Positions 1-64,000 of a stretch of 64,000 nucleotides of DNA are shown here, in pieces. The stretch spans positions 1 to 64,000 of the forward strand of contig CAMZDW010000004.1 of the NCBI GenBank assembly GCA_947305555.1. The letters are read 5' to 3'. The notes beneath the pieces were generated by a model. The model was not told the DNA's origin. It was given only the letters and a program-made list of their open reading frames with translations, and searched no databases. Each line of letters opens with the position of its first letter. The stretch's first letter is position 1. The DNA comes from an uncultured Elusimicrobium sp. GTDB lineage: Bacteria > Elusimicrobiota > Elusimicrobia > Elusimicrobiales > Elusimicrobiaceae. The translations under genes and the position numbers were made by a program.

Positions 1-1
1 A

Positions 2-1258
2 ACCCTTTTGCACACGCCAAAAACCTTTGAGCCGCGCAAGCAAGTGTTTTGCACGTTGTACGATGGGGAAAATATCCTCGACAAAGCTCTCGTCACTTAT
101 TTTCAAGCGCCGCATTCTTTCACCGGCGAAGACGTGGTGGAATTTGCTTTACACGCCTCGCCGTACATCAAAGGCCGTTTGCTGGAACTTTTATGTAAGC
201 AAGGGGCTGTGCCGGCCAAGCGGGGGGAATTTAGCCAGCGCGCATTTCTCAACGGAAAAATGGATTTGGTGGAAGCGCAGGGGCTGTGCGATTTAATTGC
301 GGCGGGCAACAAGGCCTCTCACGATTTGGCCATGCGTTCTTTAGATGGGAAAATGAGCGAGAGACTGGGAACTATCAAACAAAAACTTTCTACCTTACTT
401 GCACAAATCGAAGTGCGTTTAGATGATGTAGATGAAGAAATGACGCCGCTTTCCGATGAATTTATCCGCAAGGAACTGGCGGCTGTTTTAGAGCCCATTC
501 GCGCATTAGCAGACACTTTTTCCGTCGGAAGACTTATCAAAGAAGGTCTAAAAGTGGCAATCGTCGGCGCGCCAAACAGCGGTAAATCCAGTCTGCTCAA
601 TGCATTAGTTGGCTTTGATCGCGCCATTGTAGCCGACGCGTGTGGTACGACGCGGGATACGGTAGAAGAAACTTTAGAAATCAATGGGCAGAAAATTATT
701 CTTACCGATACTGCCGGTATTCGCGATCACGCGCTCGATCCGGCCGAACAGGAAGGCATGCGCCGCAGCCGCCTGGCTATGGAAAAGGCCGACGTTATTT
801 TATTTGTGCAGGACGTTTCTCGTATTCCGTCTATGGAAGAAAAAATGCTTTTTGAAGAGGTCAAAAAGCAGCATAAACGTACGTATCTGGTTTGTAATAA
901 AACCGATAAGGCAGCACCGCAAAGTGTTCTTCCCGGAGCGGATTTATTTACGGCCCTTCGCATTTCTTGCAAAACAGGCGAAGGCGTGGACCTTTTAAAA
1001 AAACATTTAACCGCTGCACTGGAGCAGCCGCAAACAGCCGACGGCCTAATGATTTCTAATTTGCGCCATTATGAAGCCCTTTTACGCGCACAAACAGAAC
1101 TGGAAAGCGTGCTACTGCGTTTGCAAGCGCAGGCCGGTGGAGAAATTTATGCGGAACATATCCGCGGCGCACTGTTGCAATTAAAAGAATTAATTGGTGA
1201 AGTTACGCCCGACGACGTGCTCGGGATTATCTTTTCACAATTTTGTATGGGGAAATAG
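2..1258 (+). CDS. mnmE: tRNA uridine-5-carboxymethylaminomethyl modification GTPase MnmE, 5' end cut by window
   Basis: GTPase that, with MnmG, installs the (carboxymethyl)aminomethyl group on U34 of certain tRNAs. The reading frame is open to the left edge, so roughly the first 35 residues of a ~450-residue family are outside the window. An N-terminal folate-binding part (SFTGEDVVEF, FSQRAFLNGKMDL) is followed by the helical region and an inserted G domain with G1 GAPNSGKSS, a GTTRDT switch, DTAG and NKTD. The protein ends in FCMGK, the conserved C-terminal cysteine motif (FCxGK) used in the modification reaction. mnmG starts one base after the stop codon, so the partner genes are co-transcribed. 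Confidence 0.97.
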   Translation, partial: TLLHTPKTFEPRKQVFCTLYDGENILDKALVTYFQAPHSFTGEDVVEFALHASPYIKGRLLELLCKQGAVPAKRGEFSQRAFLNGKMDLVEAQGLCDLIAAGNKASHDLAMRSLDGKMSERLGTIKQKLSTLLAQIEVRLDDVDEEMTPLSDEFIRKELAAVLEPIRALADTFSVGRLIKEGLKVAIVGAPNSGKSSLLNALVGFDRAIVADACGTTRDTVEETLEINGQKIILTDTAGIRDHALDPAEQEGMRRSRLAMEKADVILFVQDVSRIPSMEEKMLFEEVKKQHKRTYLVCNKTDKAAPQSVLPGADLFTALRISCKTGEGVDLLKKHLTAALEQPQTADGLMISNLRHYEALLRAQTELESVLLRLQAQAGGEIYAEHIRGALLQLKELIGEVTPDDVLGIIFSQFCMGK

Positions 1259-1259
1259 T

Positions 1260-3056
1260 ATGTTTGTTTGTCCGGTAACATATGATGTCGTGGTAATTGG
1301 TGGTGGACACGCTGGATGCGAGGCCGCGTTGGCGGCTGCCAAATTAGGGGCTAAAACGTTACTACTCACGCAAAGTTTAGACACGATTGCCCAAATGTCT
1401 TGCAATCCTTCTATCGGCGGTATTGCAAAAGGACAAATTGTGCGAGAAATTGACGCCTTGGGCGGCGCCATGGGCCGCGTAACGGATCATGCAGCACTGC
1501 ATTATCACATGCTCAATACCGGTAAAGGCCCCGCCGTTCATTCACCGCGCGTACAATGCGATAAAAAAATCTATCAATTTACGTTTAAGCACTTGTTGGA
1601 ATTACAGCCCAACTTGGAAATTATGCAAGATGAAGCTGCACAAATTTCTACCACGGATGGTCGGGTAAACGGCGTTGTAACTATTCGCCATACTTTTTAC
1701 CAAACCAAAACGGTAGTGTTGACGACCGGTACGTTTTTGGGCGGGACCATTCATATCGGTACGGAACTATTCCGCGGTGGCCGCTATAACGACATGCCTT
1801 CGGATGATTTGGCCAAAGATCTACGCAGTGGTTTAGGTTTGCATATGGTACGTTTTAAAACAGGAACGCCCATGCGCATTAACGCACGCGGACTTGATTT
1901 TTCTAAATTTCGCCAACAACCCAGCGATGACCCTTTGCAACCTATCTCTCATTTTACCGACGTGAATGAACAGAAAAAGCGGCATTTTTTGAGTTGCTTT
2001 ATCACTCGTACTACGCTAGCAACCGATAAAATCCTGCGTGAAAATTTTCAACGTTCTGCCATGTACAGTGGCAATATTCACGGGTTAGGGCCGCGGTATT
2101 GTCCGTCGGTAGAAGATAAGATTAAAAAATTCCCGGAAGTGACTAGTCACCCGCTTTTCTTGGAGCCGGAAGGTTTGCATACGGAGGAGTATTATATTCA
2201 GGGCTTTTCAACCAGCATGCCTGAAGACGTACAGCGTGCGTTGATTGCGTCCGTGCCCGGAATGGAAAATGCAACGATTACGCGCCCCGGTTATGCCATT
2301 GAATATGATTGTTCCGACCCGATGGATTTGTATCCGCATTTGGAAAGTAAACTTGTCCCCGGCCTTTTTATGGGTGGACAAATTAACGGAACTACCGGTT
2401 ACGAGGAAGCCGGCGGACAAGGACTCATGGCCGGAATTAATGCGGCCCTTCAAACGCAAGGAAAAGAACCGTTTGTGTTGCGGCGAGATGAAGCCTATAT
2501 TGGTGTACTCATTGATGATTTGGTTACCAAGGGTGTCAATGAACCCTACCGCATGTTTACTTCCCGTGCCGAGTACCGCATTTTGTTGCGTAATGATAAC
2601 GCCGATTTGCGCCTCACTCCGCATGCTCTACGTTTAGGATTGTTGGATGAGTCGTATCGCTCCTCGTTTGAAAAATACCAAGCGCTTACACAAAAATTGA
2701 TTGAAAATTCTTCGCAAACTATTTCTGCCGACGAAGAAATAGGTTTGTTCCCCTGGACAGTGGAAAAGGCGCGTACCCATGCGGATATCCATCAAAAATA
2801 CGCTGGGTATTACGAACGAAATAAAAAAGATGCTGAAAAATTGGCGGAAGTGGATGCTATCAAAATTCCGGTAGGGTTTGATCCTTCTTCGGTGCGTGGC
2901 CTGTTATTTGAAAGTGCGCAAAAATTACGTGAGGTAAAACCGCAAACATTGGGCCAGGCCAGCCGTATTCCGGGGGTTACACCGGCCGATATTCAGTTAT
3001 TGGCGGTTCATATTGAACGTTTTAGGAGGCTTAAGCATGCCCAGCAGGCTGACTGA
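1260..3056 (+). CDS. mnmG: tRNA uridine-5-carboxymethylaminomethyl modification enzyme MnmG (GidA)
   Basis: FAD-dependent partner of MnmE in U34 modification; 598 residues, somewhat shorter than the ~630 usual. The N-terminus VVVIGGGHAGCEAALAAA is the dinucleotide-binding FAD fold. SCNPSIGGIAKG and the GGQINGTTGYEEAGGQG segment are family signatures. The C-terminal helical domain with RIPGVTPADIQLL is the MnmE/tRNA-binding part. The frame is open further upstream inside mnmE, but ATG 1260 gives the canonical N-terminus and follows the mnmE stop by one base. The 3' end overlaps rsmG. Confidence 0.97.
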   Translation: MFVCPVTYDVVVIGGGHAGCEAALAAAKLGAKTLLLTQSLDTIAQMSCNPSIGGIAKGQIVREIDALGGAMGRVTDHAALHYHMLNTGKGPAVHSPRVQCDKKIYQFTFKHLLELQPNLEIMQDEAAQISTTDGRVNGVVTIRHTFYQTKTVVLTTGTFLGGTIHIGTELFRGGRYNDMPSDDLAKDLRSGLGLHMVRFKTGTPMRINARGLDFSKFRQQPSDDPLQPISHFTDVNEQKKRHFLSCFITRTTLATDKILRENFQRSAMYSGNIHGLGPRYCPSVEDKIKKFPEVTSHPLFLEPEGLHTEEYYIQGFSTSMPEDVQRALIASVPGMENATITRPGYAIEYDCSDPMDLYPHLESKLVPGLFMGGQINGTTGYEEAGGQGLMAGINAALQTQGKEPFVLRRDEAYIGVLIDDLVTKGVNEPYRMFTSRAEYRILLRNDNADLRLTPHALRLGLLDESYRSSFEKYQALTQKLIENSSQTISADEEIGLFPWTVEKARTHADIHQKYAGYYERNKKDAEKLAEVDAIKIPVGFDPSSVRGLLFESAQKLREVKPQTLGQASRIPGVTPADIQLLAVHIERFRRLKHAQQAD

Positions 3057-3681
3057 TTTTGCCCGCCAACACGGGCTGGAATTAACGCCTCAGGCCGCTG
3101 GGACGCTTTTGTCTTATGCGACGCGTGTACTGGAGAAAAAAACGCAGCTCAATTTAACCGGAGCAGATACGCTGGAAGAAATTGTTAACCGCCATTTATG
3201 CGATGGCTTATTTGGCGCGGCTCAAATTGCTCGTTTGGCACAGGAGCGAGAGTTGGCCCGTTTTAGTGTAATAGATGCCGGATCCGGGGCTGGGTTTATC
3301 GGGTTAGCTATTGCGTGTGCATTGCCGCAGGCACAGGTTTTTTTGGTAGAAAGTTTAGTGAAAAGATGCGCTTTTTTAAATTGGATTATTTTAAAAGAGA
3401 AAATAACTAATGCATGCGTAAAAAATGTTCGTTTGGGGCAAACATCAGCCTTATCACCGGCAGATTTTGTGACGGAACGTGCGATGGGACAGTTGCCGGA
3501 TATTTTGGGGCTTTGTTTGTCAGCCGTCAAGCCAGGAGGCGTCTTTTTGGCTTACCAAGGCCAAACCCCGCAGCCTTCGCAGCCCGAAATATACGGGGCT
3601 AAATTGGAAGCCGTTTTACCTTATCAACTTCCGCAAGATAAGCAAGCGAAGCATTTGGTATTATGTAGGAAAGCGTTATGA
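3037..3681 (+). CDS. rsmG: 16S rRNA (guanine-N7) methyltransferase RsmG (GidB)
   Basis: SAM-dependent methyltransferase for m7G527 in 16S rRNA; 214 residues, the usual size. The SAM-binding motif VIDAGSGAGFIGLAIA and the downstream ERAMGQL segment are visible. ATG 3037 is preferred because AGGAGG lies about 8 bases upstream. The gene overlaps the end of mnmG by 20 bases, so translation is probably coupled. The order mnmE-mnmG-rsmG is widespread and often lies near oriC, but no origin is visible here. Confidence 0.95.
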   Translation: MPSRLTDFARQHGLELTPQAAGTLLSYATRVLEKKTQLNLTGADTLEEIVNRHLCDGLFGAAQIARLAQERELARFSVIDAGSGAGFIGLAIACALPQAQVFLVESLVKRCAFLNWIILKEKITNACVKNVRLGQTSALSPADFVTERAMGQLPDILGLCLSAVKPGGVFLAYQGQTPQPSQPEIYGAKLEAVLPYQLPQDKQAKHLVLCRKAL

Positions 3682-4916
3682 AAAAACAAATTTTCATCTT
3701 TTGTCTGTTTATAAGTGTATTTCTAGTTGGTCTGCTTCCTGCAAGAGCTTTTGAGTGGGGAAAGGCCGTGAAGTCCCTATTTTCCGAACAGCCCGCTGCC
3801 CAGCAGTCTGCTACTTCTCAACGTGGCCATGCACAGGAAACCCGGCCGGATATTCATGTGCCTCCACCACCGGATTCTTCCGTTACGGGTCCAACCAATC
3901 AGCAAGATGACAAGACTTCTTTTAACAATATGATTTCCGATCTCGAAAATGTAGCCCAAAGGGGTTCTTCTCAAGTGGAGGCTTTGCCCAGTCAGGCGTA
4001 TCGTCCGCCGGATTCAGCCCATAAGGTGCGTTGGTCACCACCTCCACCTGATTTTTTCACGGCAGATACTTTTAATTATTTGATTTATCGTGAAAAAAAT
4101 CCGGTTACGGAAAAAATCCAAACAGTCTTGGATAATATCCATGGAAATTTGATGTTGGATTTAACCCCGTTTACGGTTGTATTGAAACCAAATAAAATTT
4201 TAGTAATGCTGTTCGACGCAAAGCAAAGCTATATGGATTTTACCAAACTACCTTCGTGGTCCGGGGCTTCCTCCGATTTGCGTTCGGATAGCATGTACGT
4301 AATTGAAGGAAATACTTTTTATCCACTCTCGGTACATGAACTCACTCACCTGTATTTTGACGGCTATTTTTTACCTACTATTTCTCCTCTGTGGTTAAGC
4401 GAAGGCATGGCTGTTTATATGCAAGTATATGCTTCCAAGCAGAAACCTGCCTGGATTGACCAAGGGTTGCGGGAAATCTTAGCGGGGCATATTATTCCGT
4501 TGGAAACAATGACCCAGACGGAAGATATTAGTTCTTATTCCACAGAGCAGGCCGAATTGTATTATGTGCAGGCTTATAGTTTAGTGGATTATTTGCTTAA
4601 CAAGCGTACGCGTGATGAATTTTACAAATTTTGTAGTGAGCTGAAGGCCAAAACACCTATCCACCAGGCGTTGTACCGGGCTTATGGTATGCCGTTTAAC
4701 AAAGTAAGTGCGCTGGAAAATGTGTGGCTCCACGATTTGCAGAAAGCGTATCGAGAAGGAAAAATTTTGCAGTCTCCGCCTCCTTCTGCCATGATTTTAC
4801 CAAAAACTTCTTCTAGTCAGCCCGCAACAGCTACCCCGGCGCCTACGTCGACCACGAAAACGCCCATTAATAAACTTCAAATGGTTCCCACCAATAGTTA
4901 CCAGGGAGGTTTTTAA
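3678..4916 (+). CDS. Secreted gluzincin-type (peptidase MA-like) protein
   Basis: 412 residues with a cleavable signal peptide (hydrophobic residues 5-22, LLPARA before the cleavage site). Residues ~25-125 are a Pro/Gln/Ser-rich linker. The core (~125-355) contains HELTHLYFDGY followed 17 residues later by LWLSEGMAVYM. This HExxH plus a downstream glutamate helix is the zinc-protease layout of peptidase MA-like families. A Pro/Thr-rich tail follows. It starts four bases before the rsmG stop and its stop shares a base with the rsmH start (TAATG), so it belongs to the operon. Activity and substrate are not known; a role in the envelope is inferred from export and from the division-gene context. 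Confidence 0.7.
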   Translation: MKKQIFIFCLFISVFLVGLLPARAFEWGKAVKSLFSEQPAAQQSATSQRGHAQETRPDIHVPPPPDSSVTGPTNQQDDKTSFNNMISDLENVAQRGSSQVEALPSQAYRPPDSAHKVRWSPPPPDFFTADTFNYLIYREKNPVTEKIQTVLDNIHGNLMLDLTPFTVVLKPNKILVMLFDAKQSYMDFTKLPSWSGASSDLRSDSMYVIEGNTFYPLSVHELTHLYFDGYFLPTISPLWLSEGMAVYMQVYASKQKPAWIDQGLREILAGHIIPLETMTQTEDISSYSTEQAELYYVQAYSLVDYLLNKRTRDEFYKFCSELKAKTPIHQALYRAYGMPFNKVSALENVWLHDLQKAYREGKILQSPPPSAMILPKTSSSQPATATPAPTSTTKTPINKLQMVPTNSYQGGF

Positions 4917-5797
4917 TGACGAAAACCTGGACGCACATCCCCATCTTGGCTCCTGAAATTGCGGACTTGCTTTTAATCCATCCGGAAGGAAAGTATATGG
5001 ATGGTACGCTGGGATTAGGGGGACATACGCATTATTTCTTGACCCGTTTGGGGAAAACAGCCAGAGTCTTCGGGTTTGATCGAGATGAAGAGGCGCTGCA
5101 GATGGCTCAGGAGAAAATAAAAGATGAGCGGCTCATTACTTTTCATGCCAGTTATACCCAAGCTCCGCAATTATTAGCAACACAAGGGATCCTGCCGTTA
5201 GACGGTATTTTATTAGATTTGGGATTGAGTTCTTATCAGTTGGATAATCCGGCACGTGGGTTTAGTATTTTGCATGATGGCCCATTGGATATGCGCTTTG
5301 ACGTAGGGAGCTCTCTTTCCGCTGCCACCATTGTAAACACATGGCCGTTGGAGAAACTCGTGCAGATTTTAAAGGATTATGGCGAAGAACATCGCGCTGA
5401 AGAAATTGCGCTTGCCATTATGCGTGCGCGCAAGGAACGGCCGTTCACAACAACCCATCAACTGGCCCAACTTATAGAAACGGTAATTCCTCGACGAGGA
5501 AAGAATCACCCGGCCACACAAACTTTCCAGGCCTTGAGGATTGCCTGCAATGGGGAGTTAGAAGCAGTAGCACAAATCATGGAAGCCTTGCCTCGTTTGT
5601 TAAAATCCGGTGCGCGAGCTGCCGTACTGACATTTCATTCGCTGGAAGACCGTTTAGTGAAAAACCGTTTCAAAGAATTGGCGCAAAGTGGGCAGTGGCG
5701 CTTGGTAAACAAACATGCGATTGCACCTTCTTATGAAGAAGTTAGACAAAACCGTCGGGCGCGTAGCGCCAAGTTACGTGTAATAGAGAGGAGCTAA
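4916..5797 (+). CDS. rsmH: 16S rRNA (cytosine-N4) methyltransferase RsmH (MraW)
   Basis: N4-methylates C1402 of 16S rRNA; conventionally the first gene of the division/cell-wall (dcw) cluster. 293 residues, slightly shorter than the usual ~310. Visible motifs are DGTLGLGGHTHYFL (SAM site), LDLGLSSYQLD and RGFS, GPLDMRFD, and the C-terminal LTFHSLEDRLVK. It overlaps the preceding gene by one base (TAATG) and the following ftsL in the same way, which indicates tight translational coupling. Confidence 0.96.
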   Translation: MTKTWTHIPILAPEIADLLLIHPEGKYMDGTLGLGGHTHYFLTRLGKTARVFGFDRDEEALQMAQEKIKDERLITFHASYTQAPQLLATQGILPLDGILLDLGLSSYQLDNPARGFSILHDGPLDMRFDVGSSLSAATIVNTWPLEKLVQILKDYGEEHRAEEIALAIMRARKERPFTTTHQLAQLIETVIPRRGKNHPATQTFQALRIACNGELEAVAQIMEALPRLLKSGARAAVLTFHSLEDRLVKNRFKELAQSGQWRLVNKHAIAPSYEEVRQNRRARSAKLRVIERS

Positions 5798-6054
5798 TGC
5801 GTATTTTTGGATTGTTATTTTTACTTTGTTTGTTTAGTTTTGGTATCGTTTGGATGCGTATCGAAATTAACCGTTCCGGCCGTGCGATTGGGCAGCTTCA
5901 AAATGAAGTGGAAGTAAAAGAAGCTCGTAATCAATACATGGAGTTGGAAATTTCCAGGTTATCTAGCCCGGAGAATATTTCGCGTTTGTCCCATGAAAAA
6001 TTGGGGATGGTGGAACAAGAACCGCATCGGGTCGTTTTGTTAAAAGATAAATAA
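5797..6054 (+). CDS. ftsL: FtsL-like septum protein (short bitopic coiled-coil protein)
   Basis: 85 residues: one N-terminal membrane helix (residues ~2-20) and a periplasmic stretch predicted to form a coiled coil (NRSGRAIGQLQNEVEVKEARNQ, broken here only for length), ending in a segment like the FtsL/DivIC family (ISRLSHEKLGM). The call rests on architecture and on position between rsmH and ftsI, where ftsL normally lies. In the divisome FtsL pairs with FtsB and helps activate FtsW/FtsI. Sequence conservation in this family is low, so the symbol is positional. Confidence 0.8.
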   Translation: MRIFGLLFLLCLFSFGIVWMRIEINRSGRAIGQLQNEVEVKEARNQYMELEISRLSSPENISRLSHEKLGMVEQEPHRVVLLKDK

Positions 6055-6055
6055 T

Positions 6056-7750
6056 ATGTATCGTAAAACTGTTTCTGCTCCGTTTGTATTTAATATTAAA
6101 AACCGTATGCGTTGGGCCGGGCTACTGTTTTTGCTAGCTCCGCTTGTAATTTTTGTTCGGTTATTTTATTTACAAACGTTCATGCACGAAGAGTTTTCCA
6201 GCAAAGCAGAACGGGCTATTTATAATTATTTGGCAGAGGATCGGGTACGTGGCAAAATCCTGGATGTTAATGGGCGGCCGCTGGCAGAATCGGTACGGAC
6301 CCATTCTTGCGGCATTAGCAAGCGGTATGTAAAAAACAAGGATAAAGTAGTAGACTTTTTAGCTAAGACGTTAGATATGCCGAAAAAACGAATCCTGGAG
6401 AAGTGGGATCATGCTAAAAATTTCTTTTTTGTGGCCAAAAAAATTAAACCCGATAAATATATCGAAATTATGGAATTTTTACGGACTCCGGATGGTCAGG
6501 GTATGGAATTAACTCCGGAGTATGAACGAATCCATCCGTATGGAGAAAGTGCGCTGGACGTAATTGGAGCCGCTAATTCAAAAAATTTAGGTCTTTCCGG
6601 TATTGAGCAAATGTTTAACCGGGAACTTAGCCAAGATATTAGTAAAAAACGGGTAAAACGCGCACGCCGTGGACAAATTATTTATGACCGTAAACTAAAA
6701 GAAAATGTAAGTGTGGCCAATATTTATTTGACGCTGGACGAAATTGTGCAATACTATGCGGAAACAGCACTAAAAAAAGCGGTGGAAAGTGTAGGTGCTG
6801 AAAAAGGGATTGCCCTGGTTCAAGAGCCCTCTACAGGGAAGATTTTGGCGGCGGCTTCTTACCCCATTACGGACGGGCAATCGCTTGCGTTTCAATTTAC
6901 ATACGAACCTGGTTCCACGTTTAAAACAATTGGTATTTCAGCTGCCTTGGACGCCGGCACGGTAAGTATTACAGATAGTATTCCGATGGAAGGACGGAAG
7001 TGGGAAGTCGCTAAGGGAGTGATTGTTCGGGATAACCAACACGATAAGGCCTATCTAACGATTCCGGAAATTATGCAGCTTTCTTCTAACATTGGAGCAG
7101 GGAAAATTGCGGTAGAATTGGGGCCGAAAAATTTATTCTATTATATCAAAGCGTTTGGATTTGGTTCTAAAACAGATATTAATTTTAATGGGGAATCTAA
7201 GGGCAGTGTTGCCCCTTATACCACATGGACCAAAGTAGATACAGCCAGTAAAGGGTATGGGTATGGCGTAGCTATCACACCGATTCAGTTAATTGGAGCC
7301 TATTCGGCAATTGCGAACGGAGGCGTATTAATGCAGCCGCATTTGATTGACCGGATAGAATATAGTAACGGTAAGATAGAAAAAAAATCAAAACCGGTTA
7401 AAATCCGCCGCGTGCTTCGTGAAGAAACGGCCTATACCATGAAGAAGGTTTTGCAGAGTGTTGTTGAAAACGGCTCCGGGAAACATGCCCAAATCAAAGG
7501 ATATAATGTGGCTGGGAAAACGGGAACAGCTGAAAAGTTAAGTAAAGAAGGGGGATATGGTAAGCGTAGTCACGTAGTTTCCTTTTGCGGTTTTGCCCCC
7601 GTTTCCGATCCGAAATTTACAATTTTGATTATTTTAGATAATCCATCTAAATATACCTTCGGTGGTACGGCGGCAGCGCCGGTGTTTAAAGAAATTGCCA
7701 GCCCGTTATTGGCTCTAAAAGGAATTCCCCCGGACCAATTAGATTTTTAA
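6056..7750 (+). CDS. ftsI: Septal peptidoglycan transpeptidase FtsI (class B penicillin-binding protein)
   Basis: 564 residues. A membrane anchor (~20-40) is followed by a dimerisation domain and the transpeptidase domain. The three active-site motifs are PGSTFKT (SxxK serine), SSN within QLSSNIGAG, and GKTGTAE. It cross-links peptide stems at the division septum. There is no PASTA domain at the C-terminus. It starts one base after ftsL. The next gene is murF, where many clusters carry murE. Confidence 0.93.
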   Translation: MYRKTVSAPFVFNIKNRMRWAGLLFLLAPLVIFVRLFYLQTFMHEEFSSKAERAIYNYLAEDRVRGKILDVNGRPLAESVRTHSCGISKRYVKNKDKVVDFLAKTLDMPKKRILEKWDHAKNFFFVAKKIKPDKYIEIMEFLRTPDGQGMELTPEYERIHPYGESALDVIGAANSKNLGLSGIEQMFNRELSQDISKKRVKRARRGQIIYDRKLKENVSVANIYLTLDEIVQYYAETALKKAVESVGAEKGIALVQEPSTGKILAAASYPITDGQSLAFQFTYEPGSTFKTIGISAALDAGTVSITDSIPMEGRKWEVAKGVIVRDNQHDKAYLTIPEIMQLSSNIGAGKIAVELGPKNLFYYIKAFGFGSKTDINFNGESKGSVAPYTTWTKVDTASKGYGYGVAITPIQLIGAYSAIANGGVLMQPHLIDRIEYSNGKIEKKSKPVKIRRVLREETAYTMKKVLQSVVENGSGKHAQIKGYNVAGKTGTAEKLSKEGGYGKRSHVVSFCGFAPVSDPKFTILIILDNPSKYTFGGTAAAPVFKEIASPLLALKGIPPDQLDF

Positions 7751-7783
7751 TATTTTTGTTTCATGCAAGGAGAATAAAACCCT

Positions 7784-9130
7784 ATGAAGTTAAACTTGAC
7801 GTTTCGTAAAGCGGCAGAAATTATGAAAGGAAAATTAATTTCTTCCCAGCCGGAAAATAAATTTAATTCATTTGTCACAGACAGCCGATTAGTCGTCGAG
7901 CAGGATGCTTTTTGGGCCCTGAAAGGAGAGAAATACGATGCGCGGGCATTTATCCCACAAGTATTGGAAAAAGGAGCTTCTTTGATTGTGGCGGAAGAAG
8001 CTGGATTTACAGTTCCAACCAATACCAATGCTTCATTTATTTTGGTGGAGAATTCTTTGCGTGCGTTGCAAGCCTTGGCGAAGAATCACCGGCTAAGCCA
8101 CTCATTGAAAGTGGCGGCAATCACGGGATCTAATGGGAAAAGTACCACCAAACAAATGTTACGCGCCATCTGTGTCCGAGTGGGAGAAACAGTTGCTAAT
8201 ATGGGGAATTTTAATAATCAATTTGGAGTTCCCTTTTCACTCTTGGAAATTCAACCCAAACATCAATATGGTGTGTTTGAATTAGGCGCTTCCCATAAAG
8301 GAGATATCGCCGAAACTGCCTGCCTAACGCTACCGGATGTGGCCGTTATTACAAACGTATCCGCGGCGCACCTGGAGTTTTTTCACGATTTGGAAACGGT
8401 GTATCAAACAAAAACAGAAATCGTACAATATTTAAATAAGGGGGGAACTTTGGTCTATAACGCTGATAACGAATATTTAGCTCGGCTTAAAACGGCGTAT
8501 ACGGGAAAAGCGATCTCTTTTGGGTTTGGCGTGGGAGCTGATTTACAGGTATTAGAAACAGAAGATTTTACGTTTGTATATCAAGGGAAAGTATATCGAA
8601 CGGGCGTAAAATTAGAGCGTCATGATAAATTAAACGCAGCGGCAGCTGTAGCGGCGGCCACGGCATTAGGAATTAGTATGGAAGCAATTTTACAAGGATT
8701 GAAGACTTTTACACCTATGCCTATGCGTTTAGAGCGGCTGGACAAAGGGGGCATCCACTTTATTTTAGATTGCTATAACGCCAATCCTGCCAGTATGCAG
8801 AATGCATTATCCATTTTAGGACGTGAAAAAGCGCTACCCCGCGTGGCTGTTTTGGGTGATATGAAAGAATTAGGTGAGAGTTCTTCAAAATATCACCGCT
8901 TAGTAGCTCAATACGTGCAAGATAATCATATTGAGGAAGTCTTTTTGGCAGGGCCGGAGATGCGTGCCGCATACGAAGTTCTAAAAGGAATTCCCACCGT
9001 TCACGTAACGTATGCTGTTATGCCAAACGAGTGGATCAAAAAACTTAAACAAACCTTGAAACCCGGAATGGTATGCTTGATTAAGGCTTCCCGTTCCATG
9101 AATTTTGAAAATATCTTTAAGGAGATTTAA
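7784..9130 (+). CDS. murF: UDP-N-acetylmuramoyl-tripeptide--D-alanyl-D-alanine ligase MurF
   Basis: ATP-dependent addition of D-Ala-D-Ala to UDP-MurNAc-tripeptide in the cytoplasm. 448 residues. The Mur ligase P-loop is ITGSNGKSTTKQML. The MurF-specific DCYNANPASMQNAL segment distinguishes it from MurE and MurC. The order of domains (N-terminal substrate, central ATPase, C-terminal) is normal. AAGGAG about 10 bases upstream supports ATG 7784. No murE precedes it. Confidence 0.95.
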   Translation: MKLNLTFRKAAEIMKGKLISSQPENKFNSFVTDSRLVVEQDAFWALKGEKYDARAFIPQVLEKGASLIVAEEAGFTVPTNTNASFILVENSLRALQALAKNHRLSHSLKVAAITGSNGKSTTKQMLRAICVRVGETVANMGNFNNQFGVPFSLLEIQPKHQYGVFELGASHKGDIAETACLTLPDVAVITNVSAAHLEFFHDLETVYQTKTEIVQYLNKGGTLVYNADNEYLARLKTAYTGKAISFGFGVGADLQVLETEDFTFVYQGKVYRTGVKLERHDKLNAAAAVAAATALGISMEAILQGLKTFTPMPMRLERLDKGGIHFILDCYNANPASMQNALSILGREKALPRVAVLGDMKELGESSSKYHRLVAQYVQDNHIEEVFLAGPEMRAAYEVLKGIPTVHVTYAVMPNEWIKKLKQTLKPGMVCLIKASRSMNFENIFKEI

Positions 9131-9135
9131 TTTTT

Positions 9136-10221
9136 ATGCTATATTACTTGTCACTTTTTAAAGACGATATTAGTTTTTTAAATATCTTTAGTTATATTAC
9201 CTTTCGTACAGGAGCTGCTATTTTTACGGCGTTTTTTCTAACGCTTTTGATGGGGCCCGGTTTAGTCAAAAAATTACGTTCCTATAAGATACAGCAGATT
9301 GAGCGTGAATATGGGCCTGCTTCTCACTTGTCTAAAAGCGGGACGCCTACCATGGGCGGTTTGCTGATTTTTATTAGCTTAATTGTGAGCGTACTCATTT
9401 GGGGAAGATTAGATAGTTCTTACATTTGGTTGCTCGTTTTTACGACGGTTACGTTAGGAATTGCCGGTGTCATGGATGATTATACTAAGCTAGTAAAGAA
9501 AAATCCGGAAGGTATGAAATCCTCCATTAAATTAGCTATCCAATTATTTACGGCGGTTGTGGTCGTGGGTTATTTAGCATTAAATCCACCCAATGGCAAC
9601 TATGCTACTTCCTTAATCATCCCTTATATGAGCAAAATGTTTATTGATTTATCTGCGTTTTATTTTGCATTTGCCATGCTGGTAATTGTGGGATCTTCTA
9701 ACGCTACAAATCTGACGGACGGGCTAGATGGGCTGGCCAGTGGATGTATGGTCTTTACGGCCGTTACGTATGGAATTTTTGCTTACTTGGCAGGGAACAT
9801 CAACTTCGCCGATTATTTGAAAATTATCTATGTTCCCGGAGCCGGGGAGATAACCGTTTTTATGGGGGCTTTAGTGGGTGCCTGTTTGGGATTTTTATGG
9901 TTCAACTCTTACCCGGCCCAGGTATTTATGGGGGATACAAGCTCGCTGTTTTTAGGGGGAGTGATTGGTACGGCCGCGTTGTGTGTAAAGCAAGAGTTGT
10001 TATTGCCAATTGCCGGAGGGATTTTTGTGATGGAGACCGTTTCTGTTATGTTACAAATGGGCTATTTCAAATTTACCCACGGAAAGCGGCTTTTCAAGAT
10101 GGCGCCGATTCATCATCATTTTGAACTTATGGGAATTGCAGAGCCGAAGGTAATTGTGCGTTTTTGGATTGTGGGGGTAATGTTGATGTTGGTAGCGTTA
10201 GCTTCTCTTAAAATTAGGTAA
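9136..10221 (+). CDS. mraY: Phospho-N-acetylmuramoyl-pentapeptide-transferase MraY
   Basis: Polytopic membrane enzyme that makes lipid I from UDP-MurNAc-pentapeptide and undecaprenyl phosphate. 361 residues with about ten hydrophobic segments. Signatures are GTPTMGG, DDYTKL, the NATNLTDGLDGLASG loop, FMGDTSSLFLGG and the cytoplasmic HHHFELMG. It lies five bases after murF. No murD follows; ftsW begins three bases after the stop. Confidence 0.96.
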   Translation: MLYYLSLFKDDISFLNIFSYITFRTGAAIFTAFFLTLLMGPGLVKKLRSYKIQQIEREYGPASHLSKSGTPTMGGLLIFISLIVSVLIWGRLDSSYIWLLVFTTVTLGIAGVMDDYTKLVKKNPEGMKSSIKLAIQLFTAVVVVGYLALNPPNGNYATSLIIPYMSKMFIDLSAFYFAFAMLVIVGSSNATNLTDGLDGLASGCMVFTAVTYGIFAYLAGNINFADYLKIIYVPGAGEITVFMGALVGACLGFLWFNSYPAQVFMGDTSSLFLGGVIGTAALCVKQELLLPIAGGIFVMETVSVMLQMGYFKFTHGKRLFKMAPIHHHFELMGIAEPKVIVRFWIVGVMLMLVALASLKIR

Positions 10222-10224
10222 TGT

Positions 10225-11448
10225 ATGGTTAGATTATTTAATAAAAAAACACCTGCCAAAAAAAATACGTTTATCCGGAGTGCTGGGCGAACCCCGAGAA
10301 AGAGTTCTTCTTCCAAACAGGACTCTTCTTGGCAGCCCCTGCGCTTGGATAAGCGTTTAGCCTTTATTAGTTTTGCGTTTGTGCTGGTGGGACTCATCTT
10401 TACCTATTCTTCCAGCGCATTTGATTCAGCTTCCTTTTTCAAACGACAGCTGATTTTTGATATTTTAGGCATCCTAATTGCTCTGTTTTTATCTCAAACG
10501 TACAGTCACTTACAACGTTGGAAGATTTTTCGTCCAATTAACTTGATGTATGTTACATGGGCTTTGCTAATTGTGGTGCTTTTTGTACGCACACAGGCCA
10601 ACGTCCATCGATGGATTGATTTCGGATTTTTCAAATTACAACCTTCTGAGATTGCCAAAGTTACTTTAGTAATTTATATTGCAGATTATTTGGAAAGTGT
10701 TGCCGGTAGACTACGTAATTGGCGGCTTTTATTAAAACCCATTGGAGTGGCGGCCATTACTTTGGGGTTGATTTTAGCCGAAAAGGATTTTGGTACGCCT
10801 TTTCTGATGGGGATTGTGTTTGTATCTATGATTTTAGTTGCCGGCGCCCGTTTTGTACATCTATTACTTCCGGGATTAATTATTTCACCGCTTATCATCC
10901 ATCAATTATTTTTTGTGGCCTATCGAAGGGAACGTATTTTTTCATTTCTAAATCCGTTTGCTAAAGAGGGGGGAACCGGATATCAGTTGGTACAATCTTT
11001 TTTGGCGGTAGGTTCCGGAGGATGGTTTGGAAAAGGACTCGGAAACAGTGAGTTAAAATTGGAATATTTGCCGGCAGCACATACCGATTTTATTTTCTCC
11101 ATTATGTGTGAAGAGTTTGGTTTATTTCGCATTGCGCTGATCGTGGGGGGATTCTGTTGGTTTTTGATACGGGGAATTAGTTTGGCCCGTATCGCTAAAA
11201 CACACTTTAATGCGTTAGTTATTTTTGGGCTTACCTCTACCATCTGTTTGCAGGCATTTTTTAATATGGCCATGGCCATCGGGCTAATGCCGACAAAAGG
11301 GATTGCTTTACCGTTTTTCTCGTATGGAGGATCTTCGGTGATTATGACCCTGGTGATGGTGGGGATTATCCTCAATTTAGCAGCGGTAGACCGTACACAA
11401 AATAATTTGCGTGCGGACATTACAAGTTATAAAAATAGGAATAAATAA
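10225..11448 (+). CDS. ftsW: SEDS-family peptidoglycan glycosyltransferase FtsW
   Basis: 407 residues. A basic cytoplasmic N-terminus (~50 residues, rich in Lys, Ser and Arg) precedes about ten membrane helices. SEDS motifs include LQPSEIAK and the C-terminal LPFFSYGGSS loop. Family members polymerise lipid II, and FtsW is the septal one. RodA is the alternative, but location between mraY and murG in the division cluster favours FtsW. Confidence 0.9.
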   Translation: MVRLFNKKTPAKKNTFIRSAGRTPRKSSSSKQDSSWQPLRLDKRLAFISFAFVLVGLIFTYSSSAFDSASFFKRQLIFDILGILIALFLSQTYSHLQRWKIFRPINLMYVTWALLIVVLFVRTQANVHRWIDFGFFKLQPSEIAKVTLVIYIADYLESVAGRLRNWRLLLKPIGVAAITLGLILAEKDFGTPFLMGIVFVSMILVAGARFVHLLLPGLIISPLIIHQLFFVAYRRERIFSFLNPFAKEGGTGYQLVQSFLAVGSGGWFGKGLGNSELKLEYLPAAHTDFIFSIMCEEFGLFRIALIVGGFCWFLIRGISLARIAKTHFNALVIFGLTSTICLQAFFNMAMAIGLMPTKGIALPFFSYGGSSVIMTLVMVGIILNLAAVDRTQNNLRADITSYKNRNK

Positions 11449-11450
11449 TT

Positions 11451-12533
11451 ATGAACAGACGCTTTATGATTGCTTCCGGTGGAACGGGTGGACACTTTTA
11501 TCCTGGCTTTGCACTGGGCAGGCAACTTCGAAAACAGGGACTTCCCGTTTTATTTGTGGTGCGAAAACACGACCCCGCCATCCAGGTTCTAGAAGCACAT
11601 AAACTACATTATAGGGAAATTGATTTTATGGGGCTCCCACGCTCATTAAATCCAATGCGGCATCTCCGGTTTGTAGGTAAATTCTTCAAATCTCTTTGGC
11701 AGACCCGACGGATTATTAAAGAATTTCGTCCGGATGTAGCACTGGGGACAGGGGGCTATATTTCGTTCCCGCTGATTTTTATGGCCCATTTTATGGGGGT
11801 TAAAACTGCGGTGCATGATTCCAATTCTCGTATTGGGTTAGCCAACAAGATGTGTGGTAAATTTACAGATTTATTTATGTTAGGGTTGCCCACAAATGAA
11901 AAAATCAAAAATTCTGTTTTGACTAGTACTCCTATCCGTAGTGAATTTTCATCAGAGGCAGACCGTAATTCTCTTTTAATTGGCCTAGGGCTAGATCCCG
12001 CTAAAAAAACCATTTTAGTAGTTGGGGGAAGCCAAGGGGCTCGTGCCTTAAATACGGCGATTGTATCTCTTGTAAAAAAGAACCCGGATTGGCAGTTTAT
12101 TCATATTACGGGAGAACGTTGGTATGGTGTTTTGCACGAAGAATATACCAATTTGCCCAATATTGCGGTACTGCCTTATTCTCATGAAATTTACGCTTTT
12201 ATGAAAGTAGTAGATATGGCCATTTGCCGCAGTGGTGCTAGTACGCTAGCGGAGCTTATTTACTGCAAATTGCCTGCTATTTTAGTTCCTTTTCCACACG
12301 CCGCGGCTGACCATCAATATTATAATGCAAAAATTTTGGAAGATGCCGGCTGCGCTTTTGTAGTGAGAGAGAATAAAAAGATAGAGGAAAATTTGCAACT
12401 CCTTCTTGAGAATTTACGAGAAGAAAAATCCAAACAATCGCTTGTTTCTTTGCGACGTGCTTATCAGCATTTGAAACTACCCAATCCATTAAGGGCCGCC
12501 CATGAAATTGTTGGATTATTACGAAATCTGTAA
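11451..12533 (+). CDS. murG: UDP-N-acetylglucosamine--MurNAc-pentapeptide pyrophosphoryl-undecaprenol transferase MurG
   Basis: GT-B glycosyltransferase that makes lipid II on the inner membrane. 360 residues. The glycine-rich N-terminal loop GGTGGHFYPG, GGYISFP, GGSQGARALN and the donor-site segment CRSGASTLAEL with PFPHAAADHQ are all present. It is the last gene of the plus-strand cell-wall run and is followed by a strong terminator. murC, ddl, ftsQ, ftsA and ftsZ do not follow. Confidence 0.96.
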   Translation: MNRRFMIASGGTGGHFYPGFALGRQLRKQGLPVLFVVRKHDPAIQVLEAHKLHYREIDFMGLPRSLNPMRHLRFVGKFFKSLWQTRRIIKEFRPDVALGTGGYISFPLIFMAHFMGVKTAVHDSNSRIGLANKMCGKFTDLFMLGLPTNEKIKNSVLTSTPIRSEFSSEADRNSLLIGLGLDPAKKTILVVGGSQGARALNTAIVSLVKKNPDWQFIHITGERWYGVLHEEYTNLPNIAVLPYSHEIYAFMKVVDMAICRSGASTLAELIYCKLPAILVPFPHAAADHQYYNAKILEDAGCAFVVRENKKIEENLQLLLENLREEKSKQSLVSLRRAYQHLKLPNPLRAAHEIVGLLRNL

Positions 12534-12550
12534 AATTATCAAAAAAGAAA

Positions 12551-12573
12551 AGCCGAGGGAAAAATCCTCGGCT
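12551..12573. terminator. Rho-independent terminator between convergent murG and the pilin gene
   Basis: Perfect 8-bp stem AGCCGAGG/CCTCGGCT with a 7-base loop, with an A-rich run on the left and a T-rich run on the right. It lies between two convergent genes and can end both transcripts. Confidence 0.85.
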
Positions 12574-12591
12574 TTCTGTTTAGAATAAATC

Positions 12592-13044
12592 TTACTGCAT
12601 GTTATTAAAGAATGTGCATATGTTACTATAATCTGAATCGGTAGGACTGCAATTGCGGCTTTCCCCATTGTAAGAAAGGGTAAGCGTATACAGAATGGTG
12701 GTATCTCCTTTATCTTTACGTGTAGCAGTCACAGCTCCGCTATCCGCATTTTTTTCTTGCAATTCATATTCAAACCAGTTGGTAACAAAAGTTTTGTTCG
12801 AGTTGGACCACTCTCCACCTTTTAATACAACATCTGAAATGTTCTCGTAAGAAGAAATCGCTTGCCCAGGATTTGCCTGATCGAAACGTTGAACGGCATC
12901 GGCGATTGCTTTTAAGTTAACCAATGCTTCTGTCATGCGAGATTTTTCCACAGCTGCCTCATACTGCGGCATGGCGACGGCGGCTAAAATCCCTACGATA
13001 AGTACGACAACTAACAATTCAATTAATGTAAAACCTCGGTTCAT
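12592..13044 (-). CDS. Type IV pilin-like / pseudopilin protein with prepilin leader
   Basis: 150 residues. A very short basic leader MNRG is followed by FTLIELLVVVLIVGILAAVA, the class III prepilin signal cleaved before Phe5 with Glu at mature position 5. The rest is a long N-terminal helix and a small globular head. Two cysteines near the C-terminus (NCSPTD, NICTFF) could form a disulfide. AGGAGG lies 7-8 bases upstream of the start. It stands alone; no pilus assembly ATPase, platform protein or peptidase is in the window, so the machine is encoded elsewhere. It could be a major pilin or a secretion pseudopilin. Confidence 0.9.
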   Translation of the reverse strand: MNRGFTLIELLVVVLIVGILAAVAMPQYEAAVEKSRMTEALVNLKAIADAVQRFDQANPGQAISSYENISDVVLKGGEWSNSNKTFVTNWFEYELQEKNADSGAVTATRKDKGDTTILYTLTLSYNGESRNCSPTDSDYSNICTFFNNMQ

Positions 13045-13122
13045 AAAAACCCTCCTGTTGTCCTTCTGCTAATAGTATACTAATTTTCTTTGAAAATGCA
13101 CATGATTTTTAAAAATGTAATA

Positions 13123-14091
13123 TTACCGGCTACCTCGGATTCGCTTAATGTTACGGCGGTGTTCATCGAAGGTTTTCGAAAACACGTGCCGTCCCGTATT
13201 ATCGGCTACGAAGTATAAAGCTTCAAATTCCGGAGTAGGATTTAAAACACCCAATACGGAGGCTTCGCTTGGGTTGCAGATGGGGCCCGGAGGCAATCCG
13301 TTATATCGGTAGGTATTATAAGGCGAGTCGGTACGTAAATCAGAGTATGTTAATCCCTTTTTCCAATAGCGGTTTTCCTTGATGTTAAAACCGAGGGCAT
13401 ATTGAACGGTCGGGTCTGCTTCCAGCTTTTTATCAATGCGAAACCGGTTTAAATAGACGGCTGCAATCTTGGGCCTTTCATCATGAACAACAGCTTCCCG
13501 TTCTACGATGGAGGCAATCGTCAATACTTGTTCTTCGGTTAGGTCGGTGGGATATTGTTTAAAAAGAGGGGTAATATGTTTTTTATATTGATCTAGAATT
13601 TCTTTTACTACTTTCTTAGCCGGTGTGTTTTGGGCAAATAAATAGGTGGAAGGAAATAATTTTCCTTCCAATTTTTGGGTGCGCACTAAATTTAAAAATT
13701 CTTGGCCATCTGTAATCCCGCGTGATACTAACTCTTCGGCCATTTCTTCGCTGCGCCATCCTTCTAGCAAAGTAATCCTTTCATAATGGGTGCATTTCCC
13801 GCTCTTGATGCAGTTAATTACCTCTATGTCGGACATATGCTTGCGCAAATCAAATCGTCCGGCCTTAAGGTCTGCTGCATTGGAAGTTAATTTTAACAAT
13901 GCTTTAAAGAGCAATTCACTGCGAATCACCCCTTTTTCTTTTAAGGTGTGTGCCACCGAAGAACCGCTTTGGCCCGGTTGAATGGTTACGACGGTAATTT
14001 CTCCTGGAGTGAACAAATATACTTTGGCACTCCAGAGACTCCCCAAGAGTGCCAATAGAAAAAGGGTTGTTAGCAGCCAGAATCTTTTCAT
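13123..14091 (-). CDS. mltG: Endolytic murein transglycosylase MltG (YceG-like)
   Basis: 322 residues: N-terminal membrane anchor (~5-22), then a LysM-like subdomain and the YceG catalytic domain. ASIVEREAVVHDERP carries the catalytic glutamate. DPTVQYALG, SPYNTYRYNGLPPGPICNPS and the C-terminal LYFVADNTGRHVFSKT are family signatures. The enzyme cuts nascent glycan strands in the periplasm and is thought to set their length. Its start lies two bases after the tyrS stop, so both are probably on one transcript. Confidence 0.95.
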   Translation of the reverse strand: MKRFWLLTTLFLLALLGSLWSAKVYLFTPGEITVVTIQPGQSGSSVAHTLKEKGVIRSELLFKALLKLTSNAADLKAGRFDLRKHMSDIEVINCIKSGKCTHYERITLLEGWRSEEMAEELVSRGITDGQEFLNLVRTQKLEGKLFPSTYLFAQNTPAKKVVKEILDQYKKHITPLFKQYPTDLTEEQVLTIASIVEREAVVHDERPKIAAVYLNRFRIDKKLEADPTVQYALGFNIKENRYWKKGLTYSDLRTDSPYNTYRYNGLPPGPICNPSEASVLGVLNPTPEFEALYFVADNTGRHVFSKTFDEHRRNIKRIRGSR

Positions 14092-14093
14092 CT

Positions 14094-15254
14094 TTATTTA
14101 ATTAGTTTGAAAAAATGCCGTTTGCCGATCTGCAATACATCTCCGTTTTCAAAGGCAACCGGCCCATCTTGCGTCACTTTTTCGCCTTTTAAACGGACTC
14201 CGCCTTGCTCTATGAGTGCACGCGCTTTGTTCTTGCTGGGGGCGGCCCCGGCGGCAAAAATGACAGCAGATAACAGTGCTCCCGGTTCCGGAGTAAAAGA
14301 CGGCATATCCGTCGGGATTTCTTTTTTTGAAAATACTGTTTCAAAATGAGTTTGTGCTGCATCAGCGGCAGCTGCATTGTGAAAACGTTCCACCAATAAA
14401 TGCGCCAATTTTTTCTTAGCAGCCATGGGGTGCATGGCTTTGATTTCATCCAAATTTTCGCTTGTTAAAAGTTCGTAATACATGGGCATTACTTCGTCGG
14501 CAATAGACATAATTTTTCCAAACATATCTTCCGGTGCATCCGTCAGCCCGACGTAATTTTTGTAGGATTTGGACATTTTTTTCACGCCATCTAATCCTAC
14601 CAGTAGCGGTACGGTAATGGCCACTTGGGCTTCTTGACCGTTGTTTTTTTGGAGTTGGCGTCCGACAAGTAAGTTAAAGATTTGGTCTGTTCCACCCAGT
14701 TCTACATCTGCTTTCAGTGCCACAGAGTCCTGTCCTTGGAATAAACTGTAGAGTACTTCAAGCATACTGATTGGATTCCCGGCAGCCATGCGTTTTTTAA
14801 AGTCATCACGTTCCAATACTTGTGCAACGGTTACTTTTTGAAGTGTAGAAAGTAGTTCTTTGCCGGATACAAAGGGATCTAACCATTCGCTATTGAAGCG
14901 AATTTCTGTTTTAGTGGGATCCAATACTTTAAAAGCTTGTTCCGTATATGTTTTTGCATTTTCCAAAATTTGTTCACGGGCGAGGACGGGGCGGGTGGAA
15001 TCACGTCCGGAAGGGTCACCGATAGCGGCAGTAAAATCGCCGATAACGAGCACCGCGGTATGGCCGAAATCCTGGAAACGGCGCATGAGCGACAACGCTA
15101 CACTATGGCCAAGGTGTAAATCAGCGGATGTTGGGTCGCACCCTAATTTAATTTTCAGTGTTTTCCCGCTTTCCAATTTTTTGGCTAAATCAGCCTTGGA
15201 AACTACATCCACGCAACCGCGTGTTAAAAATGAAATTTGTTCATCAATGGTCAT
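14094..15254 (-). CDS. tyrS: Tyrosyl-tRNA synthetase
   Basis: Class I aminoacyl-tRNA synthetase charging tRNA-Tyr; 386 residues. The HIGH motif is HLGHS in SADLHLGHSVAL, the KMSKS loop is KKMSKSYKN, and the C-terminal S4-like domain carries KARALIEQGGVRLKG. AGGAG lies about 8 bases upstream of the ATG. Farther up, TGCTAGAAT (15283-15291, minus strand) is a good extended -10 element, giving a leader of about 20 bases. Confidence 0.95.
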   Translation of the reverse strand: MTIDEQISFLTRGCVDVVSKADLAKKLESGKTLKIKLGCDPTSADLHLGHSVALSLMRRFQDFGHTAVLVIGDFTAAIGDPSGRDSTRPVLAREQILENAKTYTEQAFKVLDPTKTEIRFNSEWLDPFVSGKELLSTLQKVTVAQVLERDDFKKRMAAGNPISMLEVLYSLFQGQDSVALKADVELGGTDQIFNLLVGRQLQKNNGQEAQVAITVPLLVGLDGVKKMSKSYKNYVGLTDAPEDMFGKIMSIADEVMPMYYELLTSENLDEIKAMHPMAAKKKLAHLLVERFHNAAAADAAQTHFETVFSKKEIPTDMPSFTPEPGALLSAVIFAAGAAPSKNKARALIEQGGVRLKGEKVTQDGPVAFENGDVLQIGKRHFFKLIK

Positions 15255-15310
15255 AAAAATACTCCTCTAATAGTATAGGTATATTCTAGCAAAAAGAATG
15301 TGCCAACGTA

Positions 15311-17281
15311 TTAATAAAAATCGTATGGGTCTGCAGCTAATTTTAATGTTACCTTTTTGGAGGGTTCCCAACTATCCAATAAGGCCAGTAAATCGGCTCG
15401 CCTGTCTTCATCTGTCTTAAAAAGCAAATATTGTTTTTTGAGTGTATCGGTTTTTTTACCGCATTCAACCGGGCCCAACACTTCTAACGAAAGCGGCGTA
15501 GCAAGTGCACGTACACGGGCGGCTTCCTGTTGAAGTAAATCCGTTTCTTTGGCTTTAAGCGTTAGTTTGAATAAATGTACGAAGGGGGGATAGTTAAAAC
15601 CTTCGCGAAGCAGCATTTCGCTTTCTGCTACAGCGGTATAATTACCTTCATATAAGGGAGCGTAATCGTATCCTTCTTGGTCAGAAGTTTGGATGAGAAG
15701 TCGCCCGTTTTTGATGCCGGACAAATGCCCCCGTAAATCAAAAAGAAGCTGCCCAAATCTTTCTGTACTTCTAAAATCGGTGCCGGCTAGTTCCAATTCT
15801 GCATCCAAGACTGCGGCAAGTGTGATTTTGGCGCCACGTAACGCTCCGGCGGCCACACGCGTGCCAATGATAATATCTGCTCCGCCGGATTGCAACGCGT
15901 GCAAGGCTTCAAATCCCTGCCCTGATTTTGTTTTCAAGGTGTCACTTTCCAAACGCAAAATTTTTGCTCCAGGAAATAATTTCGCAAGCTCAGTTTCAAT
16001 TTTTTGAGTTCCACCGCCGCGAGACTTAAAAATAACATTCCCGCATTTGGGACATGTTTGCGAAAGCTCTTCGCGCGCTCCACATTTTTTGCAAAGTAAA
16101 ACGTCAGTTCCATTTGTTTGCTTTTCTCGTGCTAAAATGCCACCGCATTTTTTGCATTTGGCATAGGTTCCGCAATTTAGGCATGCATATGCCCGAGCAT
16201 AACCTTGCCGATTCAAAATAAGCAAAGCGGTTTCATGACGGCGGATATTTTCTGCAATTTCATCTATTAAAAAATCGGACAGGAATTTTGATTTTTGTCC
16301 CTTTTTTTCGGTTAATTTGATTTGAGGAATAAACGTGTGGCCGGGTACTTGTTCCTTAAAAGAAAATGTTTGAAGCAAGTTCTGCTTAACTTGATGAAGA
16401 AGTTCCACGCTGGGAGTAGCGGTAGAAGCGATAAATAAAGCGCCGTGTTGTTTCGCCCGAAAGAAAAGCACGTCCCGCGCATGATAGTAAGGTTTATTCT
16501 CTTCTTGTTTGTAATTATCGTCTCCTTCATCGAGTAGCGCAACTAACCGTAAGTTTTTAAACGGAAGCAAGGAAGCTGAACGCGTTCCAATTACAACACA
16601 GGGAACTCCGTTGGAAATGGCAGAGAAAAATTTTTTCTTTTGGCTTAATAGCATTCGGCTATGCCAACAAAACACATTTATAGCGCCGAATCGGTGTTCG
16701 GATTCAGCGATAAATTGACGTGCAGCTGCAATATCCGGCACGGTGATGAGGGTTTGTCCGTATTCGGTTAGAACCTGATCTGCCAGGCGCAAAACAGTTT
16801 CCGTTTTCCCGGTATAGGCCGGCCCGTTGAAAAGAGCTGCGTGAAATTCATAAGCCGGGAGTGCCTGGAGTTCTTTAAGTACCTGTTGTTGAGAAGAGGT
16901 TAGTGTAAAATCCGGCGTTTTGATTTGAATAGATGGAGGTAGCACCGGCGGTTGTAATTTAAAATAGGGTTGGGGAGGTACCAGTGCAAATAAAATTTGT
17001 CCGATAGGTCCACCCCAACGGCTTTTAATAAATTTAGCCAGTGAAAATAAATCGCTGCCAAACAGAGGTCGCTCGTCTACCAAATGGATAATATCTTTAA
17101 GAGTAATTCCCTGCGGAGCACCGGAGACTTCCGTCACCTGGGTGACCAGCCCGCAAGTTAATTGACGGCCAAACGGAGCAGTAACACGCATACCCGGCTG
17201 GATTTTATCTTCCAATTCGGGCGGAACTCGATAATCAAAATCGCGATCCAGCGGCACGTCGAAAACGACTTTGCAAAACAT
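15311..17281 (-). CDS. priA: Primosomal helicase PriA
   Basis: Replication-restart DNA helicase of 656 residues, on the short side for the family. An N-terminal DNA-binding domain precedes the helicase core with Walker A GPAYTGKT. Eight cysteines in pairs (CLNC, CKKC, CKKC, CPKC) form the two zinc sites between the helicase lobes. GGGTQKIE and IIGTRVAAG follow. The Walker B box reads LLDEGDDNYKQ where DEEHDxSYKQ is the norm: the catalytic DE is kept, but the third and fourth positions are Gly-Asp. The gene starts three bases after the end of the glycosylase gene. Confidence 0.92.
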   Translation of the reverse strand: MFCKVVFDVPLDRDFDYRVPPELEDKIQPGMRVTAPFGRQLTCGLVTQVTEVSGAPQGITLKDIIHLVDERPLFGSDLFSLAKFIKSRWGGPIGQILFALVPPQPYFKLQPPVLPPSIQIKTPDFTLTSSQQQVLKELQALPAYEFHAALFNGPAYTGKTETVLRLADQVLTEYGQTLITVPDIAAARQFIAESEHRFGAINVFCWHSRMLLSQKKKFFSAISNGVPCVVIGTRSASLLPFKNLRLVALLDEGDDNYKQEENKPYYHARDVLFFRAKQHGALFIASTATPSVELLHQVKQNLLQTFSFKEQVPGHTFIPQIKLTEKKGQKSKFLSDFLIDEIAENIRRHETALLILNRQGYARAYACLNCGTYAKCKKCGGILAREKQTNGTDVLLCKKCGAREELSQTCPKCGNVIFKSRGGGTQKIETELAKLFPGAKILRLESDTLKTKSGQGFEALHALQSGGADIIIGTRVAAGALRGAKITLAAVLDAELELAGTDFRSTERFGQLLFDLRGHLSGIKNGRLLIQTSDQEGYDYAPLYEGNYTAVAESEMLLREGFNYPPFVHLFKLTLKAKETDLLQQEAARVRALATPLSLEVLGPVECGKKTDTLKKQYLLFKTDEDRRADLLALLDSWEPSKKVTLKLAADPYDFY

Positions 17282-17283
17282 AT

Positions 17284-18159
17284 TTATTTTCGGGCCCCTT
17301 TGAGTCCTAACTTATCCATGACCATTTGCAGGTCAATCCAGGCATCTTTTTTCCAACCGGGGTTACGTAAAAGAGCTGCCGGGTGAAAGGTAGCTAAAAT
17401 TTTCACGGGACGGGGTAGTTTTACATTATCTAGGTGTAAATCATAAAATTGACCGCGCAACGCCCCCAATGATTTCGCATCTGCAATTAGAGCCTTAGCC
17501 GACACTCCGCCCAAAGCTACGATGTACTTGGGGCAGATAATTGCAATTTGCTGTTCTAAATATTTGCGGCAACAAGCAATTTCACCGGCATTGGGCGCGC
17601 GATCGTTGCCATGTTTATCCGGATGTAATGGATCTACCATCGGATGACATTTGGCGATATTTGCAATGTAGACTTGTTCACGCGTAAGCCCCATGGCCGC
17701 GATCATTTTATCTAATAATTGACCGGCACGGCCGACAAAAGGGCGACCCTGGCGGTCTTCGTCAAAACCGGGGCCTTCTCCCACAAACATTAGCTCGGCA
17801 TTTACATTTCCTTCGCCCGGTACAGCATTTAAGCGAGTGGCTCCCAACGGACAACGGGAACAATGTTGAATCGTTTCGGCCAGTTCCTTTAAAGCGGCCT
17901 GTTTTTGTGTAGTATTCATGATAGAAGCGTCTGCTGTATTGGAGGCGGTTACGGTAGAAGCTCGGGGGGTTGAACGCCTAAATTCAATGGTTAAAGTAGC
18001 CCCGGAAGAAGTTTCTTCTTTAGACGTTACCTCTTTTGGAGAACAAGAAACCGAAGCGGCTGCAGTAGAAGCAGCCGCTGTAATTAAATCATCTTCATCT
18101 TGAGTAGCCAAGAAATTTTTTAATTCTTTGGCTAATTGATTGATGGAATTTTTCGGCAT
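17284..18159 (-). CDS. Uracil-DNA glycosylase, family 4 (iron-sulfur type)
   Basis: 291 residues. The catalytic domain (~85-285) has CSRCPLG and CCRKYLEQQIAIICP, which supply the [4Fe-4S] cysteines, the uracil-site GEGPGFDEDRQGRPFVGRAG (20 residues) and the C-terminal TFHPAALLRN. It removes uracil from DNA in base-excision repair. The first ~80 residues are a low-complexity Ser/Ala/Thr/Glu-rich extension with no recognised domain. Its start overlaps the rpoZ stop by one base (TAATG). Confidence 0.93.
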   Translation of the reverse strand: MPKNSINQLAKELKNFLATQDEDDLITAAASTAAASVSCSPKEVTSKEETSSGATLTIEFRRSTPRASTVTASNTADASIMNTTQKQAALKELAETIQHCSRCPLGATRLNAVPGEGNVNAELMFVGEGPGFDEDRQGRPFVGRAGQLLDKMIAAMGLTREQVYIANIAKCHPMVDPLHPDKHGNDRAPNAGEIACCRKYLEQQIAIICPKYIVALGGVSAKALIADAKSLGALRGQFYDLHLDNVKLPRPVKILATFHPAALLRNPGWKKDAWIDLQMVMDKLGLKGARK

Positions 18160-18455
18160 TATAATTTCATCGGTTCTTTAGCCTTTCGTTCGGCTTCTAA
18201 CCGGGCTTCTTCTTGGGCTTTGAGTTCCGCTTCCAAATTCACTTTGCTCGTATTTAACACTTCATCTTTTTTAACGCGGCCCGATAAAATATCGTCCAAG
18301 GCAATTTTAATTACGACAGCATTAGGTTGATTTTTATACTCGCTTTTTTTCTTAAGTTCCTTGGCCCACATAGAGGCAAGAACAACTACATCATAGCGGT
18401 CACCGTCATAATTCATTAATTTGGCATCTAATTCTTTGTCATTTTTTACGGACAT
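18159..18455 (-). CDS. rpoZ: RNA polymerase omega subunit
   Basis: 98 residues, matching the omega fold: RYDVVVLASMWAKEL, then KNQPNAVVIKIALDDILSGRV, ending in a charged Glu/Lys-rich helix. Omega helps fold and assemble beta-prime. The neighbours support the call, since gmk-rpoZ is one of the most widespread small gene pairs in bacteria. It lies 18 bases downstream of gmk. Confidence 0.88.
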   Translation of the reverse strand: MSVKNDKELDAKLMNYDGDRYDVVVLASMWAKELKKKSEYKNQPNAVVIKIALDDILSGRVKKDEVLNTSKVNLEAELKAQEEARLEAERKAKEPMKL

Positions 18456-18473
18456 GTTTGCTCCCTCGCTGTA

Positions 18474-19070
18474 CTACTTAAGAATTTTTAATCTTTTCAA
18501 ATCGTGCCTGTCGATACGGCATTGTTCTGCCGATATAATCCCAGACATATCGGTAATGGCTTTTTTTAAATCATCATTTAAAAGTGCGTAATCGTATCGA
18601 TCGAGTTCCTGCATTTCTTTTTTTGCCGTTTCCAAACGGATTTCAATATCTTGCGTATTATCGTTGCGTCCCAAAATACGTTTCTTAAGCTCACGCAAAC
18701 TGGGGGGAATGATAAATATCATGACCGCTTCGGGATATTGTTTCTTGACGGTACGAGAACCTTGCACATCAATAACTAGAATCGGGCAAATTCCCTTTTT
18801 AAGTAAGCTATCAACGGATTTTTTAGGAATCCCGTAATAGCTGGTATGCACTTGGGCCCATTCGAGCATTTGATTTTTCTTGATAGCTTGCTCAAATTGT
18901 TTAATCGTCCAAAAGTGATAATCTTTTCCGTCTTTTTCGCCTTTTCTGGGTGCACGTGTAGTAGCCGTAATCACGCGTGAAACAGTTTTATTTTGTTTTA
19001 AAACCGCATCCACGATCGTGGTTTTACCTGCGCCCGACGGGGAAGATACAATTATGGGAAACGCCTTCAT
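18474..19070 (-). CDS. gmk: Guanylate kinase
   Basis: Phosphorylates GMP to GDP; 198 residues. The P-loop is SSPSGAGKTTI, followed by the GMP-binding RAPRKGEKDGKDYHFW and the lid IFIIPPSLRELKKRILGR. The frame is open 12 codons farther upstream, but ATG 19070 gives the normal N-terminus. It has no Shine-Dalgarno sequence. Instead a TATAAT ends 6 bases before it, so the mRNA is predicted to be leaderless. Confidence 0.96.
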   Translation of the reverse strand: MKAFPIIVSSPSGAGKTTIVDAVLKQNKTVSRVITATTRAPRKGEKDGKDYHFWTIKQFEQAIKKNQMLEWAQVHTSYYGIPKKSVDSLLKKGICPILVIDVQGSRTVKKQYPEAVMIFIIPPSLRELKKRILGRNDNTQDIEIRLETAKKEMQELDRYDYALLNDDLKKAITDMSGIISAEQCRIDRHDLKRLKILK

Positions 19071-19076
19071 ATTGCT

Positions 19077-19106
19077 ATTATAGTAAATAGGGGGGAGGCG
19101 GAGCAA
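19077..19106 (-). promoter_or_regulatory. Promoter of gmk (leaderless arrangement)
   Basis: On the minus strand, TTGCTC (19101-19106), an 18-base spacer and a consensus TATAAT (19077-19082). Only 6 bases (AGCAAT) separate the -10 from the gmk ATG, so transcription should begin at or next to the A of the start codon. Confidence 0.7.
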
Positions 19107-19121
19107 GGGGGAATCAATGTT

Positions 19122-19937
19122 TTATTCTTCTTCTACCGGGATATAAGTGCGCACTGCCTGTTTAAAGGCTTCCCTTGAAGCAAGAGACAGCGCATAATAG
19201 CGCATTAAATATATTTCGCTTTGCGGACGAAATAGCCATTTAGGTTTTATTTCTTTAGCATGTAATAGTTCCAAATAAGTTCCTCGGTAACGGGTTGGAT
19301 TCTTAATACATACCATGCGTTTCACGTCCTTCCATAAAACAAATTCTCCTTGGTATAATAATCCTTCTTCCGAAACGTAAAAAATGGGTTTTTTAAACAG
19401 TTGATATAATAGCCATATTCCAGCCGTGGGAATTAAGGTACAAACAATAGACACAATGAACAGCCCAAACGTGCTAGCATCCCAGGGTGTAGCCGTATGT
19501 AAGACATAACAATTCACTAATTCAAATAGACCCATCAACACAAAAAATCCAATAAATAACCCCATGATAATAAATCCAGTTAACCCCACTACGTAGGAGC
19601 ATTTGCTAGTAGGATGATTTGCATAAAATTTAAGCACATGGGCACCCAGAAACTGCGGTAATGAATCTGGAGCGGATTTCTTTTTGAACAATGGACGCAA
19701 CGTATGGACGATCAAAGCAATTCCAACCCCTACGATAAACAAATCTAATAAAACGTTTACAGTATCTAACGCAATATGCCACCCAAGGTTTGTTTGCGGC
19801 ACCACGCATTTAGTACCAATTCTCCAAGCATCACAACTTAAATAGCGCCAAGACACCAGTAATCTGAGTGCGCCAATCAGTAGGGTACTAATTCCAATGG
19901 TAAAAACCCAAAAATTAAATCCACTATTTCTTTTCAT
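19122..19937 (-). CDS. Multi-pass membrane protein of unknown function
   Basis: 271 residues, not recognised. About four hydrophobic segments occupy residues ~8-30, ~55-82, ~112-140 and ~160-182. The C-terminal ~85 residues are soluble (FYVSEEGLLYQGEFVLWKDV), a pattern like the membrane-associated PH-like domains of small bacterial membrane proteins. Two cysteines, C35 and C44, face the same loop. It has its own promoter (TATAAT 6 bases before the ATG, no Shine-Dalgarno) and lies between gmk and ppdK without an obvious functional link. Confidence 0.6.
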   Translation of the reverse strand: MKRNSGFNFWVFTIGISTLLIGALRLLVSWRYLSCDAWRIGTKCVVPQTNLGWHIALDTVNVLLDLFIVGVGIALIVHTLRPLFKKKSAPDSLPQFLGAHVLKFYANHPTSKCSYVVGLTGFIIMGLFIGFFVLMGLFELVNCYVLHTATPWDASTFGLFIVSIVCTLIPTAGIWLLYQLFKKPIFYVSEEGLLYQGEFVLWKDVKRMVCIKNPTRYRGTYLELLHAKEIKPKWLFRPQSEIYLMRYYALSLASREAFKQAVRTYIPVEEE

Positions 19938-19943
19938 AATTCC

Positions 19944-19949
19944 ATTATA
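19944..19949 (-). promoter_or_regulatory. -10 element of the 19937 membrane-protein gene (leaderless arrangement)
   Basis: Minus-strand TATAAT followed by GGAATT and the ATG, a 6-base gap, with no Shine-Dalgarno sequence. It lies directly downstream of the ppdK terminator, which makes it a separate transcription unit. Confidence 0.6.
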
Positions 19950-19955
19950 TACAAA

Positions 19956-19981
19956 ACAGGCCCCTTGAACAAGGAGCCTGT
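19956..19981 (-). terminator. Rho-independent terminator of ppdK
   Basis: Stem of about ten pairs with one mismatch (arms CAGGCTCCTTG and CAAGGGGCCTG, read on the minus strand) followed by TTTTGT. It lies 22 bases after the ppdK stop. Confidence 0.8.
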
Positions 19982-20002
19982 AAATTTTGCCTAAACAATT
20001 AC

Positions 20003-22789
20003 TTATTTGCGTTTCTTTTTAGCCAAGACGTCTTTGGCGGCAGCTTGCGCAGCAGCCAAGCGAGCTATCGGCACGCGGAAGGCCGAGCAAGAAACGTAGG
20101 TGAACCCTTCGCGGTGGCAGAATTCGACGCTTTCCGGGTCACCGCCGTGTTCGCCGCAGATACCAACTTTCAAGTTCGGTTTTTGCGCGCGTCCTTCGGT
20201 TACGGCATGTTCAATGAGCATTCCTACACCGCGTTGATCCAAGGTTTGGAACGGATCGGCTTCCAGGATGCCTTGTTTCAAGTACTCGGGCAAGAATGCA
20301 CCGATATCGTCGCGAGAGAAACCAAACGTCATTTGCGTTAAGTCATTGGTACCGAACGAGAAGAAGTCTGCTTCGCCGGCAATTTCATACGCCAAGACAG
20401 CCGCGCGCGGAATTTCAATCATCGTACCGACGGAGTAGTTGAGCTTTTTCACTTTCGTTTTGGCAACGACGGCTTCATACGCTTCACGAATGAGTTTTTT
20501 CTGCGTGATGATTTCGTTTACTTCGCAGGTTAACGGAATCATGACTTCCGGAATGGCTTTGACGCCTTCTTTGATTAGTTCGGCAGCAGATTCAAAAATC
20601 GCACGAGCTTGCATGGAAGTAATTTCCGGATAGGTTACACCCAAGCGGATACCGCGGTGTCCCATCATAGGGTTAACTTCGTGCAAACCGGCAGCGCGTT
20701 CTTTGAACGTAGCCATCGTGATTCCTAAGGCCTTAGCGAGTTCTTGTTGTTTTTCCGGCAAGGTAGGCACAAATTCATGTAACGGCGGATCCATCAAACG
20801 GACGGTTACACTGTGTCCGGCCATGGCTTTCAACGTGGCTTTGATTTCTTTCTTCATGTGGGGGAATAATTCTTCCACCGCAGCTTTGCGTTCGGCTTCA
20901 TTGCCGGAAAGAATCATTTTGCGCAAGATGAAAAGCGGTTTCTCAGAATTTTTACCGTAGAACATGTGTTCAATACGGAACAAACCAATTCCTTCAGCGC
21001 CAAATTTGCGAGCGTTAATAGCATCGGCTTCCGTATCGGCATTGGCGCGAACTTTCAAGGTGCGGACCTTATCGCACAAAGCGAGGAATTTAGCCAAGTT
21101 GGTGTTGCCTTCGCCAGCAGCTAACATTTTGAGTGCACCGGCATAGACGTAACCTTTTGTACCGTTGAGGGTTAATTCATCGCCTTCTTTGTAGGTTTTA
21201 CCGCCCATCTTGACGGTCTTTTTGTTTAAATCAATTTCCAGTTCACCGCAACCGACGATGCAGCATTTACCCCAACCACGGGCTACCAAGGCCGCGTGAG
21301 AGGTCATCCCGCCACGTTGCGTTAAGATACCGGCCGCAGCGCGCATCCCTTCAATATCTTCGGGGTTGGTTTCTTCGCGCACTAAAATGGCGTTGATACC
21401 TTTTTCTTGCAAGTTAATTGCATCCATGGAATTGAAAACGATTTGACCGCAAGCACCGCCCGGGCCGGCAGGTAAACCTTGGGCTACCGGTTTGGCACCG
21501 GCTTCGGCTTTCGGGTCAATGGCAGGTAATAATAGTTCGCCAAGTTGTGCAGGCGTTACACGCAAGACGGCTTCTTCTTTGGTGATTAAGCGTTCTTTTA
21601 CCATGTCTAACGCCATTTGCACGGCGGCCGTTCCATTGCGTTTACCAACGCGGCATTGAAGCATCCACAATTTTTCGTGTTCGATAGTGAACTCAATATC
21701 GAGCATATCGTGGAAGTGGTGTTCAAGTTTCTTTTGAATTTGGTCCAATTCTTTGTAAACTTTCGGCATTACTTTTTCTAACGTCGGCAAGTTTTTAGAA
21801 TGAGCGTTGGTAGACCATTTATTCATCGGAGAGGGGGTGCGGATACCGGCCACAACGTCTTCCCCTTGAGCGTTGATTAAATATTCACCGTAGAAATGGC
21901 TGTCACCGTTACCGGGGTTGCGCGTAAAGGCTACACCGGTCGCGCTGGTGTCACCCATGTTTCCAAATACCATGGTTTGTACGTTAACAGCTGTACCCCA
22001 ATCGTGCGGAATGTTTTCAATATTGCGGTAGGCAATGGCGCGTTTACCGTTCCAGGAGGCAAACACGGCGCCAATAGCACCCCAAAGTTGTTCCATCGGA
22101 TCATCTGGGAAATCTTTTTTGAGTACTTTTTTGACCGTTTTCTTAAATTCTACGCAGAGTTTTTTAAGTTCTTCCGCCGGGATTTCGGTATCGCTGGCTA
22201 CGCCGAGTTTCGTTTTGACGTCGGCCATCATACCATCTAAAATTTTGCGGATGCCTTCGCCGTCTTTGGGTTCAATGCCGGCGGCTTTTTCCATTACTAC
22301 GTCGCTGTACATCATAATTAAGCGGCGGTATGCATCGTACACAAAGCGGGGATCGCCGGTTTTGGCAATCATGCCCGGAATGGTTTTTTCGGTTAGACCA
22401 ATATTCAAAATGGTTTCCATCATACCCGGCATGGATGCGCGCGCACCGGAACGTACGGAAACGAGTAACGGATTCGTTTCAGAACCAAATACTTTTTTGG
22501 CTTTGCGTTCTACTTCGTGCAGATTGGCTTGTACATCAGCTTTTAAGGTTTTTGGATAGGTGCGTTTGTTGTTCCAGTAGTAGGTGCAAACTTCGGTGGT
22601 AATGGTAAATCCAGGGGGGACGGGGAGTTTCAATTGACCCGACATTTCGGCAAGGTTTGCTCCTTTGCCGCCCAACAATTCTTTCATTTTACCGTTTCCT
22701 TCGGCTTTTCCTGCACCGAAAGAATACACATGTTTCACAGCTTTCTTAGCAGCCGGTTTCGCTGCTTTTTTGATGGTTTTCTTGACCAT
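20003..22789 (-). CDS. ppdK: Pyruvate, phosphate dikinase
   Basis: Interconverts pyruvate, ATP and phosphate with PEP, AMP and diphosphate; in fermentative anaerobes it usually works glycolytically or replaces pyruvate kinase. 928 residues, a little longer than the usual ~880. After a Lys/Ala-rich 20-residue N-terminal extension comes the ATP-grasp domain (GGKGANLAEMS). Next is the swivelling phosphohistidine domain (GGMTSHAALVARGWGKC), then the PEP-binding barrel ending in ICGEHGGDPESVEF with the catalytic cysteine. GGAG lies rather far upstream (about 14 bases) of ATG 22789. Codon choice is richer in GC than most neighbours, as expected of a highly expressed gene. Confidence 0.97.
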   Translation of the reverse strand: MVKKTIKKAAKPAAKKAVKHVYSFGAGKAEGNGKMKELLGGKGANLAEMSGQLKLPVPPGFTITTEVCTYYWNNKRTYPKTLKADVQANLHEVERKAKKVFGSETNPLLVSVRSGARASMPGMMETILNIGLTEKTIPGMIAKTGDPRFVYDAYRRLIMMYSDVVMEKAAGIEPKDGEGIRKILDGMMADVKTKLGVASDTEIPAEELKKLCVEFKKTVKKVLKKDFPDDPMEQLWGAIGAVFASWNGKRAIAYRNIENIPHDWGTAVNVQTMVFGNMGDTSATGVAFTRNPGNGDSHFYGEYLINAQGEDVVAGIRTPSPMNKWSTNAHSKNLPTLEKVMPKVYKELDQIQKKLEHHFHDMLDIEFTIEHEKLWMLQCRVGKRNGTAAVQMALDMVKERLITKEEAVLRVTPAQLGELLLPAIDPKAEAGAKPVAQGLPAGPGGACGQIVFNSMDAINLQEKGINAILVREETNPEDIEGMRAAAGILTQRGGMTSHAALVARGWGKCCIVGCGELEIDLNKKTVKMGGKTYKEGDELTLNGTKGYVYAGALKMLAAGEGNTNLAKFLALCDKVRTLKVRANADTEADAINARKFGAEGIGLFRIEHMFYGKNSEKPLFILRKMILSGNEAERKAAVEELFPHMKKEIKATLKAMAGHSVTVRLMDPPLHEFVPTLPEKQQELAKALGITMATFKERAAGLHEVNPMMGHRGIRLGVTYPEITSMQARAIFESAAELIKEGVKAIPEVMIPLTCEVNEIITQKKLIREAYEAVVAKTKVKKLNYSVGTMIEIPRAAVLAYEIAGEADFFSFGTNDLTQMTFGFSRDDIGAFLPEYLKQGILEADPFQTLDQRGVGMLIEHAVTEGRAQKPNLKVGICGEHGGDPESVEFCHREGFTYVSCSAFRVPIARLAAAQAAAKDVLAKKKRK

Positions 22790-22935
22790 AGGTTAGGTAG
22801 TTTCTCCTTGTATAAAATAAATCAGCCTTGACGAAACATATTCGCTCAAGTTTCTTATATATTTTAGTATATTTGTGCTAGAAAAGGAAGTTTTTTTTCA
22901 ATAAATAATGTATAAATGTAGTAGAGGAGTATTTT

Positions 22936-23499
22936 ATGAATTTCTTTTCTAAATTAGAGAGTTGGGAAGTAGCTATTCTGGTGATTTGTATTGCGGTATT
23001 AGCCGTGCATTTTGGGAAGAAAATTGATTTTGAAAATGCGTTTAAAAAGGATTCACCCACACCCGTGCACATGGGTGGCAACCAGCGTTATGCCGGAAAT
23101 TTGAAAAAAGTACAAGCAGTTAAAATCCCGGCTTACGTTTATGAAAGCTTAGAGCAAGATTCCCAATTTAAGCGCTACCTAACCGGAAACCATAAGTATA
23201 TTTTGATGTTTACGTATCCGGGATGTCCTTATTCCAGATCTTATACGCATGCGTTTAAGTATTTGTTTCAAGAGCGCGGTTTTGATGAATATTATCGCAA
23301 GCGTGTAATTACGGTGGGGAGGAGTACCTCGGTTTCTTGCCCCGGACATCAAGATATGAATTGTGCCACAGCGTGGATATTTCAAAATTGTTTTGGTGGT
23401 CTTTGTATCTTAAATCCACAGCGTAGAGAAGCCATTGTAGATAACTCCCAAGATGCAAGGCAGCTGGATGCTTTGTTAGAAAAATACCGGGAGTGGTAA
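22936..23499 (+). CDS. Membrane-anchored protein with a thioredoxin-like CPYS motif
   Basis: 187 residues. An N-terminal membrane helix (~10-28) anchors a domain outside the cytoplasm. The segment MFTYPGCPYSRSYTHAF resembles the active-site turn of thioredoxin-fold proteins (CxxS rather than CxxC). Further cysteines occur at SCPGHQDMNC and NCFGGLC. The exact family is not recognised; a disulfide or thiol-transfer role is a guess from the motif and topology. AGGAG 8 bases upstream supports the start. It is convergent with hydE, and the two stops are adjacent. Confidence 0.65.
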   Translation: MNFFSKLESWEVAILVICIAVLAVHFGKKIDFENAFKKDSPTPVHMGGNQRYAGNLKKVQAVKIPAYVYESLEQDSQFKRYLTGNHKYILMFTYPGCPYSRSYTHAFKYLFQERGFDEYYRKRVITVGRSTSVSCPGHQDMNCATAWIFQNCFGGLCILNPQRREAIVDNSQDARQLDALLEKYREW

Positions 23500-24540
23500 T
23501 TATTTATTTTTTAAGTAATCGCCGTGGAAACCTTTTGCGTTTTCTACATAGCGGCCAATGGATTTAATTTTTGACTCTATACATCCGCGGCATTTTTCTG
23601 CGCTGTCACCCAGGCAAATTTTACCGGGATACAATTCGTAAAATGGGCGAAATTCCCGGTCCGTCGCATTAGGCATGACGACATTTGCGCCGCTTTTAAG
23701 CGCCAAGAGACGACCATCCGGATGCAAACTTTCCATGGCGGTTGTGGCAGGGATATTAATATCTGGTAGCAGCAAGCGCATCACGGCCATCATTTTTAAG
23801 GAAAGTTCAAAATGCCCGTCCGTTTTTTCGTTGGCCAGCGGTGTTTGCGGGTGCGGAATAAAGGGACCAATTCCGGCCATATCTACGGGAAGTTTTTGAA
23901 AAAATAGTAAATCATTTGCTAGGCTAGCTACCGTCTGTCCCGGTAATCCTACCAGCGAGCCGGAGCCGACCTCATACCCCAACTCTTTTAAATCATACAA
24001 GCATTGTACGCGGCGATCCCAGCTTAGGCCGGGATCTAATTTTTCGTAAAGATTTTTATCGGTGGTTTCAATACGCAGTAGGTAGCGGTCGGCTCCGGCC
24101 TGGCGGTAAGCGGCATATTCTTCACGCGATTTTTCGCCGATGCTAAGCGTGAGGGCTACATCTAATTTTTTGATTTCGCGGATGATGTAGCACAATGTAT
24201 CCGTATTGAACCACAAATCTTCGCCGGATTGTAAAACAATTGTTTTATATCCGTAAGAAACGGCTTGGCGTGCTGTTTGCAAAATTTGCTCCGGAGTCAA
24301 ACGATAGCGATGAACACGCAAATTACTTTTGCGAATCCCGCAATATAAACAATCGTTTTTGCAATAGTTGGAAAATTCAATCAATGCGCGTAAATAGACC
24401 CCATCGCCCACATACTGTTGACGAATGCGATCAGCCGCTTCAAACAAAACGGGTGCTTCCTGGATACGCAGCAAAGAAACGAGTTCTTCCCGATTAAGCG
24501 TATGCGTTTCTGCGGCTTTTGTTACGAGTGAATTTATCAT
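23500..24540 (-). CDS. hydE: [FeFe]-hydrogenase maturation radical SAM enzyme HydE
   Basis: 346 residues. NYCKNDCLYCGIRKSN carries the CX3CX2C radical SAM cluster in the HydE/BioB subfamily style, followed by YRLTPEQILQTA and LQSGED. Near the C-terminus, CLGDSAEKCRGC matches the three extra cysteines that bind a second cluster in many HydE proteins. HydE supplies part of the H-cluster (dithiomethylamine and organometallic precursor steps). Neither hydF, hydG nor a hydrogenase gene is in the window, so this gene is orphaned from its partners. BioB and PylB are relatives, but the C-terminal cysteines favour HydE. Confidence 0.88.
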   Translation of the reverse strand: MINSLVTKAAETHTLNREELVSLLRIQEAPVLFEAADRIRQQYVGDGVYLRALIEFSNYCKNDCLYCGIRKSNLRVHRYRLTPEQILQTARQAVSYGYKTIVLQSGEDLWFNTDTLCYIIREIKKLDVALTLSIGEKSREEYAAYRQAGADRYLLRIETTDKNLYEKLDPGLSWDRRVQCLYDLKELGYEVGSGSLVGLPGQTVASLANDLLFFQKLPVDMAGIGPFIPHPQTPLANEKTDGHFELSLKMMAVMRLLLPDINIPATTAMESLHPDGRLLALKSGANVVMPNATDREFRPFYELYPGKICLGDSAEKCRGCIESKIKSIGRYVENAKGFHGDYLKNK

Positions 24541-24547
24541 CTTTAAG

Positions 24548-24556
24548 AGTATAGCA
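24548..24556 (-). promoter_or_regulatory. Extended -10 promoter of hydE (leaderless arrangement)
   Basis: Minus strand reads TTTTTGC then TATACT, 7 bases, and the hydE ATG. The TGC before the hexamer makes an extended -10. No Shine-Dalgarno sequence fits between the -10 and the ATG. Confidence 0.6.
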
Positions 24557-24568
24557 AAAATATAGGTC

Positions 24569-24686
24569 TTAGGTCCTAAAGCCCGATGGGTCCGGTTTAT
24601 GTAAAATCGTAGGCCTAAATTCCGTATGAAAATGGGTACTAGGACCCTGGTGATTTCCCGTCATAAACCGTATGATATAAATATCA
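24569..24686. repeat. Cluster of inverted repeats upstream of a small ORF
   Basis: A dense set of short palindromes in a non-coding stretch: TTAGG/CCTAA (24569-24579), GGGTCC (24588-24593) with GGACCC (24642-24647), CGGTTTATG (24593-24601) with CATAAACCG (24662-24670), and TGATAT/ATATCA (24673-24686) overlapping a likely AT-rich -10. They could be operators, an RNA fold or the remnant of a mobile-element end. Confidence 0.5.
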
Positions 24687-24712
24687 AATTAGACTAAAAG
24701 GAGGTGGCCCGT

Positions 24713-24871
24713 ATGAATCGTGAAACAGAAAAACAAACGCAAGCATTAAAACAAGAGCGATTGCTTAAAGCGTTTGAAGGCGTTCAGTACAAATTCTTTG
24801 CCGATTGGACCGATATGGACCGCTTTACTCAAGAACTTTTGGGAACCGATATTCGAACAATTTTGCCGTGA
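24713..24871 (+). CDS. Small ORF, 52 residues, unknown
   Basis: Encodes a soluble, charged peptide that begins MNRETEKQTQALKQERLL and ends in LLGTDIRTILP. A near-perfect AGGAGGTGG lies at the ideal distance (7-8 bases) before the ATG, which is the main reason to believe it is translated. The first half is probably helical. No family is recognised. It may be a genuine small protein or the 5' remnant of a longer gene, since the inverted repeats upstream and the non-coding stretch downstream suggest past rearrangement. Confidence 0.45.
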   Translation: MNRETEKQTQALKQERLLKAFEGVQYKFFADWTDMDRFTQELLGTDIRTILP

Positions 24872-24959
24872 TGAAGTAAGTATAATTCATAAACGTCCTA
24901 CAAACTCCTATAACCGGACATCTGTCCTTATTGGAAAGTGGTTTTTAAATAAAATGTGT

Positions 24960-24965
24960 TATAAT
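24960..24965 (+). promoter_or_regulatory. -10 element upstream of the secreted-peptide/protease unit
   Basis: TATAAT ending 8 bases before ATG 24974, with no Shine-Dalgarno between. It lies upstream of the duplicated block, so only the first protease copy has this promoter directly in front of it. Confidence 0.5.
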
Positions 24966-24973
24966 TGGATTAG

Positions 24974-25087
24974 ATGCATATACCTAACTTTATTTTTTTA
25001 ATTATTAGTTTGTTGATGTCTTTTTGCTTGAGCGGAAAAATCTTACACGCTCAAGAAGTTGCCATGCAGGAAAAACCTAAAAAATAA
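24974..25087 (+). CDS. Small secreted peptide, 37 residues, signal-peptide-like
   Basis: The frame reads MHIPNFIFLIISLLMSFCLS and continues to a signal-peptidase-like ILHA, then QEVAMQEKPKK. It therefore looks like a short exported peptide or a signal-peptide leader ORF. The last 23 codons lie inside the 356-bp block that is repeated before the second protease, where an in-frame ATG (26321) would give a 23-residue version (26321-26392). Translation is predicted to be leaderless. The function is unknown; translational coupling to the protease 36 bases downstream is possible. Confidence 0.4.
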   Translation: MHIPNFIFLIISLLMSFCLSGKILHAQEVAMQEKPKK

Positions 25088-25371
25088 CGTAGGAAGGTAA
25101 AAACTTAAATTGTGAGGAAAATCATGAAAACACAAACTCATTTAAACAGATGGTTCGGTGTGTTGGGGTGTTTGTTATTAGCCTCCGGGGTGTATGCTCA
25201 AGAAACTTCCTCTAAATTCTTACCGGTATATAATTCTTCTACCGGAAAGATAGAAGAAATTGAGATTAATGAAAACTTGACAGAAATTGCCGGCTTCGAA
25301 CCTCAATCTGAAACGGAAACCGTGATGGAAAAAGGGATTATAGGCCGGGAAGACTGGTATCAGGTCGATGG
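25016..25371 (+). repeat. Copy 1 of a 356-bp perfect direct repeat (leader plus protease N-terminus)
   Basis: Identical base for base to 26321-26676, offset 1305 bp. It covers the end of the small peptide ORF, the ribosome-binding site, and codons 1 to ~83 of the protease (signal peptide and propeptide). Identity breaks at 25372, and the proteins diverge strongly a few codons later, where the catalytic domain starts. Confidence 0.95.
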
Positions 25372-26317
25372 ACTGAAATATCCATATTCTGCTTCAGTTG
25401 CTCTGTTTTTTTCGGGGCAAATAAGGTGTTCTGCTGCTTTGATTGGTCCTTATACAATATTAACTAATGCACATTGTGTATATAAGGATCCTTCTCATAA
25501 TGACGGCACTTTACTTAATCCCAGTACAATTACAGCTTATGCTGGCGGAACAAGATATGGCGTAAAGGCCAAAGGAACTAGAATTTATGCTGCTTCAGGG
25601 ACAGAACGTATTCGCAATTTTAATGCTAGCACCGTAACAGCAGATTATGCCATTATTGTCTTAGACAAACCGTTAGGAAATAAGAATGGATACTTTGGAG
25701 TGAAATTAGGTCAGATTCACCGGAGAGATTCCATTTTTGTCTTAGGTTTTCCAGGAATAAAATCGCATGACCGTCCATGGTTGAGCCCAGGGGCGATCAC
25801 AGGTATCCATGCAGGATATTTTTGTCATAATGCAGATGAAGTATCAGGGAGTAGTGGTTCTCCGGTGTTTAAAAGCAATGATTTGAACAATATTGTGGGG
25901 ATTAACAGTTTTGACTCTGCTACATACCGTGGGTCCAGAAGGACATCTACTTGCAATGGCGCGATTACACATACACGGGACGCCTTAGTCAATTTTGTCA
26001 AACGATACAGGATGGAAAGACCTACCCAAGCAGAATCGCCAGATCCTCAACGGCAACGAGAGGAATTCTTTAATCGTTTGCAAAGTTGGATGGGCGGTCG
26101 TGGGCTGAGTCAGTTCCCGGATCAAACTCAAAGTCCCGAAACAGGTAATCCAAGTTCAAACGATTCTCGCCACAATGAGTTCATGCAAAATTTTCGACAA
26201 AATTTGCAGAACAGAGGGAGAACTTTTCAAAATGGTCAAAATCTCCCAGGAAAGATTCGAAGATTTATGCGCTTACCTCAAAAGACAAGAACTTCTACCG
26301 ATGCTGTTGCATTGTGA
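25124..26317 (+). CDS. Secreted trypsin-like (S1/V8-type) serine protease, copy 1
   Basis: 397 residues. Signal peptide ~1-25 (hydrophobic core then GVYA before QETSS), a propeptide to about residue 85, then a chymotrypsin-fold domain. The triad is H117 (LTNAHC), D174 (DYAIIVLD) and S244 (GSSGSPV). The motif pattern is closest to bacterial glutamyl-endopeptidase/V8-like enzymes. The last ~110 residues are Gln/Asn/Arg/Pro-rich and low in complexity. GTG 25112 is in frame, but AGGA sits between it and ATG 25124, so the ATG is preferred. The enzyme probably acts outside the inner membrane; its target is unknown. Confidence 0.88.
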   Translation: MKTQTHLNRWFGVLGCLLLASGVYAQETSSKFLPVYNSSTGKIEEIEINENLTEIAGFEPQSETETVMEKGIIGREDWYQVDGLKYPYSASVALFFSGQIRCSAALIGPYTILTNAHCVYKDPSHNDGTLLNPSTITAYAGGTRYGVKAKGTRIYAASGTERIRNFNASTVTADYAIIVLDKPLGNKNGYFGVKLGQIHRRDSIFVLGFPGIKSHDRPWLSPGAITGIHAGYFCHNADEVSGSSGSPVFKSNDLNNIVGINSFDSATYRGSRRTSTCNGAITHTRDALVNFVKRYRMERPTQAESPDPQRQREEFFNRLQSWMGGRGLSQFPDQTQSPETGNPSSNDSRHNEFMQNFRQNLQNRGRTFQNGQNLPGKIRRFMRLPQKTRTSTDAVAL

Positions 26318-26320
26318 TAA

Positions 26321-26676
26321 ATGTCTTTTTGCTTGAGCGGAAAAATCTTACACGCTCAAGAAGTTGCCATGCAGGAAAAACCTAAAAAATAACGTAGGAA
26401 GGTAAAAACTTAAATTGTGAGGAAAATCATGAAAACACAAACTCATTTAAACAGATGGTTCGGTGTGTTGGGGTGTTTGTTATTAGCCTCCGGGGTGTAT
26501 GCTCAAGAAACTTCCTCTAAATTCTTACCGGTATATAATTCTTCTACCGGAAAGATAGAAGAAATTGAGATTAATGAAAACTTGACAGAAATTGCCGGCT
26601 TCGAACCTCAATCTGAAACGGAAACCGTGATGGAAAAAGGGATTATAGGCCGGGAAGACTGGTATCAGGTCGATGG
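26321..26676 (+). repeat. Copy 2 of the 356-bp perfect direct repeat
   Basis: Begins at an ATG 4 bases after the end of the first protease gene (26317) and reproduces the leader, ribosome-binding site and first ~83 codons exactly. The absence of any mismatch, set against the strong divergence after 26676, points to recent duplication or gene conversion limited to the N-terminal cassette. Confidence 0.95.
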
Positions 26677-27679
26677 GTTGAAATATCCATATTCTGCCGT
26701 CGTATCCATTGTTCGCCCCGAATTTGTTGGCGGATACCCCGGATGTTCCGGTGCCTTGATTGGGCCTTACACTGTATTAACCAATGCACATTGTATGTAT
26801 GATAAAAAAGGAAAATTAGCCGATGCCTCGACGTTCAATATCAGAGCAGGTGGTGAATCTACAGGCCGCTGTGCAATCGGTACAAAAATGTATATGGCTC
26901 CCGGAAATCCTCAACAAATTAACTCCCGTTCTGGGCTAGAGCCCTCAAAAGAAAAAGATTATGCAATCATCGTTTTGGACCGTCCGCTCGGGCAAACCGC
27001 CGGTTATTTGAGCTTTAAATCTGTTCGAGTCAAAAAAAATGAACGTATTGCCGTGATGGGATTTCCAGGGGAAAAACCGCATGACCGCCCATGGTACAGC
27101 CCTGGTAAAATAACCGACGTTTTCCAAGGATACTTTCATATGGATGCTGATGCTATGCCGGGAAATAGCGGCTCTCCTGTTGTATATCAAAATGACTTAA
27201 AAACTATTATTGCATTGGAAACATTCGGTGAAGAAACCCCTAATCCGCGGTATAATGGGGCAATTATGTCTACAAATTCGGCACTGTTAAATTTTGTTAA
27301 TAAATACAAAAATGAACGTTCAACGGGAACGCCCGGCGAATGCTTTTCGTTGACAAACCTGCCGGAGCATTCCCAAGCGCAGCAAGAGCAAATGTCATCC
27401 ATTGTAACGGATATAACACAAGCCCTTACTAATCCGTCTGCTTCGGGAAGAATACAACCCGTCCCACCAGAAAATCCCGGGGCTGCTAACAGTTCTTCTG
27501 CTGGTAACATTGACCAATTGCGTCGTTATATGGGTCGATTAGGCAGACCGGGAAGATTTTCAACACCTCCAGGTTCTTCCAATTCTGGACGTATGCAAAC
27601 TCAGCCGTCGCAACCGTCTAACGGGGCGAGTGGTTTTATAAACAGATTACGCAATTTCAGAAATAGAAGCAGAAATTAG
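26429..27679 (+). CDS. Secreted trypsin-like (S1/V8-type) serine protease, copy 2
   Basis: 416 residues. Signal peptide and propeptide are identical to copy 1. The catalytic domain is only moderately similar: LTNAHC, KDYAIIVLD and MPGNSGSPV supply the triad, and GFPGEKPHDRPW parallels GFPGIKSHDRPW in copy 1. An extra cysteine pair (PGCSG, TNAHC) is visible near the histidine. The tail (~290-416) is Gln/Ser/Pro/Arg-rich. It is probably transcribed with copy 1, because the duplication does not include the upstream -10 element. A terminator follows. Confidence 0.88.
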   Translation: MKTQTHLNRWFGVLGCLLLASGVYAQETSSKFLPVYNSSTGKIEEIEINENLTEIAGFEPQSETETVMEKGIIGREDWYQVDGLKYPYSAVVSIVRPEFVGGYPGCSGALIGPYTVLTNAHCMYDKKGKLADASTFNIRAGGESTGRCAIGTKMYMAPGNPQQINSRSGLEPSKEKDYAIIVLDRPLGQTAGYLSFKSVRVKKNERIAVMGFPGEKPHDRPWYSPGKITDVFQGYFHMDADAMPGNSGSPVVYQNDLKTIIALETFGEETPNPRYNGAIMSTNSALLNFVNKYKNERSTGTPGECFSLTNLPEHSQAQQEQMSSIVTDITQALTNPSASGRIQPVPPENPGAANSSSAGNIDQLRRYMGRLGRPGRFSTPPGSSNSGRMQTQPSQPSNGASGFINRLRNFRNRSRN

Positions 27680-27701
27680 TTTATTGGTAGCAAATTATTT
27701 C

Positions 27702-27726
27702 AAACTCCCGGAGTCTCCGGGAGTTT
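27702..27726 (+). terminator. Rho-independent terminator after the second protease
   Basis: Perfect 11-bp stem (AAACTCCCGGA / TCCGGGAGTTT), 3-base loop, followed by further Ts. Confidence 0.9.
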
Positions 27727-27763
27727 TTGCATTTAAAAAACTTCCCTATAGTTTCTTTCAATT

Positions 27764-27772
27764 TGCTATAAT
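27764..27772 (+). promoter_or_regulatory. Extended -10 promoter of rpsO-pnp
   Basis: TTTGC followed by TATAAT (27767-27772), giving an extended -10 (TGC before the hexamer). Transcription would start near 27779, leaving a leader of about 115 bases before rpsO. Confidence 0.65.
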
Positions 27773-27778
27773 TAGTAT

Positions 27779-27894
27779 GTACTTTTAGGTTAAGTATAAA
27801 AATTAAATAACAGGAGAAGGGTAAACCCCGGCTCGGTACTCCTTCGGATAAAGAGTGCTTGGTCGGCTGCGTGAAACCCATTAGAGTAAAACAA
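27779..27894 (+). promoter_or_regulatory. Structured 5' leader of rpsO, candidate S15 autoregulatory RNA
   Basis: GC-rich leader in an otherwise AT-rich spacer. GTACTC (27836-27841) pairs with GAGTGC (27853-27858) around a loop containing CTTCGG, and flanking bases extend the helix with G-U pairs. AGGAGAAGGG (27822-27831) lies ~65 bases before the ATG, too far to act as its ribosome site; only a weak TAGAG is near the start. Ribosomal protein S15 represses its own mRNA through structured leaders in several phyla; assignment here is inference. Confidence 0.45.
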
Positions 27895-28164
27895 ATGGTA
27901 TTATCTACTCAAGACAGAAAAGACATTATCAGCAAATTCCAAACCAGTGCAAACGACACCGGCTCTGCCGCTGTGCAAATTGCGCTCATTACGGAACGCA
28001 TCCAATATATATCTAACCACCTCAAAACCAACCCAAAAGACTTTGCGGGTGAAAGAGGATTAAACAAATTAGTAGGCCAACGCAAACGCTTACTTTCTTA
28101 CCTCAAAAAATCTGACTTTGAAAAATATCAACAAGTCACCAAAGAATTGAAACTCAGAAAATAG
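27895..28164 (+). CDS. rpsO: 30S ribosomal protein S15
   Basis: 89 residues, the exact family length. The sequence fits S15 throughout: TGSAAVQIALITERI, then NHLKTNPKDFAGERGL and LVGQRKRLLSYLKK, ending in ELKLRK. The open frame extends 12 codons upstream, but ATG 27895 gives the standard N-terminus. S15 binds the central domain of 16S rRNA. The rpsO-pnp pair is conserved in many bacteria. Confidence 0.97.
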   Translation: MVLSTQDRKDIISKFQTSANDTGSAAVQIALITERIQYISNHLKTNPKDFAGERGLNKLVGQRKRLLSYLKKSDFEKYQQVTKELKLRK

Positions 28165-28174
28165 GATTTTTTAA

Positions 28175-30286
28175 ATGCCGAACTTTAACCACAAATTTGA
28201 TATTCAAGAAGTGGAAGTTACTGTCGGCCGCGATACCATTAAACTGCAAACCGGTTTAGTGGCTAAGCAAGCTGACGGTGCTGTAATGGCCACGATGGGC
28301 GAAACCATGGTACTTGCCACAGCCGTTTCCACCAAAGAGCAAAAACCGGGTATTTCCGATTTTACGCCCTTAACCGTCAATTATAAAGAAAGAACGTATG
28401 CCGCAGGGAAAATTCCCGGCGGTTTTTTCAAACGCGAAGGCAAAGCCAGCAAGAAAGAAACGCTTTCTTCCCGTATTATTGACCGCACCATGCGCCCGAT
28501 TTTCCCCGAAGGTTTCGCGTGCGAAACCAACGTAACGGCCATGGTTGTTTCCAGCGATGAAAAACACGATGCGGATATTTTATCCGTCATTGCGTCCAGC
28601 GCTTCTGTCGTTATTTCTTCTATTCCGTTTAACGAACCTGTTGCCGCTGTTCGCATCGGCCGCAAAGACGGCGAATATATCGTCAACCCGACCAAAGAAG
28701 AACAAGAATTGTGCGACATGGACCTCGTGATTGCCGGTTCCAAGCAAGGGTTGTTAATGGTAGAAGGTGGCGCGAAAGAAGTAGAAGAAGAAGCCATCAT
28801 TAAAGCCATGGAAACCGCCAAACCGGAAATTGACAAAATGTGCGATGCGCAACTTAAACTGCGCGAATTGGCCGGCAAACCGAAATTTGAATATGTGGTA
28901 GAAAAACTGCCGCAAGAAGTATCGGATTTAGCAAACGGGAAATTCCGTGAAGAAGCCAAAAAAATCTTGCACGCTTTTAGCGATAAACAAACGCGTGATT
29001 GCCAAGTGGCCGAACTCAAAAAATCGTTTACCGAAGAACTCACCGCTACCTACGGCGATAACGCCGCTACGTATGCCGGGATTGCTTTGGAAAACATTAT
29101 GTACGAAGAATCGCGCAACCTCGTATTGCACGAAGGCGTGCGTGTGGACGGCCGTAAACCGACCGAAATCCGCCCGCTGAGCTCCATGGTGGGTTTACTC
29201 CCGCGTGCACACGGTTCTGCCTTATTTACCCGCGGTCAAACCCAATCGTTAGCCGTTGCCACGTTGGGTACTGCCGATGATAAACAAATGGTAGAAGGAT
29301 TGGACGAAACTTCTTACGAACGCTTTATGTTGCATTACAACTTCCCGGGTTTTGCTACGGGTGAATGCAAACCGGACCGCTCTCCGGGCCGCCGCGAAAT
29401 CGGCCACGGGGAACTTGCGCGCCGCGCTTTAATGCCCTTAATTCCCAGCGAAGAAGAATTCCCGTATACGATTCGTGTCGTATCCGATATTACTGAATCT
29501 AACGGTTCTTCCTCTATGGCTTCTGTGTGCGGTGGCTCCTTGGCGCTATTTGATGCCGGCGTACCGATGAAATCGGCCTGCTCGGGTATTGCGATGGGTG
29601 CTATCAGCGGCGAAGGCAAATTTGTCGTTTTGTCCGATATTATGGGCTTGGAAGACCACCTGGGGGACATGGACTTTAAACTGACCGGTTCTCGCAAAGG
29701 GATCACCGCCTTCCAAATGGACGTAAAACTCAAAACGGGTATTCCGCTAGACGTTTTGCGCCAAGCCATTAAACAAGCGACCGAAGGCCGCATGTTCATC
29801 ATGGACCATATGGAAAAGACGATTGCCGAACCGAGAAAAGAAGTTTCCCGCTTTGCACCGGTGATTTACAAAATGCGCATCCCGGTAGACAAAATCGGTG
29901 CGTTAATCGGCCCCGGCGGTAAAAACATTAAACGCATTACCGAAGCCACGGAAACAAAAATTGACATCCAAGAAGACGGCACCGTCAGCATTGCAGCTGC
30001 CAACGCCGACCGTTTGGAACAAGCCAAAGCTGAGATTGAAATGATGACGGCGGAAGCTGAAGTCAATAAAATCTATAAAGGCAAAGTGGTTTCCATTCAA
30101 CCGTTCGGTGCGTTTGTGGAAATTCTGCCCGGCAAAGACGGACTGTTACACATTTCCGAAATTGACAAACACCGCATTAACAAAGTAGAAGATGTGCTTC
30201 ACTTGGGCGACATCGTCGAAGTAAAATGCGTAGAAATTGACAATAACGGTAAAGTGCGCTTGTCTCGCAAGGCCTTACTGAAATAG
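28175..30286 (+). CDS. pnp: Polyribonucleotide nucleotidyltransferase (PNPase)
   Basis: Phosphorolytic 3'-5' exoribonuclease; 703 residues, normal length. Two RNase PH domains are joined by a helical domain. The second PH domain holds NFPGFATGECKPDRSPGRRE, HGELARRAL and the SDITESNGSSSMASVCGG region. A KH domain (KIGALIGPGGKNIKRITE) and an S1 domain (KGKVVSIQPFGAFVEILPGK) close the protein. It starts 10 bases after rpsO and ends at a strong terminator. Codon use is GC-rich, as in ppdK. Confidence 0.97.
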   Translation: MPNFNHKFDIQEVEVTVGRDTIKLQTGLVAKQADGAVMATMGETMVLATAVSTKEQKPGISDFTPLTVNYKERTYAAGKIPGGFFKREGKASKKETLSSRIIDRTMRPIFPEGFACETNVTAMVVSSDEKHDADILSVIASSASVVISSIPFNEPVAAVRIGRKDGEYIVNPTKEEQELCDMDLVIAGSKQGLLMVEGGAKEVEEEAIIKAMETAKPEIDKMCDAQLKLRELAGKPKFEYVVEKLPQEVSDLANGKFREEAKKILHAFSDKQTRDCQVAELKKSFTEELTATYGDNAATYAGIALENIMYEESRNLVLHEGVRVDGRKPTEIRPLSSMVGLLPRAHGSALFTRGQTQSLAVATLGTADDKQMVEGLDETSYERFMLHYNFPGFATGECKPDRSPGRREIGHGELARRALMPLIPSEEEFPYTIRVVSDITESNGSSSMASVCGGSLALFDAGVPMKSACSGIAMGAISGEGKFVVLSDIMGLEDHLGDMDFKLTGSRKGITAFQMDVKLKTGIPLDVLRQAIKQATEGRMFIMDHMEKTIAEPRKEVSRFAPVIYKMRIPVDKIGALIGPGGKNIKRITEATETKIDIQEDGTVSIAAANADRLEQAKAEIEMMTAEAEVNKIYKGKVVSIQPFGAFVEILPGKDGLLHISEIDKHRINKVEDVLHLGDIVEVKCVEIDNNGKVRLSRKALLK

Positions 30287-30301
30287 TAGTAAGTTTTATT
30301 A

Positions 30302-30329
30302 AAAAACCCTGGCTTCGGCCAGGGTTTTT
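30302..30329 (+). terminator. Rho-independent terminator after pnp
   Basis: 12-bp perfect stem, counting the A/T tails (AAAAACCCTGGC / GCCAGGGTTTTT), closed by a TTCG tetraloop. Confidence 0.93.
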
Positions 30330-30342
30330 GCTTTATATAAGG

Positions 30343-30348
30343 TATAAT
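30343..30348 (+). promoter_or_regulatory. -10 element of the 30355 lipoprotein gene (leaderless arrangement)
   Basis: Consensus TATAAT followed by AAACGT and the ATG, a 6-base gap, directly downstream of the pnp terminator. No Shine-Dalgarno sequence is possible between them. Confidence 0.65.
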
Positions 30349-30354
30349 AAACGT

Positions 30355-31044
30355 ATGAAACGAAAAAGTTTTTTCCTTTTATTTACGTTGGGATTATTGG
30401 CAAGTGCTTGTACATATCATGGAACAATACGGCCCAATCTGTATCCCTCTTCTACCAATGAAAACCCAGTAGAAGCATCTATTTTTGTTCTTGCCGATCA
30501 TCATATCCCACAAGAAATTTATATCACAGATCCGGACGATAGCGACACACAGGCCTATCTCCTGCATACTTCACAGGGCGTAGTGGTATCGGTCACGGAT
30601 GCTTTAGGGACTCTTTTTACGCAGGCGGATGCCGGGGCTGATTCTTTTCAGGAGGGGTATGATTTTGTGGCTGATGTTACGATGGAAACGGGTCTCACGC
30701 GCAATAATTGCGAAGGAAATTTAGCAAAATATGCGGTGCGTCAAGAAGGGTTGTGTACGGAGTTGACTATCTCAATCCGGCGGTCCGGGCAGACCACGCC
30801 CGTAGCGGTGGCCAAAGCCTCACGTTGGCGAGAATTTAGAAAACCGGGATTTGCTTCTTCTGTCCGTTGGGTAAATAAACATACGTATATTTTCTCTCCC
30901 ATTCTGACACCGTTGTATGTGCAGTCCCAAGGGAGTTCTCTGCGTAAACAGTTAGAGAGTAATCTAACGGAGGCTTTGCAAGACATCCTGTATCAACTGC
31001 GAGAAAACCGGGAACGATTTGTAAAATCTTTGAAAGAAAATTAG
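30355..31044 (+). CDS. Lipoprotein of unknown function
   Basis: 229 residues. Basic start MKRKS, a hydrophobic stretch and the lipobox LLASAC, with Cys19 as the lipidated residue. The mature part is mixed alpha/beta (for example EASIFVLADHHIPQEIYI), with a cysteine pair (NNCEGN, EGLCTE). The C-terminal ~35 residues are helical and charged. No family is recognised. It is flanked by terminator-promoter on one side and an 83-base gap before the AccB gene on the other, so it is probably its own unit. It is likely anchored in the inner or outer membrane. Confidence 0.7.
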   Translation: MKRKSFFLLFTLGLLASACTYHGTIRPNLYPSSTNENPVEASIFVLADHHIPQEIYITDPDDSDTQAYLLHTSQGVVVSVTDALGTLFTQADAGADSFQEGYDFVADVTMETGLTRNNCEGNLAKYAVRQEGLCTELTISIRRSGQTTPVAVAKASRWREFRKPGFASSVRWVNKHTYIFSPILTPLYVQSQGSSLRKQLESNLTEALQDILYQLRENRERFVKSLKEN

Positions 31045-31127
31045 ATAACTGGGAACTCGCGCGCGCAAACAGCTCAAAATTATGTAGAATAAATAAAAGC
31101 AGGTTATATTAAAGAGGTTTCTTGTTT

Positions 31128-31640
31128 ATGAAAAAAACAGCTACAAAAAAAGCAATCACGACGAAACATACAAGTCCCGTTGCTAACAAAACTGCCAAAG
31201 AATCTCCCATTTTAAAAGAAGTGAAACAGCTTTATGGCTTCATGCAGGATAACAATTTAGAAAGTATTGAATACGACCAAAAAGGTTTGTATCTGCGGCT
31301 TGTGAAAGCTCGCCCGGCGATGGTGCCTGTGCCCGTAGCCGTAGGGGGAGCTGCAGTGTCTACTGCAAGTGGTGCTCCGGTTAGCGCTGAACAGCAGTAC
31401 AAAGAAGTATTTAAAGCTCCGCTTATGGGTATATTCTTCCGCGGTTCTACGCCCAGTGCTCCGCCTTTTGTCAAGGAAGGGGCCACGGTGCAGAAAGGGG
31501 ATGTGATTTGCCTTATCGAAGCCATGAAAGTATTTAATGAAATACGTGCGGAATACACGTGTGTGATTAAAAAGGTTCTGGTCGAAAACGGAAAGCCGGT
31601 TAAACAAGGGGATGCCTTGTTTGCAGTGGAGCGTGCATAA
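31128..31640 (+). CDS. accB: Biotin carboxyl carrier protein (AccB-like)
   Basis: 170 residues. A Lys/Thr-rich N-terminus and an Ala/Pro/Val linker precede the C-terminal biotinyl domain (~90-170) with IEAMKVFNEI, where the lysine is the biotinylation site. In acetyl-CoA carboxylase it carries CO2 between AccC and AccA/AccD for fatty-acid synthesis. accC does not follow, so the rest of the complex is elsewhere. AGAGG 11 bases before ATG 31128 fits as ribosome site. A decarboxylase-type biotin carrier is possible but less likely given the AccB-like architecture. Confidence 0.88.
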   Translation: MKKTATKKAITTKHTSPVANKTAKESPILKEVKQLYGFMQDNNLESIEYDQKGLYLRLVKARPAMVPVPVAVGGAAVSTASGAPVSAEQQYKEVFKAPLMGIFFRGSTPSAPPFVKEGATVQKGDVICLIEAMKVFNEIRAEYTCVIKKVLVENGKPVKQGDALFAVERA

Positions 31641-31641
31641 T

Positions 31642-31902
31642 ATGACCCCATTACAAGAAAATATTCAATTAGCTTCCTCGAACATTAGCACGTATTTGGC
31701 GCAGCACAAAACGGCCTCTTCTTGGCAACTCAAGGTGATGTTCCGTTTGTCCAGTTCGGTGCTGTATTTAGCATTAGGAGCGTTGTATCAAGAGGGGAAA
31801 ATTTCCCTAGAAGCCGACGGAATTAACTACAACGTAACCTGGGGCAAAAAACCGGAAAATGCAGTTCCTACGGCCCCGGCTGCCTTAAAAGAACAGATGT
31901 AA
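31642..31902 (+). CDS. Winged-helix domain protein (DUF2582-like)
   Basis: 86 residues. The core NISTYLAQHKTASSWQLKVM, then LSSSVLYLALGALYQEGKI and the wing-like ISLEADGINYNVTW, fits the small winged-helix proteins of unknown function found in anaerobes. ATG 31642 lies one base after the accB stop, so the two are co-transcribed; a regulatory link to fatty-acid synthesis is only inferred. A terminator follows. Confidence 0.7.
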   Translation: MTPLQENIQLASSNISTYLAQHKTASSWQLKVMFRLSSSVLYLALGALYQEGKISLEADGINYNVTWGKKPENAVPTAPAALKEQM

Positions 31903-31920
31903 ATTTGATTGAAGATTTAA

Positions 31921-31945
31921 AAAGCCGCTCAATAAGAGCGGCTTT
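31921..31945. terminator. Rho-independent terminator between convergent 31642 and 31965 genes
   Basis: Perfect 10-bp stem AAAGCCGCTC/GAGCGGCTTT with a 5-base loop and a T-run on the plus strand. The A-run on the other side lets it work for both directions. Confidence 0.9.
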
Positions 31946-31964
31946 TTTTGTATATCTTAGCGAA

Positions 31965-32705
31965 TCATTTTAAGTGTTTAATACGCGCGGCGTATTTTTT
32001 TGCAAGAGCGTTATTATGTTCATCTCCGCCGGGAGCATTACTGCTTTTATAAATGGGTAGCGCAATGCCTTGTTGACTTAGTATCCTAGCTGCTTCATAT
32101 AGAATGTGGTGCAAAACAGCTGCAAACGCGATAGTAGAGATGGGCGCTACGCCTATTTCATCTAATGTTAAACAGGTTTCGTTTGCACTCACACAGTTAT
32201 CAATGACTAAATCGGCCACATCTTTAAGTAATAGTCCCGAAGAATGACGGCTTTTGCTTTGTTTGTGTGCACTTGCGGCTGTGAAGGCAATCGTGAATAC
32301 GCCCTTTTCTTTAGCCATTAATACGGCATCAATCCCTGCCGGGTTTCGTCCTGAATTAGAAAAAACAAGTAGTATATCACCCTTGCGTAAATCGTGTGTG
32401 GCAAGCAGTCTGGGGGTGTAGCCTTCTTGACGTTCCAAGGCTGTTCCGGTATGAGCTCCATGCTGAAACATCAACCCCGGGTCTAAAATAGCATCCACCG
32501 CGGCAAAACATCCGCTTCGGTGAAACGGTTCCAGTGCCGCACTGGCGCTGTGCCCACAACCAAACGTGTGGATTACTCCGTCGTTTTTGAGGCTTTGAGC
32601 AATATGTGTAGCGGCCTGATTTAAAACGTCTTGTTGGGTGGTTTCTAACCGTTCCAACAGACGTGCAATTTCATTAAAATACGGACTTTGAAAAGATGTG
32701 TTCAT
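31965..32705 (-). CDS. SIS-domain sugar-phosphate-binding protein (UPF0309-like)
   Basis: 246 residues forming one SIS fold. FGCGHSASAALEPFHRSG and DILLVFSNSGRNPAGIDAV hold the phosphosugar-binding Ser/Thr-rich loops. The C-terminal PGGDEHNNAL is typical of the UPF0309 branch, which is related to GmhA and MurQ. The substrate is unknown. Heptose or amino-sugar phosphate is conceivable, since this genome encodes a heptosyltransferase nearby, but there is no direct link. Translation is predicted to be leaderless. Confidence 0.82.
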   Translation of the reverse strand: MNTSFQSPYFNEIARLLERLETTQQDVLNQAATHIAQSLKNDGVIHTFGCGHSASAALEPFHRSGCFAAVDAILDPGLMFQHGAHTGTALERQEGYTPRLLATHDLRKGDILLVFSNSGRNPAGIDAVLMAKEKGVFTIAFTAASAHKQSKSRHSSGLLLKDVADLVIDNCVSANETCLTLDEIGVAPISTIAFAAVLHHILYEAARILSQQGIALPIYKSSNAPGGDEHNNALAKKYAARIKHLK

Positions 32706-32711
32706 AGTTTG

Positions 32712-32720
32712 ATTATAGCA
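32712..32720 (-). promoter_or_regulatory. Extended -10 promoter of the SIS gene (leaderless arrangement)
   Basis: Minus strand reads TTTTGC, TATAAT, CAAACT, ATG: an extended -10 with a 6-base gap to the start codon and no Shine-Dalgarno sequence. Confidence 0.65.
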
Positions 32721-32889
32721 AAAGCCAAGCCTTGTCCTCAGACCGGGGTGCTATTGGCCATACAGATGCTACAAAAAATTGTAAATCAGATAAGTGAACA
32801 AAAAAATCTATTTCTTGAAGAAAGAGCCCCCTTGCTGTCCGATTATGAAAAGCTATCTATCTTTTACGAAATAAAGTAAAATATTCTAT

Positions 32890-35232
32890 ATGCCCAGATA
32901 TTATTACGTTGCTAAAAAATCACGCAAAAAAACAAAGAAAACAGCTTCTACAGGTTCCTGGATTCGTACTGCCTTTTATATCTTAGGAATAACCTTGTGT
33001 GTGTGGCTGGCATCTGCGCTGTGGTTGGATACTGCCACCGGTAAGGTGGGGGAAAATGTAACCCGGATGTTGCGTCAAGTGCTGGGGCAAAGCTCAGCGC
33101 TGATTCCTTTATTCTTGGCATACTGGTTGGTACAAGTAGTACGCAAAAAAAGTGCTTCCTTCTTATTTTTCTTATTGGGAACGACAGTCACATTAGCGGC
33201 ATGTTCCAGTTTTTTGACCCAACTTAAATTAATTTTTAAAGAATCTCTGCTTTCCGGTGGACTCGTTGGTGAAAAAATATATTTTGCTTTCCAAGGAGTA
33301 GCTGGTTCCGTGGGAGCAACGTTGTTTTCCTTAGCATTTATTTTGGTGGGACTCCACATGCTTTTTGCAATTCCTTGGTCGATTATTTTTCAAAAAACAG
33401 TGGAATTTGTCCGTAATGATTTTAATGGTTGGATGGAAGCGCGTGCCGAATTGAAAGATAAAATAGCCCAGGGAAAAGAAGAACAAAAAGCAAAAAAAGA
33501 AACTTCTTCTAAAGAATTGCCTGTTACTGCGGAAGAAATTCGCCACGCTCCAGAAATTCACCGCGCTAAGCCGGAAATCCGCAGACCGGTAGCAGAGCCT
33601 ATTAAAATTCCTCGCCGGGGAGAGGAGAAACAAACCTCAGCGGTTGCTTCTAAAGAAGAACCGGCGGAAAAACTTTCTGCTCCAACGGATGAAAATGGCG
33701 AAGTGAAAAAATTTGATCCGAAGACCTTTCAACTTCCTTCCTTGGATTTACTCAATGACCCGGTGGGTAATGGGGTTGTGGGACCAACAGACGATGAAAT
33801 CGCGCAAGCTACCAAACGCTTGGAAGATACTCTTAAAAGTTTTGATGTGCACGCACACGTAACAGGAGTGTCACCGGGGCCGGTAGTCACACGTTACGAA
33901 ATTCAACCGGATGCCGGTGTTAAAATGTCTTCTATCACGGCCCTCACGCAAGATATTCAGGCCAGCATGCAAGCACGTTCTATCCGCGTGCAAGCGCCTA
34001 TTCCGGGTAAAAGCACACTCGGGTTTGAAATCCCCAATGACCGTCCCGTGATGGTCACCATGAAAGAAATTTTGCAATCGCCGGTGTATGCCGGTTCCAA
34101 AGCCATTTTGCCGATTGCACTAGGCCGCCATGCCAATGGGGATCCGGCCGGAACGGTAGCAGAAAAATGGCCGCACATGCTGATTGCCGGGGCCACTAAC
34201 AGCGGTAAATCCATTTGTGTGCATACAATTATTATGTCTATTTTATTCAAGCACCGCCCGGATGAAGTTAAATTTTTACTCATTGACCCAAAACGTGTAG
34301 AGCTGACGTTATACGAAGGCATTCCGTATCTTTATGATCCGAAAACTTCGTGTGATGATGCTGACATTATCACAAAAGCATCCGACGCAGCCAAATCGCT
34401 CCAAATGCTTGTTAAAGTAATGGAAAAACGATTGGATATGTGTCAGCTTGCCAAGGTTAAAAACATTGAAGGATACAATGCCTGGGCCAAACAAAATAAT
34501 GAAGAAAAAATGTTCTACATTTTTGTCATCATTGATGAAATGGCCGACCTTATGCTACAAACAAAAGCCTCTATTGAAGATTCCATTCAACGTCTTGCAC
34601 AAATGGGGCGCGCGATGGGGATTCACTTAATTTTGTGTACGCAGCGTCCATCCGTTAAAGTAGTAACGGGGATTATTAAGGCGAATATGCCTTCGCGTAT
34701 TGCATTGCAGGTAGCCTCGGGGATTGATTCCAAAGTAATTTTGGATGGCGTAGGCGCGGAAGATTTACTCGGCCGCGGTGATATGCTTTTATTAGACAGC
34801 TCTACGCAAACGCCGCTTCGTATCCAAGGTGCATATGTGTCGCCAGAAGAAATTAAGGCAGTCGCTGATTTCTTACGCGCGCAGGGTGGGCCCGATTACC
34901 CGGTGCAAGTCGTGAGCGAGGCGCCGGCAAACAGTAGCGGACGTCCGCAAGATGGGCTCGGAACAAAACCAGAGGAACAGCTCCAAGCGTTGCGATTAAT
35001 TAAGGAACGCCGCCGCGTATCGCAAGATTTACTGAAGGCACACTTTGGTTCGTCAGCCCGGGCAACCAATATGCTGAGTGTGCTGGAAATGCGTGGGTAT
35101 ATTTCCAAACCGGAAGGGTCGAACCGGTGGGAAATTCACTATGACTTAATTGACCAAGGCATTGAGGAACTTTCCGGTTTACCGTTTGAAAAGGGGTATG
35201 AGGAACCAGAATATGAAAGCGTTTACAAATAA
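32890..35232 (+). CDS. ftsK: DNA translocase FtsK/SpoIIIE
   Basis: 780 residues. Four or so N-terminal membrane helices (~25-170), a charged Lys/Glu/Pro linker (~185-275), and the motor domain with LIAGATNSGKS (Walker A) and IIDEMADLM (Walker B). The C-terminal gamma winged helix (LRLIKERRRVSQDLLKAHFG) reads polar DNA motifs. It pumps chromosome ends to the dif site at the septum. No Shine-Dalgarno precedes ATG 32890; TAAAAT ends 7 bases upstream, so it may be another leaderless message. Confidence 0.95.
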   Translation: MPRYYYVAKKSRKKTKKTASTGSWIRTAFYILGITLCVWLASALWLDTATGKVGENVTRMLRQVLGQSSALIPLFLAYWLVQVVRKKSASFLFFLLGTTVTLAACSSFLTQLKLIFKESLLSGGLVGEKIYFAFQGVAGSVGATLFSLAFILVGLHMLFAIPWSIIFQKTVEFVRNDFNGWMEARAELKDKIAQGKEEQKAKKETSSKELPVTAEEIRHAPEIHRAKPEIRRPVAEPIKIPRRGEEKQTSAVASKEEPAEKLSAPTDENGEVKKFDPKTFQLPSLDLLNDPVGNGVVGPTDDEIAQATKRLEDTLKSFDVHAHVTGVSPGPVVTRYEIQPDAGVKMSSITALTQDIQASMQARSIRVQAPIPGKSTLGFEIPNDRPVMVTMKEILQSPVYAGSKAILPIALGRHANGDPAGTVAEKWPHMLIAGATNSGKSICVHTIIMSILFKHRPDEVKFLLIDPKRVELTLYEGIPYLYDPKTSCDDADIITKASDAAKSLQMLVKVMEKRLDMCQLAKVKNIEGYNAWAKQNNEEKMFYIFVIIDEMADLMLQTKASIEDSIQRLAQMGRAMGIHLILCTQRPSVKVVTGIIKANMPSRIALQVASGIDSKVILDGVGAEDLLGRGDMLLLDSSTQTPLRIQGAYVSPEEIKAVADFLRAQGGPDYPVQVVSEAPANSSGRPQDGLGTKPEEQLQALRLIKERRRVSQDLLKAHFGSSARATNMLSVLEMRGYISKPEGSNRWEIHYDLIDQGIEELSGLPFEKGYEEPEYESVYK

Positions 35233-36007
35233 AAGCGTTTGCGCGTTAGTAGCTATCTGTTTACTGACAGCGTGTGCCCAAAAAGAGGGCCCCGTTGAAC
35301 CCCCTGTTGTTGAGGAGGAAACAGTAGTGGAAGCGGCTCCGGTGGTCTCGTTGCCTCCTGCTGAAAAAACGCAGGAAACGCCGGTGACTAAACCGGTTTC
35401 AGCTCCCGTTGAACCTACCGTTACTGCGCCTGCTAAAACGACTAATTACACGGCAGAAGAATTGATGGAAAAACTCAAGAAATGGGAACAAAATTTAAAA
35501 ACTTTTTCAGCTGATTTTAATCAAGTATCTTCTTATGATGGTGTGGAAATCAATCGCTCTCAAGGGCGGTTATATTATGATTTAGCCAATCAACTTTTGC
35601 GCTGGGAAGTACTAACTAAAACCAATGAGATAGACCAAGTCGGCATTAGCAATAAAAAAGACATTGTTATTTTAGATGAAACCTTGCAACCGGTAACGAC
35701 TTTATCTTGGAAAGAATGGCAAAAAGGACAAGCCAACCAAGCCTTATTTGACATTGGAAATTATGCAGATTTATCTGCAAAACATAACGTGCGTGTATCC
35801 CAACAGGACGGACAACAAGCGGTGCTTGAATTTACTTCGAAACAAGAAGGAGAAAATTACATCCTTTCAATCACGCTGTCTAAAAAAGATTTTTTCCCGA
35901 TTGCAATTGCTATCACGTCTGATGATATGTTGACCGTTACCGAGTTGGTTTCATCCCGTAAAAATGAACCCTTGGAAATGGATTTATTTGGAGGATTTTT
36001 TAAATGA
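35213..36007 (+). CDS. LolA-like outer-membrane lipoprotein carrier, itself with a lipobox
   Basis: 264 residues. The signal peptide ends in the lipobox CLLTACAQ, followed by an acidic, Pro/Val-rich tether (~25-90) and a LolA-type half-barrel domain (LKTFSADFNQVSSYDGVEIN, SQGRLYYD, LRWEV). LolA normally is a free periplasmic carrier that ferries lipoproteins to the outer membrane; here it appears to be membrane-tethered. The start overlaps the ftsK end by 20 bases and the stop overlaps pgsA, so ftsK-lolA-pgsA-pgpA form one unit. Confidence 0.75.
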   Translation: MKAFTNKSVCALVAICLLTACAQKEGPVEPPVVEEETVVEAAPVVSLPPAEKTQETPVTKPVSAPVEPTVTAPAKTTNYTAEELMEKLKKWEQNLKTFSADFNQVSSYDGVEINRSQGRLYYDLANQLLRWEVLTKTNEIDQVGISNKKDIVILDETLQPVTTLSWKEWQKGQANQALFDIGNYADLSAKHNVRVSQQDGQQAVLEFTSKQEGENYILSITLSKKDFFPIAIAITSDDMLTVTELVSSRKNEPLEMDLFGGFFK

Positions 36008-36624
36008 TGACTTTAGCAAATAAAATCACACTCACCCGGGCGGCGATGTCGATTGTTATGTTTTTATTTATCTTGTGGCCGAATGCGTGGGCACGTTTGA
36101 TTGCTACCCTTATTTTTATTGTCGCGGCGAGTACCGATTGGGTGGATGGAAAAATTGCACGCGAAACGAATACCATCACTCCTTTTGGTGCTATCGTAGA
36201 TCCCTTTGTAGATAAAATTTTAGTGGCGGCGGCCTTCTTTGCTTTCGTAGGAATTAAAGAATTGGACGTGCCGATTTGGGCGGTGTTTTTTATCTTATTA
36301 CGTGAACTCATGATTTCTACTTTGCGTGTAATTGCCGCCCTGGAAGGGAAAGTGATGGCTGCGGAACGGTGGGGAAAATTCAAAACGGTTATTCAGCTTT
36401 CTGCCATCGGTACTATTTTCTTTGTGCTGGATGTTTATCATTTGGCATTTTTACTACAGGGGGCTGCCAGCCGGGTATGCGTGATTTTATTTATTACTTT
36501 ACAGAAAGTCCCCTATGCTATTACGGCCATTGCGGCAATTATTACGTGGATTAGCGCGATTTCTTACCTGCGTAATAATTGGGATTTACTTAAAAAATCT
36601 TGGAGTCTACCGTCATGCAAATAA
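36004..36624 (+). CDS. pgsA: CDP-diacylglycerol--glycerol-3-phosphate 3-phosphatidyltransferase
   Basis: 206 residues with about five membrane segments. The CDP-alcohol phosphotransferase motif spans DGKIARETNTITPFG and DPFVDK. It makes phosphatidylglycerophosphate. The next gene, pgpA, overlaps by 10 bases and supplies the following phosphatase step, so the pair covers phosphatidylglycerol synthesis. Confidence 0.92.
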   Translation: MMTLANKITLTRAAMSIVMFLFILWPNAWARLIATLIFIVAASTDWVDGKIARETNTITPFGAIVDPFVDKILVAAAFFAFVGIKELDVPIWAVFFILLRELMISTLRVIAALEGKVMAAERWGKFKTVIQLSAIGTIFFVLDVYHLAFLLQGAASRVCVILFITLQKVPYAITAIAAIITWISAISYLRNNWDLLKKSWSLPSCK

Positions 36625-37097
36625 TCTTGCGTGCTTTAGCTACTGGCCTATTCATTAGTTATTTGCCGGGCTTGGTTATTCCTTTTAAGAAAAATACGGG
36701 TGCAGGATTTTTAGGAACTTTGTGGGGAATACCGTTGGTGTGGTGTTTACCGAACGATTTTTTATTGTACTCCATTTGTATGCTGGTATTTTGGGTATTT
36801 GCTGTATGGGTATGTAAAAAAGTACAATTAAAAGGAGATGGGGGGCACGATAACCCCAAAATTGTTATTGATGAGATTGCCGGATATGTGACGGCAATGG
36901 CTTTTTTACCCAGGACATGGCCCTATTTTGTGGCGGCTTTTGTGCTCTTTCGCACGTTTGATACACTAAAGCCCTGGCTAGTAAAAACATTTGATAATAT
37001 GCACAATGCCTTTGGCGTTGTATTTGATGATGTAACGGCTGGATTGATGGCCAATATTGTTATTCAGATTTTTGTAGTATTTATTGTAAAAGGATAA
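36615..37097 (+). CDS. pgpA: Phosphatidylglycerophosphatase A
   Basis: 160 residues, membrane-embedded. GAGFLGTLWGIPL and NPKIVIDEIAGYVTAM are the PgpA signatures, and the KPWLVKTFDNM and FDDVTAGLMANI segments complete the family pattern. It removes the phosphate from phosphatidylglycerophosphate to give phosphatidylglycerol. ATG 36615 is chosen because the N-terminus then matches the family and the start lies inside the pgsA end. Confidence 0.9.
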   Translation: MQIILRALATGLFISYLPGLVIPFKKNTGAGFLGTLWGIPLVWCLPNDFLLYSICMLVFWVFAVWVCKKVQLKGDGGHDNPKIVIDEIAGYVTAMAFLPRTWPYFVAAFVLFRTFDTLKPWLVKTFDNMHNAFGVVFDDVTAGLMANIVIQIFVVFIVKG

Positions 37098-37116
37098 TTA
37101 AGGAGAATAAGTTTAT

Positions 37117-37755
37117 ATGACGACTGCTACATTACGTGAGTTACTTTCTGCCGGCGGACCGGTATTAATTTTGCTACTACTGCTTTCTGTCTATTCCATT
37201 TCAATCATTTTAGAACGTTTTTTTAGATTGCGCTCGGCCGTTTCTTTATCCCGTAAATTGATTACCTGGAGTAAACATCCCTTACGTTCTAAAAATTATC
37301 AAAAAGTAGCCGATGCCTGCCACAAAGGAGAGGAAAAAAATATTCCTGCAGCCGCAGTGTTAGGTAAACTGGTGACCAATCGTCATCGTCCTACAGAAGA
37401 ATTGGAAAAAATGGCAGACAGTGCGATTGATTGGCAAATTTCCAGATTGCAGCGCCGCTTGACGGTACTGGGTACCTTGGGAAGTATTACTCCCTTTATC
37501 GGGTTATTTGGTACGGTTATCGGGGTTATGCATGCATTTAAAGATTTGGCAGCCAATACGGCTGTAGCCGGCGGGGCTTCTGTTGTAGCGGCCGGTATTG
37601 CCGAAGCGTTAATCAATACGGCGGCCGGGTTATTTGTGGCAATCCCTGCAGTTATTGCGTACAACTATTTTTTATCCAAAACAAATTATTTTGCTAAAGA
37701 GTTAGAAAATATGGCGGATGAATTTATTTATAATTCAGCGGCGGAAGAGGAATAA
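37117..37755 (+). CDS. exbB: MotA/TolQ/ExbB family proton-channel protein
   Basis: 212 residues with three membrane helices. TLGSITPFIGLFGTVIGVMHAF and AEALINTAAGLFVAIPAVIAYN are the conserved channel helices. With ExbD it forms the proton-driven motor that energises TonB or TolA. The neighbours exbD and a TonB-like gene follow within a few bases. TolQ is the alternative name; no tolB or pal is nearby. Confidence 0.88.
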   Translation: MTTATLRELLSAGGPVLILLLLLSVYSISIILERFFRLRSAVSLSRKLITWSKHPLRSKNYQKVADACHKGEEKNIPAAAVLGKLVTNRHRPTEELEKMADSAIDWQISRLQRRLTVLGTLGSITPFIGLFGTVIGVMHAFKDLAANTAVAGGASVVAAGIAEALINTAAGLFVAIPAVIAYNYFLSKTNYFAKELENMADEFIYNSAAEEE

Positions 37756-37757
37756 TC

Positions 37758-38162
37758 ATGAGTACCCATCGAAATAGAACCGTCATGGCAGATATTAACA
37801 TGGTGCCGTTTATCGACATCACGCTTATTTTGCTCATTATTTTTATGGTCATGAGTCCGCTTCTTGTTCAAATGCAACTTACCGTTGATTTACCAAAATC
37901 CACAGCAATTAACACGCAAGCGGAAGATGATGTTATTCGGGTAGAAGTTCTAAAAAACGGAACTGTACAAGTAGAAAATAAAAAATTTACGCTCAAGACT
38001 TTAGAACGTGAGCTTATTTTACGTATGGGGAAAGCAAACAAAAAAACCATTTTGGTTCAAGCCGACAAAGACGTACCTGTTCAGAGTGTTGTGGATGTGT
38101 TTGATATTGCCAAACAATTAGGTGCGGCGAAATTGGGAATAGGAGTGCTTTCTAAAAACTAA
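37758..38162 (+). CDS. exbD: ExbD/TolR family protein
   Basis: 134 residues. One membrane helix with the proton-path aspartate in ADINMVPFIDITLILLIIF (Asp in PFIDIT), then a small periplasmic domain (KTILVQADKDVPVQSVVDV). It is the motor partner of ExbB. It begins two bases after exbB, and its stop shares a base with the next start. Confidence 0.9.
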   Translation: MSTHRNRTVMADINMVPFIDITLILLIIFMVMSPLLVQMQLTVDLPKSTAINTQAEDDVIRVEVLKNGTVQVENKKFTLKTLERELILRMGKANKKTILVQADKDVPVQSVVDVFDIAKQLGAAKLGIGVLSKN

Positions 38163-38872
38163 TGACTAGATACGTAGCACTTTCAAGTGGACTTCATTTA
38201 TTAGCTGCTCTATTTTTGCTGCTTTTGTTAGCGCCTACAGCAAAAAAAGCGTCGGCCACGTACACTATTGATTTTATCGGTTCGGGAAAAGTAATTGCTA
38301 CTACCGGGCAGGAAGCGGCTTCAGTTCCTAAAACTGCGGTCGCAGCTCCGGCCCCGGCCAAAGAAGCAATTCCACAACCGGAAGTAAAACAACCTGCCAA
38401 GAAAGCCTATGTGGCAAAGGCCGAAATGACTGCTAAGCCGCAGGCCCCAGCGAAGAAAAAAGTAGCGGTAGAAGAACCTCTTGCTGCACCTAGCGTGTTA
38501 GATGATGAAAAAGCAACCGGACAGGAAGCTGGCGATAATGCTTCATCAGAGGGAGAATTTTCGGGGGGAAATATACAAACTGATTTTGCTAATTTCCCTT
38601 ATCCGTGGTACATTACCCAAGTTCGCAATTCATTGTGGATAGAGTGGGAAAAACGTCGCCCTGCTGGGGATGTTTTATCGGCGATGGTATCATTTGCTAT
38701 TTCACGAGATGGCAAGATTAAAGATTTGAAAGTAGAGCGTAAATCGGGGGATGATACCTTTGATTTTGCTGCTTCGTCGGCTGTAATTAACGCAGGGCCT
38801 TTTGCTCCGTTGCCGATGTACTATGAAAAAGACGAACTTACCGTTACGGTAGAATTTAAACAGGAGAAATAA
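38162..38872 (+). CDS. TonB/TolA-type energy transducer
   Basis: 236 residues: an N-terminal membrane helix (~6-26), a Pro/Ala/Lys-rich periplasmic spacer (~50-120) and a C-terminal TonB-like domain (~135-236) with PYPWYITQVRNSLWIEW and VSFAISRDGKIKDLKVE. It links the ExbB/ExbD motor to outer-membrane partners. No TonB-dependent receptor is in the window, so it may serve either receptor-driven uptake or Tol-like envelope constriction. Confidence 0.82.
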   Translation: MTRYVALSSGLHLLAALFLLLLLAPTAKKASATYTIDFIGSGKVIATTGQEAASVPKTAVAAPAPAKEAIPQPEVKQPAKKAYVAKAEMTAKPQAPAKKKVAVEEPLAAPSVLDDEKATGQEAGDNASSEGEFSGGNIQTDFANFPYPWYITQVRNSLWIEWEKRRPAGDVLSAMVSFAISRDGKIKDLKVERKSGDDTFDFAASSAVINAGPFAPLPMYYEKDELTVTVEFKQEK

Positions 38873-38874
38873 TT

Positions 38875-39369
38875 ATGAATGGAATGCAAAGGTTTGGATT
38901 ACTTCTTTTAGGTTGTTTTGCGGTAATGGTTTTGTATCCGAATTTTGATGCACGTGGCTGGCATTTTATTGGATTTACTTTGTTGGGGGGAGCTGCTGTG
39001 TTATTGATTTTGTCAGTGTTTTCTAATTTGTTTGCGATTTACCGTTTTGAAACACTGAATAAAATCATTACTTTGGGAATCATTGCGGTGATTATTTATG
39101 TGTTATGGTGGCATTTCCCTCAAGTAGACAATCTAACCCCTATTGAAAAAATTAAAGATGGACGTACACCTACTAAAGAGGACATTCAAAAGGGTTTGAA
39201 ACGTCTTACTTTTAATTTTGATTTCGTACACCGTAATGTTCGCCGGGAAGAAAATTTTATTAATCAGGATTTGGAAAAGAAGGCAAAAACTCCTGCAAAA
39301 AAAGTTCGTGCCCCTAAATCTGCTTCTCAGCAAGAAGATGATGGAATTTCTATTATTCCGGAAGATTAA
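38875..39369 (+). CDS. Small membrane protein with charged cytoplasmic or periplasmic tail, unknown
   Basis: 164 residues. Three hydrophobic segments (~5-22, ~28-52, ~60-80), then a soluble part with many Lys/Arg/Asp/Glu residues and an Ala/Lys/Pro tail ending in IIPED. No family is recognised. It starts two bases after the TonB-like gene and ends three bases before the SDR, so it is co-transcribed with both. Confidence 0.6.
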   Translation: MNGMQRFGLLLLGCFAVMVLYPNFDARGWHFIGFTLLGGAAVLLILSVFSNLFAIYRFETLNKIITLGIIAVIIYVLWWHFPQVDNLTPIEKIKDGRTPTKEDIQKGLKRLTFNFDFVHRNVRREENFINQDLEKKAKTPAKKVRAPKSASQQEDDGISIIPED

Positions 39370-39372
39370 TTC

Positions 39373-40329
39373 ATGAAAGATACGGTACTCATTACCGGCG
39401 GGAATGGTTTCGTTGGCCGTGTCCTGACGGATAAATTATTAGCACAAGGTTATCAGGTTCGCATTCTTTCTCGTCGTTCTCCAAAAAAACAGCGCACGAA
39501 TCCTTCTGTTACCCTCGTTCAGGCAGATTATCAAGACACCGCTTCCTTGGCCAAAGCCATGGAAGGTTGTGTGGGTGTTTTTCATTTGGCTGCGGCTATT
39601 TTTGGATTTAATTATCAGGATTTTGAAAAAGCCAATATCTTGGCAACACAACACGTTGTGGAAGCGGTGAATCAAACTTCCTCAATTCACACCTTTGTAC
39701 ACGTTTCCAGTCTAGCAGCTAGTGGGTACGCAAACGATAAAGATCATCCTCGAACGGAAGAGCAAACACCGGCCCCAGTGTCTGATTACGGGCGCACGAA
39801 GTTAGGTGGAGAGCAAGCAATTAAAAACTTGCGTCACGGGGTAAAATGGACAATCATCCGTCCTCCGATTGTGTATGGAAAAAATGATTCCGGCGTATCT
39901 AAAATTGCACTTTGGGTTCGGCGCGGTTTGATGGTAAATACATCTGGAGACGGTTATTTTAGCTTTGTGTATGTTCAAGACTTAGTGGAAGCTTTATGGC
40001 AGGCTTATTTGCGTCCGGAAACTGCCGGGGAGACTTATTTTGTGACGGAACCCGCAATTTATAGTTGGGATTATTTTATTTCCCAAATGGCTGATGCAAT
40101 GGGTTGCCGCAAGCCGTTCATGCCAAAAGCTCCCAAATTTCTAATGTATGTAGCCGCTTGGATTTACGAACAAGTTGCGCGCTTAACGGGTACCCAGCCG
40201 GCCCTCAACTATGATAAAGTGGCCGAGGCAATCATTCCGGGTCACTGGATTTGTTCCAATCAAAAGTGGGTACAGCTCACCAATCAATCTTTTACACCTT
40301 TAGCAGAAGGTCTTAAAAAGAGTTTTTAA
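39373..40329 (+). CDS. NAD(P)-dependent epimerase/dehydratase-like SDR
   Basis: 318-residue extended SDR. N-terminal VLITGGNGFVGRVLTDKLL binds the nucleotide. The catalytic YGRTK (YxxxK) is preceded by VHVSSLAASG. The C-terminal part has the substrate-binding pattern of the 3-beta-hydroxysteroid dehydrogenase/dihydroflavonol reductase branch rather than a clear sugar epimerase. The substrate is unknown. A second, different SDR of similar class lies in the lipid cluster at 59668. Confidence 0.82.
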   Translation: MKDTVLITGGNGFVGRVLTDKLLAQGYQVRILSRRSPKKQRTNPSVTLVQADYQDTASLAKAMEGCVGVFHLAAAIFGFNYQDFEKANILATQHVVEAVNQTSSIHTFVHVSSLAASGYANDKDHPRTEEQTPAPVSDYGRTKLGGEQAIKNLRHGVKWTIIRPPIVYGKNDSGVSKIALWVRRGLMVNTSGDGYFSFVYVQDLVEALWQAYLRPETAGETYFVTEPAIYSWDYFISQMADAMGCRKPFMPKAPKFLMYVAAWIYEQVARLTGTQPALNYDKVAEAIIPGHWICSNQKWVQLTNQSFTPLAEGLKKSF

Positions 40330-40338
40330 GATTTCATT

Positions 40339-40797
40339 ATGATACGCATTTTATTTATTTGTCATGGAAATATTTGTCGCAGCCCCATGGCGGAATTTGT
40401 ATTAAAAGCGTTGGTGCAAAAAGCGGGATGTGCAGACCGGTTTGATATCGCTTCGGCCGCTACCAGTAGTGAAGAACTCGGTAATTCGGTTTATCCGCCG
40501 GCACGTCGGAAATTAGCGGAACATGGAATTTCTTGTTTAGGAAAAACAGCCCGTCAGCTTACCAAGCAAGACGGGGCGGATTATGATTTACTTATTGGGA
40601 TGGACCGCGCGAATATTCGTAATATCTTACGCATTATGGACGTTGAACAGTCACACAAGGTACATCTTTTACTAGAATATGCCGGGCGTCCTCACGAAGA
40701 AGTCGCTGATCCTTGGTACACGGGCGACTTTGAACAAACATGGCAAGATGTACTGGCCGGATGCCAAGGTTTACTCTCCAAATTAAACCCGAATTAA
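40339..40797 (+). CDS. Low-molecular-weight phosphotyrosine phosphatase family protein
   Basis: 152 residues. The active-site loop is FICHGNICRSPMAEF (CX5R), and the catalytic aspartate lies in VADPWYTGDFEQT. It probably acts on phosphotyrosine proteins or small phosphate esters. No tyrosine kinase or capsule gene is adjacent, so a Wzb-like role is not supported here. It starts 9 bases after the SDR. Confidence 0.9.
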   Translation: MIRILFICHGNICRSPMAEFVLKALVQKAGCADRFDIASAATSSEELGNSVYPPARRKLAEHGISCLGKTARQLTKQDGADYDLLIGMDRANIRNILRIMDVEQSHKVHLLLEYAGRPHEEVADPWYTGDFEQTWQDVLAGCQGLLSKLNPN

Positions 40798-40825
40798 AAG
40801 TGTCGTTTTCTCTTCTATAAAAAGC

Positions 40826-40854
40826 TTGTTTGTCAGCTTGCATTTGTGTATACT
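40826..40854 (+). promoter_or_regulatory. Promoter of the heptosyltransferase-autotransporter unit
   Basis: TTGTTT (40826-40831), a 17-base spacer and TATACT (40849-40854). Transcription would begin near 40861, the first base of the structured leader described next. Confidence 0.6.
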
Positions 40855-40860
40855 GAAAAT

Positions 40861-40950
40861 AAGGAGTATTTTATATCAATACTCCTAACGGTGTGTATTG
40901 ATATATTTTCATGAGGAGTATTACCCAGGTAGAGGGAAAAAATTTGCATT
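40861..40950 (+). promoter_or_regulatory. Structured leader with three mutually exclusive helices
   Basis: Perfect complementarities that cannot form together: AGGAGTATT (40862-40870) with AATACTCCT (40878-40886); TATATCAATA (40872-40881) with TATTGATATA (40896-40905); and the same AATACTCCT with a second AGGAGTATT (40914-40922). The repeated AGGAGTATT is the Shine-Dalgarno-like sequence used by other genes here (tyrS, 22936). No T-run follows any helix, so translational or stability control is likelier than termination. The gene itself starts 29 bases after the last helix, using AGAGGG as its probable ribosome site. Confidence 0.55.
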
Positions 40951-42294
40951 ATGTCCGACGAAAAACAATTCAGCCAAGCTGTTCAAACCAATCAAAATCC
41001 TACTGTTAATCAAGGAGTTACGGGGGCCACTTCGGCGGTAGATGTGCCGAAAGATGTAACGGCTTCGGTCAATGTGATGTCGAACCAAGTTCCGCCAAAT
41101 CCGTTTGTCGTTGATATTCCGCCCGTTCCTACGCAGGAAGGCCCTATGGGGATTCGCTATGATTTTAACGACGGGGCTCGTATCCTTTTGCCTAAAGGAA
41201 AATGGCATGTGCAAATTGAAGATGACGAAACCGATAACATTATTTTTGCCTGTGATGCCGATGAAGGATGGGTACTAAGCACAAAGAAATATTATATTCC
41301 GTTTCGCATTCGTGTTTGGGTACGGGGAGAACAAGAACCGGTGCTTAATCACACACTGGACCTCAAAGGAAAGGAAGTACAAATTAAATTCCCCGTTGGG
41401 ACAATAGGGGATACGGTAGGTTGGATGACGTATGCAAACCGTTTTCAACAAAAACATCAATGTGCGGCCGAAATAACCATGGCGAAGAATATGGCCGAAA
41501 TTTTTGCCGGTCAATATCCCAATTTATTTTTTACTGCTCTACCGGGAAAAGTACGTTTTGAAAAACCATATGCCAGTTATACGCTTGGCTTATTTTTTAG
41601 AGGAAATACGACGCACCAACCCATTGATTTTAGAAAAGTGGGTTTGCACCGTACGGCCGGGTTTATTTTGGGCGTAGATCCACGGGAAGAAGCCCCCAAA
41701 GTAAAACTGGGCAGCAAACGCAAGATCAAAGATCGTTATGTTTGTATTGCGACCAAGGCCAGCTCTCAAGCTAAGATGTGGAATAATGGTTACGGATGGG
41801 AACAAGTAGTGGCGTATTTGAAAGGGCTGGGCTACCGAGTATTTTGCATTGATAAAGAACCGGTTACCGGTTTTAAATATACATGGAACCGTATGCCGCA
41901 TGATGTAGAAGATTTTACAGGTAATAAATCCTTACAAGAGCGCATTGAACTATTGGAACACGCGGATTTTTTCATTGGGCTTGGTTCCGGGCTTTCGTGG
42001 TTAGCATGGTGTGCCAAAGTGCCGATCGTGCTCATTAGTGGTTTTTCGCTGCCGATGTGCGAATTCTACACGCCGTACCGCGTATTTAATTCTCACGGTT
42101 GTAATGGCTGTTGGGATGATGTTAACGTCAATTTTGATCATTACGATTATTTTTGGTGTCCTAAATTTAAGGATACCGACCGCCAATTCGAGTGCACCCG
42201 ATTGATTACGGGCAAGCAAGTTATTGGTCACATTAAACAGTTAATGAAAGACCATCATTTATCAGCGCCCAAACCCACCAAGGAGGATAAGTAA
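40951..42294 (+). CDS. Autotransporter strand-loop-strand O-heptosyltransferase (BAHT/TibC-like)
   Basis: 447 residues, cytoplasmic. The C-terminal half is a GT-B fold of the heptosyltransferase type (GLGSGLSWLAWCAKVPIVLI). A cysteine set in CNGCWDD, WCPK and QFEC matches the iron-binding site of TibC/Aah-type enzymes. These transfer heptose from ADP-heptose to serines of strand-loop-strand repeats in AIDA-type adhesins before export. The gene ends five bases before the giant autotransporter gene, whose passenger consists of such repeats, so enzyme and substrate are encoded together. The first ~65 residues are a Gln/Asn/Val-rich, probably disordered extension. Confidence 0.9.
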   Translation: MSDEKQFSQAVQTNQNPTVNQGVTGATSAVDVPKDVTASVNVMSNQVPPNPFVVDIPPVPTQEGPMGIRYDFNDGARILLPKGKWHVQIEDDETDNIIFACDADEGWVLSTKKYYIPFRIRVWVRGEQEPVLNHTLDLKGKEVQIKFPVGTIGDTVGWMTYANRFQQKHQCAAEITMAKNMAEIFAGQYPNLFFTALPGKVRFEKPYASYTLGLFFRGNTTHQPIDFRKVGLHRTAGFILGVDPREEAPKVKLGSKRKIKDRYVCIATKASSQAKMWNNGYGWEQVVAYLKGLGYRVFCIDKEPVTGFKYTWNRMPHDVEDFTGNKSLQERIELLEHADFFIGLGSGLSWLAWCAKVPIVLISGFSLPMCEFYTPYRVFNSHGCNGCWDDVNVNFDHYDYFWCPKFKDTDRQFECTRLITGKQVIGHIKQLMKDHHLSAPKPTKEDK

Positions 42295-42298
42295 CTTT

Positions 42299-45200
42299 AT
42301 GTCACACCACCGAAAAAAACCCGAAAATATTTATTCCAGTGCTTGTGTACAAGCCTTAGAGCAGGAATATTGTTCCAGCTGCAGTGCGGCTGTAGTGAGT
42401 TCTTGCTTTGTTTCCAGCCATGGTTTAGGGGCAAGGGTGGTGTCCCGCATTTACAACGGTGGCCGTCGTGCGGTGTACGTCGCTACGGTGGGAGCGATGC
42501 TTGTGCAAAATATGGTGCCGTATGCCTATGCGGATACAGATATTAGCTCAGGAACGTATACCTGGTTGGTAATAAGTGGGCAAACAGTTTCTGTCCACGC
42601 GAATGGAAGGACCTCGTACTCTATTGTTCAAGATGATGGCGTTGAGTTAATTTATGGTGGAGGGAAGGCTGGTGGAGGAACTGCTACATCTACCAGTGTA
42701 AACGATGGCGGACTTCAATGGGTTTCTTCCGGTGGAAAAGCTTTTTATACCGAAATCTTAACGGGAGGAATTCAGCAAGTAACTTCGAACGGAGTTGCTT
42801 CTAATACGCTCGTCGTGGCGGGAGGACAGCAGGAGGTATTTTCGGGCGGAGTTGCTTCTAATACGCACGTCGTGGCGGGAGGACGGCAGGAGGTATTTTC
42901 GGGCGGAGTAGCAAATAGTACAGTCCTTTCATCCGGGGGAGTTCTTTCGGTAGCATATGGAGGAAGAACTAGCAATGTTACTGTGTCGGGCGGCGGTATT
43001 CAGGTCGCAGTTTATAATAATGATAATAATACCTATATTTCCGGGAAATATGCATCCGGGACTGGGATGCTCCCATTCTCTTTAGGTGTCGGAAAAGCTA
43101 GTGGCTTTCATCTAGGCTCTGGTGGCGATTTGACAATTTATTCAGCAGCAAGTGCTACGTCTACAACAGTCCATAGTGGCGGAGTAGAAAATGTAAGAGG
43201 GGGATCCGCCAGGGACACCAGTGTTTTGAGTGGCGGTACTCAAAACGTGTATGATGGTGCAGTTGACGATGCAACTATTGATAAAGGCGGAATCCAACGA
43301 ATATCTGGAGGAACAGTCTCTAGCCCAATAGTAGGGGGAACCCAACAAGTTTTCGGAGGAACCGTGATCAACACGTACGTTTTAACTAGTGGCGTTCAAA
43401 ATATATCCAGTGGTACTGTAAATAGCACGTATGTTTACAGTGAGGGCGTTCAGGATGTAGCTGGGGGAGAGGTAAATGACACGTACGTTTTAACTAGTGG
43501 CGTTCAAAATGTATCCGGTGGTACGGTGAACCGTACAAATATTAAAAGTGGTGGAAAACAAACAATTTTTGGAGGGACTGTAAATAGCACGTATGTTTAC
43601 AGTGAGGGCGTTCAGGATGTAGCTGGGGGAGAGGTAAATGACACGTACGTTTTAACTAGTGGCGTTCAAAATGTATCCGGTGGTACGGTGAACCGTACAA
43701 ATATTAAAAGTGGTGGAAAACAAACAATTTTTGGAGGGACTGTAAATAGCACGTATGTTTACAGTGAGGGCGTTCAGGATGTAGCTGGGGGAGAGGTAAA
43801 TGACACGTACGTTTTAACTAGTGGCGTTCAAAATGTATCCGGTGGTACTGTAAATAGCGTGAATGTTTTCAGTGGGGGCGCTCAATCTGTGTTTGGAGGT
43901 ACCGTAGGCAACACTTCCCTTGAATTTGGTGCAACTCAAAAAGTGTTTAATGGTGAGGTAAACAGTACAATCCTTGCAAGTGGCGGCACGCAACATATCT
44001 CTGGAGGAACAGTCAATAACACTCAACTTACAGGAGCTCAATACATATCCGCAGGAAACGTAAATAGTACCATTATTTCATCAGGTGGCACGCAACATAT
44101 CTCTGGAGGAAATGCTAACCACACCTCGGTATATGGAGGAGGAACACAATATATTTCTTCAGGAGGGAGCGCTGTCAGCACAGTTTTGTTAGCTAATTCT
44201 AACGGTGGCGGTAGACAAAATGTCTATTCCGGTGGAAAAGCATATAATACGGTTATTAACAGCGGAACCAATCAAACAATTGGTAGCGGTGGTGCAGTTT
44301 ATTCCACTATCGTAAACCAAAGTGCCTACCAAATTGTAACAAATGGCGCTCTGGCCGTGAGTACAGATTTAGGGCCCAATGCATCTCAACATGTTAGATC
44401 AGGTGGAGTTGCTTCCGGTACGTTGGTAAATTCTTCGGGAGCTGTCCAAATTATCAGCTCGGGTGGGGTTGCTCAACAAGGGCAAATAGCCAATAGTGGA
44501 CAACAAAAAATATTAAGCGGAGCCGTCGCAAACAATGCTACTGTTAACAATGACGGGGTCCAGCATGTTTCTAACGGTGGAACGGCAAACTATACTTCTG
44601 TCAATTCCGGTGGAAAACAAATTGTTTCCAGCGGAGGTGTTGCAAGCGGTACACGCTTGATTTCCACCGGTTACCAAGAACTTAGGGCAGGCGCTTCCGG
44701 ATTTAATACTTCCTTGTATGCCGGCGGAAGTCAGCGCGTCAAGAAAGATGCTTTGGCTTCAGGGATTTATTTGTATACTGGCGGAGTTACGACCGTTGAA
44801 TCTGGAGCGACGGTACAAGATGTTTCCCTGTCTTCCGGCGGGGTTGTAGATTTATTATCAGGAGGCAATGCAAGTGGTGTTTCTGTTTACTCCGGTGCAG
44901 TATTAGACATAGGCAATGGCGCTACAGTCACTGATACCCATGTGAAATCAGGCGGACATCAGTGGGTATCTTCCGGAGGGGTTGCCTCTTCTACTCAAAT
45001 TGAAAATGGCGGTACTCAACAAATATTCTCCAGTGGGCTTGCGACCGATACCACAATTAGCAGTGCTGGTTATCAGGGCATTTTCTCGGGTGCATTGGCT
45101 TCTAACACGACTATTTTATCCAGCGGCGCACAGCGTATTTATGAAGGAGGGAGCGCGCTCTCTACCCATGTTTATGATCAGGCAGTCCAGCATATTTCCA

Positions 45201-48200
45201 GCGGTGGAACGGCCACCAGCACAACGGTTTTCGGCGGTGGTTTACAAACAGTATCTGCCGGGGGAACGGCCCGATTAGCCACTTTGACTTCCGGCGCCAG
45301 GCAGGAAATTTTATCCGGTGCAACTGCCAGTGGAACTATCGTTCAATCGGGAGCACAGCAAGTTGTTTCTGTCGGCGGTAGTGCGCTGAATATTACGCAA
45401 CAAAGCGGTGCTGCTGTTTACGCAAACGTGTACGGAGATGATACAGCTACTAAAATAACGGGTACCAATCAGAATGGAAGCAGTTTCTCTTTATCTTCCG
45501 GGAAGGCATCTAATTTTGTATTAAACAGCGGTGTGACGCAAATTGTTTCTAACGGCGGTGTGGCAAATGCTACGGAAATTCGTTCCGGTGCCAAACAAAC
45601 CTTAGCGGCCGGAAATGCAACTTCTGCGAATCAGACTGTTGTTTACGAAGGTGGCGTGCAAGCCATTGAAGAAAACGGGGTGGCTACAAGCACCAGCGTT
45701 TCCGGCGGATTGCAAACCGTTTCCAACGGAGGAACTGCCCAAAGTGCTACCTTATTTCAATCCGGCGTTCAAGAAATTCTTTCGGGCGGTCTTGCAAACA
45801 GAACGACTATTTCTGCCGGTGGTTCGCAATCTCTGGCTGGTGGGGCAATTGCGACGTCTGCCCAAATAACCTCTGGCGGAATACAAGAAGTCAAAGATGG
45901 CGGTCAAGCTTCTGCAACAACCGTTAGCGCCGGGGGAACTCAAATTGTTTCTTCCGGTGGAAGAGCCTATGGTGTAGTACAAAAAGAAAATGGAAATATA
46001 CAAGTAACGGTAGTCGCTAAAGAAGATACCGTTGTTTCCGGTACTAATGCAAAAGGGAAGGCTTTCTCTCTCTCCAATGGCGTAGCAGAGAATTTTATTG
46101 TCTATGCAGGTGGTAGCCAAGTAGTATTTTCAGGCGGGGTGGCAAACAATACGATTGTTTCTTCCGGCGGAACTCAAATTCTACTTTCCGGGACGAAAGG
46201 AGCTACCGCAAATAGTGCAATTATTGAAAATGGCGGTTTGCAAATTATCGAAGATAAAGGAATCGCTAACAATACGGTCATCAATGGTGGCGGTAGTCAG
46301 CATGTATTATCCGGTGGAACGGCAAATAGTACAACGATTAAATCGAACGGGGTACAGCAAGTTGAATCCGGCGGTATGGCTAATTCTACCGTGATTAGAG
46401 CCGGTGGTTCTCAAATAGTAGCTAATGGCGGTATTGTGGATGGAGCTACGGTATTTAATTCGGGCTCTCAGATCGTTTCTTCCGGCGGGATTTTAAGCAA
46501 TACAATGATTAATTCTGGTGGTTCCGTATTCGTGGAAGCCGGTGGAACGGCCCAGGATATTATTATTAATTCTGGGGGACTTGAAGCCATCACTTCCGAT
46601 GGTTTGGCACAACGGACTTCCATTTTGGCATCAGGTTCCCAAGTAATCTCTTCCGGTGGATTGGCGAGTGAAACTACCATTTCCTCTGGTACCCAGCAAA
46701 TTAAAAATGGCGGTGTAGCTGTTACTACACTCATGAGCCAAGGTGGAATTCAACGGGTGGAATCTGGTGGATTTGCCAGTGATACAACCGTGCTCGCCTC
46801 TGCATCCCAAACGATTTTAGCTAATGGGTCAGCTGCACAAACCACTCTTTCTGGAGGAAGCCAAATTGTAGAAGGTAACGTCGATGATACAACCATAGTA
46901 AACGGTGGAACCCAGCACGTACGAAATAGCGGAGTTGCTAGCAATACTAAGGTAGTGGAAGGCACCCAAGTTATTTCTACAGGGGGAGGCGCTGCCGATA
47001 CAACCGTATATGCCAAAGGTTCCCAAATAATTAGTACGGGAGGAGTTACCTTTAACACGGTGGTTTCCGGAGGAACTCAGAATGTTCAAGGAATTGCAGG
47101 GGTTACAACCATAGTTTCCGGCGGGACCCAAAATGTATCGCAAGGCGGAGTTTCTCAATCTCCTACAGTTTCGAAGGCTACTTTGAACGTATCGAGCGGG
47201 GGGCAAGTAACAGATGCAACTTTACATAATGCCACACTCAATCTTCAACAGGGCGGAACTGTGCGTGCTTTAAACGCGGTATTAGGGACTATCAACGTAA
47301 CCGGAAATGGTGTAATGAATAAGGATATTCAACTGACAAACACAACGGTCAATATGAAACATACCACCGGGGTTCATACGTTGAGAATAGAAAAGTTGAC
47401 TGCTCAAGATTCCATATTTAATATGAATGTGGATCTAAAGGCACAGACAGCAGATAAGCTGAATATTACCAGCTCGTATACGGGAAATGCCCAACTTAAG
47501 TTAACTAATATCGCCAATGAAGCAAAAGAAACGTCAGACGATGGAATTCAGCTCGTGGCGTTTGGAAGCAGTGCAAGCGTCAATGGGTCGTTTACACTTC
47601 CCGGTGGAAAATGGGATCAAGGTGGATATGTGTATCGCTTGGTACAAGGTACTGAGGAAGGGGAAGGACAGGATTACTACTTACGTAGCACACGTGAATT
47701 ATCAGACGTATTTAAAACAATCCTCAATGTGCCTGTGATGAATGTGATGATAGCTCAAACGGGAATGAATTCGCTCCAAAAACGTTTGGGGGATTTGCGT
47801 GCCATGGATAATCAAAATAAAAAGCAAGGTATCTGGGCACGGAGCTATTACAAGGACATGACAGTAAAAGATCTGGCTAAAACCGACTTGAATTTGTTCG
47901 GTGCTGAAGCCGGATATGACTGGCTGTTCAGAGCAGACGAGCCAACCAAATTATATGCAGGGGTTTTGGTGGGTTTCTTGAAAGCTACTTCTATCAAAAC
48001 GGAAAATAATCAAGGAATGTACGATAAAGGAGATGGTATCGCTCCAACCGTAGGTGTTTACGCTACATTGGATAATGAAGACGGTTGGTTTGTCGACTTG
48101 GCCGCACGTAATTTTTGGAGTAAATTGGATATGAAAAATTACGCCAGCGATGGAACGGAACTAGCTTATTCACCTAAACGAAATGTACTTGCCTTGAGTG

Positions 48201-49018
48201 TAGAAGGTGGAAAAAATTATATTCAGGAGCAAGCACGAAACCGTTTCGTGCGAATTGAGCCAAAAGCAGAACTTTCCTATATGAATGCTGCTTCGGCCAC
48301 AACGTCCGTTTCCAATGCGGGCAAGATTGATTACAGTGCCGCGAACTATCTCAACCTGAAGGGCGCTGTATTGCTTTCGTATAATACAATTCGTGACAAT
48401 GGGTTGTTGTTAGAACCGTTGTTGGAATTGTCGGTACGTTATGAATTCTTAGGGACCGACGAAGTTTCCTACGGCGGGGCCAATGCCAAGAGTAATTTGC
48501 GTGGCGCAACTGCTGAAATTGATGCTGGGCTAAATATGCAACTAACTAAAAACTTGTACTGGTACGCATTAGGAAGCTACGAAGCCAGTGAAAAAGTTAA
48601 AGGTTGGGGCGTCCAAGCCGGAATTCGTTACACATTTGGCAAAGAAAGAAAAGACACTTGGGAGTTGCAAGCAGAACGGAAGCAACAGGCCCAACAGAAG
48701 CAGGAACAAGAACGTGCGGAAATTATGAAAAAAGCGCTTCAAAAGCAAGCTGCCTTAGAAAGAGAACAAGCGGCAGCTTTGCAGAAAGAAAATGAAGAGC
48801 GCCAAGCTGCGGCTGCCAAGGCCGCACAAAAAGCCGCCGCACAAGAGAAGGCAACTGCTTCGCAAGAAAGTATTTCCAAGCCGGTGGTATCACAACAAAT
48901 TGCTCCCACAAATACAGCAAGCCTACCGGACCAATTGGAAGTCTATAAAAAGCCGACAAATAAAGACTATTCTTTTATGCAATCGATAGAAAAACGATGG
49001 ATAGAAGAACAGAAATAA
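42299..49018 (+). CDS. Giant AIDA-type autotransporter adhesin with post-barrel coiled-coil tail
   Basis: 2239 residues. Residues 1-78 form a long signal region: a Cys-containing n-region (C16, C25, C28, C36) and a hydrophobic core before VPYAYA. The passenger (~79-1780) is a stack of ~18-19-residue repeats with the pattern SGGxQxVxSGGxAxxT, the substrate type of BAHT enzymes, expected to form a beta-helix on the cell surface. The autotransporter barrel spans ~1840-2113 (GIWARSYYKD to GWGVQAGIRYTF). A further ~126 residues rich in Gln, Glu, Lys and Ala follow, which is unusual. AGGAGG precedes the start, and a terminator follows the stop. Confidence 0.93.
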   Translation: MSHHRKKPENIYSSACVQALEQEYCSSCSAAVVSSCFVSSHGLGARVVSRIYNGGRRAVYVATVGAMLVQNMVPYAYADTDISSGTYTWLVISGQTVSVHANGRTSYSIVQDDGVELIYGGGKAGGGTATSTSVNDGGLQWVSSGGKAFYTEILTGGIQQVTSNGVASNTLVVAGGQQEVFSGGVASNTHVVAGGRQEVFSGGVANSTVLSSGGVLSVAYGGRTSNVTVSGGGIQVAVYNNDNNTYISGKYASGTGMLPFSLGVGKASGFHLGSGGDLTIYSAASATSTTVHSGGVENVRGGSARDTSVLSGGTQNVYDGAVDDATIDKGGIQRISGGTVSSPIVGGTQQVFGGTVINTYVLTSGVQNISSGTVNSTYVYSEGVQDVAGGEVNDTYVLTSGVQNVSGGTVNRTNIKSGGKQTIFGGTVNSTYVYSEGVQDVAGGEVNDTYVLTSGVQNVSGGTVNRTNIKSGGKQTIFGGTVNSTYVYSEGVQDVAGGEVNDTYVLTSGVQNVSGGTVNSVNVFSGGAQSVFGGTVGNTSLEFGATQKVFNGEVNSTILASGGTQHISGGTVNNTQLTGAQYISAGNVNSTIISSGGTQHISGGNANHTSVYGGGTQYISSGGSAVSTVLLANSNGGGRQNVYSGGKAYNTVINSGTNQTIGSGGAVYSTIVNQSAYQIVTNGALAVSTDLGPNASQHVRSGGVASGTLVNSSGAVQIISSGGVAQQGQIANSGQQKILSGAVANNATVNNDGVQHVSNGGTANYTSVNSGGKQIVSSGGVASGTRLISTGYQELRAGASGFNTSLYAGGSQRVKKDALASGIYLYTGGVTTVESGATVQDVSLSSGGVVDLLSGGNASGVSVYSGAVLDIGNGATVTDTHVKSGGHQWVSSGGVASSTQIENGGTQQIFSSGLATDTTISSAGYQGIFSGALASNTTILSSGAQRIYEGGSALSTHVYDQAVQHISSGGTATSTTVFGGGLQTVSAGGTARLATLTSGARQEILSGATASGTIVQSGAQQVVSVGGSALNITQQSGAAVYANVYGDDTATKITGTNQNGSSFSLSSGKASNFVLNSGVTQIVSNGGVANATEIRSGAKQTLAAGNATSANQTVVYEGGVQAIEENGVATSTSVSGGLQTVSNGGTAQSATLFQSGVQEILSGGLANRTTISAGGSQSLAGGAIATSAQITSGGIQEVKDGGQASATTVSAGGTQIVSSGGRAYGVVQKENGNIQVTVVAKEDTVVSGTNAKGKAFSLSNGVAENFIVYAGGSQVVFSGGVANNTIVSSGGTQILLSGTKGATANSAIIENGGLQIIEDKGIANNTVINGGGSQHVLSGGTANSTTIKSNGVQQVESGGMANSTVIRAGGSQIVANGGIVDGATVFNSGSQIVSSGGILSNTMINSGGSVFVEAGGTAQDIIINSGGLEAITSDGLAQRTSILASGSQVISSGGLASETTISSGTQQIKNGGVAVTTLMSQGGIQRVESGGFASDTTVLASASQTILANGSAAQTTLSGGSQIVEGNVDDTTIVNGGTQHVRNSGVASNTKVVEGTQVISTGGGAADTTVYAKGSQIISTGGVTFNTVVSGGTQNVQGIAGVTTIVSGGTQNVSQGGVSQSPTVSKATLNVSSGGQVTDATLHNATLNLQQGGTVRALNAVLGTINVTGNGVMNKDIQLTNTTVNMKHTTGVHTLRIEKLTAQDSIFNMNVDLKAQTADKLNITSSYTGNAQLKLTNIANEAKETSDDGIQLVAFGSSASVNGSFTLPGGKWDQGGYVYRLVQGTEEGEGQDYYLRSTRELSDVFKTILNVPVMNVMIAQTGMNSLQKRLGDLRAMDNQNKKQGIWARSYYKDMTVKDLAKTDLNLFGAEAGYDWLFRADEPTKLYAGVLVGFLKATSIKTENNQGMYDKGDGIAPTVGVYATLDNEDGWFVDLAARNFWSKLDMKNYASDGTELAYSPKRNVLALSVEGGKNYIQEQARNRFVRIEPKAELSYMNAASATTSVSNAGKIDYSAANYLNLKGAVLLSYNTIRDNGLLLEPLLELSVRYEFLGTDEVSYGGANAKSNLRGATAEIDAGLNMQLTKNLYWYALGSYEASEKVKGWGVQAGIRYTFGKERKDTWELQAERKQQAQQKQEQERAEIMKKALQKQAALEREQAAALQKENEERQAAAAKAAQKAAAQEKATASQESISKPVVSQQIAPTNTASLPDQLEVYKKPTNKDYSFMQSIEKRWIEEQK
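42791..42904 (+). repeat. Two tandem 57-bp repeats in the passenger-coding region
   Basis: 42791-42847 and 42848-42904 differ at only two bases. Each encodes one 19-residue strand-loop-strand unit (GVASNTxVVAGGxQEVFSG). Confidence 0.9.
43424..43855 (+). repeat. Perfect 162-bp tandem repeat in the passenger-coding region
   Basis: Two complete identical copies (43424-43585, 43586-43747) and a third that runs identically for about two thirds of its length (43748-~43855). Each copy encodes 54 residues, three 18-residue units. Absence of mismatches implies recent slippage or unequal recombination, in frame because 162 is a multiple of three. Confidence 0.95.
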
Positions 49019-49024
49019 ATCTAA

Positions 49025-49051
49025 AATATCCCGTAAATTCTACGGGATATT
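49025..49051 (+). terminator. Rho-independent terminator after the autotransporter
   Basis: Perfect 11-bp stem AATATCCCGTA/TACGGGATATT with a 5-base loop and a following T-run. Confidence 0.9.
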
Positions 49052-49071
49052 TTTTGTTTTTAAGCTTATAA

Positions 49072-49100
49072 TTGACAAAGAAATAATTTATTAGTAAACT
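49072..49100 (+). promoter_or_regulatory. Near-consensus promoter of the MarR-led lipid cluster (leaderless)
   Basis: Perfect TTGACA (49072-49077), exactly 17 bases, TAAACT (49095-49100), then 6 bases and ATG 49107. This is the clearest leaderless arrangement in the window. The regulator's own binding site could overlap it; the AT-rich spacer AATAATTTATTAG is partly palindromic. Confidence 0.8.
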
Positions 49101-49106
49101 ATTTAT

Positions 49107-49595
49107 ATGAAAACTTTTAATTCTTCTTTAAGTCGTTATGGTATTGATCCGGCCAAGGGCCGCACCTATGAAAATATTACTTACGTGCTGGCCTTAATCT
49201 ACAACCTGTTGCAAGCAAAAATTGAAAACTATTTGGCCCCGTATGATTTATCGGCTGTACAATTAAACGTATTAATGCTAGCAGCCTATCAAAATGAGGG
49301 AAAAGGGCTTAACCAAGTAGAATTGTCTAAACGCTTGATTGCTTCTGCCAGCAATATTACAAAACTGGTAGAAAAGTCCGTGAAAACAGGGCTAATTTCC
49401 AGAAAAACAAACCCGAAAAATCGTCGTGAAAATATTATTTGTATTACTAAGAAAGGGCAAGCCCTTATTGATAAAGTATGGCCCGGGTATGACCGGCTGG
49501 TTGCCACACTGACCGAGAAAATTCCAGCTGCTCAACGTGGCCGCATAGAACCCATTTTAAATAACTGGTTACAAGTTTTACAAGAGGAGAAATAG
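49107..49595 (+). CDS. MarR-family transcriptional regulator
   Basis: 162 residues. The winged-helix core is ALIYNLLQAKIENYLAPYDL, then LNQVELSKRLIASASNITKL (recognition region) and the wing ISRKTNPKNRRENIICITKKG. MarR proteins are dimeric repressors that release DNA on binding small, often aromatic or lipid-like, ligands. It is the first gene of the cluster, with one base before the next gene, so autoregulation together with the whole cluster is likely (inference). Confidence 0.9.
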   Translation: MKTFNSSLSRYGIDPAKGRTYENITYVLALIYNLLQAKIENYLAPYDLSAVQLNVLMLAAYQNEGKGLNQVELSKRLIASASNITKLVEKSVKTGLISRKTNPKNRRENIICITKKGQALIDKVWPGYDRLVATLTEKIPAAQRGRIEPILNNWLQVLQEEK

Positions 49596-49596
49596 T

Positions 49597-52500
49597 ATGC
49601 TATCGTTATTCAAAACTTTCTTCAATCGTGCTTTTTTATCTTTATTTTGTACCCAATATTTAGGATCTTTTAATGATAATTTTTTCCGTACCGCGTTAGT
49701 TACCTTTATTACCTATAAGGTAACCACCCTGTCCCAGACGGAGAAATCGGTTATTGTGGCCCTGGCGTTATCCTGTTTTATGTTGCCGTTCTTTTTATTC
49801 TCGGCACTGGCCGGGGAGCTAGCTGATAAAGTACGTAAAGACCGCTTGATTCAGGCTACTAAAATACTAGAACTTGTTATTGTTATACTAGCCGGAATCG
49901 GTTTCTTAACTACGAATATCTATCTATTACTTTTCGTTCTCTTTTTGATGGGAACTCAATCTGCTTTTTTTGGTCCGGTCAAATACAGTATCTTACCTGA
50001 AATATTGCCTAAACAACAATTAATTGCCGGTAACGGTATTATTGAGGCGGGCACTTATGGTTCTATCCTGCAGGGAACTATCTTCGGTGGACTTCTCGTT
50101 ACAGTATCACACTTGAAAGTATGGAAATTTTCTTTTCCGGTCAATGAATTTTTCATACCGTGCATTATTTTGGGCATTGCTTTGTTGGGTCTACTGGCTA
50201 GTTTATTGATTCCACCCCAAAAACCTTCTAATCCGAGCTTGACGATAGATAAAAACTTCATTAGAAGTACATGGAAAAATATGTCATTCGCTAAGCAAAA
50301 CCATGATATTTTCCTGTGCATCTTGGGGATTTCTTGGTTTTGGATGTTAGGAACGGCGATGTTGGCCCAAATTCCATCTTTAGCTTCTACCGTACTAAAT
50401 GGTTCGCCAAGTTTGTTAACTTTCTTACTCACGTTATTTTCCTGCGGTATTGGATTAGGAGCCTTGCTCTGCCAATTTCTAGTAAGGGGGGAAATTACCA
50501 GCAAATATGTCCCGGTCAGTGCGTTAATTATGACGATATTCCTGGCTGATTTTGTTTGTGCTACTTCCGGATATATTCCTTCAATAAACCCTATAGATTG
50601 TCTCGACTTCTTAAGGACATTTGCCGGTAAACGCATTACTGTAGATTTGTTAGGATTTGCCGTGTGCGGTGGTTTATATATCGTACCGCTCAATGCTATG
50701 TTGCAATCGCTGGCCACGGATGAAGTTCGTTCTCGTGTAATAGCTACTAACAACATTATTAATTCCTTATTCATGGTATTGGGCAGTGGATTTTGTGGGT
50801 TGTTACTGGCTCTTAAGTTCACTATTCCCTTTATCTTTGGCGTAATTGCCTTTTTAAATGCACTGGCAGCCATTTACATTTGCGGTTTATTACCGCATCA
50901 TATTATCCGTATGATTTTAACACACGTGCTCAATATCATTTACGGAGTTAAGGTCAAAGGCATTGAACATTGGAAAAATCTAGAAGGAAATGCCGTCATT
51001 GTGGCGAATCACACTTCGTTTTTGGATGCTGTATTGTTGTGGGTATATTTGCCAGGCCGTTTATACTTTGCTATTGATACCTACGTCAGCCGTAAATGGT
51101 GGGTAAGGCCGTTTTTGCACCTGGTAAAATATTTCCCCATTGATCCTACTAATCCAATGGCTGTAAAGTCTATTATTGAGGAAGTAAAAAGCGGCAAACG
51201 GGTGGTTATTTTCCCCGAAGGTCGTATTACAATGACAGGGGGGTTGATGAAAATCTATCCCGGTCCTGCTATGATTGCGGACAAAAGTAATGCACAACTC
51301 TTGCCTGTTTATTTGGAAGGAAGCCAATATTCTTTATTTTCCAGGTTTGGTACTCAGTTAAAAACGCGTCCACAAAGCAAAATCACTATTACCGTGCAAG
51401 TGCCTCGGAAAATAGAGATAGATGAAACTATAAAAGGGAAGGAGCGCCGCTTGGCCGCTTCCCGGGCGTTGTATGACTTGATGGTAAATATGAAGTACGA
51501 TGCCGGGAATATCCAAGAGACATTATTTGATTCGCTCTTAGACGCAGTAGAACTGGTAGGCCGGAAGAAACGAATTATAGATGATGTAACCCGTAAATCC
51601 TTAACCTACGGACGATTTTTAATGGCCATATTTATCATAGGCAAACAAATCGCCAAACGTCAAAAACAAGGCGATTTTGTGGGGCTGCTTTTGCCTAATA
51701 TGACGGCTAGCGTGGTTACTTTTTTTGGAATGAGAGCATTTAATATTACGCCTTGCATGCTCAACTTTTCGACGGGGGTAAAAAACATGCTTGCTTGTTG
51801 TAAAGCCGCCAAAATTTCTACGGTATACACTTCCAAAGCCTTTTTGGAACAGGGCGGGCTTTTAGAAACGGCAGCCGCGCTAAAGCAGTCCGGCCTTAAT
51901 TTAGTATATTTGGAAGACCTAAAAGAGCAAATTACAACTTGGGATAAATTATTGGGCTGGACGGTTTCTCACTTTCCCCGTTGCTATTATAAACGGGTAC
52001 GTGGCAATGTATCGCCGAAAGATCCTGCTGTTATATTATTTACATCAGGCAGTGAAGGCACTCCTAAAGGAGTTGTGCTTAGTCACGAAAATATTCAGGC
52101 AAATCGTTTGCAACTACTCAGTGTATTGGATTTGGGCGTGAAAGATCGTATGTTTAATGCTATGCCGATTTTCCACTCTTTTGGATTAGTCGCCGGCACT
52201 TTACTACCGCTTTTATGTGGGGTACCGGTATTTTTCTATCCATCACCTCTTCATTACCGCATAGTTCCAGAATTGATTTATGATCGGAATGCTACCATTA
52301 TTTTTGGTACGGATACCTTCTTTAATGGGTATGCAAAAATGGCCCATCCGTATGATTTTTACTCTGTACGTTTAGCTGTGGTTGGAGCGGAAAAACTGAA
52401 AGAGGAAACCATTCGTAAATATTATGACCAATTTGGTCTGCGCATCATGGAAGGTTACGGAGCCACTGAAACTTCACCGGTGATGGCAGTAAATACCCCG

Positions 52501-53040
52501 ATGTATTTTAAACGGGGCAGCGTGGGACGTTTCTTACCGGGAATTGAATATCAATTGGAACCGATCCCCGGTGTGGAAGAAGGCGGGAAATTAATCGTCA
52601 AAGGGAACAATATTATGGCTGGCTACGTACGGGACACAAAACCCGGCGTGCTGGAGCCGCCACAAGACGGTTGGTATGATACGGGCGATATCGTACGGGT
52701 GGATGAAGACGGATTTGTGTTCATCTTAGGCCGTGCTAAACGTTTTGCCAAAATTGCCGGAGAAATGATTTCTTTAACGGCAGTGGAAACAGAAATTAAC
52801 GCCTTATGGCCCGGGAAAATGCATGCAGTAATAAATATACCGGATGAGAAGAAGGGCGAACAGTTGGTGCTGTTTACTACGGAACCGACCCTAGAACGTT
52901 CTGCTCTACTAGCGGCTTTTAAAGAAAAGGGATTAAGTGAACTGGCTGTGCCGAAAACCATTCGTGTGGTAGAAGAAATTCCACTGATGGGTACCGGCAA
53001 GGTAGATTATGTAAAACTGAAAGAAATGATGTTTGCATAA
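49597..53040 (+). CDS. Three-part lysophospholipid transporter/acyltransferase/acyl-ACP synthetase (LplT-Aas fusion)
   Basis: 1147 residues. Residues ~1-430 are an MFS transporter of the LplT type (FNDNFFRTALVTF). A PlsC acyltransferase follows (~440-640) with VANHTSFLD (HX4D) and FPEGRIT. The C-terminal AMP-forming acyl ligase (~660-1147) has LFTSGSEGTPKGVVLSHE, EGYGATETSP, YDTGDIV and the terminal GTGKVDYVKL lysine. In E. coli LplT and Aas are separate proteins that flip and re-acylate lysophospholipids; fusions occur in other bacteria. In this cluster it could instead supply or transfer acyl chains to the product. Confidence 0.9.
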   Translation: MLSLFKTFFNRAFLSLFCTQYLGSFNDNFFRTALVTFITYKVTTLSQTEKSVIVALALSCFMLPFFLFSALAGELADKVRKDRLIQATKILELVIVILAGIGFLTTNIYLLLFVLFLMGTQSAFFGPVKYSILPEILPKQQLIAGNGIIEAGTYGSILQGTIFGGLLVTVSHLKVWKFSFPVNEFFIPCIILGIALLGLLASLLIPPQKPSNPSLTIDKNFIRSTWKNMSFAKQNHDIFLCILGISWFWMLGTAMLAQIPSLASTVLNGSPSLLTFLLTLFSCGIGLGALLCQFLVRGEITSKYVPVSALIMTIFLADFVCATSGYIPSINPIDCLDFLRTFAGKRITVDLLGFAVCGGLYIVPLNAMLQSLATDEVRSRVIATNNIINSLFMVLGSGFCGLLLALKFTIPFIFGVIAFLNALAAIYICGLLPHHIIRMILTHVLNIIYGVKVKGIEHWKNLEGNAVIVANHTSFLDAVLLWVYLPGRLYFAIDTYVSRKWWVRPFLHLVKYFPIDPTNPMAVKSIIEEVKSGKRVVIFPEGRITMTGGLMKIYPGPAMIADKSNAQLLPVYLEGSQYSLFSRFGTQLKTRPQSKITITVQVPRKIEIDETIKGKERRLAASRALYDLMVNMKYDAGNIQETLFDSLLDAVELVGRKKRIIDDVTRKSLTYGRFLMAIFIIGKQIAKRQKQGDFVGLLLPNMTASVVTFFGMRAFNITPCMLNFSTGVKNMLACCKAAKISTVYTSKAFLEQGGLLETAAALKQSGLNLVYLEDLKEQITTWDKLLGWTVSHFPRCYYKRVRGNVSPKDPAVILFTSGSEGTPKGVVLSHENIQANRLQLLSVLDLGVKDRMFNAMPIFHSFGLVAGTLLPLLCGVPVFFYPSPLHYRIVPELIYDRNATIIFGTDTFFNGYAKMAHPYDFYSVRLAVVGAEKLKEETIRKYYDQFGLRIMEGYGATETSPVMAVNTPMYFKRGSVGRFLPGIEYQLEPIPGVEEGGKLIVKGNNIMAGYVRDTKPGVLEPPQDGWYDTGDIVRVDEDGFVFILGRAKRFAKIAGEMISLTAVETEINALWPGKMHAVINIPDEKKGEQLVLFTTEPTLERSALLAAFKEKGLSELAVPKTIRVVEEIPLMGTGKVDYVKLKEMMFA

Positions 53041-53069
53041 AGACGTGATACTATAAAAAGGAGAATAGT

Positions 53070-53441
53070 ATGAAAGCAATAAAAAAGTTGTTTTGGATTG
53101 GCGGTTTGTATGATTTTTGTTTAGGGATAGGCTTTTTAATAGCCCCTGTGTGGTTGTTTCAATATTTTCATATTACGCCGCCCAATCACTGGGGTTATGT
53201 AACCTTTGCGGCCGCGATGCTTATGATTTTTGGACTCATGTTTTTCCAAATCTCTAAAAATCCAACGGCCAACCGCAATTTGATTCCCTACGGCATTTTG
53301 CTAAAAATTGCCTACTGTGGAACGGTGTTTGGTTATTATTTCTTGTCCTCTCTGCCGTGCGTGTGGGTTGTTTTTGGAATCTTTGATTTTGTGTTTTTGT
53401 TATTTTTTGTATATGCTTACAAAAAATTAGGGAAAAACTAA
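53070..53441 (+). CDS. Small four-helix membrane protein (DoxX-like architecture)
   Basis: 123 residues with four hydrophobic helices and short loops, beginning MKAIKKLFWIGGLYDFCLG. The layout is like DoxX-type and DUF4345-like small membrane proteins; no catalytic motif is visible. AGGAG lies 7 bases upstream. It lies 29 bases after the fusion gene and before the prenyltransferase, so it is part of the cluster. Confidence 0.6.
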   Translation: MKAIKKLFWIGGLYDFCLGIGFLIAPVWLFQYFHITPPNHWGYVTFAAAMLMIFGLMFFQISKNPTANRNLIPYGILLKIAYCGTVFGYYFLSSLPCVWVVFGIFDFVFLLFFVYAYKKLGKN

Positions 53442-53455
53442 GTTTATAAAATAGG

Positions 53456-53483
53456 AGAAGTACCCTCTTTTATGGGTACTTCT
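53456..53483 (+). promoter_or_regulatory. Perfect hairpin overlapping the ribosome site and start of the UbiA gene
   Basis: 10-bp perfect stem AGAAGTACCC/GGGTACTTCT, 8-base loop, followed by TTTCTT. The left arm includes part of the AGGAG ribosome site, and the loop contains most of ATG 53472. It could attenuate transcription or mask initiation, separating expression of the first three genes from the rest. Confidence 0.6.
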
Positions 53484-54416
53484 TTTCTTATGAAAGTGCT
53501 ATTATTTTTAAAATATTATCTTAAATCTATGCGTTTGTACTATGGGTTTGTGACCCTGAGTGCAGGGTGCGTAGGTATGGCACTTTATGAAGGAACTATT
53601 TGTTCTTTAAATCAAATTTTATTACCGGTAATTTTATTTGGTTGTTGGGGGGTAAACCAAATTATCAATGATTATTTGAACTTGGAAGAAGATAAAATCA
53701 ATGCGCCCTCTCGCCCAATGGCATGCGGAAAATTAAATGCACGGGCCGCTCTTTGGCTAAGCACAACTGCTATCGTTGGGATTTTATTTTATGCACTGTG
53801 GCAAAATGGATGGGCTTGCGTACCTATTGCGGTGGGAGTGCTCGCTAATATTTACTATTCCAAAACGAAAAACATCTTGCTTTTTGCTTTTAGTATTTCG
53901 TGTTGTACATGGTTTGCGTATGTATTATTGGGAGGAGGCCTTCTCTCCTTTTTTGCAGCGCATAGTGGGGCGTTTTTGGGCGTAGTAGGATGTAATGCTT
54001 GGATGACATTCTTTACTTATTTTAAAGATGAAAAAGGAGATAAAGCCGTAGGGAAACGTACGCCGCAGGTAATTTTTGGAAACCAAGCCATGCGCAGTGT
54101 GGGGCTAGTTTTAGGAATTTTACCGTTTGTGTTAATTTTGGGAATCGTGCTTTACACAAGGAGCTGGCATCAAGTAACCAGTTGGATATTTTTAACGGGA
54201 GGAATATTTACGACCCTAACCGGAATATTATTTTATAAACCTTCCCACGTACAAGCAGATTATTATCATTTAAAATATGCTTTTACCGCCTGTTGTGTGT
54301 TGCAAAGTTCCTTAGTTGGCTTATATTATCCGCAGACAGGGGTTGCGTTAGCTTTTCTTTGTATCATGGGAGTACTAAGTATTTTTAGCAGGGGGTATAC
54401 GCATGCAGACGAGTAG
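53472..54416 (+). CDS. UbiA-family membrane prenyltransferase
   Basis: 314 residues with about eight membrane helices. The first Asp-rich motif is NQIINDYLNLEEDKINAPSR, a form of NDxxDxxxD, and the second is FKDEKGDKAVGKRT (DxxxD). Both bind the prenyl diphosphate through magnesium. The first motif, with NAPSRP, resembles the digeranylgeranylglyceryl-phosphate synthase and chlorophyll-synthase branches, but the acceptor cannot be predicted. ATG 53472 has AGGAGAAG at a usable distance; ATG 53490, after the hairpin, is the alternative start. The 3' end overlaps the radical SAM gene by 14 bases. Confidence 0.82.
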   Translation: MGTSFLMKVLLFLKYYLKSMRLYYGFVTLSAGCVGMALYEGTICSLNQILLPVILFGCWGVNQIINDYLNLEEDKINAPSRPMACGKLNARAALWLSTTAIVGILFYALWQNGWACVPIAVGVLANIYYSKTKNILLFAFSISCCTWFAYVLLGGGLLSFFAAHSGAFLGVVGCNAWMTFFTYFKDEKGDKAVGKRTPQVIFGNQAMRSVGLVLGILPFVLILGIVLYTRSWHQVTSWIFLTGGIFTTLTGILFYKPSHVQADYYHLKYAFTACCVLQSSLVGLYYPQTGVALAFLCIMGVLSIFSRGYTHADE

Positions 54417-55659
54417 AACCGGATTTAAAAAAGCATTGATTTACGTTCGCATTGCCTTGCATGTGGTATGGAGATACCGTCGGCATCTTAGCTACCGCTT
54501 CTTATACCGGGCGGCGCGTTTGTTACTTGCTTTTTATGATAATAAAATTATTGTACGTAATCACACGTATAAGTTACATCTTTATTTACCGGCTTATCCC
54601 ACTCCGGCATTTTTTAAGGCTGTAGAAAGTAAATTACTTGTTTCTCCTCCGCAACCTATTTCCATGGTTTGGGGAATTACGAAAGCCTGTTCTTATCATT
54701 GTCCGCATTGTTATCAACGGTTGGACAAAGGAGCCGATCTGCCTTCTGAAATATTGGCAAACACAGTAAAAGCTGTTTCAAAAGCCGGGGTGTCTTTTTT
54801 GAATATAGAAGGAGGAGATGTTTTTCTCACCTTTGATAACCTTTGCTCCTTATTAGATCATGTGGAGCCTGATATGGAAGTGTGGATTAACACCACCGGA
54901 GCGCATGTAACACGCGAAAAGTTGGAAATTTTAAAAACTAAAAACGTATACGGTTTTATGGTTTCTTTGCATAGTGCAGATGGTAATATACATGATGAGT
55001 TCGTCGGTCAAACAGGATCTTTTAAACAAGCCCAAAAAACGTTGGCCCTTTGTGCAGAGTTAGGTTTTGGAACGGCCATCAATACCGTCCTGCAATATAA
55101 AGACATTCAATCACAAACACTAGAACGACTGATGGATATTGCCAAATCCTTGCAAGTGGGTTTTGTACAACTTATTCATCCTAAACGGGCCGGCAAGTGG
55201 CTTTCCAATGCTCAATTATACGACCAGGACCAACAACTATTGGCCTACGTGAGAAAAGCCTATCACTTTTATAATAAAAGTGCCGCTTTCCCGGCTTTAC
55301 CTGCACAGGCGGAAGAAGAAGATGTAACGCGTTTTGGATGCACGGCCGGAGGAGTAGATCGTTTTTATATCGGAGCCAGTGGCGAAGTTCAACCGTGTGA
55401 ATTTCTAAACATTTCTTTCGGAAATCTAACTCAAGAACCATTTGAAGTGATTTTTAAACGAATGAGAGCAGCCTTTCCTACTCCGTTTACGCAATGGGCT
55501 TGCGAAAAACGCGCGCCGCAAATTTATGCTTTTATGCAACAGCATAAAATTACACAAACACCGCTTTCTTACGAGTATACCAAAGAAATTGTTCGACATT
55601 GGACGGATGGGACACCCACCCCTATCTATAAAAAAATCGGTATTTATGAAAAAAACTGA
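54403..55659 (+). CDS. Radical SAM enzyme with SPASM-like C-terminus and basic hydrophobic N-terminal extension
   Basis: 418 residues. The CX3CX2C cluster motif is CSYHCPHC in ITKACSYHCPHCYQRLDKG, at ~residue 97, late for the family because an Arg/Tyr-rich, partly amphipathic extension of ~85 residues precedes it; this could contact the membrane. The C-terminal FGCTAGGVDRFYIGASGEVQ then PCEF resembles an auxiliary-cluster (SPASM/twitch) domain. Reaction and substrate are unknown. Overlaps on both sides (14 bases each) tie it to the prenyltransferase and the lipid kinase. Confidence 0.85.
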   Translation: MQTSRTGFKKALIYVRIALHVVWRYRRHLSYRFLYRAARLLLAFYDNKIIVRNHTYKLHLYLPAYPTPAFFKAVESKLLVSPPQPISMVWGITKACSYHCPHCYQRLDKGADLPSEILANTVKAVSKAGVSFLNIEGGDVFLTFDNLCSLLDHVEPDMEVWINTTGAHVTREKLEILKTKNVYGFMVSLHSADGNIHDEFVGQTGSFKQAQKTLALCAELGFGTAINTVLQYKDIQSQTLERLMDIAKSLQVGFVQLIHPKRAGKWLSNAQLYDQDQQLLAYVRKAYHFYNKSAAFPALPAQAEEEDVTRFGCTAGGVDRFYIGASGEVQPCEFLNISFGNLTQEPFEVIFKRMRAAFPTPFTQWACEKRAPQIYAFMQQHKITQTPLSYEYTKEIVRHWTDGTPTPIYKKIGIYEKN

Positions 55660-56503
55660 TACGGTATTATTTTTAAATCCAAGTTCACACAGTTACAAAG
55701 CCTCCCGAAGGTGGCCTTATTTTCGCTCAGCTGGATTGGAAGAAATCATTTCTAAAAGTGCAGATGATTTAGTGCAACAAGTAGCGCAAAGCCCGTGTAA
55801 AACAGCCGTGGCGGTAGGTGGAGACGGAACTATCAATTTGGTTATCAACGGAATTATGCAATCTTCCATCCCTAAAGAATTAGGGGTTTTATATGCCGGT
55901 ACAAGCCCGGACTTTTGCCAATTTCATGGCGTTTCCACTCAACCTTCCGCGGCCCTGCAACAATTCTTGTCCGGTACCCCACGCGCCATAGATTTATGCC
56001 GGATTACCTATCCTAATGGAAAGTGTTTTTATTTTGCTTCCAGTTGCAATATTGGTTTAGGGGCCGAAGTGGCGCGACTGTCTAACAAAATACGCAGATA
56101 TGTGGGTGATTTTTGGGGAACACTTTTAGCTTGCATAAAAGCCCTAGTTTGCGTAAAACCTTTTTCGGCCACTTTACACATAGATGGCAAGGTACATACT
56201 TTTAATCATTTAAGACATTTGGTGATTCTAAAAAATAAGTTTTTAGCTTCCGGGCTATACTTGGACGTACCAGCCCAACCGGATGACGGATTTATCTACG
56301 TGGTTGCGTTGCCACGCCTTACACTAAATGCTCTTTTTCATATTTATAAAGGGGGCATCCCGCCAGGGGCATATCTGGCTAAGTGCCGCGAAGTTTCTGT
56401 CGAAACTTATCCCACCCAAGCGACGGAATTTGACGGAGACCCAAAACCGGTGGGAAATGTGCAAATTACTTGTTTGCAGCAATGTTTGGAGCTTATTAAA
56501 TGA
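55646..56503 (+). CDS. Diacylglycerol/sphingoid-base kinase family protein (DAGKc)
   Basis: 285 residues. AVAVGGDGTINLVINGIM is the nucleotide-binding GGDGT motif, and FASSCNIGLGAEVARLSNKI is the second family signature. The C-terminal half has the beta-sandwich seen in YegS/DgkB. Family members phosphorylate lipid hydroxyls (diacylglycerol, sphingosine, ceramide). The frame is open 40 codons upstream, but that region lies inside the radical SAM gene; ATG 55646 gives the expected N-terminus (VLFLNPSSHS). Confidence 0.88.
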   Translation: MKKTDTVLFLNPSSHSYKASRRWPYFRSAGLEEIISKSADDLVQQVAQSPCKTAVAVGGDGTINLVINGIMQSSIPKELGVLYAGTSPDFCQFHGVSTQPSAALQQFLSGTPRAIDLCRITYPNGKCFYFASSCNIGLGAEVARLSNKIRRYVGDFWGTLLACIKALVCVKPFSATLHIDGKVHTFNHLRHLVILKNKFLASGLYLDVPAQPDDGFIYVVALPRLTLNALFHIYKGGIPPGAYLAKCREVSVETYPTQATEFDGDPKPVGNVQITCLQQCLELIK

Positions 56504-57354
56504 ACGAATATAATTTAATACGACAATTATTTGGAAATGTGCGGGATTTATTCCGTGCTGATGCACAATTAATCGAAATTGTTGGGCAAAAATGGGGCAT
56601 TACGTGCGATAATTTTTCCATAGAAGAAGATTTATTCACGATGGATCAACCACAAATACTCGGGCATAATTTAGTCGTGGCCACATTGGCTGATTTAGTA
56701 GCAACAGGTTGTAAACCTACTTTTTATGAACATGCACTTACGTTGCCAAAAACAGCTTCTTTATCCTGGGCTCAAACCCTGGCAAACAGTATTGAGCAGA
56801 CCCTGGCACAAGCCGGTTGTATGCTTGTAGGGGGAGATATGGGCCAAGCAGAGAAATTTGCATATACGGGAATTGCCTTGGGGCCGCAGCAACGAGCTAT
56901 TTCGCGTATTTTCCCCAATAAATTACAAAAATTATATATCTCCGGTCCGTTAGGAGATGTAAATGAAAGTGTCTTGCTCGGTCAGGCTACCCCGTTGTTG
57001 GAACTGCGCAGTTTACCGGCTTGTGCGTTGGCGGCCATAGACACCAGCAGTGGTTTTATGGATGCCGTATGGCAGTTACACCTACTAAATCCCCAATTTA
57101 GGATAGAAATTCATAATCCTCCCGTCAAAGATATACGCTTTTTATTTGGGGCAGCCGGAGAATATGAACTGCTCTTTACCAGCGCGGAACCTGTGCCCGG
57201 TGCTATTTGCATTGGTACCGTTACGCCGGGGGAAACAGGTGTGTACATAAACGGCAAAGAAATCAAAGTGCCGCCACCGGACCCGCGGGCCTTTGCCTCA
57301 TTGCAAGAGTATATTACTTCGGTGGAGAAACAAGTACATGAACTATTTGGATAA
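56500..57354 (+). CDS. AIR-synthase/ThiL-like ATP-dependent enzyme
   Basis: 284 residues of the PurM fold. The N-terminal FSIEEDLF and LVVATLADLVATGCKP match the dimer/ATP-site helix, and MLVGGDMGQAEKF is the GGD loop. The C-terminal AIR-synthase-related domain includes FLFGAAGEYELLFTS. ThiL phosphorylates thiamine phosphate; other members activate amide or selenide substrates. No thiamine genes are nearby, so a role in the lipid pathway, for example activating or phosphorylating an intermediate, is inferred. ATGA overlap with the kinase gene. Confidence 0.78.
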   Translation: MNEYNLIRQLFGNVRDLFRADAQLIEIVGQKWGITCDNFSIEEDLFTMDQPQILGHNLVVATLADLVATGCKPTFYEHALTLPKTASLSWAQTLANSIEQTLAQAGCMLVGGDMGQAEKFAYTGIALGPQQRAISRIFPNKLQKLYISGPLGDVNESVLLGQATPLLELRSLPACALAAIDTSSGFMDAVWQLHLLNPQFRIEIHNPPVKDIRFLFGAAGEYELLFTSAEPVPGAICIGTVTPGETGVYINGKEIKVPPPDPRAFASLQEYITSVEKQVHELFG

Positions 57355-58456
57355 AATCATCCGCAGTGCTACCGTAGAAAACGGGGCAGACCGTAACGGC
57401 GTACCAGATGTAACGGCGTTATCCACCTTGTATCGCAATTTATCGGCCAAAACGATTATTACGGGCTTTGTTTACGTTTCTGAAAACGGACGGGCTATGC
57501 AACCTTTGCAAGCCGGTATTGTCAACCAAATGCAAACGCACGCGTGGAAACAAATAAGACATGCCGTGCCGGATAAACAACTTATTATGCAATTAGCACA
57601 CGTGGGCCGCCAAACTACCCGTTCCGGCGCGGTAGGGGCTTCCAATATTAAGTGTACCTACTGTAAGGCACCGGTGCGTGCATTGTCGGTAAAAGAAATC
57701 AAGCAAATTGTGAACGATTTCGCCCAGGCCGCTTTACGTGCTAAAGAGACCGGGTTTGACGGAATACAAATTCACGCAGCGCACGGATATCTTATTCATC
57801 AATTTTTATCTCCCTACACCAACAACCGAACGGACGAATACAAAGACAGGCCTCTTTTATTAGAGCAAGTTTTGAAAGCGGTGCGAGCCGTTTGTCCGGC
57901 ACCGTTTTTGATATGGATAAAACTTAGTTGGGCTGATGACCGCGGTCTTACGCTGGCGGATACATTAGCTACTGTCAAACGCATAGAAACTTTGTGTGAT
58001 GGCGCGGAAATTAGTTACGGCACGATGGAATATCCGCTAAATATTATTCGCGGAGCAATTCCCATCGATACAGCATTCCGGGTCAATCCGCTGTTTAATA
58101 AGTACCCGCCGCTTATTCAACGGTTGTGGCAACGGTTTGTGTTTCCTCGCTATAAACGCCGTTTTAAGCCGTTTACTCCCAACTATAATGTGCAAGCGGC
58201 CTTGGAAATCAAGAAGCAGACCTCGCTACCCATATTTGTAACGGGGGGTATCCGTACGAAGCAAGATATAGACCATATATTAGCAAGCGGCATAGATAAA
58301 GTATCTCTATGTCGTCCGTTTATTAAAGAGCCAGATTTGTTGCACAAATTAACGGGCGATTGGAAGTCCGGTTGCGTAAACTGTAATCTTTGTACAATAT
58401 ACTGTGATAGTATGGAGTCCGTCCGGTGCCATTTAGGAGAAAAAAATGAAATTTGA
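57338..58456 (+). CDS. Old-yellow-enzyme-family flavin oxidoreductase with C-terminal cysteine cluster
   Basis: 372 residues, FMN-binding TIM barrel: QLAHVGRQTT, FDGIQIHAAHGYLIHQFLSP (20 residues, with the catalytic HAAHGYL) and PIFVTGGIRT. The C-terminus CVNCNLCTIYC followed by VRC resembles the iron-sulfur site of 2,4-dienoyl-CoA reductase-type members, but with different spacing (C-2-C-2-C-3-C). The downstream FAD/NADH domain of that subfamily is absent. It likely reduces an activated C=C bond. GGAG and a 17-base overlap with the preceding gene support ATG 57338. Confidence 0.87.
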   Translation: MNYLDKIIRSATVENGADRNGVPDVTALSTLYRNLSAKTIITGFVYVSENGRAMQPLQAGIVNQMQTHAWKQIRHAVPDKQLIMQLAHVGRQTTRSGAVGASNIKCTYCKAPVRALSVKEIKQIVNDFAQAALRAKETGFDGIQIHAAHGYLIHQFLSPYTNNRTDEYKDRPLLLEQVLKAVRAVCPAPFLIWIKLSWADDRGLTLADTLATVKRIETLCDGAEISYGTMEYPLNIIRGAIPIDTAFRVNPLFNKYPPLIQRLWQRFVFPRYKRRFKPFTPNYNVQAALEIKKQTSLPIFVTGGIRTKQDIDHILASGIDKVSLCRPFIKEPDLLHKLTGDWKSGCVNCNLCTIYCDSMESVRCHLGEKNEI

Positions 58457-59681
58457 AGATTTCGCCACTTCTGAAAATGCTGATTTGTTTGCAAAGGCCA
58501 CGCGCTTTTTAACTTTACTTAACTCCACCCAAGATACCGGCGGCGAGGCACTGGGTATTCAACTCATGCAGGCCGTGCGTCCTACTTCACGTATGAAAGA
58601 AAAAGACGGTACGGTAGCACCGTATTTAATGTTGGGGTCCAACTCGTATTTGAATTTGACAACACATCCGCAAGTGGTGGAAGGAGCCCGTAAAGCGCTG
58701 GAAAAGTATGGCTATGGTATGGGGGCCGTTTCTCTCTACGGCGGCATTACTGATTTACACCGCGAACTGGAAGAACGCATCGCTGCCTTTTATCACGCAG
58801 AAGATGCGGTTTTATTTCCTAGTGGGTACGGCACGAATATCGGAACGATTTCGGCTTTATGCGGCCCGGGGGATGTGATTGTGAACGACAGTGCCAACCA
58901 CGCTTCTATCTTTGACGGATGCCGCTTGTCCGGGGCAGACATTAAAATTTATCCCCATGGAAAAATAAAATATTTGGAACAAGTGCTTGCCAAAATCCCG
59001 GCAAACGTAAAAGGTCGGCTGATTATCACGGACGGCGTATTTTCTATGCACGGAGACATGGCAAAATTAGATGAAATTTACACACTTGCCCAAAAGTACA
59101 AAGCGCGGCTGATGGTAGATGACGCGCACGGATTAGGTATTGTCGGGCCGACTGGTCATGGAACGTCAGAGCACTTTAATCTACTCGGAAAAATTGATTT
59201 GAATGTGGGCATGCTGAGCAAAGTGCCGGGAGCGATTGGGGGATATTGTGCCACCTCCAAAGAAGTAGCCGCGTACCTCCGCATTTATGCACGTACTTAT
59301 TTCTTTTCTACGGCTATTCCGGCTCCAGTGGTGGGGGGATTAATTGAAGTATTTAAACTACTGGAGGCGGACCAAGCCGGACGTAGGGAGCTATGGCAAA
59401 ACATTACTTACCTAAAAACAGAACTGCAAAGACGAGGATTTAACACCGGAGAAAGCGAGTCGGGTATTGTACCGATTATCATAGGAGATGAGCCTACCTT
59501 GATTCGTTTTACGAACGATTTGCGCAAAGACGGGGTATATACCAACATTGTAACCTACCCGGCAGTACGCCGCAAAGAATGCCGCGTGCGGTTGTGTGTG
59601 ATGAAAGATTTAACTAAACAAGAATTAGACAAAGCATTAGAAGTTATTACAAAAAACGGAAAAAAATATGGAATCATCTAA
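58446..59681 (+). CDS. Alpha-oxoamine synthase (serine palmitoyltransferase / AONS-like, PLP-dependent)
   Basis: 411 residues. LGSNSYLNLTTHPQV, then GAVSLYGGITDLHRELEERI, DSANHASIFDGCRLS, DDAHGLGIVGPTG and LSKVPGAIGGYC (PLP lysine) are family motifs. Members condense an amino acid with an acyl thioester and release CO2: serine palmitoyltransferase, BioF, Kbl, HemA, CqsA. Context (lipid kinase, acyl ligase, SDR, no bio or heme genes) favours a long-chain-base type reaction over biotin or threonine use. AGGAG precedes the ATG, and the gene overlaps both neighbours (11 and 14 bases). Confidence 0.85.
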   Translation: MKFEDFATSENADLFAKATRFLTLLNSTQDTGGEALGIQLMQAVRPTSRMKEKDGTVAPYLMLGSNSYLNLTTHPQVVEGARKALEKYGYGMGAVSLYGGITDLHRELEERIAAFYHAEDAVLFPSGYGTNIGTISALCGPGDVIVNDSANHASIFDGCRLSGADIKIYPHGKIKYLEQVLAKIPANVKGRLIITDGVFSMHGDMAKLDEIYTLAQKYKARLMVDDAHGLGIVGPTGHGTSEHFNLLGKIDLNVGMLSKVPGAIGGYCATSKEVAAYLRIYARTYFFSTAIPAPVVGGLIEVFKLLEADQAGRRELWQNITYLKTELQRRGFNTGESESGIVPIIIGDEPTLIRFTNDLRKDGVYTNIVTYPAVRRKECRVRLCVMKDLTKQELDKALEVITKNGKKYGII

Positions 59682-60660
59682 TACGGTTTTAATTACGGGC
59701 GCAGGCGGCTTTATCGGCCACCACATTGTGCGGGAATTCGCCAAACACAATTGGACGGTCTACGCACTTATCCACCGACAGCTGCCGGAAGAATTAAATC
59801 ATCTTCCCAATGTGCACATTATTAAGGGAAGTGTGACAGATGGAGATATCTTATCTAAAATCACCCCAATTATAGGCCAACGGCCCGAAGTGGTCGTGCA
59901 TGCCGCCGGGTTAGCCGCAGACGTGGGCGCTGACCGTATTTATAAGGCCCTTAACTTTGAAAGTGTGAAAACATTTGCGGCATTACCCACCCGTAAACTG
60001 GTTTATATTTCTTCTTCTGATGTGTATGGAATTAAGGATTTTCATGGAGAAGATGAAGACAGCTTACCCTTTGAAACAAAACCCCTTAGTCCCTACCCCA
60101 AATACAAGATAGAAAGTGAAAAATGGTTACGTTCCAACTTGCCAACAGATAAGTATGTTATTTTGCGGCCGTGTGCAGTCTATGGGGAAGGAGATAAAAG
60201 TATTGCCATTCGCATGGTTAAATTTTTAGATTCTTCCCCGTTCATTATTCACTTTGGGAAATGGAAAGGCCAAAACCGTTGGCCAGCTGCGGCTGTAGAA
60301 AAAGTGGCCCAAGTGGCGTACGCAACGGCTTGTTGCACGAACTTTGATGGACAGGCAATTAACATCATAGATCCTGAACATACAACTGTGGATGCTTTTT
60401 ACAGAAAGGTAGCGGCCGTGCATTTCCCGAATAAAAAGTTTACTACGGTTACATTACCGTTCTGGATAGGGAAACTGCTGGGACGTATTTCTACCACGTT
60501 ATCTAACCTGCTGGGGAGGACCGAGCAACTGTTTGACCCGTCCTTTTACGCGGTGCACCATGTAGCCAGCAACTTGGATTTAAGTTGTGCCAAACAGCAA
60601 AAAGTATTAGAAATTTATAAAGAACTGACGCAACAAGGAAATAAATATGAGATCAAATAA
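59668..60660 (+). CDS. NAD(P)-dependent SDR, candidate keto-lipid reductase
   Basis: 330-residue extended SDR: VLITGAGGFIGHHIVREF binds the nucleotide, LVYISSSDVYG precedes the catalytic YPKYK (YxxxK), and ILRPCAVYGEGD follows. It belongs to the epimerase/3-beta-HSD branch. In Caulobacter-type bacterial sphingolipid synthesis, an epimerase-like SDR (CerR) reduces the 3-keto group made by serine palmitoyltransferase; here an SDR of this branch directly overlaps such a synthase, which suggests an analogous step. Sugar epimerase activity remains possible. Confidence 0.82.
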   Translation: MESSNTVLITGAGGFIGHHIVREFAKHNWTVYALIHRQLPEELNHLPNVHIIKGSVTDGDILSKITPIIGQRPEVVVHAAGLAADVGADRIYKALNFESVKTFAALPTRKLVYISSSDVYGIKDFHGEDEDSLPFETKPLSPYPKYKIESEKWLRSNLPTDKYVILRPCAVYGEGDKSIAIRMVKFLDSSPFIIHFGKWKGQNRWPAAAVEKVAQVAYATACCTNFDGQAINIIDPEHTTVDAFYRKVAAVHFPNKKFTTVTLPFWIGKLLGRISTTLSNLLGRTEQLFDPSFYAVHHVASNLDLSCAKQQKVLEIYKELTQQGNKYEIK

Positions 60661-61582
60661 AATAATCTTAGTTATTTTAATCGCGACTGGAATGCTGGCT
60701 GCCGGATTGTTAGTGGTATTATTTCAATCTGCCCCAAATAAAAAAATGGCTTCCTCAACTGCAAATCAAGAAACACTTCCCTCCATCTTTTCGAGAGGGA
60801 ATATTGAACTTCCGTCAGAAACGTATGAAGTGGCAGTTCGTCCATTAGTTGCCTTAAGTGGGGCTTCTAAGAAGGAAGTGTTTGCCTTGCGCAAAGAAGC
60901 TGTAGCCAACTCTCCTTTTGCACAAGACGGTTATGAACCTTCTCAAGAGGTATTTGGCTCCATTGTTTCCGGAAAACCATGGATTGCCGCGAATTTATGT
61001 ACGGACTTAATCACCAAAAGACATGTCACCAAAGGCCCCAGCGAAGAAACCCGTTTTATCAATAATCCCACGGCCCTTATTGCGGTGGAAATGCCTTTCG
61101 CTTTTAGTGGCTTACAGGATGCCTGGTGTACGCGGGAAGACACTAACACCATTATCCAGAAAATTGATTATGACGGATTACATCGGGAAATTTCGGTTGA
61201 ATATTTACCTTTTCCATTCGATACAGTAAAAAACAATACGTTTTATGCATTTAATGGGGTTAACGCACGAGATTTGGGATATTTATATATGTATGTAGAC
61301 GATGCTCGATCCAGCTATCATCCTGTATTTTTGCATGAACACAATGCGTCTAATCAAGTAGTAGAACTGCAAAACTATATCCACGTTGGTTTTTCTTGCG
61401 GGGCTAAAAATGGATGTAACAATGGCTCCCCAAGACAGACTATGCTTGAATTTCACGAGGATCCGTTAGGTGATTCATATACAGAAAACCGAGAAATTTA
61501 TATTAAATTATGGAGGCAAAAACCAGCCTCTAGCGAAGAAGCCGCTGATGTGACTGAGCGTATCATTATTCGGCCTAAATAA
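60647..61582 (+). CDS. Membrane-anchored extracytoplasmic protein, unknown
   Basis: 311 residues. An N-terminal helix (~5-27) acts as signal anchor; the rest is soluble. Cysteines occur at NLCTDL, DAWCTR, SCGAKNGC. Segments such as IHVGFSCGAKNGCNN and FLHEHNASNQVVELQNYI give no recognisable family. It overlaps the SDR by 14 bases and is the last gene of the cluster, so it probably works with the product at the membrane or in the periplasm. Confidence 0.55.
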   Translation: MRSNKIILVILIATGMLAAGLLVVLFQSAPNKKMASSTANQETLPSIFSRGNIELPSETYEVAVRPLVALSGASKKEVFALRKEAVANSPFAQDGYEPSQEVFGSIVSGKPWIAANLCTDLITKRHVTKGPSEETRFINNPTALIAVEMPFAFSGLQDAWCTREDTNTIIQKIDYDGLHREISVEYLPFPFDTVKNNTFYAFNGVNARDLGYLYMYVDDARSSYHPVFLHEHNASNQVVELQNYIHVGFSCGAKNGCNNGSPRQTMLEFHEDPLGDSYTENREIYIKLWRQKPASSEEAADVTERIIIRPK

Positions 61583-61587
61583 GCCAA

Positions 61588-62190
61588 TTAGTGATTGCGC
61601 TTTTTGCGAAAATAATAGCAGAACAAGATACAACCCACTATCGAACCCAGCGTGTCCATCAGCATATCCTTTTGAGCATCCCAAATGTCTCCTTGGGAGC
61701 CTAGGAAAGCAAGCCCGGCGGAACCACCATCAATTTCGGCATAGGTCCATTCTACCAATTCCCAAAAGTTGGCTACCGCCATAATGAAAACGATCCCGAA
61801 AAAAGCAGCAAATTTAAAGGAAGTAACAATCTTCTTCCGCCATAAAAATTCACTAACCAAAAAACCGCTTAATCCGATTGTAAAATGGGCGACACGGTCG
61901 TAATGGTTTCTTTCAAAACCGAAAAAATTGGTAACTTTATCAAAGGGAACTTGCTCAAACGTGTAATGTGCGCCTATAATTTGCAAAAAGCAAAATAGAA
62001 AAATAATAAAGTAGGCCAAATTAGAAAATTGGAATTTTTTGTAAGTACACGTGAAAAGGGCAATTAGGAAGAATGCCGTCAAAAACTCCGTCCACCACAC
62101 CTGTACATCATAGGGAGAGCAGATGGACCAAAGTGTCTCAATAAAGAGAATCCCCAACAAAGATAATAAGAATTTTTTATTTTTATCCAT
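61588..62190 (-). CDS. YjdF-like (DUF2238) integral membrane protein
   Basis: 200 residues with about six membrane helices. The DUF2238 signature is visible: ERNHYDRVAHFTIGL, FWELVEWTYA and QGDIWDAQKDMLMDTLGSI. Function is not established. ATG 62190 is chosen because an earlier in-frame ATG (62211) overlaps the -10 hexamer. Convergent with the preceding gene, with five bases between the stops and no terminator visible. Confidence 0.8.
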   Translation of the reverse strand: MDKNKKFLLSLLGILFIETLWSICSPYDVQVWWTEFLTAFFLIALFTCTYKKFQFSNLAYFIIFLFCFLQIIGAHYTFEQVPFDKVTNFFGFERNHYDRVAHFTIGLSGFLVSEFLWRKKIVTSFKFAAFFGIVFIMAVANFWELVEWTYAEIDGGSAGLAFLGSQGDIWDAQKDMLMDTLGSIVGCILFCYYFRKKRNH

Positions 62191-62199
62191 AGCAGGAAT

Positions 62200-62205
62200 A
62201 TTATA
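62200..62205 (-). promoter_or_regulatory. -10 element of the YjdF-like gene (near-leaderless)
   Basis: TATAAT on the minus strand ending 9 bases before ATG 62190, with no Shine-Dalgarno. The message would have only a few bases before its start codon. Confidence 0.55.
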
Positions 62206-62290
62206 CCTCAAAACAAATTAATTTGTCTGTAGAGATGTTAAATGGGATACCCAAAATAGTTTACGCTGTTCCTGTTCTTCCTTAACAAAT

Positions 62291-62317
62291 AAAAAACACC
62301 CCAAAGGGTGCTTTTTA
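62291..62317. terminator. Short terminator-like hairpin between the tRNA-side element and the YjdF-like gene
   Basis: CACCC/GGGTG stem with a 4-base loop, flanked by an A-run and a T-run, so it can act in either direction. It would end a minus-strand transcript crossing the element at 62324-62538. Confidence 0.6.
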
Positions 62318-62323
62318 TTCATA

Positions 62324-62538
62324 CGGAGGGGGAGCAATTGCCCTGCGTCAATTTCCTGACGGAAATTGCGCTCGGGCCTGCCCTCGCGGTTTTTGCCTTT
62401 CGCGGCTTACGCACATTCAAACAAAAACATCGCTCCGGGCTTCGAATCCCAACGTGACACCAAGCAGTTGGTGTCCCTCCAGTTTCTAAAAATCAAAAAT
62501 CCCGCTGTTGCGGGATTTTAAATTTTTCGGAGGGGGAG
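62324..62538 (-). other. Structured non-coding element bounded by an 11-bp repeat of the tRNA-Ser 3' end
   Basis: About 200 bases without an ORF, more GC-rich than the flanking spacers. CGGAGGGGGAG occurs at 62324-62334 and again at 62528-62538, where it is the 3' end of tRNA-Ser. Inside are two perfect 8-bp hairpins (CAATTTCC/GGAAATTG at 62349-62368, and GACACCAA/TTGGTGTC at 62456-62475) and a T-arm-like segment GGGCTTCGAATCCC (62437-62450). It lies between two terminators. It may be a tRNA-targeted element or a small RNA. Confidence 0.5.
62497..62518 (-). terminator. Rho-independent terminator of tRNA-Ser
   Basis: Stem AAATCCCGC/GCGGGATTT with a TGTT loop and flanking A and T runs, 10 bases downstream of the tRNA on the minus strand. 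Confidence 0.85.
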
Positions 62539-62618
62539 GGATTCGAACCCTCGATACGGGAATTAACCCGTATAACGGTTTAGCAAACCGCCGCTTTCGG
62601 CCTCTCAGCCACCCCTCC
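62528..62618 (-). tRNA. tRNA-Ser (anticodon GCU)
   Basis: 91 bases, minus strand. Acceptor stem GGAGGGG/CCCCTCC with discriminator G; D-arm, anticodon arm GGTTTGCTAAACC with anticodon GCT, a long variable arm (TACGGGTTAATTCCCGTA) as in class II tRNAs, and T-arm GAGGGTTCGAATCCCTC. CCA is not encoded. It reads AGC and AGU serine codons. Confidence 0.97.
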
Positions 62619-62664
62619 AAAAACGATTTCAATTTCTGGTTGGTACTATCATTATAACAAAATT

Positions 62665-63417
62665 TTAGCGCGCTTGGAATAAGCTTTTCTGGGCTAACTT
62701 AAACAAGTATTTTAGCTGGGATAAAACCGCTTTATTTTTTAAGTCTGGCTCCCATATACCTTTGCTAAGCTGATCGCTTACTACAAATGCAGCCGCACCT
62801 TGTACTTTGCGCTTCCGGCATACTGCCAAAAAAGCACTGGCTTCCATATCCACGGTTAGCACCCCTTGCTTTTGATAGTGCGAAATTTCTGCTTTTGTTT
62901 CACGAAACACCCCGTCTGTCGTCCAATGTCTTCCCAAATGGAAATTGACTTTCTCTAAACGCAAGTTTTTCGTCAAAGCCGTTAACAGAGAAGCATTCGG
63001 GCGGACCGTTTCACCTTTTACATAATGGGGAGAAGTCCCCTCTGCACATAATGCTTCCTGGCATACGACTATATCTCCCGTTTGTACCTCTTCCTGTAAA
63101 CTGCCCGCAGTCCCTAAAAAAATAACTTTTTTCACACCTAATACAATCAGCAGCTCTAAATGCATGGCCGTAGCAGGAGCCCCACTAACAGCCAAAGGGA
63201 GAAAACAAAAATCTTTTTTAGATTGAACGTAAATATCGCCCTGTACAAATTGATGTTCGTACTTATCTTGAGAAAGTACATATTTGGTCAATACTGGAAG
63301 CGGGCACAGCACGGCACAAGAAGGTAACCCTACTCCACGCGCAAACAATTGGACGTAATTTGCGGGGGTAATTACCTCAGTACCGGAAGATAAATCTCGT
63401 TTGTAAAGTAAACTCAT
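62665..63417 (-). CDS. Nucleoside phosphorylase (PNP/UDP phosphorylase family)
   Basis: 250 residues. IFLGTAGSLQEEVQTGDIVV and LTVDMEASAFLAV are the family's phosphate/ribose and base-site motifs. It cleaves a purine or pyrimidine nucleoside with phosphate, or possibly hydrolyses one (MTA/SAH nucleosidase type); the specificity is not clear. The frame is open 21 codons upstream into glnA, but ATG 63417 overlaps the glnA stop in a TAATG, and the N-terminus then fits the family. Confidence 0.85.
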   Translation of the reverse strand: MSLLYKRDLSSGTEVITPANYVQLFARGVGLPSCAVLCPLPVLTKYVLSQDKYEHQFVQGDIYVQSKKDFCFLPLAVSGAPATAMHLELLIVLGVKKVIFLGTAGSLQEEVQTGDIVVCQEALCAEGTSPHYVKGETVRPNASLLTALTKNLRLEKVNFHLGRHWTTDGVFRETKAEISHYQKQGVLTVDMEASAFLAVCRKRKVQGAAAFVVSDQLSKGIWEPDLKNKAVLSQLKYLFKLAQKSLFQAR

Positions 63418-64000
63418 TACAATACCGGCAAGTAACGGGAAATTTCGTAATCGGACACATGCGTGCGATACTGTTCCCATTCTATATCTTTATTAGCGAT
63501 AAATTTTTCAAACGTATGATTTCCCAAAATATGCCGAACAAGGCTGGATTTACGTGTTAAATTGGTAGCTTCATACAAGTAAGCCGGCAACGTTTTAATG
63601 CCACGTTTTTCCCGTTCTTCCGGAGTCATTTGGAAAATATTATCTTCCGTGATGGGCATCAGCGGGGTTTTACGTTTAATACCATCTAATCCGGCCCCTA
63701 ACATAACGGCAAACGTTAAATAGGGGTTACACGCCGGGTCCGGGAAGCGGCATTCAATACGAGTAGCAGATGCTTTACCGGCTTTTGCTTGCGGTAAACG
63801 AATTAATGTACTGCGGTTTTTGCGGCCCCAAGCGATATAAGCCGGGGCTTCATAACCAGGCACCAATCGTTTATAAGAATTGACCCATTGGTTGGTTACG
63901 GAACACAGTTCATTCACATGCGTTAAGATACCGGCAATGTAGTGTTTAGCCGTATCGGACAGATAGTACTCATCTTTCTTATTGAAAAACACATTCTTCC
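63417..64000 (-). CDS. glnA: Glutamine synthetase, C-terminal part, cut by window
   Basis: About 194 residues of the C-terminal catalytic barrel; the frame is open to the right edge. LVPGYEAPAYIAWGRKNRST, then IECRFPDPACNPYLTFAVML are the glutamate- and ATP-site segments of glutamine synthetase. The product assimilates ammonium. The N-terminal half lies outside the window. It ends in a one-base overlap with the phosphorylase gene. Confidence 0.95.
   Translation of the reverse strand, partial: KNVFFNKKDEYYLSDTAKHYIAGILTHVNELCSVTNQWVNSYKRLVPGYEAPAYIAWGRKNRSTLIRLPQAKAGKASATRIECRFPDPACNPYLTFAVMLGAGLDGIKRKTPLMPITEDNIFQMTPEEREKRGIKTLPAYLYEATNLTRKSSLVRHILGNHTFEKFIANKDIEWEQYRTHVSDYEISRYLPVL

Follow-up and report, generated by a model that had tools for sequence, protein, structure and literature searches.

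Introduction

The spl operon of Staphylococcus encodes tandem secreted S1 proteases related to the V8 protease. In the sap S-layer genes of Campylobacter fetus, a common 5' block is followed by different protein bodies, with promoter inversion between gene copies. Among release factors, domain-limited gene conversion between the bacterial paralogues RF1 and RF2 has been described, and the part of that study considered here reports two cases inferred by phylogeny (PMC4530459). Anaplasma msp2 and Borrelia vlsE are treated, in the section of the article drawn upon here, as expression-site cassette systems (PMC4534519).

The locus described here carries two protease genes, A and B, each preceded by a copy of the same repeat (R1 and R2). 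By description, its tandem secreted S1 proteases are like those of the spl operon, and unlike sap, with its promoter inversion, the locus has direct repeats and two complete genes. As with RF1/RF2, it appears to consist of old paralogues in which a shared functional domain has been homogenised while the specificity-bearing remainder diverged. However, the exchanged domain was catalytic in the RF1/RF2 cases covered by the part of the source used, whereas here the tract is a secretion leader, the genes are in tandem and no differences are left (PMC4530459). The A-B pair is a fresh example of a phenomenon, domain-limited conversion between bacterial paralogues, that this part of the source already documents (PMC4530459). 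The msp2 and vlsE systems, as far as the section cited goes, resemble it in their constant ends, in protein parts that vary and in recombination within common flanks, but A and B are two intact genes, without silent donors or a third module having been found (PMC4534519). A search for additional silent or alternative modules returned two copies in the source genome, itself 79.94% complete, and no third module in 66 genomes of the genus. Literature searches, among them one on protease gene conversion in Elusimicrobiota, listed no account of this locus.

The window, the whole stretch of 64,000 nucleotides that was analysed (contig CAMZDW010000004.1, positions 1 to 64,000), belongs to an uncultured Elusimicrobium sp. 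(GCA_947305555.1), in a phylum with few cultures. The source genome was assembled from a metagenome and comprises 1362506 bases in 60 contigs. RUG14017, another uncultured Elusimicrobium bin, is a close relative; its two entries in the genome set (G061 and G090) were treated as a single genome, referred to below as G090.

Two proteases behind one leader

The tandem order is observed directly, as positions 24974-27679 lie in one contig that includes both joints, from the repeat into A and from A into the repeat, with zero N in the stretch read (Table 1). This A-B tandem with a shared leader is seen in one assembly only.

Table 1. Coordinates of the tandem protease locus and its surroundings (window positions)
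Feature	Position	Strand	Remarks
Block nearly identical to RUG14017 (G090; L063/L064)	24101-28164		mostly 96-100% per 150-bp bin; A part absent there
Tiny ORF, 37 aa, signal-peptide-like	24974-25087	+	last 24 codons (stop included) repeated at 26321-26392
Repeat copy 1 (R1): tiny ORF end, ribosome site, signal peptide, propeptide, start of mature protease A	25016-25371	+	100% identical to 26321-26676
Protease A, 397 aa, S1 family	25124-26317	+	Pfam Trypsin E 9.4e-13; alternative GTG start 25112
Identity extension	25372-25392	+	2 substitutions (25372-25373), then 19 identical bases (25374-25392)
Repeat copy 2 (R2), leads into protease B	26321-26676	+	begins 3 bases past A stop codon
Protease B, 416 aa, S1 family	26429-27679	+	Pfam Trypsin E 8.6e-13; alternative GTG start 26417
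Intrinsic terminator-like hairpin downstream of B	27702-27726	+	terminator scan

A reading made from the sequence alone had reported R1 and R2 as identical; all 356 bases do match, with zero mismatch, and the content that it had assigned to them, from the end of a small ORF through the ribosome site and signal peptide to the propeptide, was found again. It had also placed a sharp boundary at 25371/26676. The change is indeed abrupt, but its exact position is not there: since 19 further bases are identical, the true junction with the diverged domain is at 25393, about 21 bp beyond the repeat end and at the beginning of the mature domain (..YPYSA). The longest identical run in the aligned coding parts of A and B is 248 nt; when match and mismatch sites were permuted 10000 times, the maximum was 32 and none of the 10000 shuffles reached 248 nt. 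Further cassettes elsewhere in the organism had been anticipated by the same reading, and a search of its genome (60 contigs, 79.94% complete) for the 356-bp block gave these two copies only, with no third or further one. In viral contigs there was no match to the one 36-base pattern from the repeat that was used. R2 lacks the first part of the tiny ORF and starts 3 bases past the stop codon of A, so that this ORF is truncated in the second unit; copy 2 would on this account be the derived copy.

Both proteins score above the curated cut-off of the Pfam Trypsin family (48.9 bits for A and 49.1 for B, against 20.6). The motifs TNAHC, DYAII and GSSGS (A) or GNSGS (B), which we take to carry the catalytic His, Asp and Ser of S1 enzymes, are intact and align with TNGHC, DFAVI and GNSGS of 1p3c, the best solved-structure match for both (E 6.5e-11 for A, 2e-13 for B). 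The nearest solved relatives of both proteins are glutamyl endopeptidases, whose S1 pocket histidine lies in the IVGVH segment. At the position aligned to this histidine, A has N (IVGIN) and B has E (IIALE), and for that reason A and B were not classed as glutamyl endopeptidases. This replacement suggests that their specificities may differ from those of glutamyl endopeptidases and from each other, in which case A and B would cut different substrates. The AlphaFold models of the two proteases (mean pLDDT 33.1 and 35.2) were too poor for structure comparison.

With a hairpin after B, none between A and B on the + strand in the same scan, and a TATAAT at 24960-24965 directly before the tiny ORF (spotted by eye and absent from the promoter/terminator scan listing), the locus is likely an operon, a single transcript being predicted from the region upstream of the tiny ORF through the hairpin that follows B.

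Divergence of the leader and of the catalytic domain

Synonymous divergence was compared across the boundary, as the sequence-only reading had proposed. It is zero over the 82 codons of the repeat (dS = 0) and saturated across the next 203 (dS about 2.8, pS 0.73). The argument of that reading that duplication followed by drift cannot give so sharp a boundary holds, even drift being incompatible with a dS of 0 beside a saturated dS; this contrast implies that recombination acted on the leader block. The same reading had taken the catalytic modules to be the moving part, which does not follow, since a leader homogenised between old tandem paralogues that kept their places accounts for the data just as well and is simpler. 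Its description of the S1-type domains as clearly different needs a similar qualification: they are different but homologous, both being Pfam Trypsin domains with 101/207 identical residues. This identity is close to those between A and the single homologue in another species, G032 (96/207), and between B and G032 (89/203). The catalytic domains of A and B, about equidistant from each other and from that homologue, therefore split long ago. The leaders, in contrast, are identical between A and B (83/83) and match that of G032 at only 23/80 residues.

Constraint is not the cause of the leader identity, since, when A and B were each compared with ten other homologues of the genus, the leader was less conserved than the catalytic domain in 20 cases out of 20, the marginal case being A against G070 (0.28 for the leader, 0.29 for the catalytic domain). 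G090 was excluded from these comparisons as an orthologue of B, and two fragments from G009, a broken gene with masked residues, were left out of the leader and catalytic counts and of the tree. Leaders in this family thus appear to evolve fast, and the identity between those of A and B would reflect recent copying. Homologues of A were matched in 11 of the 66 genus genomes, the window genome counted, and the source genome, at 79.94% completeness, contained no other S1 relative of A or B. In the tree, A, B and G032 fall together with a three-member clade in no settled branching order, and a duplication in place giving rise to A and B was for this reason not read from it. In G064, which has the only other tandem S1 pair examined, the longest shared DNA run is 14 nt and there is no long block, so that homogenisation of leaders throughout the genus was rejected; the leaders of that pair are slightly more alike than the catalytic domains (31/58 vs 95/232, p 0.10).

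The repeat in a related genome

In G090, contig C7 stops exactly where the repeat does. Contig C17 begins 99 bases before that end point, in identical sequence, and continues into B. A graph assembler leaves this pattern where two or more paths lead out of the end of a repeat. The default word length of IDBA-UD is 100, and the 99-base overlap would fit such a value. Two papers on RUG-series rumen bins used IDBA-UD and MEGAHIT, and RUG14017 is named in neither of the texts in the form in which they were available. A repeat as long as this one can cause metagenome contigs to break right within genes of this kind. The break was not accepted as proof of a tandem in G090, because C7 passes the repeat start unbroken, with no sign of a second predecessor in the graph. 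Of the 356 bases of the window repeat, 8 are different in the single repeat copy seen in G090, and none differs between R1 and R2. If the duplication is older than the split between the two species, as the calculation presumes, the Poisson probability of zero R1-R2 differences is between 3e-4 (8 expected) and 7e-3 (4.9 expected). Separate conversion in the two species could show as excess divergence of the repeat between them; this sign was considered and dismissed as not significant (8/356 vs 17/1461, Fisher p 0.13).

The similarity to G090 extends over a block of about 4 kb that takes in part of hydE and rpsO. Across the 150-bp bins from 24151 to 28200, identity is mostly 96-100%, the lowest values being 92% (24301-24450), 91% (24901-25050, with a 12-base gap) and 94% (27451-27600). 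Flanking bins are 66-91% identical on the left and 62-93% on the right, and matched pieces at 30000-42000 are 74-83% identical. The left switch lies inside hydE, where identity to G090 rises from 77% at 23901-24100 to 97% at 24101-24250; the same two bins are both 80-81% identical to G018. The simplest reading of this pattern would be that recent homologous recombination in the flanking housekeeping genes moved the locus almost whole between two species.

Origin of the shared leader

A and B are probably tandem paralogues of long standing in which recombination has recently homogenised the 5' block. The abrupt passage from identity to old divergence within homologous genes that is found here is the pattern of partial gene conversion. 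The starting point would be an old tandem pair of genes for secreted trypsin-like proteases, probably transcribed together, with a start ahead of the tiny ORF and an end at the hairpin, and homologous recombination between the copies, by gene conversion or by unequal crossing-over in the direct repeat, would have made the stretch from the ribosome site through the signal peptide to the propeptide identical. Unit 1, in which the tiny ORF is intact, would have been the donor and unit 2 the recipient. The tract would end at the beginning of the mature enzyme, where homology falls to about half, so that the catalytic domains would keep their old differences. Recombination between R1 and R2 is predicted to lose or gain a 1305-bp unit of repeat plus A. 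The locus would be a clean natural case of recombination that affects only half of each gene in a pair: the part for secretion stays shared and the part for the enzyme diverges.

That the leader is an anchor behind which S1 domains from other strains or species are recombined, the window holding two modules and other cells others, is unlikely. The repeat end in G090 does have at least two continuations (the C7 end and the identical C17 start 99 bases earlier), the whole locus appears to have moved recently between species, and G090 B carries window A's two bases at 25372-25373, which suggests junction variants not tied to one module. Nevertheless, the repeat leads into B in both genomes, the other branch in G090 may be nothing but A or a strain variant, and the 66 genus genomes yielded no third module. 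The wider proposal that the leader serves as an anchor for exchanging secreted protease domains at the hydE-rpsO site, among tandem copies as well as across species, with several specificities per population, seems rather improbable; if true, a gut population of this Elusimicrobium type would combine one secretion cassette with several protease specificities.

Recent insertion, in which an ancestor with the leader and B only acquired A together with a leader, placed before or after it, by recombination into its own leader, the donor being for instance a strain that carried A as an allele, is distinctly improbable. The G090 contigs can be read as a single-repeat locus with B, given that C7 is unbroken at the repeat start, and the window copies are identical, but this course of events requires an unseen donor with the same leader ahead of A, and the joint between A and R2 lies at no visible homology. 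Short-read assemblers are able to merge copies that are 95-99% alike, and the tandem could be an artefact in which two strain alleles or imperfect repeats were merged, the genome being a metagenome bin of 60 contigs and the 356-bp repeat being longer than usual short reads. This is highly improbable, in that a graph assembler needs reads that join the end of A to the repeat start, and the order repeat-A-repeat should then exist in some cell. Merging may have inflated an identity of 95-99% to exactly 100%; it cannot create the contrast with a saturated dS, which would survive such inflation.

The hydE-rpsO interval

The hydE-rpsO interval is a variable site in the genus (for example L054, L097, L102, L110 and L121), occupied by differing large predicted secreted proteins or by almost nothing. 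S1 genes were matched in 2 of the 15 intervals listed (window and G032), the remainder holding unrelated predicted secreted proteins or little. This comparison marks the interval as a putative hot spot for secreted-protein genes beside housekeeping genes, whose secreted-protein content would be exchanged within the genus. In G077, sequence like window 24643-24853 is followed by rpsO-side sequence about 85 bases on, and in G026, G071 and G003 an S1 gene lies directly after pnp instead of in this interval. A 52-aa ORF (24713-24871) precedes the variable gene in the window, and many other members of the genus carry a different family of 56-aa ORFs in their hydE-rpsO region (L110, L107, L109 and others); these small ORFs are possibly regulatory. 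Next to hydE in G031 (L103, 5960-7571) are three tandem relatives of the window's 187-aa protein, which share short DNA runs only (23, 9 and 8 nt). Elsewhere in the window, at 43262-44124, a tandem array of a 54-base repeat, with 11 related copies by repeat search, the 11 including one farther off at 46208, is suggestive of a repetitive surface protein.

What the first reader, a model, noticed from the sequence alone, without database searches (positions are those of the whole stretch)
49072..49109. Several genes have -10 hexamers 6-9 nt before the ATG: predicted leaderless mRNAs
Seen: no Shine-Dalgarno and a -10 close to the ATG at gmk (TATAAT, 6 nt), 19937 (TATAAT, 6), hydE (TATACT, 7), 24974 (TATAAT, 8), 30355 (TATAAT, 6), SIS 32705 (TATAAT, 6), ftsK (TAAAAT, 7), MarR 49107 (TTGACA, 17 nt, TAAACT, 6) and 62190 (TATAAT, 9). 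Operon-internal genes instead carry AGGAG. Known: bacterial transcription usually starts ~6-8 nt after the -10. Inference: first genes of transcripts are often leaderless in this lineage, as in Actinobacteria and Deinococcus, whereas downstream genes use Shine-Dalgarno sites.
Basis: partly seen in the sequence, partly recalled or inferred. Interest (0 to 1): 0.68.

Follow-up and report, generated by a model that had tools for sequence, protein, structure and literature searches.

The report
Leaderless mRNAs in class Elusimicrobia
In this gut bacterium of the class Elusimicrobia, many genes at the front of a transcript have their promoter -10 box exactly 6-7 bases before the ATG, so their mRNAs should begin at the start codon with no ribosome-binding leader; the signature runs through the class but is missing from the rest of its phylum.

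Summary
The window is an Elusimicrobiaceae MAG. All nine sites exist as described. In 464 kb of its genome, a consensus -10 lies 6-7 nt before the ATG in 35 of 216 candidate first genes but in 1 of 191 operon-internal genes (Fisher p=1.4e-9). The peak at d=6 is sharp: 23 against 2.9 expected. A mixture model puts about a third of divergent first genes, 17% of other genes with an upstream gap >25 nt and ~1% of internal genes in this class. Most other genes carry AGGAG; relatives' 16S tail is intact.

Orthologs support it. The ftsK -10-to-ATG arrangement persists across ~40 species. The MarR gene at 49107 keeps TTGACA-17-TAAACT-6-ATG in 18 orthologs forming one clade, while SD-led relatives keep the same promoter and carry AAGGAG where the others have ATG(G/A)AA: an in-place switch of initiation mode.

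Across 341 Elusimicrobiota genomes, TATAAT at d=6 exceeds other distances 1.7-4.5-fold in every family group of the window's class (235 genomes), and not at all outside it (106 genomes).

Transcript ends were not mapped. The mechanism is known (Actinobacteria, Deinococcus-Thermus); I found no report of it for this lineage in the held library.

The parts
49027..49055 (+). intrinsic-terminator-like hairpin (TATCCCGTA-AATTC-TACGGGATA-TTTTTT) ending the upstream autotransporter transcript, so MarR starts a new transcript
   Evidence: read directly
49072..49077 (+). -35 TTGACA of the MarR promoter
   Evidence: conserved in orthologs
49095..49100 (+). -10 TAAACT of the MarR promoter, 17 nt after the -35 and 6 nt before the ATG
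49079..49106 (+). imperfect palindrome overlapping spacer, -10 and discriminator; proposed MarR self-operator
   Evidence: 20/24 self-complementary in the window copy, 24/28 in three orthologs; operator role is inference
49107..49595 (+). MarR-family regulator, predicted leaderless (mRNA +1 = A of ATG)
   Evidence: PF01047; promoter anatomy; 18 orthologs with the same register
49597..53040 (+). operon partner with SD GAGGAG: MFS + acyltransferase + acyl-AMP ligase fusion
19077..19082 (-). -10 TATAAT, 6 nt before ATG of gmk (19070)
   Evidence: guanylate kinase PF00625
19944..19949 (-). -10 TATAAT, 6 nt before ATG of gene 19937, following a terminator-like hairpin
24548..24553 (-). -10 TATACT, 7 nt before ATG of a radical-SAM (HydE/BioB-like) gene
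24960..24965 (+). TATAAT 8 nt before ATG 24974, which opens only a 37-codon signal-peptide-like ORF; doubtful as a gene
30343..30348 (+). -10 TATAAT, 6 nt before ATG 30355, right after a terminator-like hairpin behind pnp
   Evidence: kept in many orthologs
32712..32717 (-). extended -10 (TGC TATAAT), 6 nt before ATG of the SIS-domain gene
   Evidence: 5 of 5 usable orthologs, all d=6
32877..32882 (+). -10 TAAAAT, 7 nt before ATG of ftsK
   Evidence: 36 of 39 orthologs by the automatic test, d=6-9; the other 3 fail only by start-site choice
62200..62205 (-). -10 TATAAT, 9 nt before ATG of DUF2238 membrane protein (62190); a 2-3 nt leader is possible

Best explanation
In the class Elusimicrobia a housekeeping-type sigma promoter is placed so that its -10 hexamer ends 6-7 nt before the ATG of many transcript-first genes. 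RNA polymerase normally starts about 7 nt after the -10, so the first nucleotide of the mRNA is the A of the start codon, or within a couple of bases of it, and the message has no leader and no Shine-Dalgarno site. Such 5'-terminal AUGs are presumably read by 70S or fMet-tRNA-preloaded ribosomes, while downstream genes, and most first genes, use ordinary AGGAG sites with the intact anti-SD. At 49107 the promoter and a palindromic operator run straight into the ATG, so a MarR repressor probably controls its own leaderless operon. Shown: motif, spacing, restriction to first genes, conservation, class limits. Inferred: transcript ends, ribosome pathway, autorepression.
For: Sharp d=6-7 peak in first genes only (35/216 vs 1/191). 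15 of 16 ATGs at d=6 after TATAAT begin an ORF of 80+ codons. Extended -10 TG in 15 of 40 such promoters against 1.25 at control offsets, a promoter feature with no role in ribosome binding. ATG in all 40 hits. ftsK -10 and spacing kept in 36/39 orthologs against a 2.6% sliding null, with no SD in any. MarR -35/-10/ATG register kept in 18 orthologs with in-frame stops just upstream, so no earlier start exists. Same peak in a 69% GC relative of another family of the class (15 vs 1.36 expected, p=2e-11) and a 64% GC one of the same order. Class-wide excess in 235 genomes, ratio 1.7-4.5 over off-peak distances.
Against: No transcript 5' end was measured. The -35 signal is weak in most of these promoters (9 of 40 with at least 4/6 matches, null 5.8). 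Gene starts came from a home-made caller. When the mixture model was refitted freely on shuffled DNA its first component absorbed noise (0.7 of divergent genes), so only the fixed-parameter shuffles (0.06) are a usable null. The -1 pyrimidine preference is not distinctive here because other starts also have T at -1.
Confidence: 0.88

Rival explanations
1. The hexamers are AT-rich coincidence: intergenic DNA is AT-rich, so TATAAT-like words often fall near an ATG.
For: Upstream regions of first genes are AT-rich and a background of about 3 consensus hits per distance exists in first genes.
Against: Fixed-distance peak 23 vs 2.93, P about 1e-13; composition-matched hexamers TAATAT and TTAATA show no peak; a 69% GC relative shows the same peak; AT-rich genomes outside the class show none.
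Confidence: 0.02
2. The true start codons lie downstream, and the ATG next to the -10 is spurious, so the mRNAs have ordinary leaders.
For: Start calls were automatic; some genes have several candidate ATGs (ftsK in L047, L054 and L074).
Against: ftsK orthologs keep a conserved N-terminus (M-x-x-Y-Y-Y or close) directly after that ATG; MarR orthologs have no nearby alternative ATG, except L112, which has a second ATG four codons in; the peak sits on the most upstream ATG of long ORFs.
Confidence: 0.04
3. The AT-rich hexamer is a translation element (S1-type or non-SD ribosome site), and transcription starts further upstream.
For: A short S1-like protein (about 400 aa) is present; Nakagawa 2017 (PMC5397173) notes that S1 sites and Pribnow boxes are hard to tell apart from base bias alone.
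Against: Word-specific TATAAT at a fixed spacing, with an extended -10 TG in front of it; absent from internal genes, which an S1 site should serve equally; at MarR a TTGACA sits exactly 17 nt upstream and is co-conserved; genes 49107, 19937 and 30355 directly follow terminator-like hairpins.
Confidence: 0.05
4. At 49107 the conserved block is only a MarR operator and says nothing about the start of the message.
For: The block is an imperfect palindrome (24/28) with paired changes on both arms in L121.
Against: TTGACA lies outside the palindrome and is also conserved; SD-led orthologs keep the block but place the ATG 18-20 nt after the -10, so the operator does not force the ATG position, yet 18 of 18 in the other clade keep it at 6 nt. 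It explains one locus, not the genome-wide peak.
Confidence: 0.05

Closest known systems
Leaderless genes with an adjacent -10 motif in Deinococcus-Thermus (PMC12340547; de Groot et al. 2014 as cited there)
   Same: TANNNT about 6-7 bp upstream of the ORF, RBS motif in other genes, promoter function shown there by reporters
   Different: There ~30% of all ORFs and TACACT as the commonest form; here about 13% of sampled genes by my estimate, TATAAT with extended TG, and a gut lineage of another phylum
TA-signal leaderless genes of Actinobacteria (Zheng et al. 2011, PMC3160421; mycobacteria, PMC3898074 and PMC4633059)
   Same: -10-like signal at a fixed distance from the TIS; first genes leaderless, operon-distal genes SD-led
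   Different: Elusimicrobia are not named in that paper's main text; 20 genomes are pooled there as 'Other Bacteria'. Here the signal is absent from sister classes of the same phylum
GeneMarkS-2 class of bacterial genomes with leaderless transcription (as described in PMC9581028)
   Same: mixture of SD-led and leaderless starts within one genome; 21.6% of bacterial species predicted so
   Different: that program was not run here, and whether any Elusimicrobia genome was placed in this class could not be looked up

Membership tests
Bacterial leaderless transcription | -10 hexamer at a fixed 6-7 nt from the start codon, above chance | tested here: met
   23 vs 2.93 at d=6, 12 at d=7; 46 genome-wide vs 13 per off-peak distance
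Bacterial leaderless transcription | restricted to first genes of transcripts | tested here: met
   35/216 vs 1/191, p=1.4e-9; operons inferred from strand and gap only
Bacterial leaderless transcription | no Shine-Dalgarno in these genes, SD elsewhere with intact anti-SD | tested here: met
   0 of 39 ftsK orthologs have an SD core; SD core in 60% of internal genes; CCTCCTT 16S tail found in 10 of 31 genomes searched including the same genus, not recovered in this incomplete MAG
Bacterial leaderless transcription | start codon AUG (or GUG) | tested here: met
   40 of 40 ATG; but the caller prefers ATG, so this test is soft
Bacterial leaderless transcription | mapped mRNA 5' end at the start codon | not testable with these tools
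   no RNA data for this lineage found or held
Housekeeping sigma promoter (extended -10 type) | TGn directly upstream of TATAAT | tested here: met
   15 of 40 vs 1.25 expected
Housekeeping sigma promoter | TTGACA -35 at 16-18 nt | tested here: inconclusive
   clear and conserved at MarR; 9 vs 5.8 expected across 40 promoters
MarR self-regulated operon | dyad operator over its own promoter | tested here: inconclusive
   24/28 palindrome in orthologs, repeat finder reports none in the window copy at its settings; binding not testable

The most novel reading that the evidence does not exclude
Leaderless initiation is a class-level trait that differs within one phylum (present across Elusimicrobia, no signal in the other classes), and genes can switch mode in place: at the MarR promoter an unchanged TSS region carries either a 12-14 nt leader that opens with AAGGAG or, in the same columns, ATG(G/A)AA, so an SD at the 5' end can become a 5'-terminal start codon with very few base changes.
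Probability: 0.55. Interest if true: 0.62.

Novelty: new member of a known kind. Interest (0 to 1): 0.52.

Why it matters
It adds a lineage to the short list of bacteria that appear to rely on leaderless messages, with a clean contrast inside one phylum, so gain or loss of the trait can be studied against close relatives that lack it. It also means that gene finders tuned to SD sites may misplace starts in these MAGs. The MarR series gives a concrete, testable route between SD-led and leaderless initiation at a fixed promoter.

Tried and rejected
Reversed-pattern control: used first and suggested a 1.6-fold excess in family f21 outside the class; replaced by off-peak distances of the same word, which removed that excess. 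Free refit of the mixture model on shuffled DNA: uninformative, it absorbed noise. Preference for a pyrimidine at -1 as a sign of the TSS: not distinctive. ftsK leaderless state traced beyond the family: in the order-level relatives looked at, ftsK does not show it, two f15 genomes do (TATAAT, d=8), so the history of that gene is unclear. Missing translation factors as a cause: IF3 and an S1-like protein are both present, so no simple loss explains the trait. A file of the whole genome was not available, so a 464-kb sample of stretches was used.

Full report
What the window is. Orthologs of the window's FtsK come from Elusimicrobiaceae MAGs of rumen and other animal guts, so the window is from the phylum Elusimicrobiota, class Elusimicrobia (for the taxonomy). 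The assembly has 1.36 Mb in 60 contigs and is about 80% complete.

The observation. At 49107 the sequence reads TTGACA, 17 nt, TAAACT, 6 nt, ATG. It follows a perfect 9-bp hairpin with a T run (49027-49055), so the MarR gene begins a new transcript. Genes 19937 and 30355 also follow terminator-like hairpins. The one weak site is 24974, whose ORF is 37 codons.

Is it more than chance? I took 464 kb of the genome (twenty 20-kb stretches plus the window), called genes with a codon-based script and fixed starts without using any upstream signal. Among 216 genes with a divergent neighbour or an upstream gap over 25 nt, a -10 with at least 5 of 6 consensus bases lies at d=6 in 23 and at d=7 in 12; off-peak distances average 2.93 (P about 1e-13 for d=6). 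Among 191 operon-internal genes the count at d=6-7 is 1 (Fisher p=1.4e-9). Hexamers of the same composition show no peak. Of ATGs lying 6 nt after TATAAT anywhere in the sample, 15 of 16 are the first ATG of an ORF of at least 80 codons. Whole genome: 46 TATAATN6ATG, against 8 reversed and 13 per distance over d=10-16.

How many genes. A mixture model gave 40% leaderless, 46% SD for divergent first genes; 18% and 67% for same-strand genes with a gap over 25 nt; 1% and 73% for internal genes. With the same parameters on shuffled upstream DNA the leaderless share was 6%, 1% and 1%. So about a third of divergent first genes and about 13% of all sampled genes fit. Refitting the model freely on shuffled DNA is not a usable control, because the component then fits noise. 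SD sites remain the most frequent class even among first genes.

Promoter type. Fifteen of the 40 promoters have the extended -10 TG (1.25 expected); -35 matches are barely above chance (9 vs 5.8). MarR, with a full -35, is the exception.

Conservation. For ftsK, 36 of 39 orthologs (63-88% protein identity) have the -10 at d=6-9 of the conserved start, none has an SD core, and the same test slid upstream succeeds in 2.6% of positions; the three failures come from the choice between two neighbouring ATGs. All five usable SIS orthologs have TGC/TGG-TATAAT at d=6. Orthologs of 30355, at only 25-50% protein identity, still mostly carry TATAAT-like boxes a few nt before the ATG (read by eye, not scored).

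The MarR locus. In 18 orthologs the block from TTGACA to the ATG is nearly invariant and the DNA upstream of it is not. These 18 form one clade (98/96 support). Five SD-led orthologs (L118, L120, L121, L122, L123) lie outside it. Four of them keep the same promoter block, but 6 nt after the -10 they carry (C/A)AAGGAG or a similar SD and the ATG comes 12-14 nt later; in L121 the columns line up without gaps (AAGGAGATTATTATG against ATGGAAACTAATAAA, both read directly after TAAACT plus 6 nt; the automatic alignment shifts this stretch by one column). The simplest reading is a change of initiation mode at a fixed transcription start, from SD-led to leaderless at the base of the 18-member clade. 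Distant paralogs (L125-L129) are leaderless too, so the deeper direction is open. The block is an imperfect palindrome (24/28 in three orthologs, 20/24 in the window copy), which suggests an autorepressor operator reaching the ATG; this is inference. The next gene, with its own GAGGAG, is an MFS/acyltransferase/acyl-ligase fusion.

Phylum survey. TATAATN6ATG was counted in 341 Elusimicrobiota genomes, and the same word at d=10-16 served as control. Ratio of d=6 to the mean off-peak distance: own genus 3.4, other genera of the family 2.0, rest of the order 2.1, other families of the class 1.7, 4.2 and 4.5 (235 genomes in all); outside the class 0.82, 1.00 and 0.87 (106 genomes). For the largest outside family (77 genomes) even d=5-9 pooled gives 0.98. 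Gene-based histograms agree: a 69% GC genome of another family has 15 TANNNT at d=6 against 1.36 expected, a 64% GC genome of the same order 9 against 2.1, and a genome outside the class 5 against 3.7 (p=0.3, small sample). A shift to a non-TATAAT -10 outside the class would be missed by the whole-genome counts.

Translation machinery. The anti-SD tail is intact where a 16S end could be read; infC is present; an S1-like protein of about 400 aa that matches only the first two thirds of the model is present. So this is not a genome that has lost SD initiation.

Literature. Leaderless genes recognised by a -10 at fixed distance are known in Actinobacteria, Deinococcus-Thermus and others (PMC3160421; PMC12340547; PMC9581028). 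Only two held papers contain both 'leaderless' and 'Elusimicrobi', neither on this point as far as I read, and none of four reports transcription start mapping for the group judging from titles and abstracts. Papers outside the library may exist. I therefore file it as a new member of a known kind.

Noticed in passing
window 25112-27679: Two neighbouring trypsin-like protease genes (real starts probably ATG 25124 and 26429) with identical 60-nt upstream sequences: a tandem duplication.
   Followed up: partly
window 24974-25087: A 37-codon signal-peptide-like ORF behind TATAAT (d=8), just upstream of the duplicated proteases; possibly a small leaderless peptide or a decayed gene start.
   Followed up: no
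window 40951-49018: TibC-like glycosyltransferase followed by a 2239-aa AIDA/pertactin-type autotransporter: looks like a glycosylated surface adhesin pair.
   Followed up: no
window 49597-53040: MFS transporter, PlsC-type acyltransferase and AMP-binding ligase fused in one 1147-aa protein (LplT-Aas-like), under the MarR gene.
   Followed up: no
window 32866-32882 and ftsK orthologs L031-L078: An A-rich run is conserved just before the ftsK -10 (AAA at -8 to -6 relative to it in all 36, often GG directly before TAAAAT), with the DNA further upstream much less conserved.
   Followed up: partly
G000:C18:14180-15196 and relatives: The S1-like ribosomal protein is about 400 aa and matches only positions 4-347 of the 516-position rpsA model throughout the relatives searched.
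   Followed up: no
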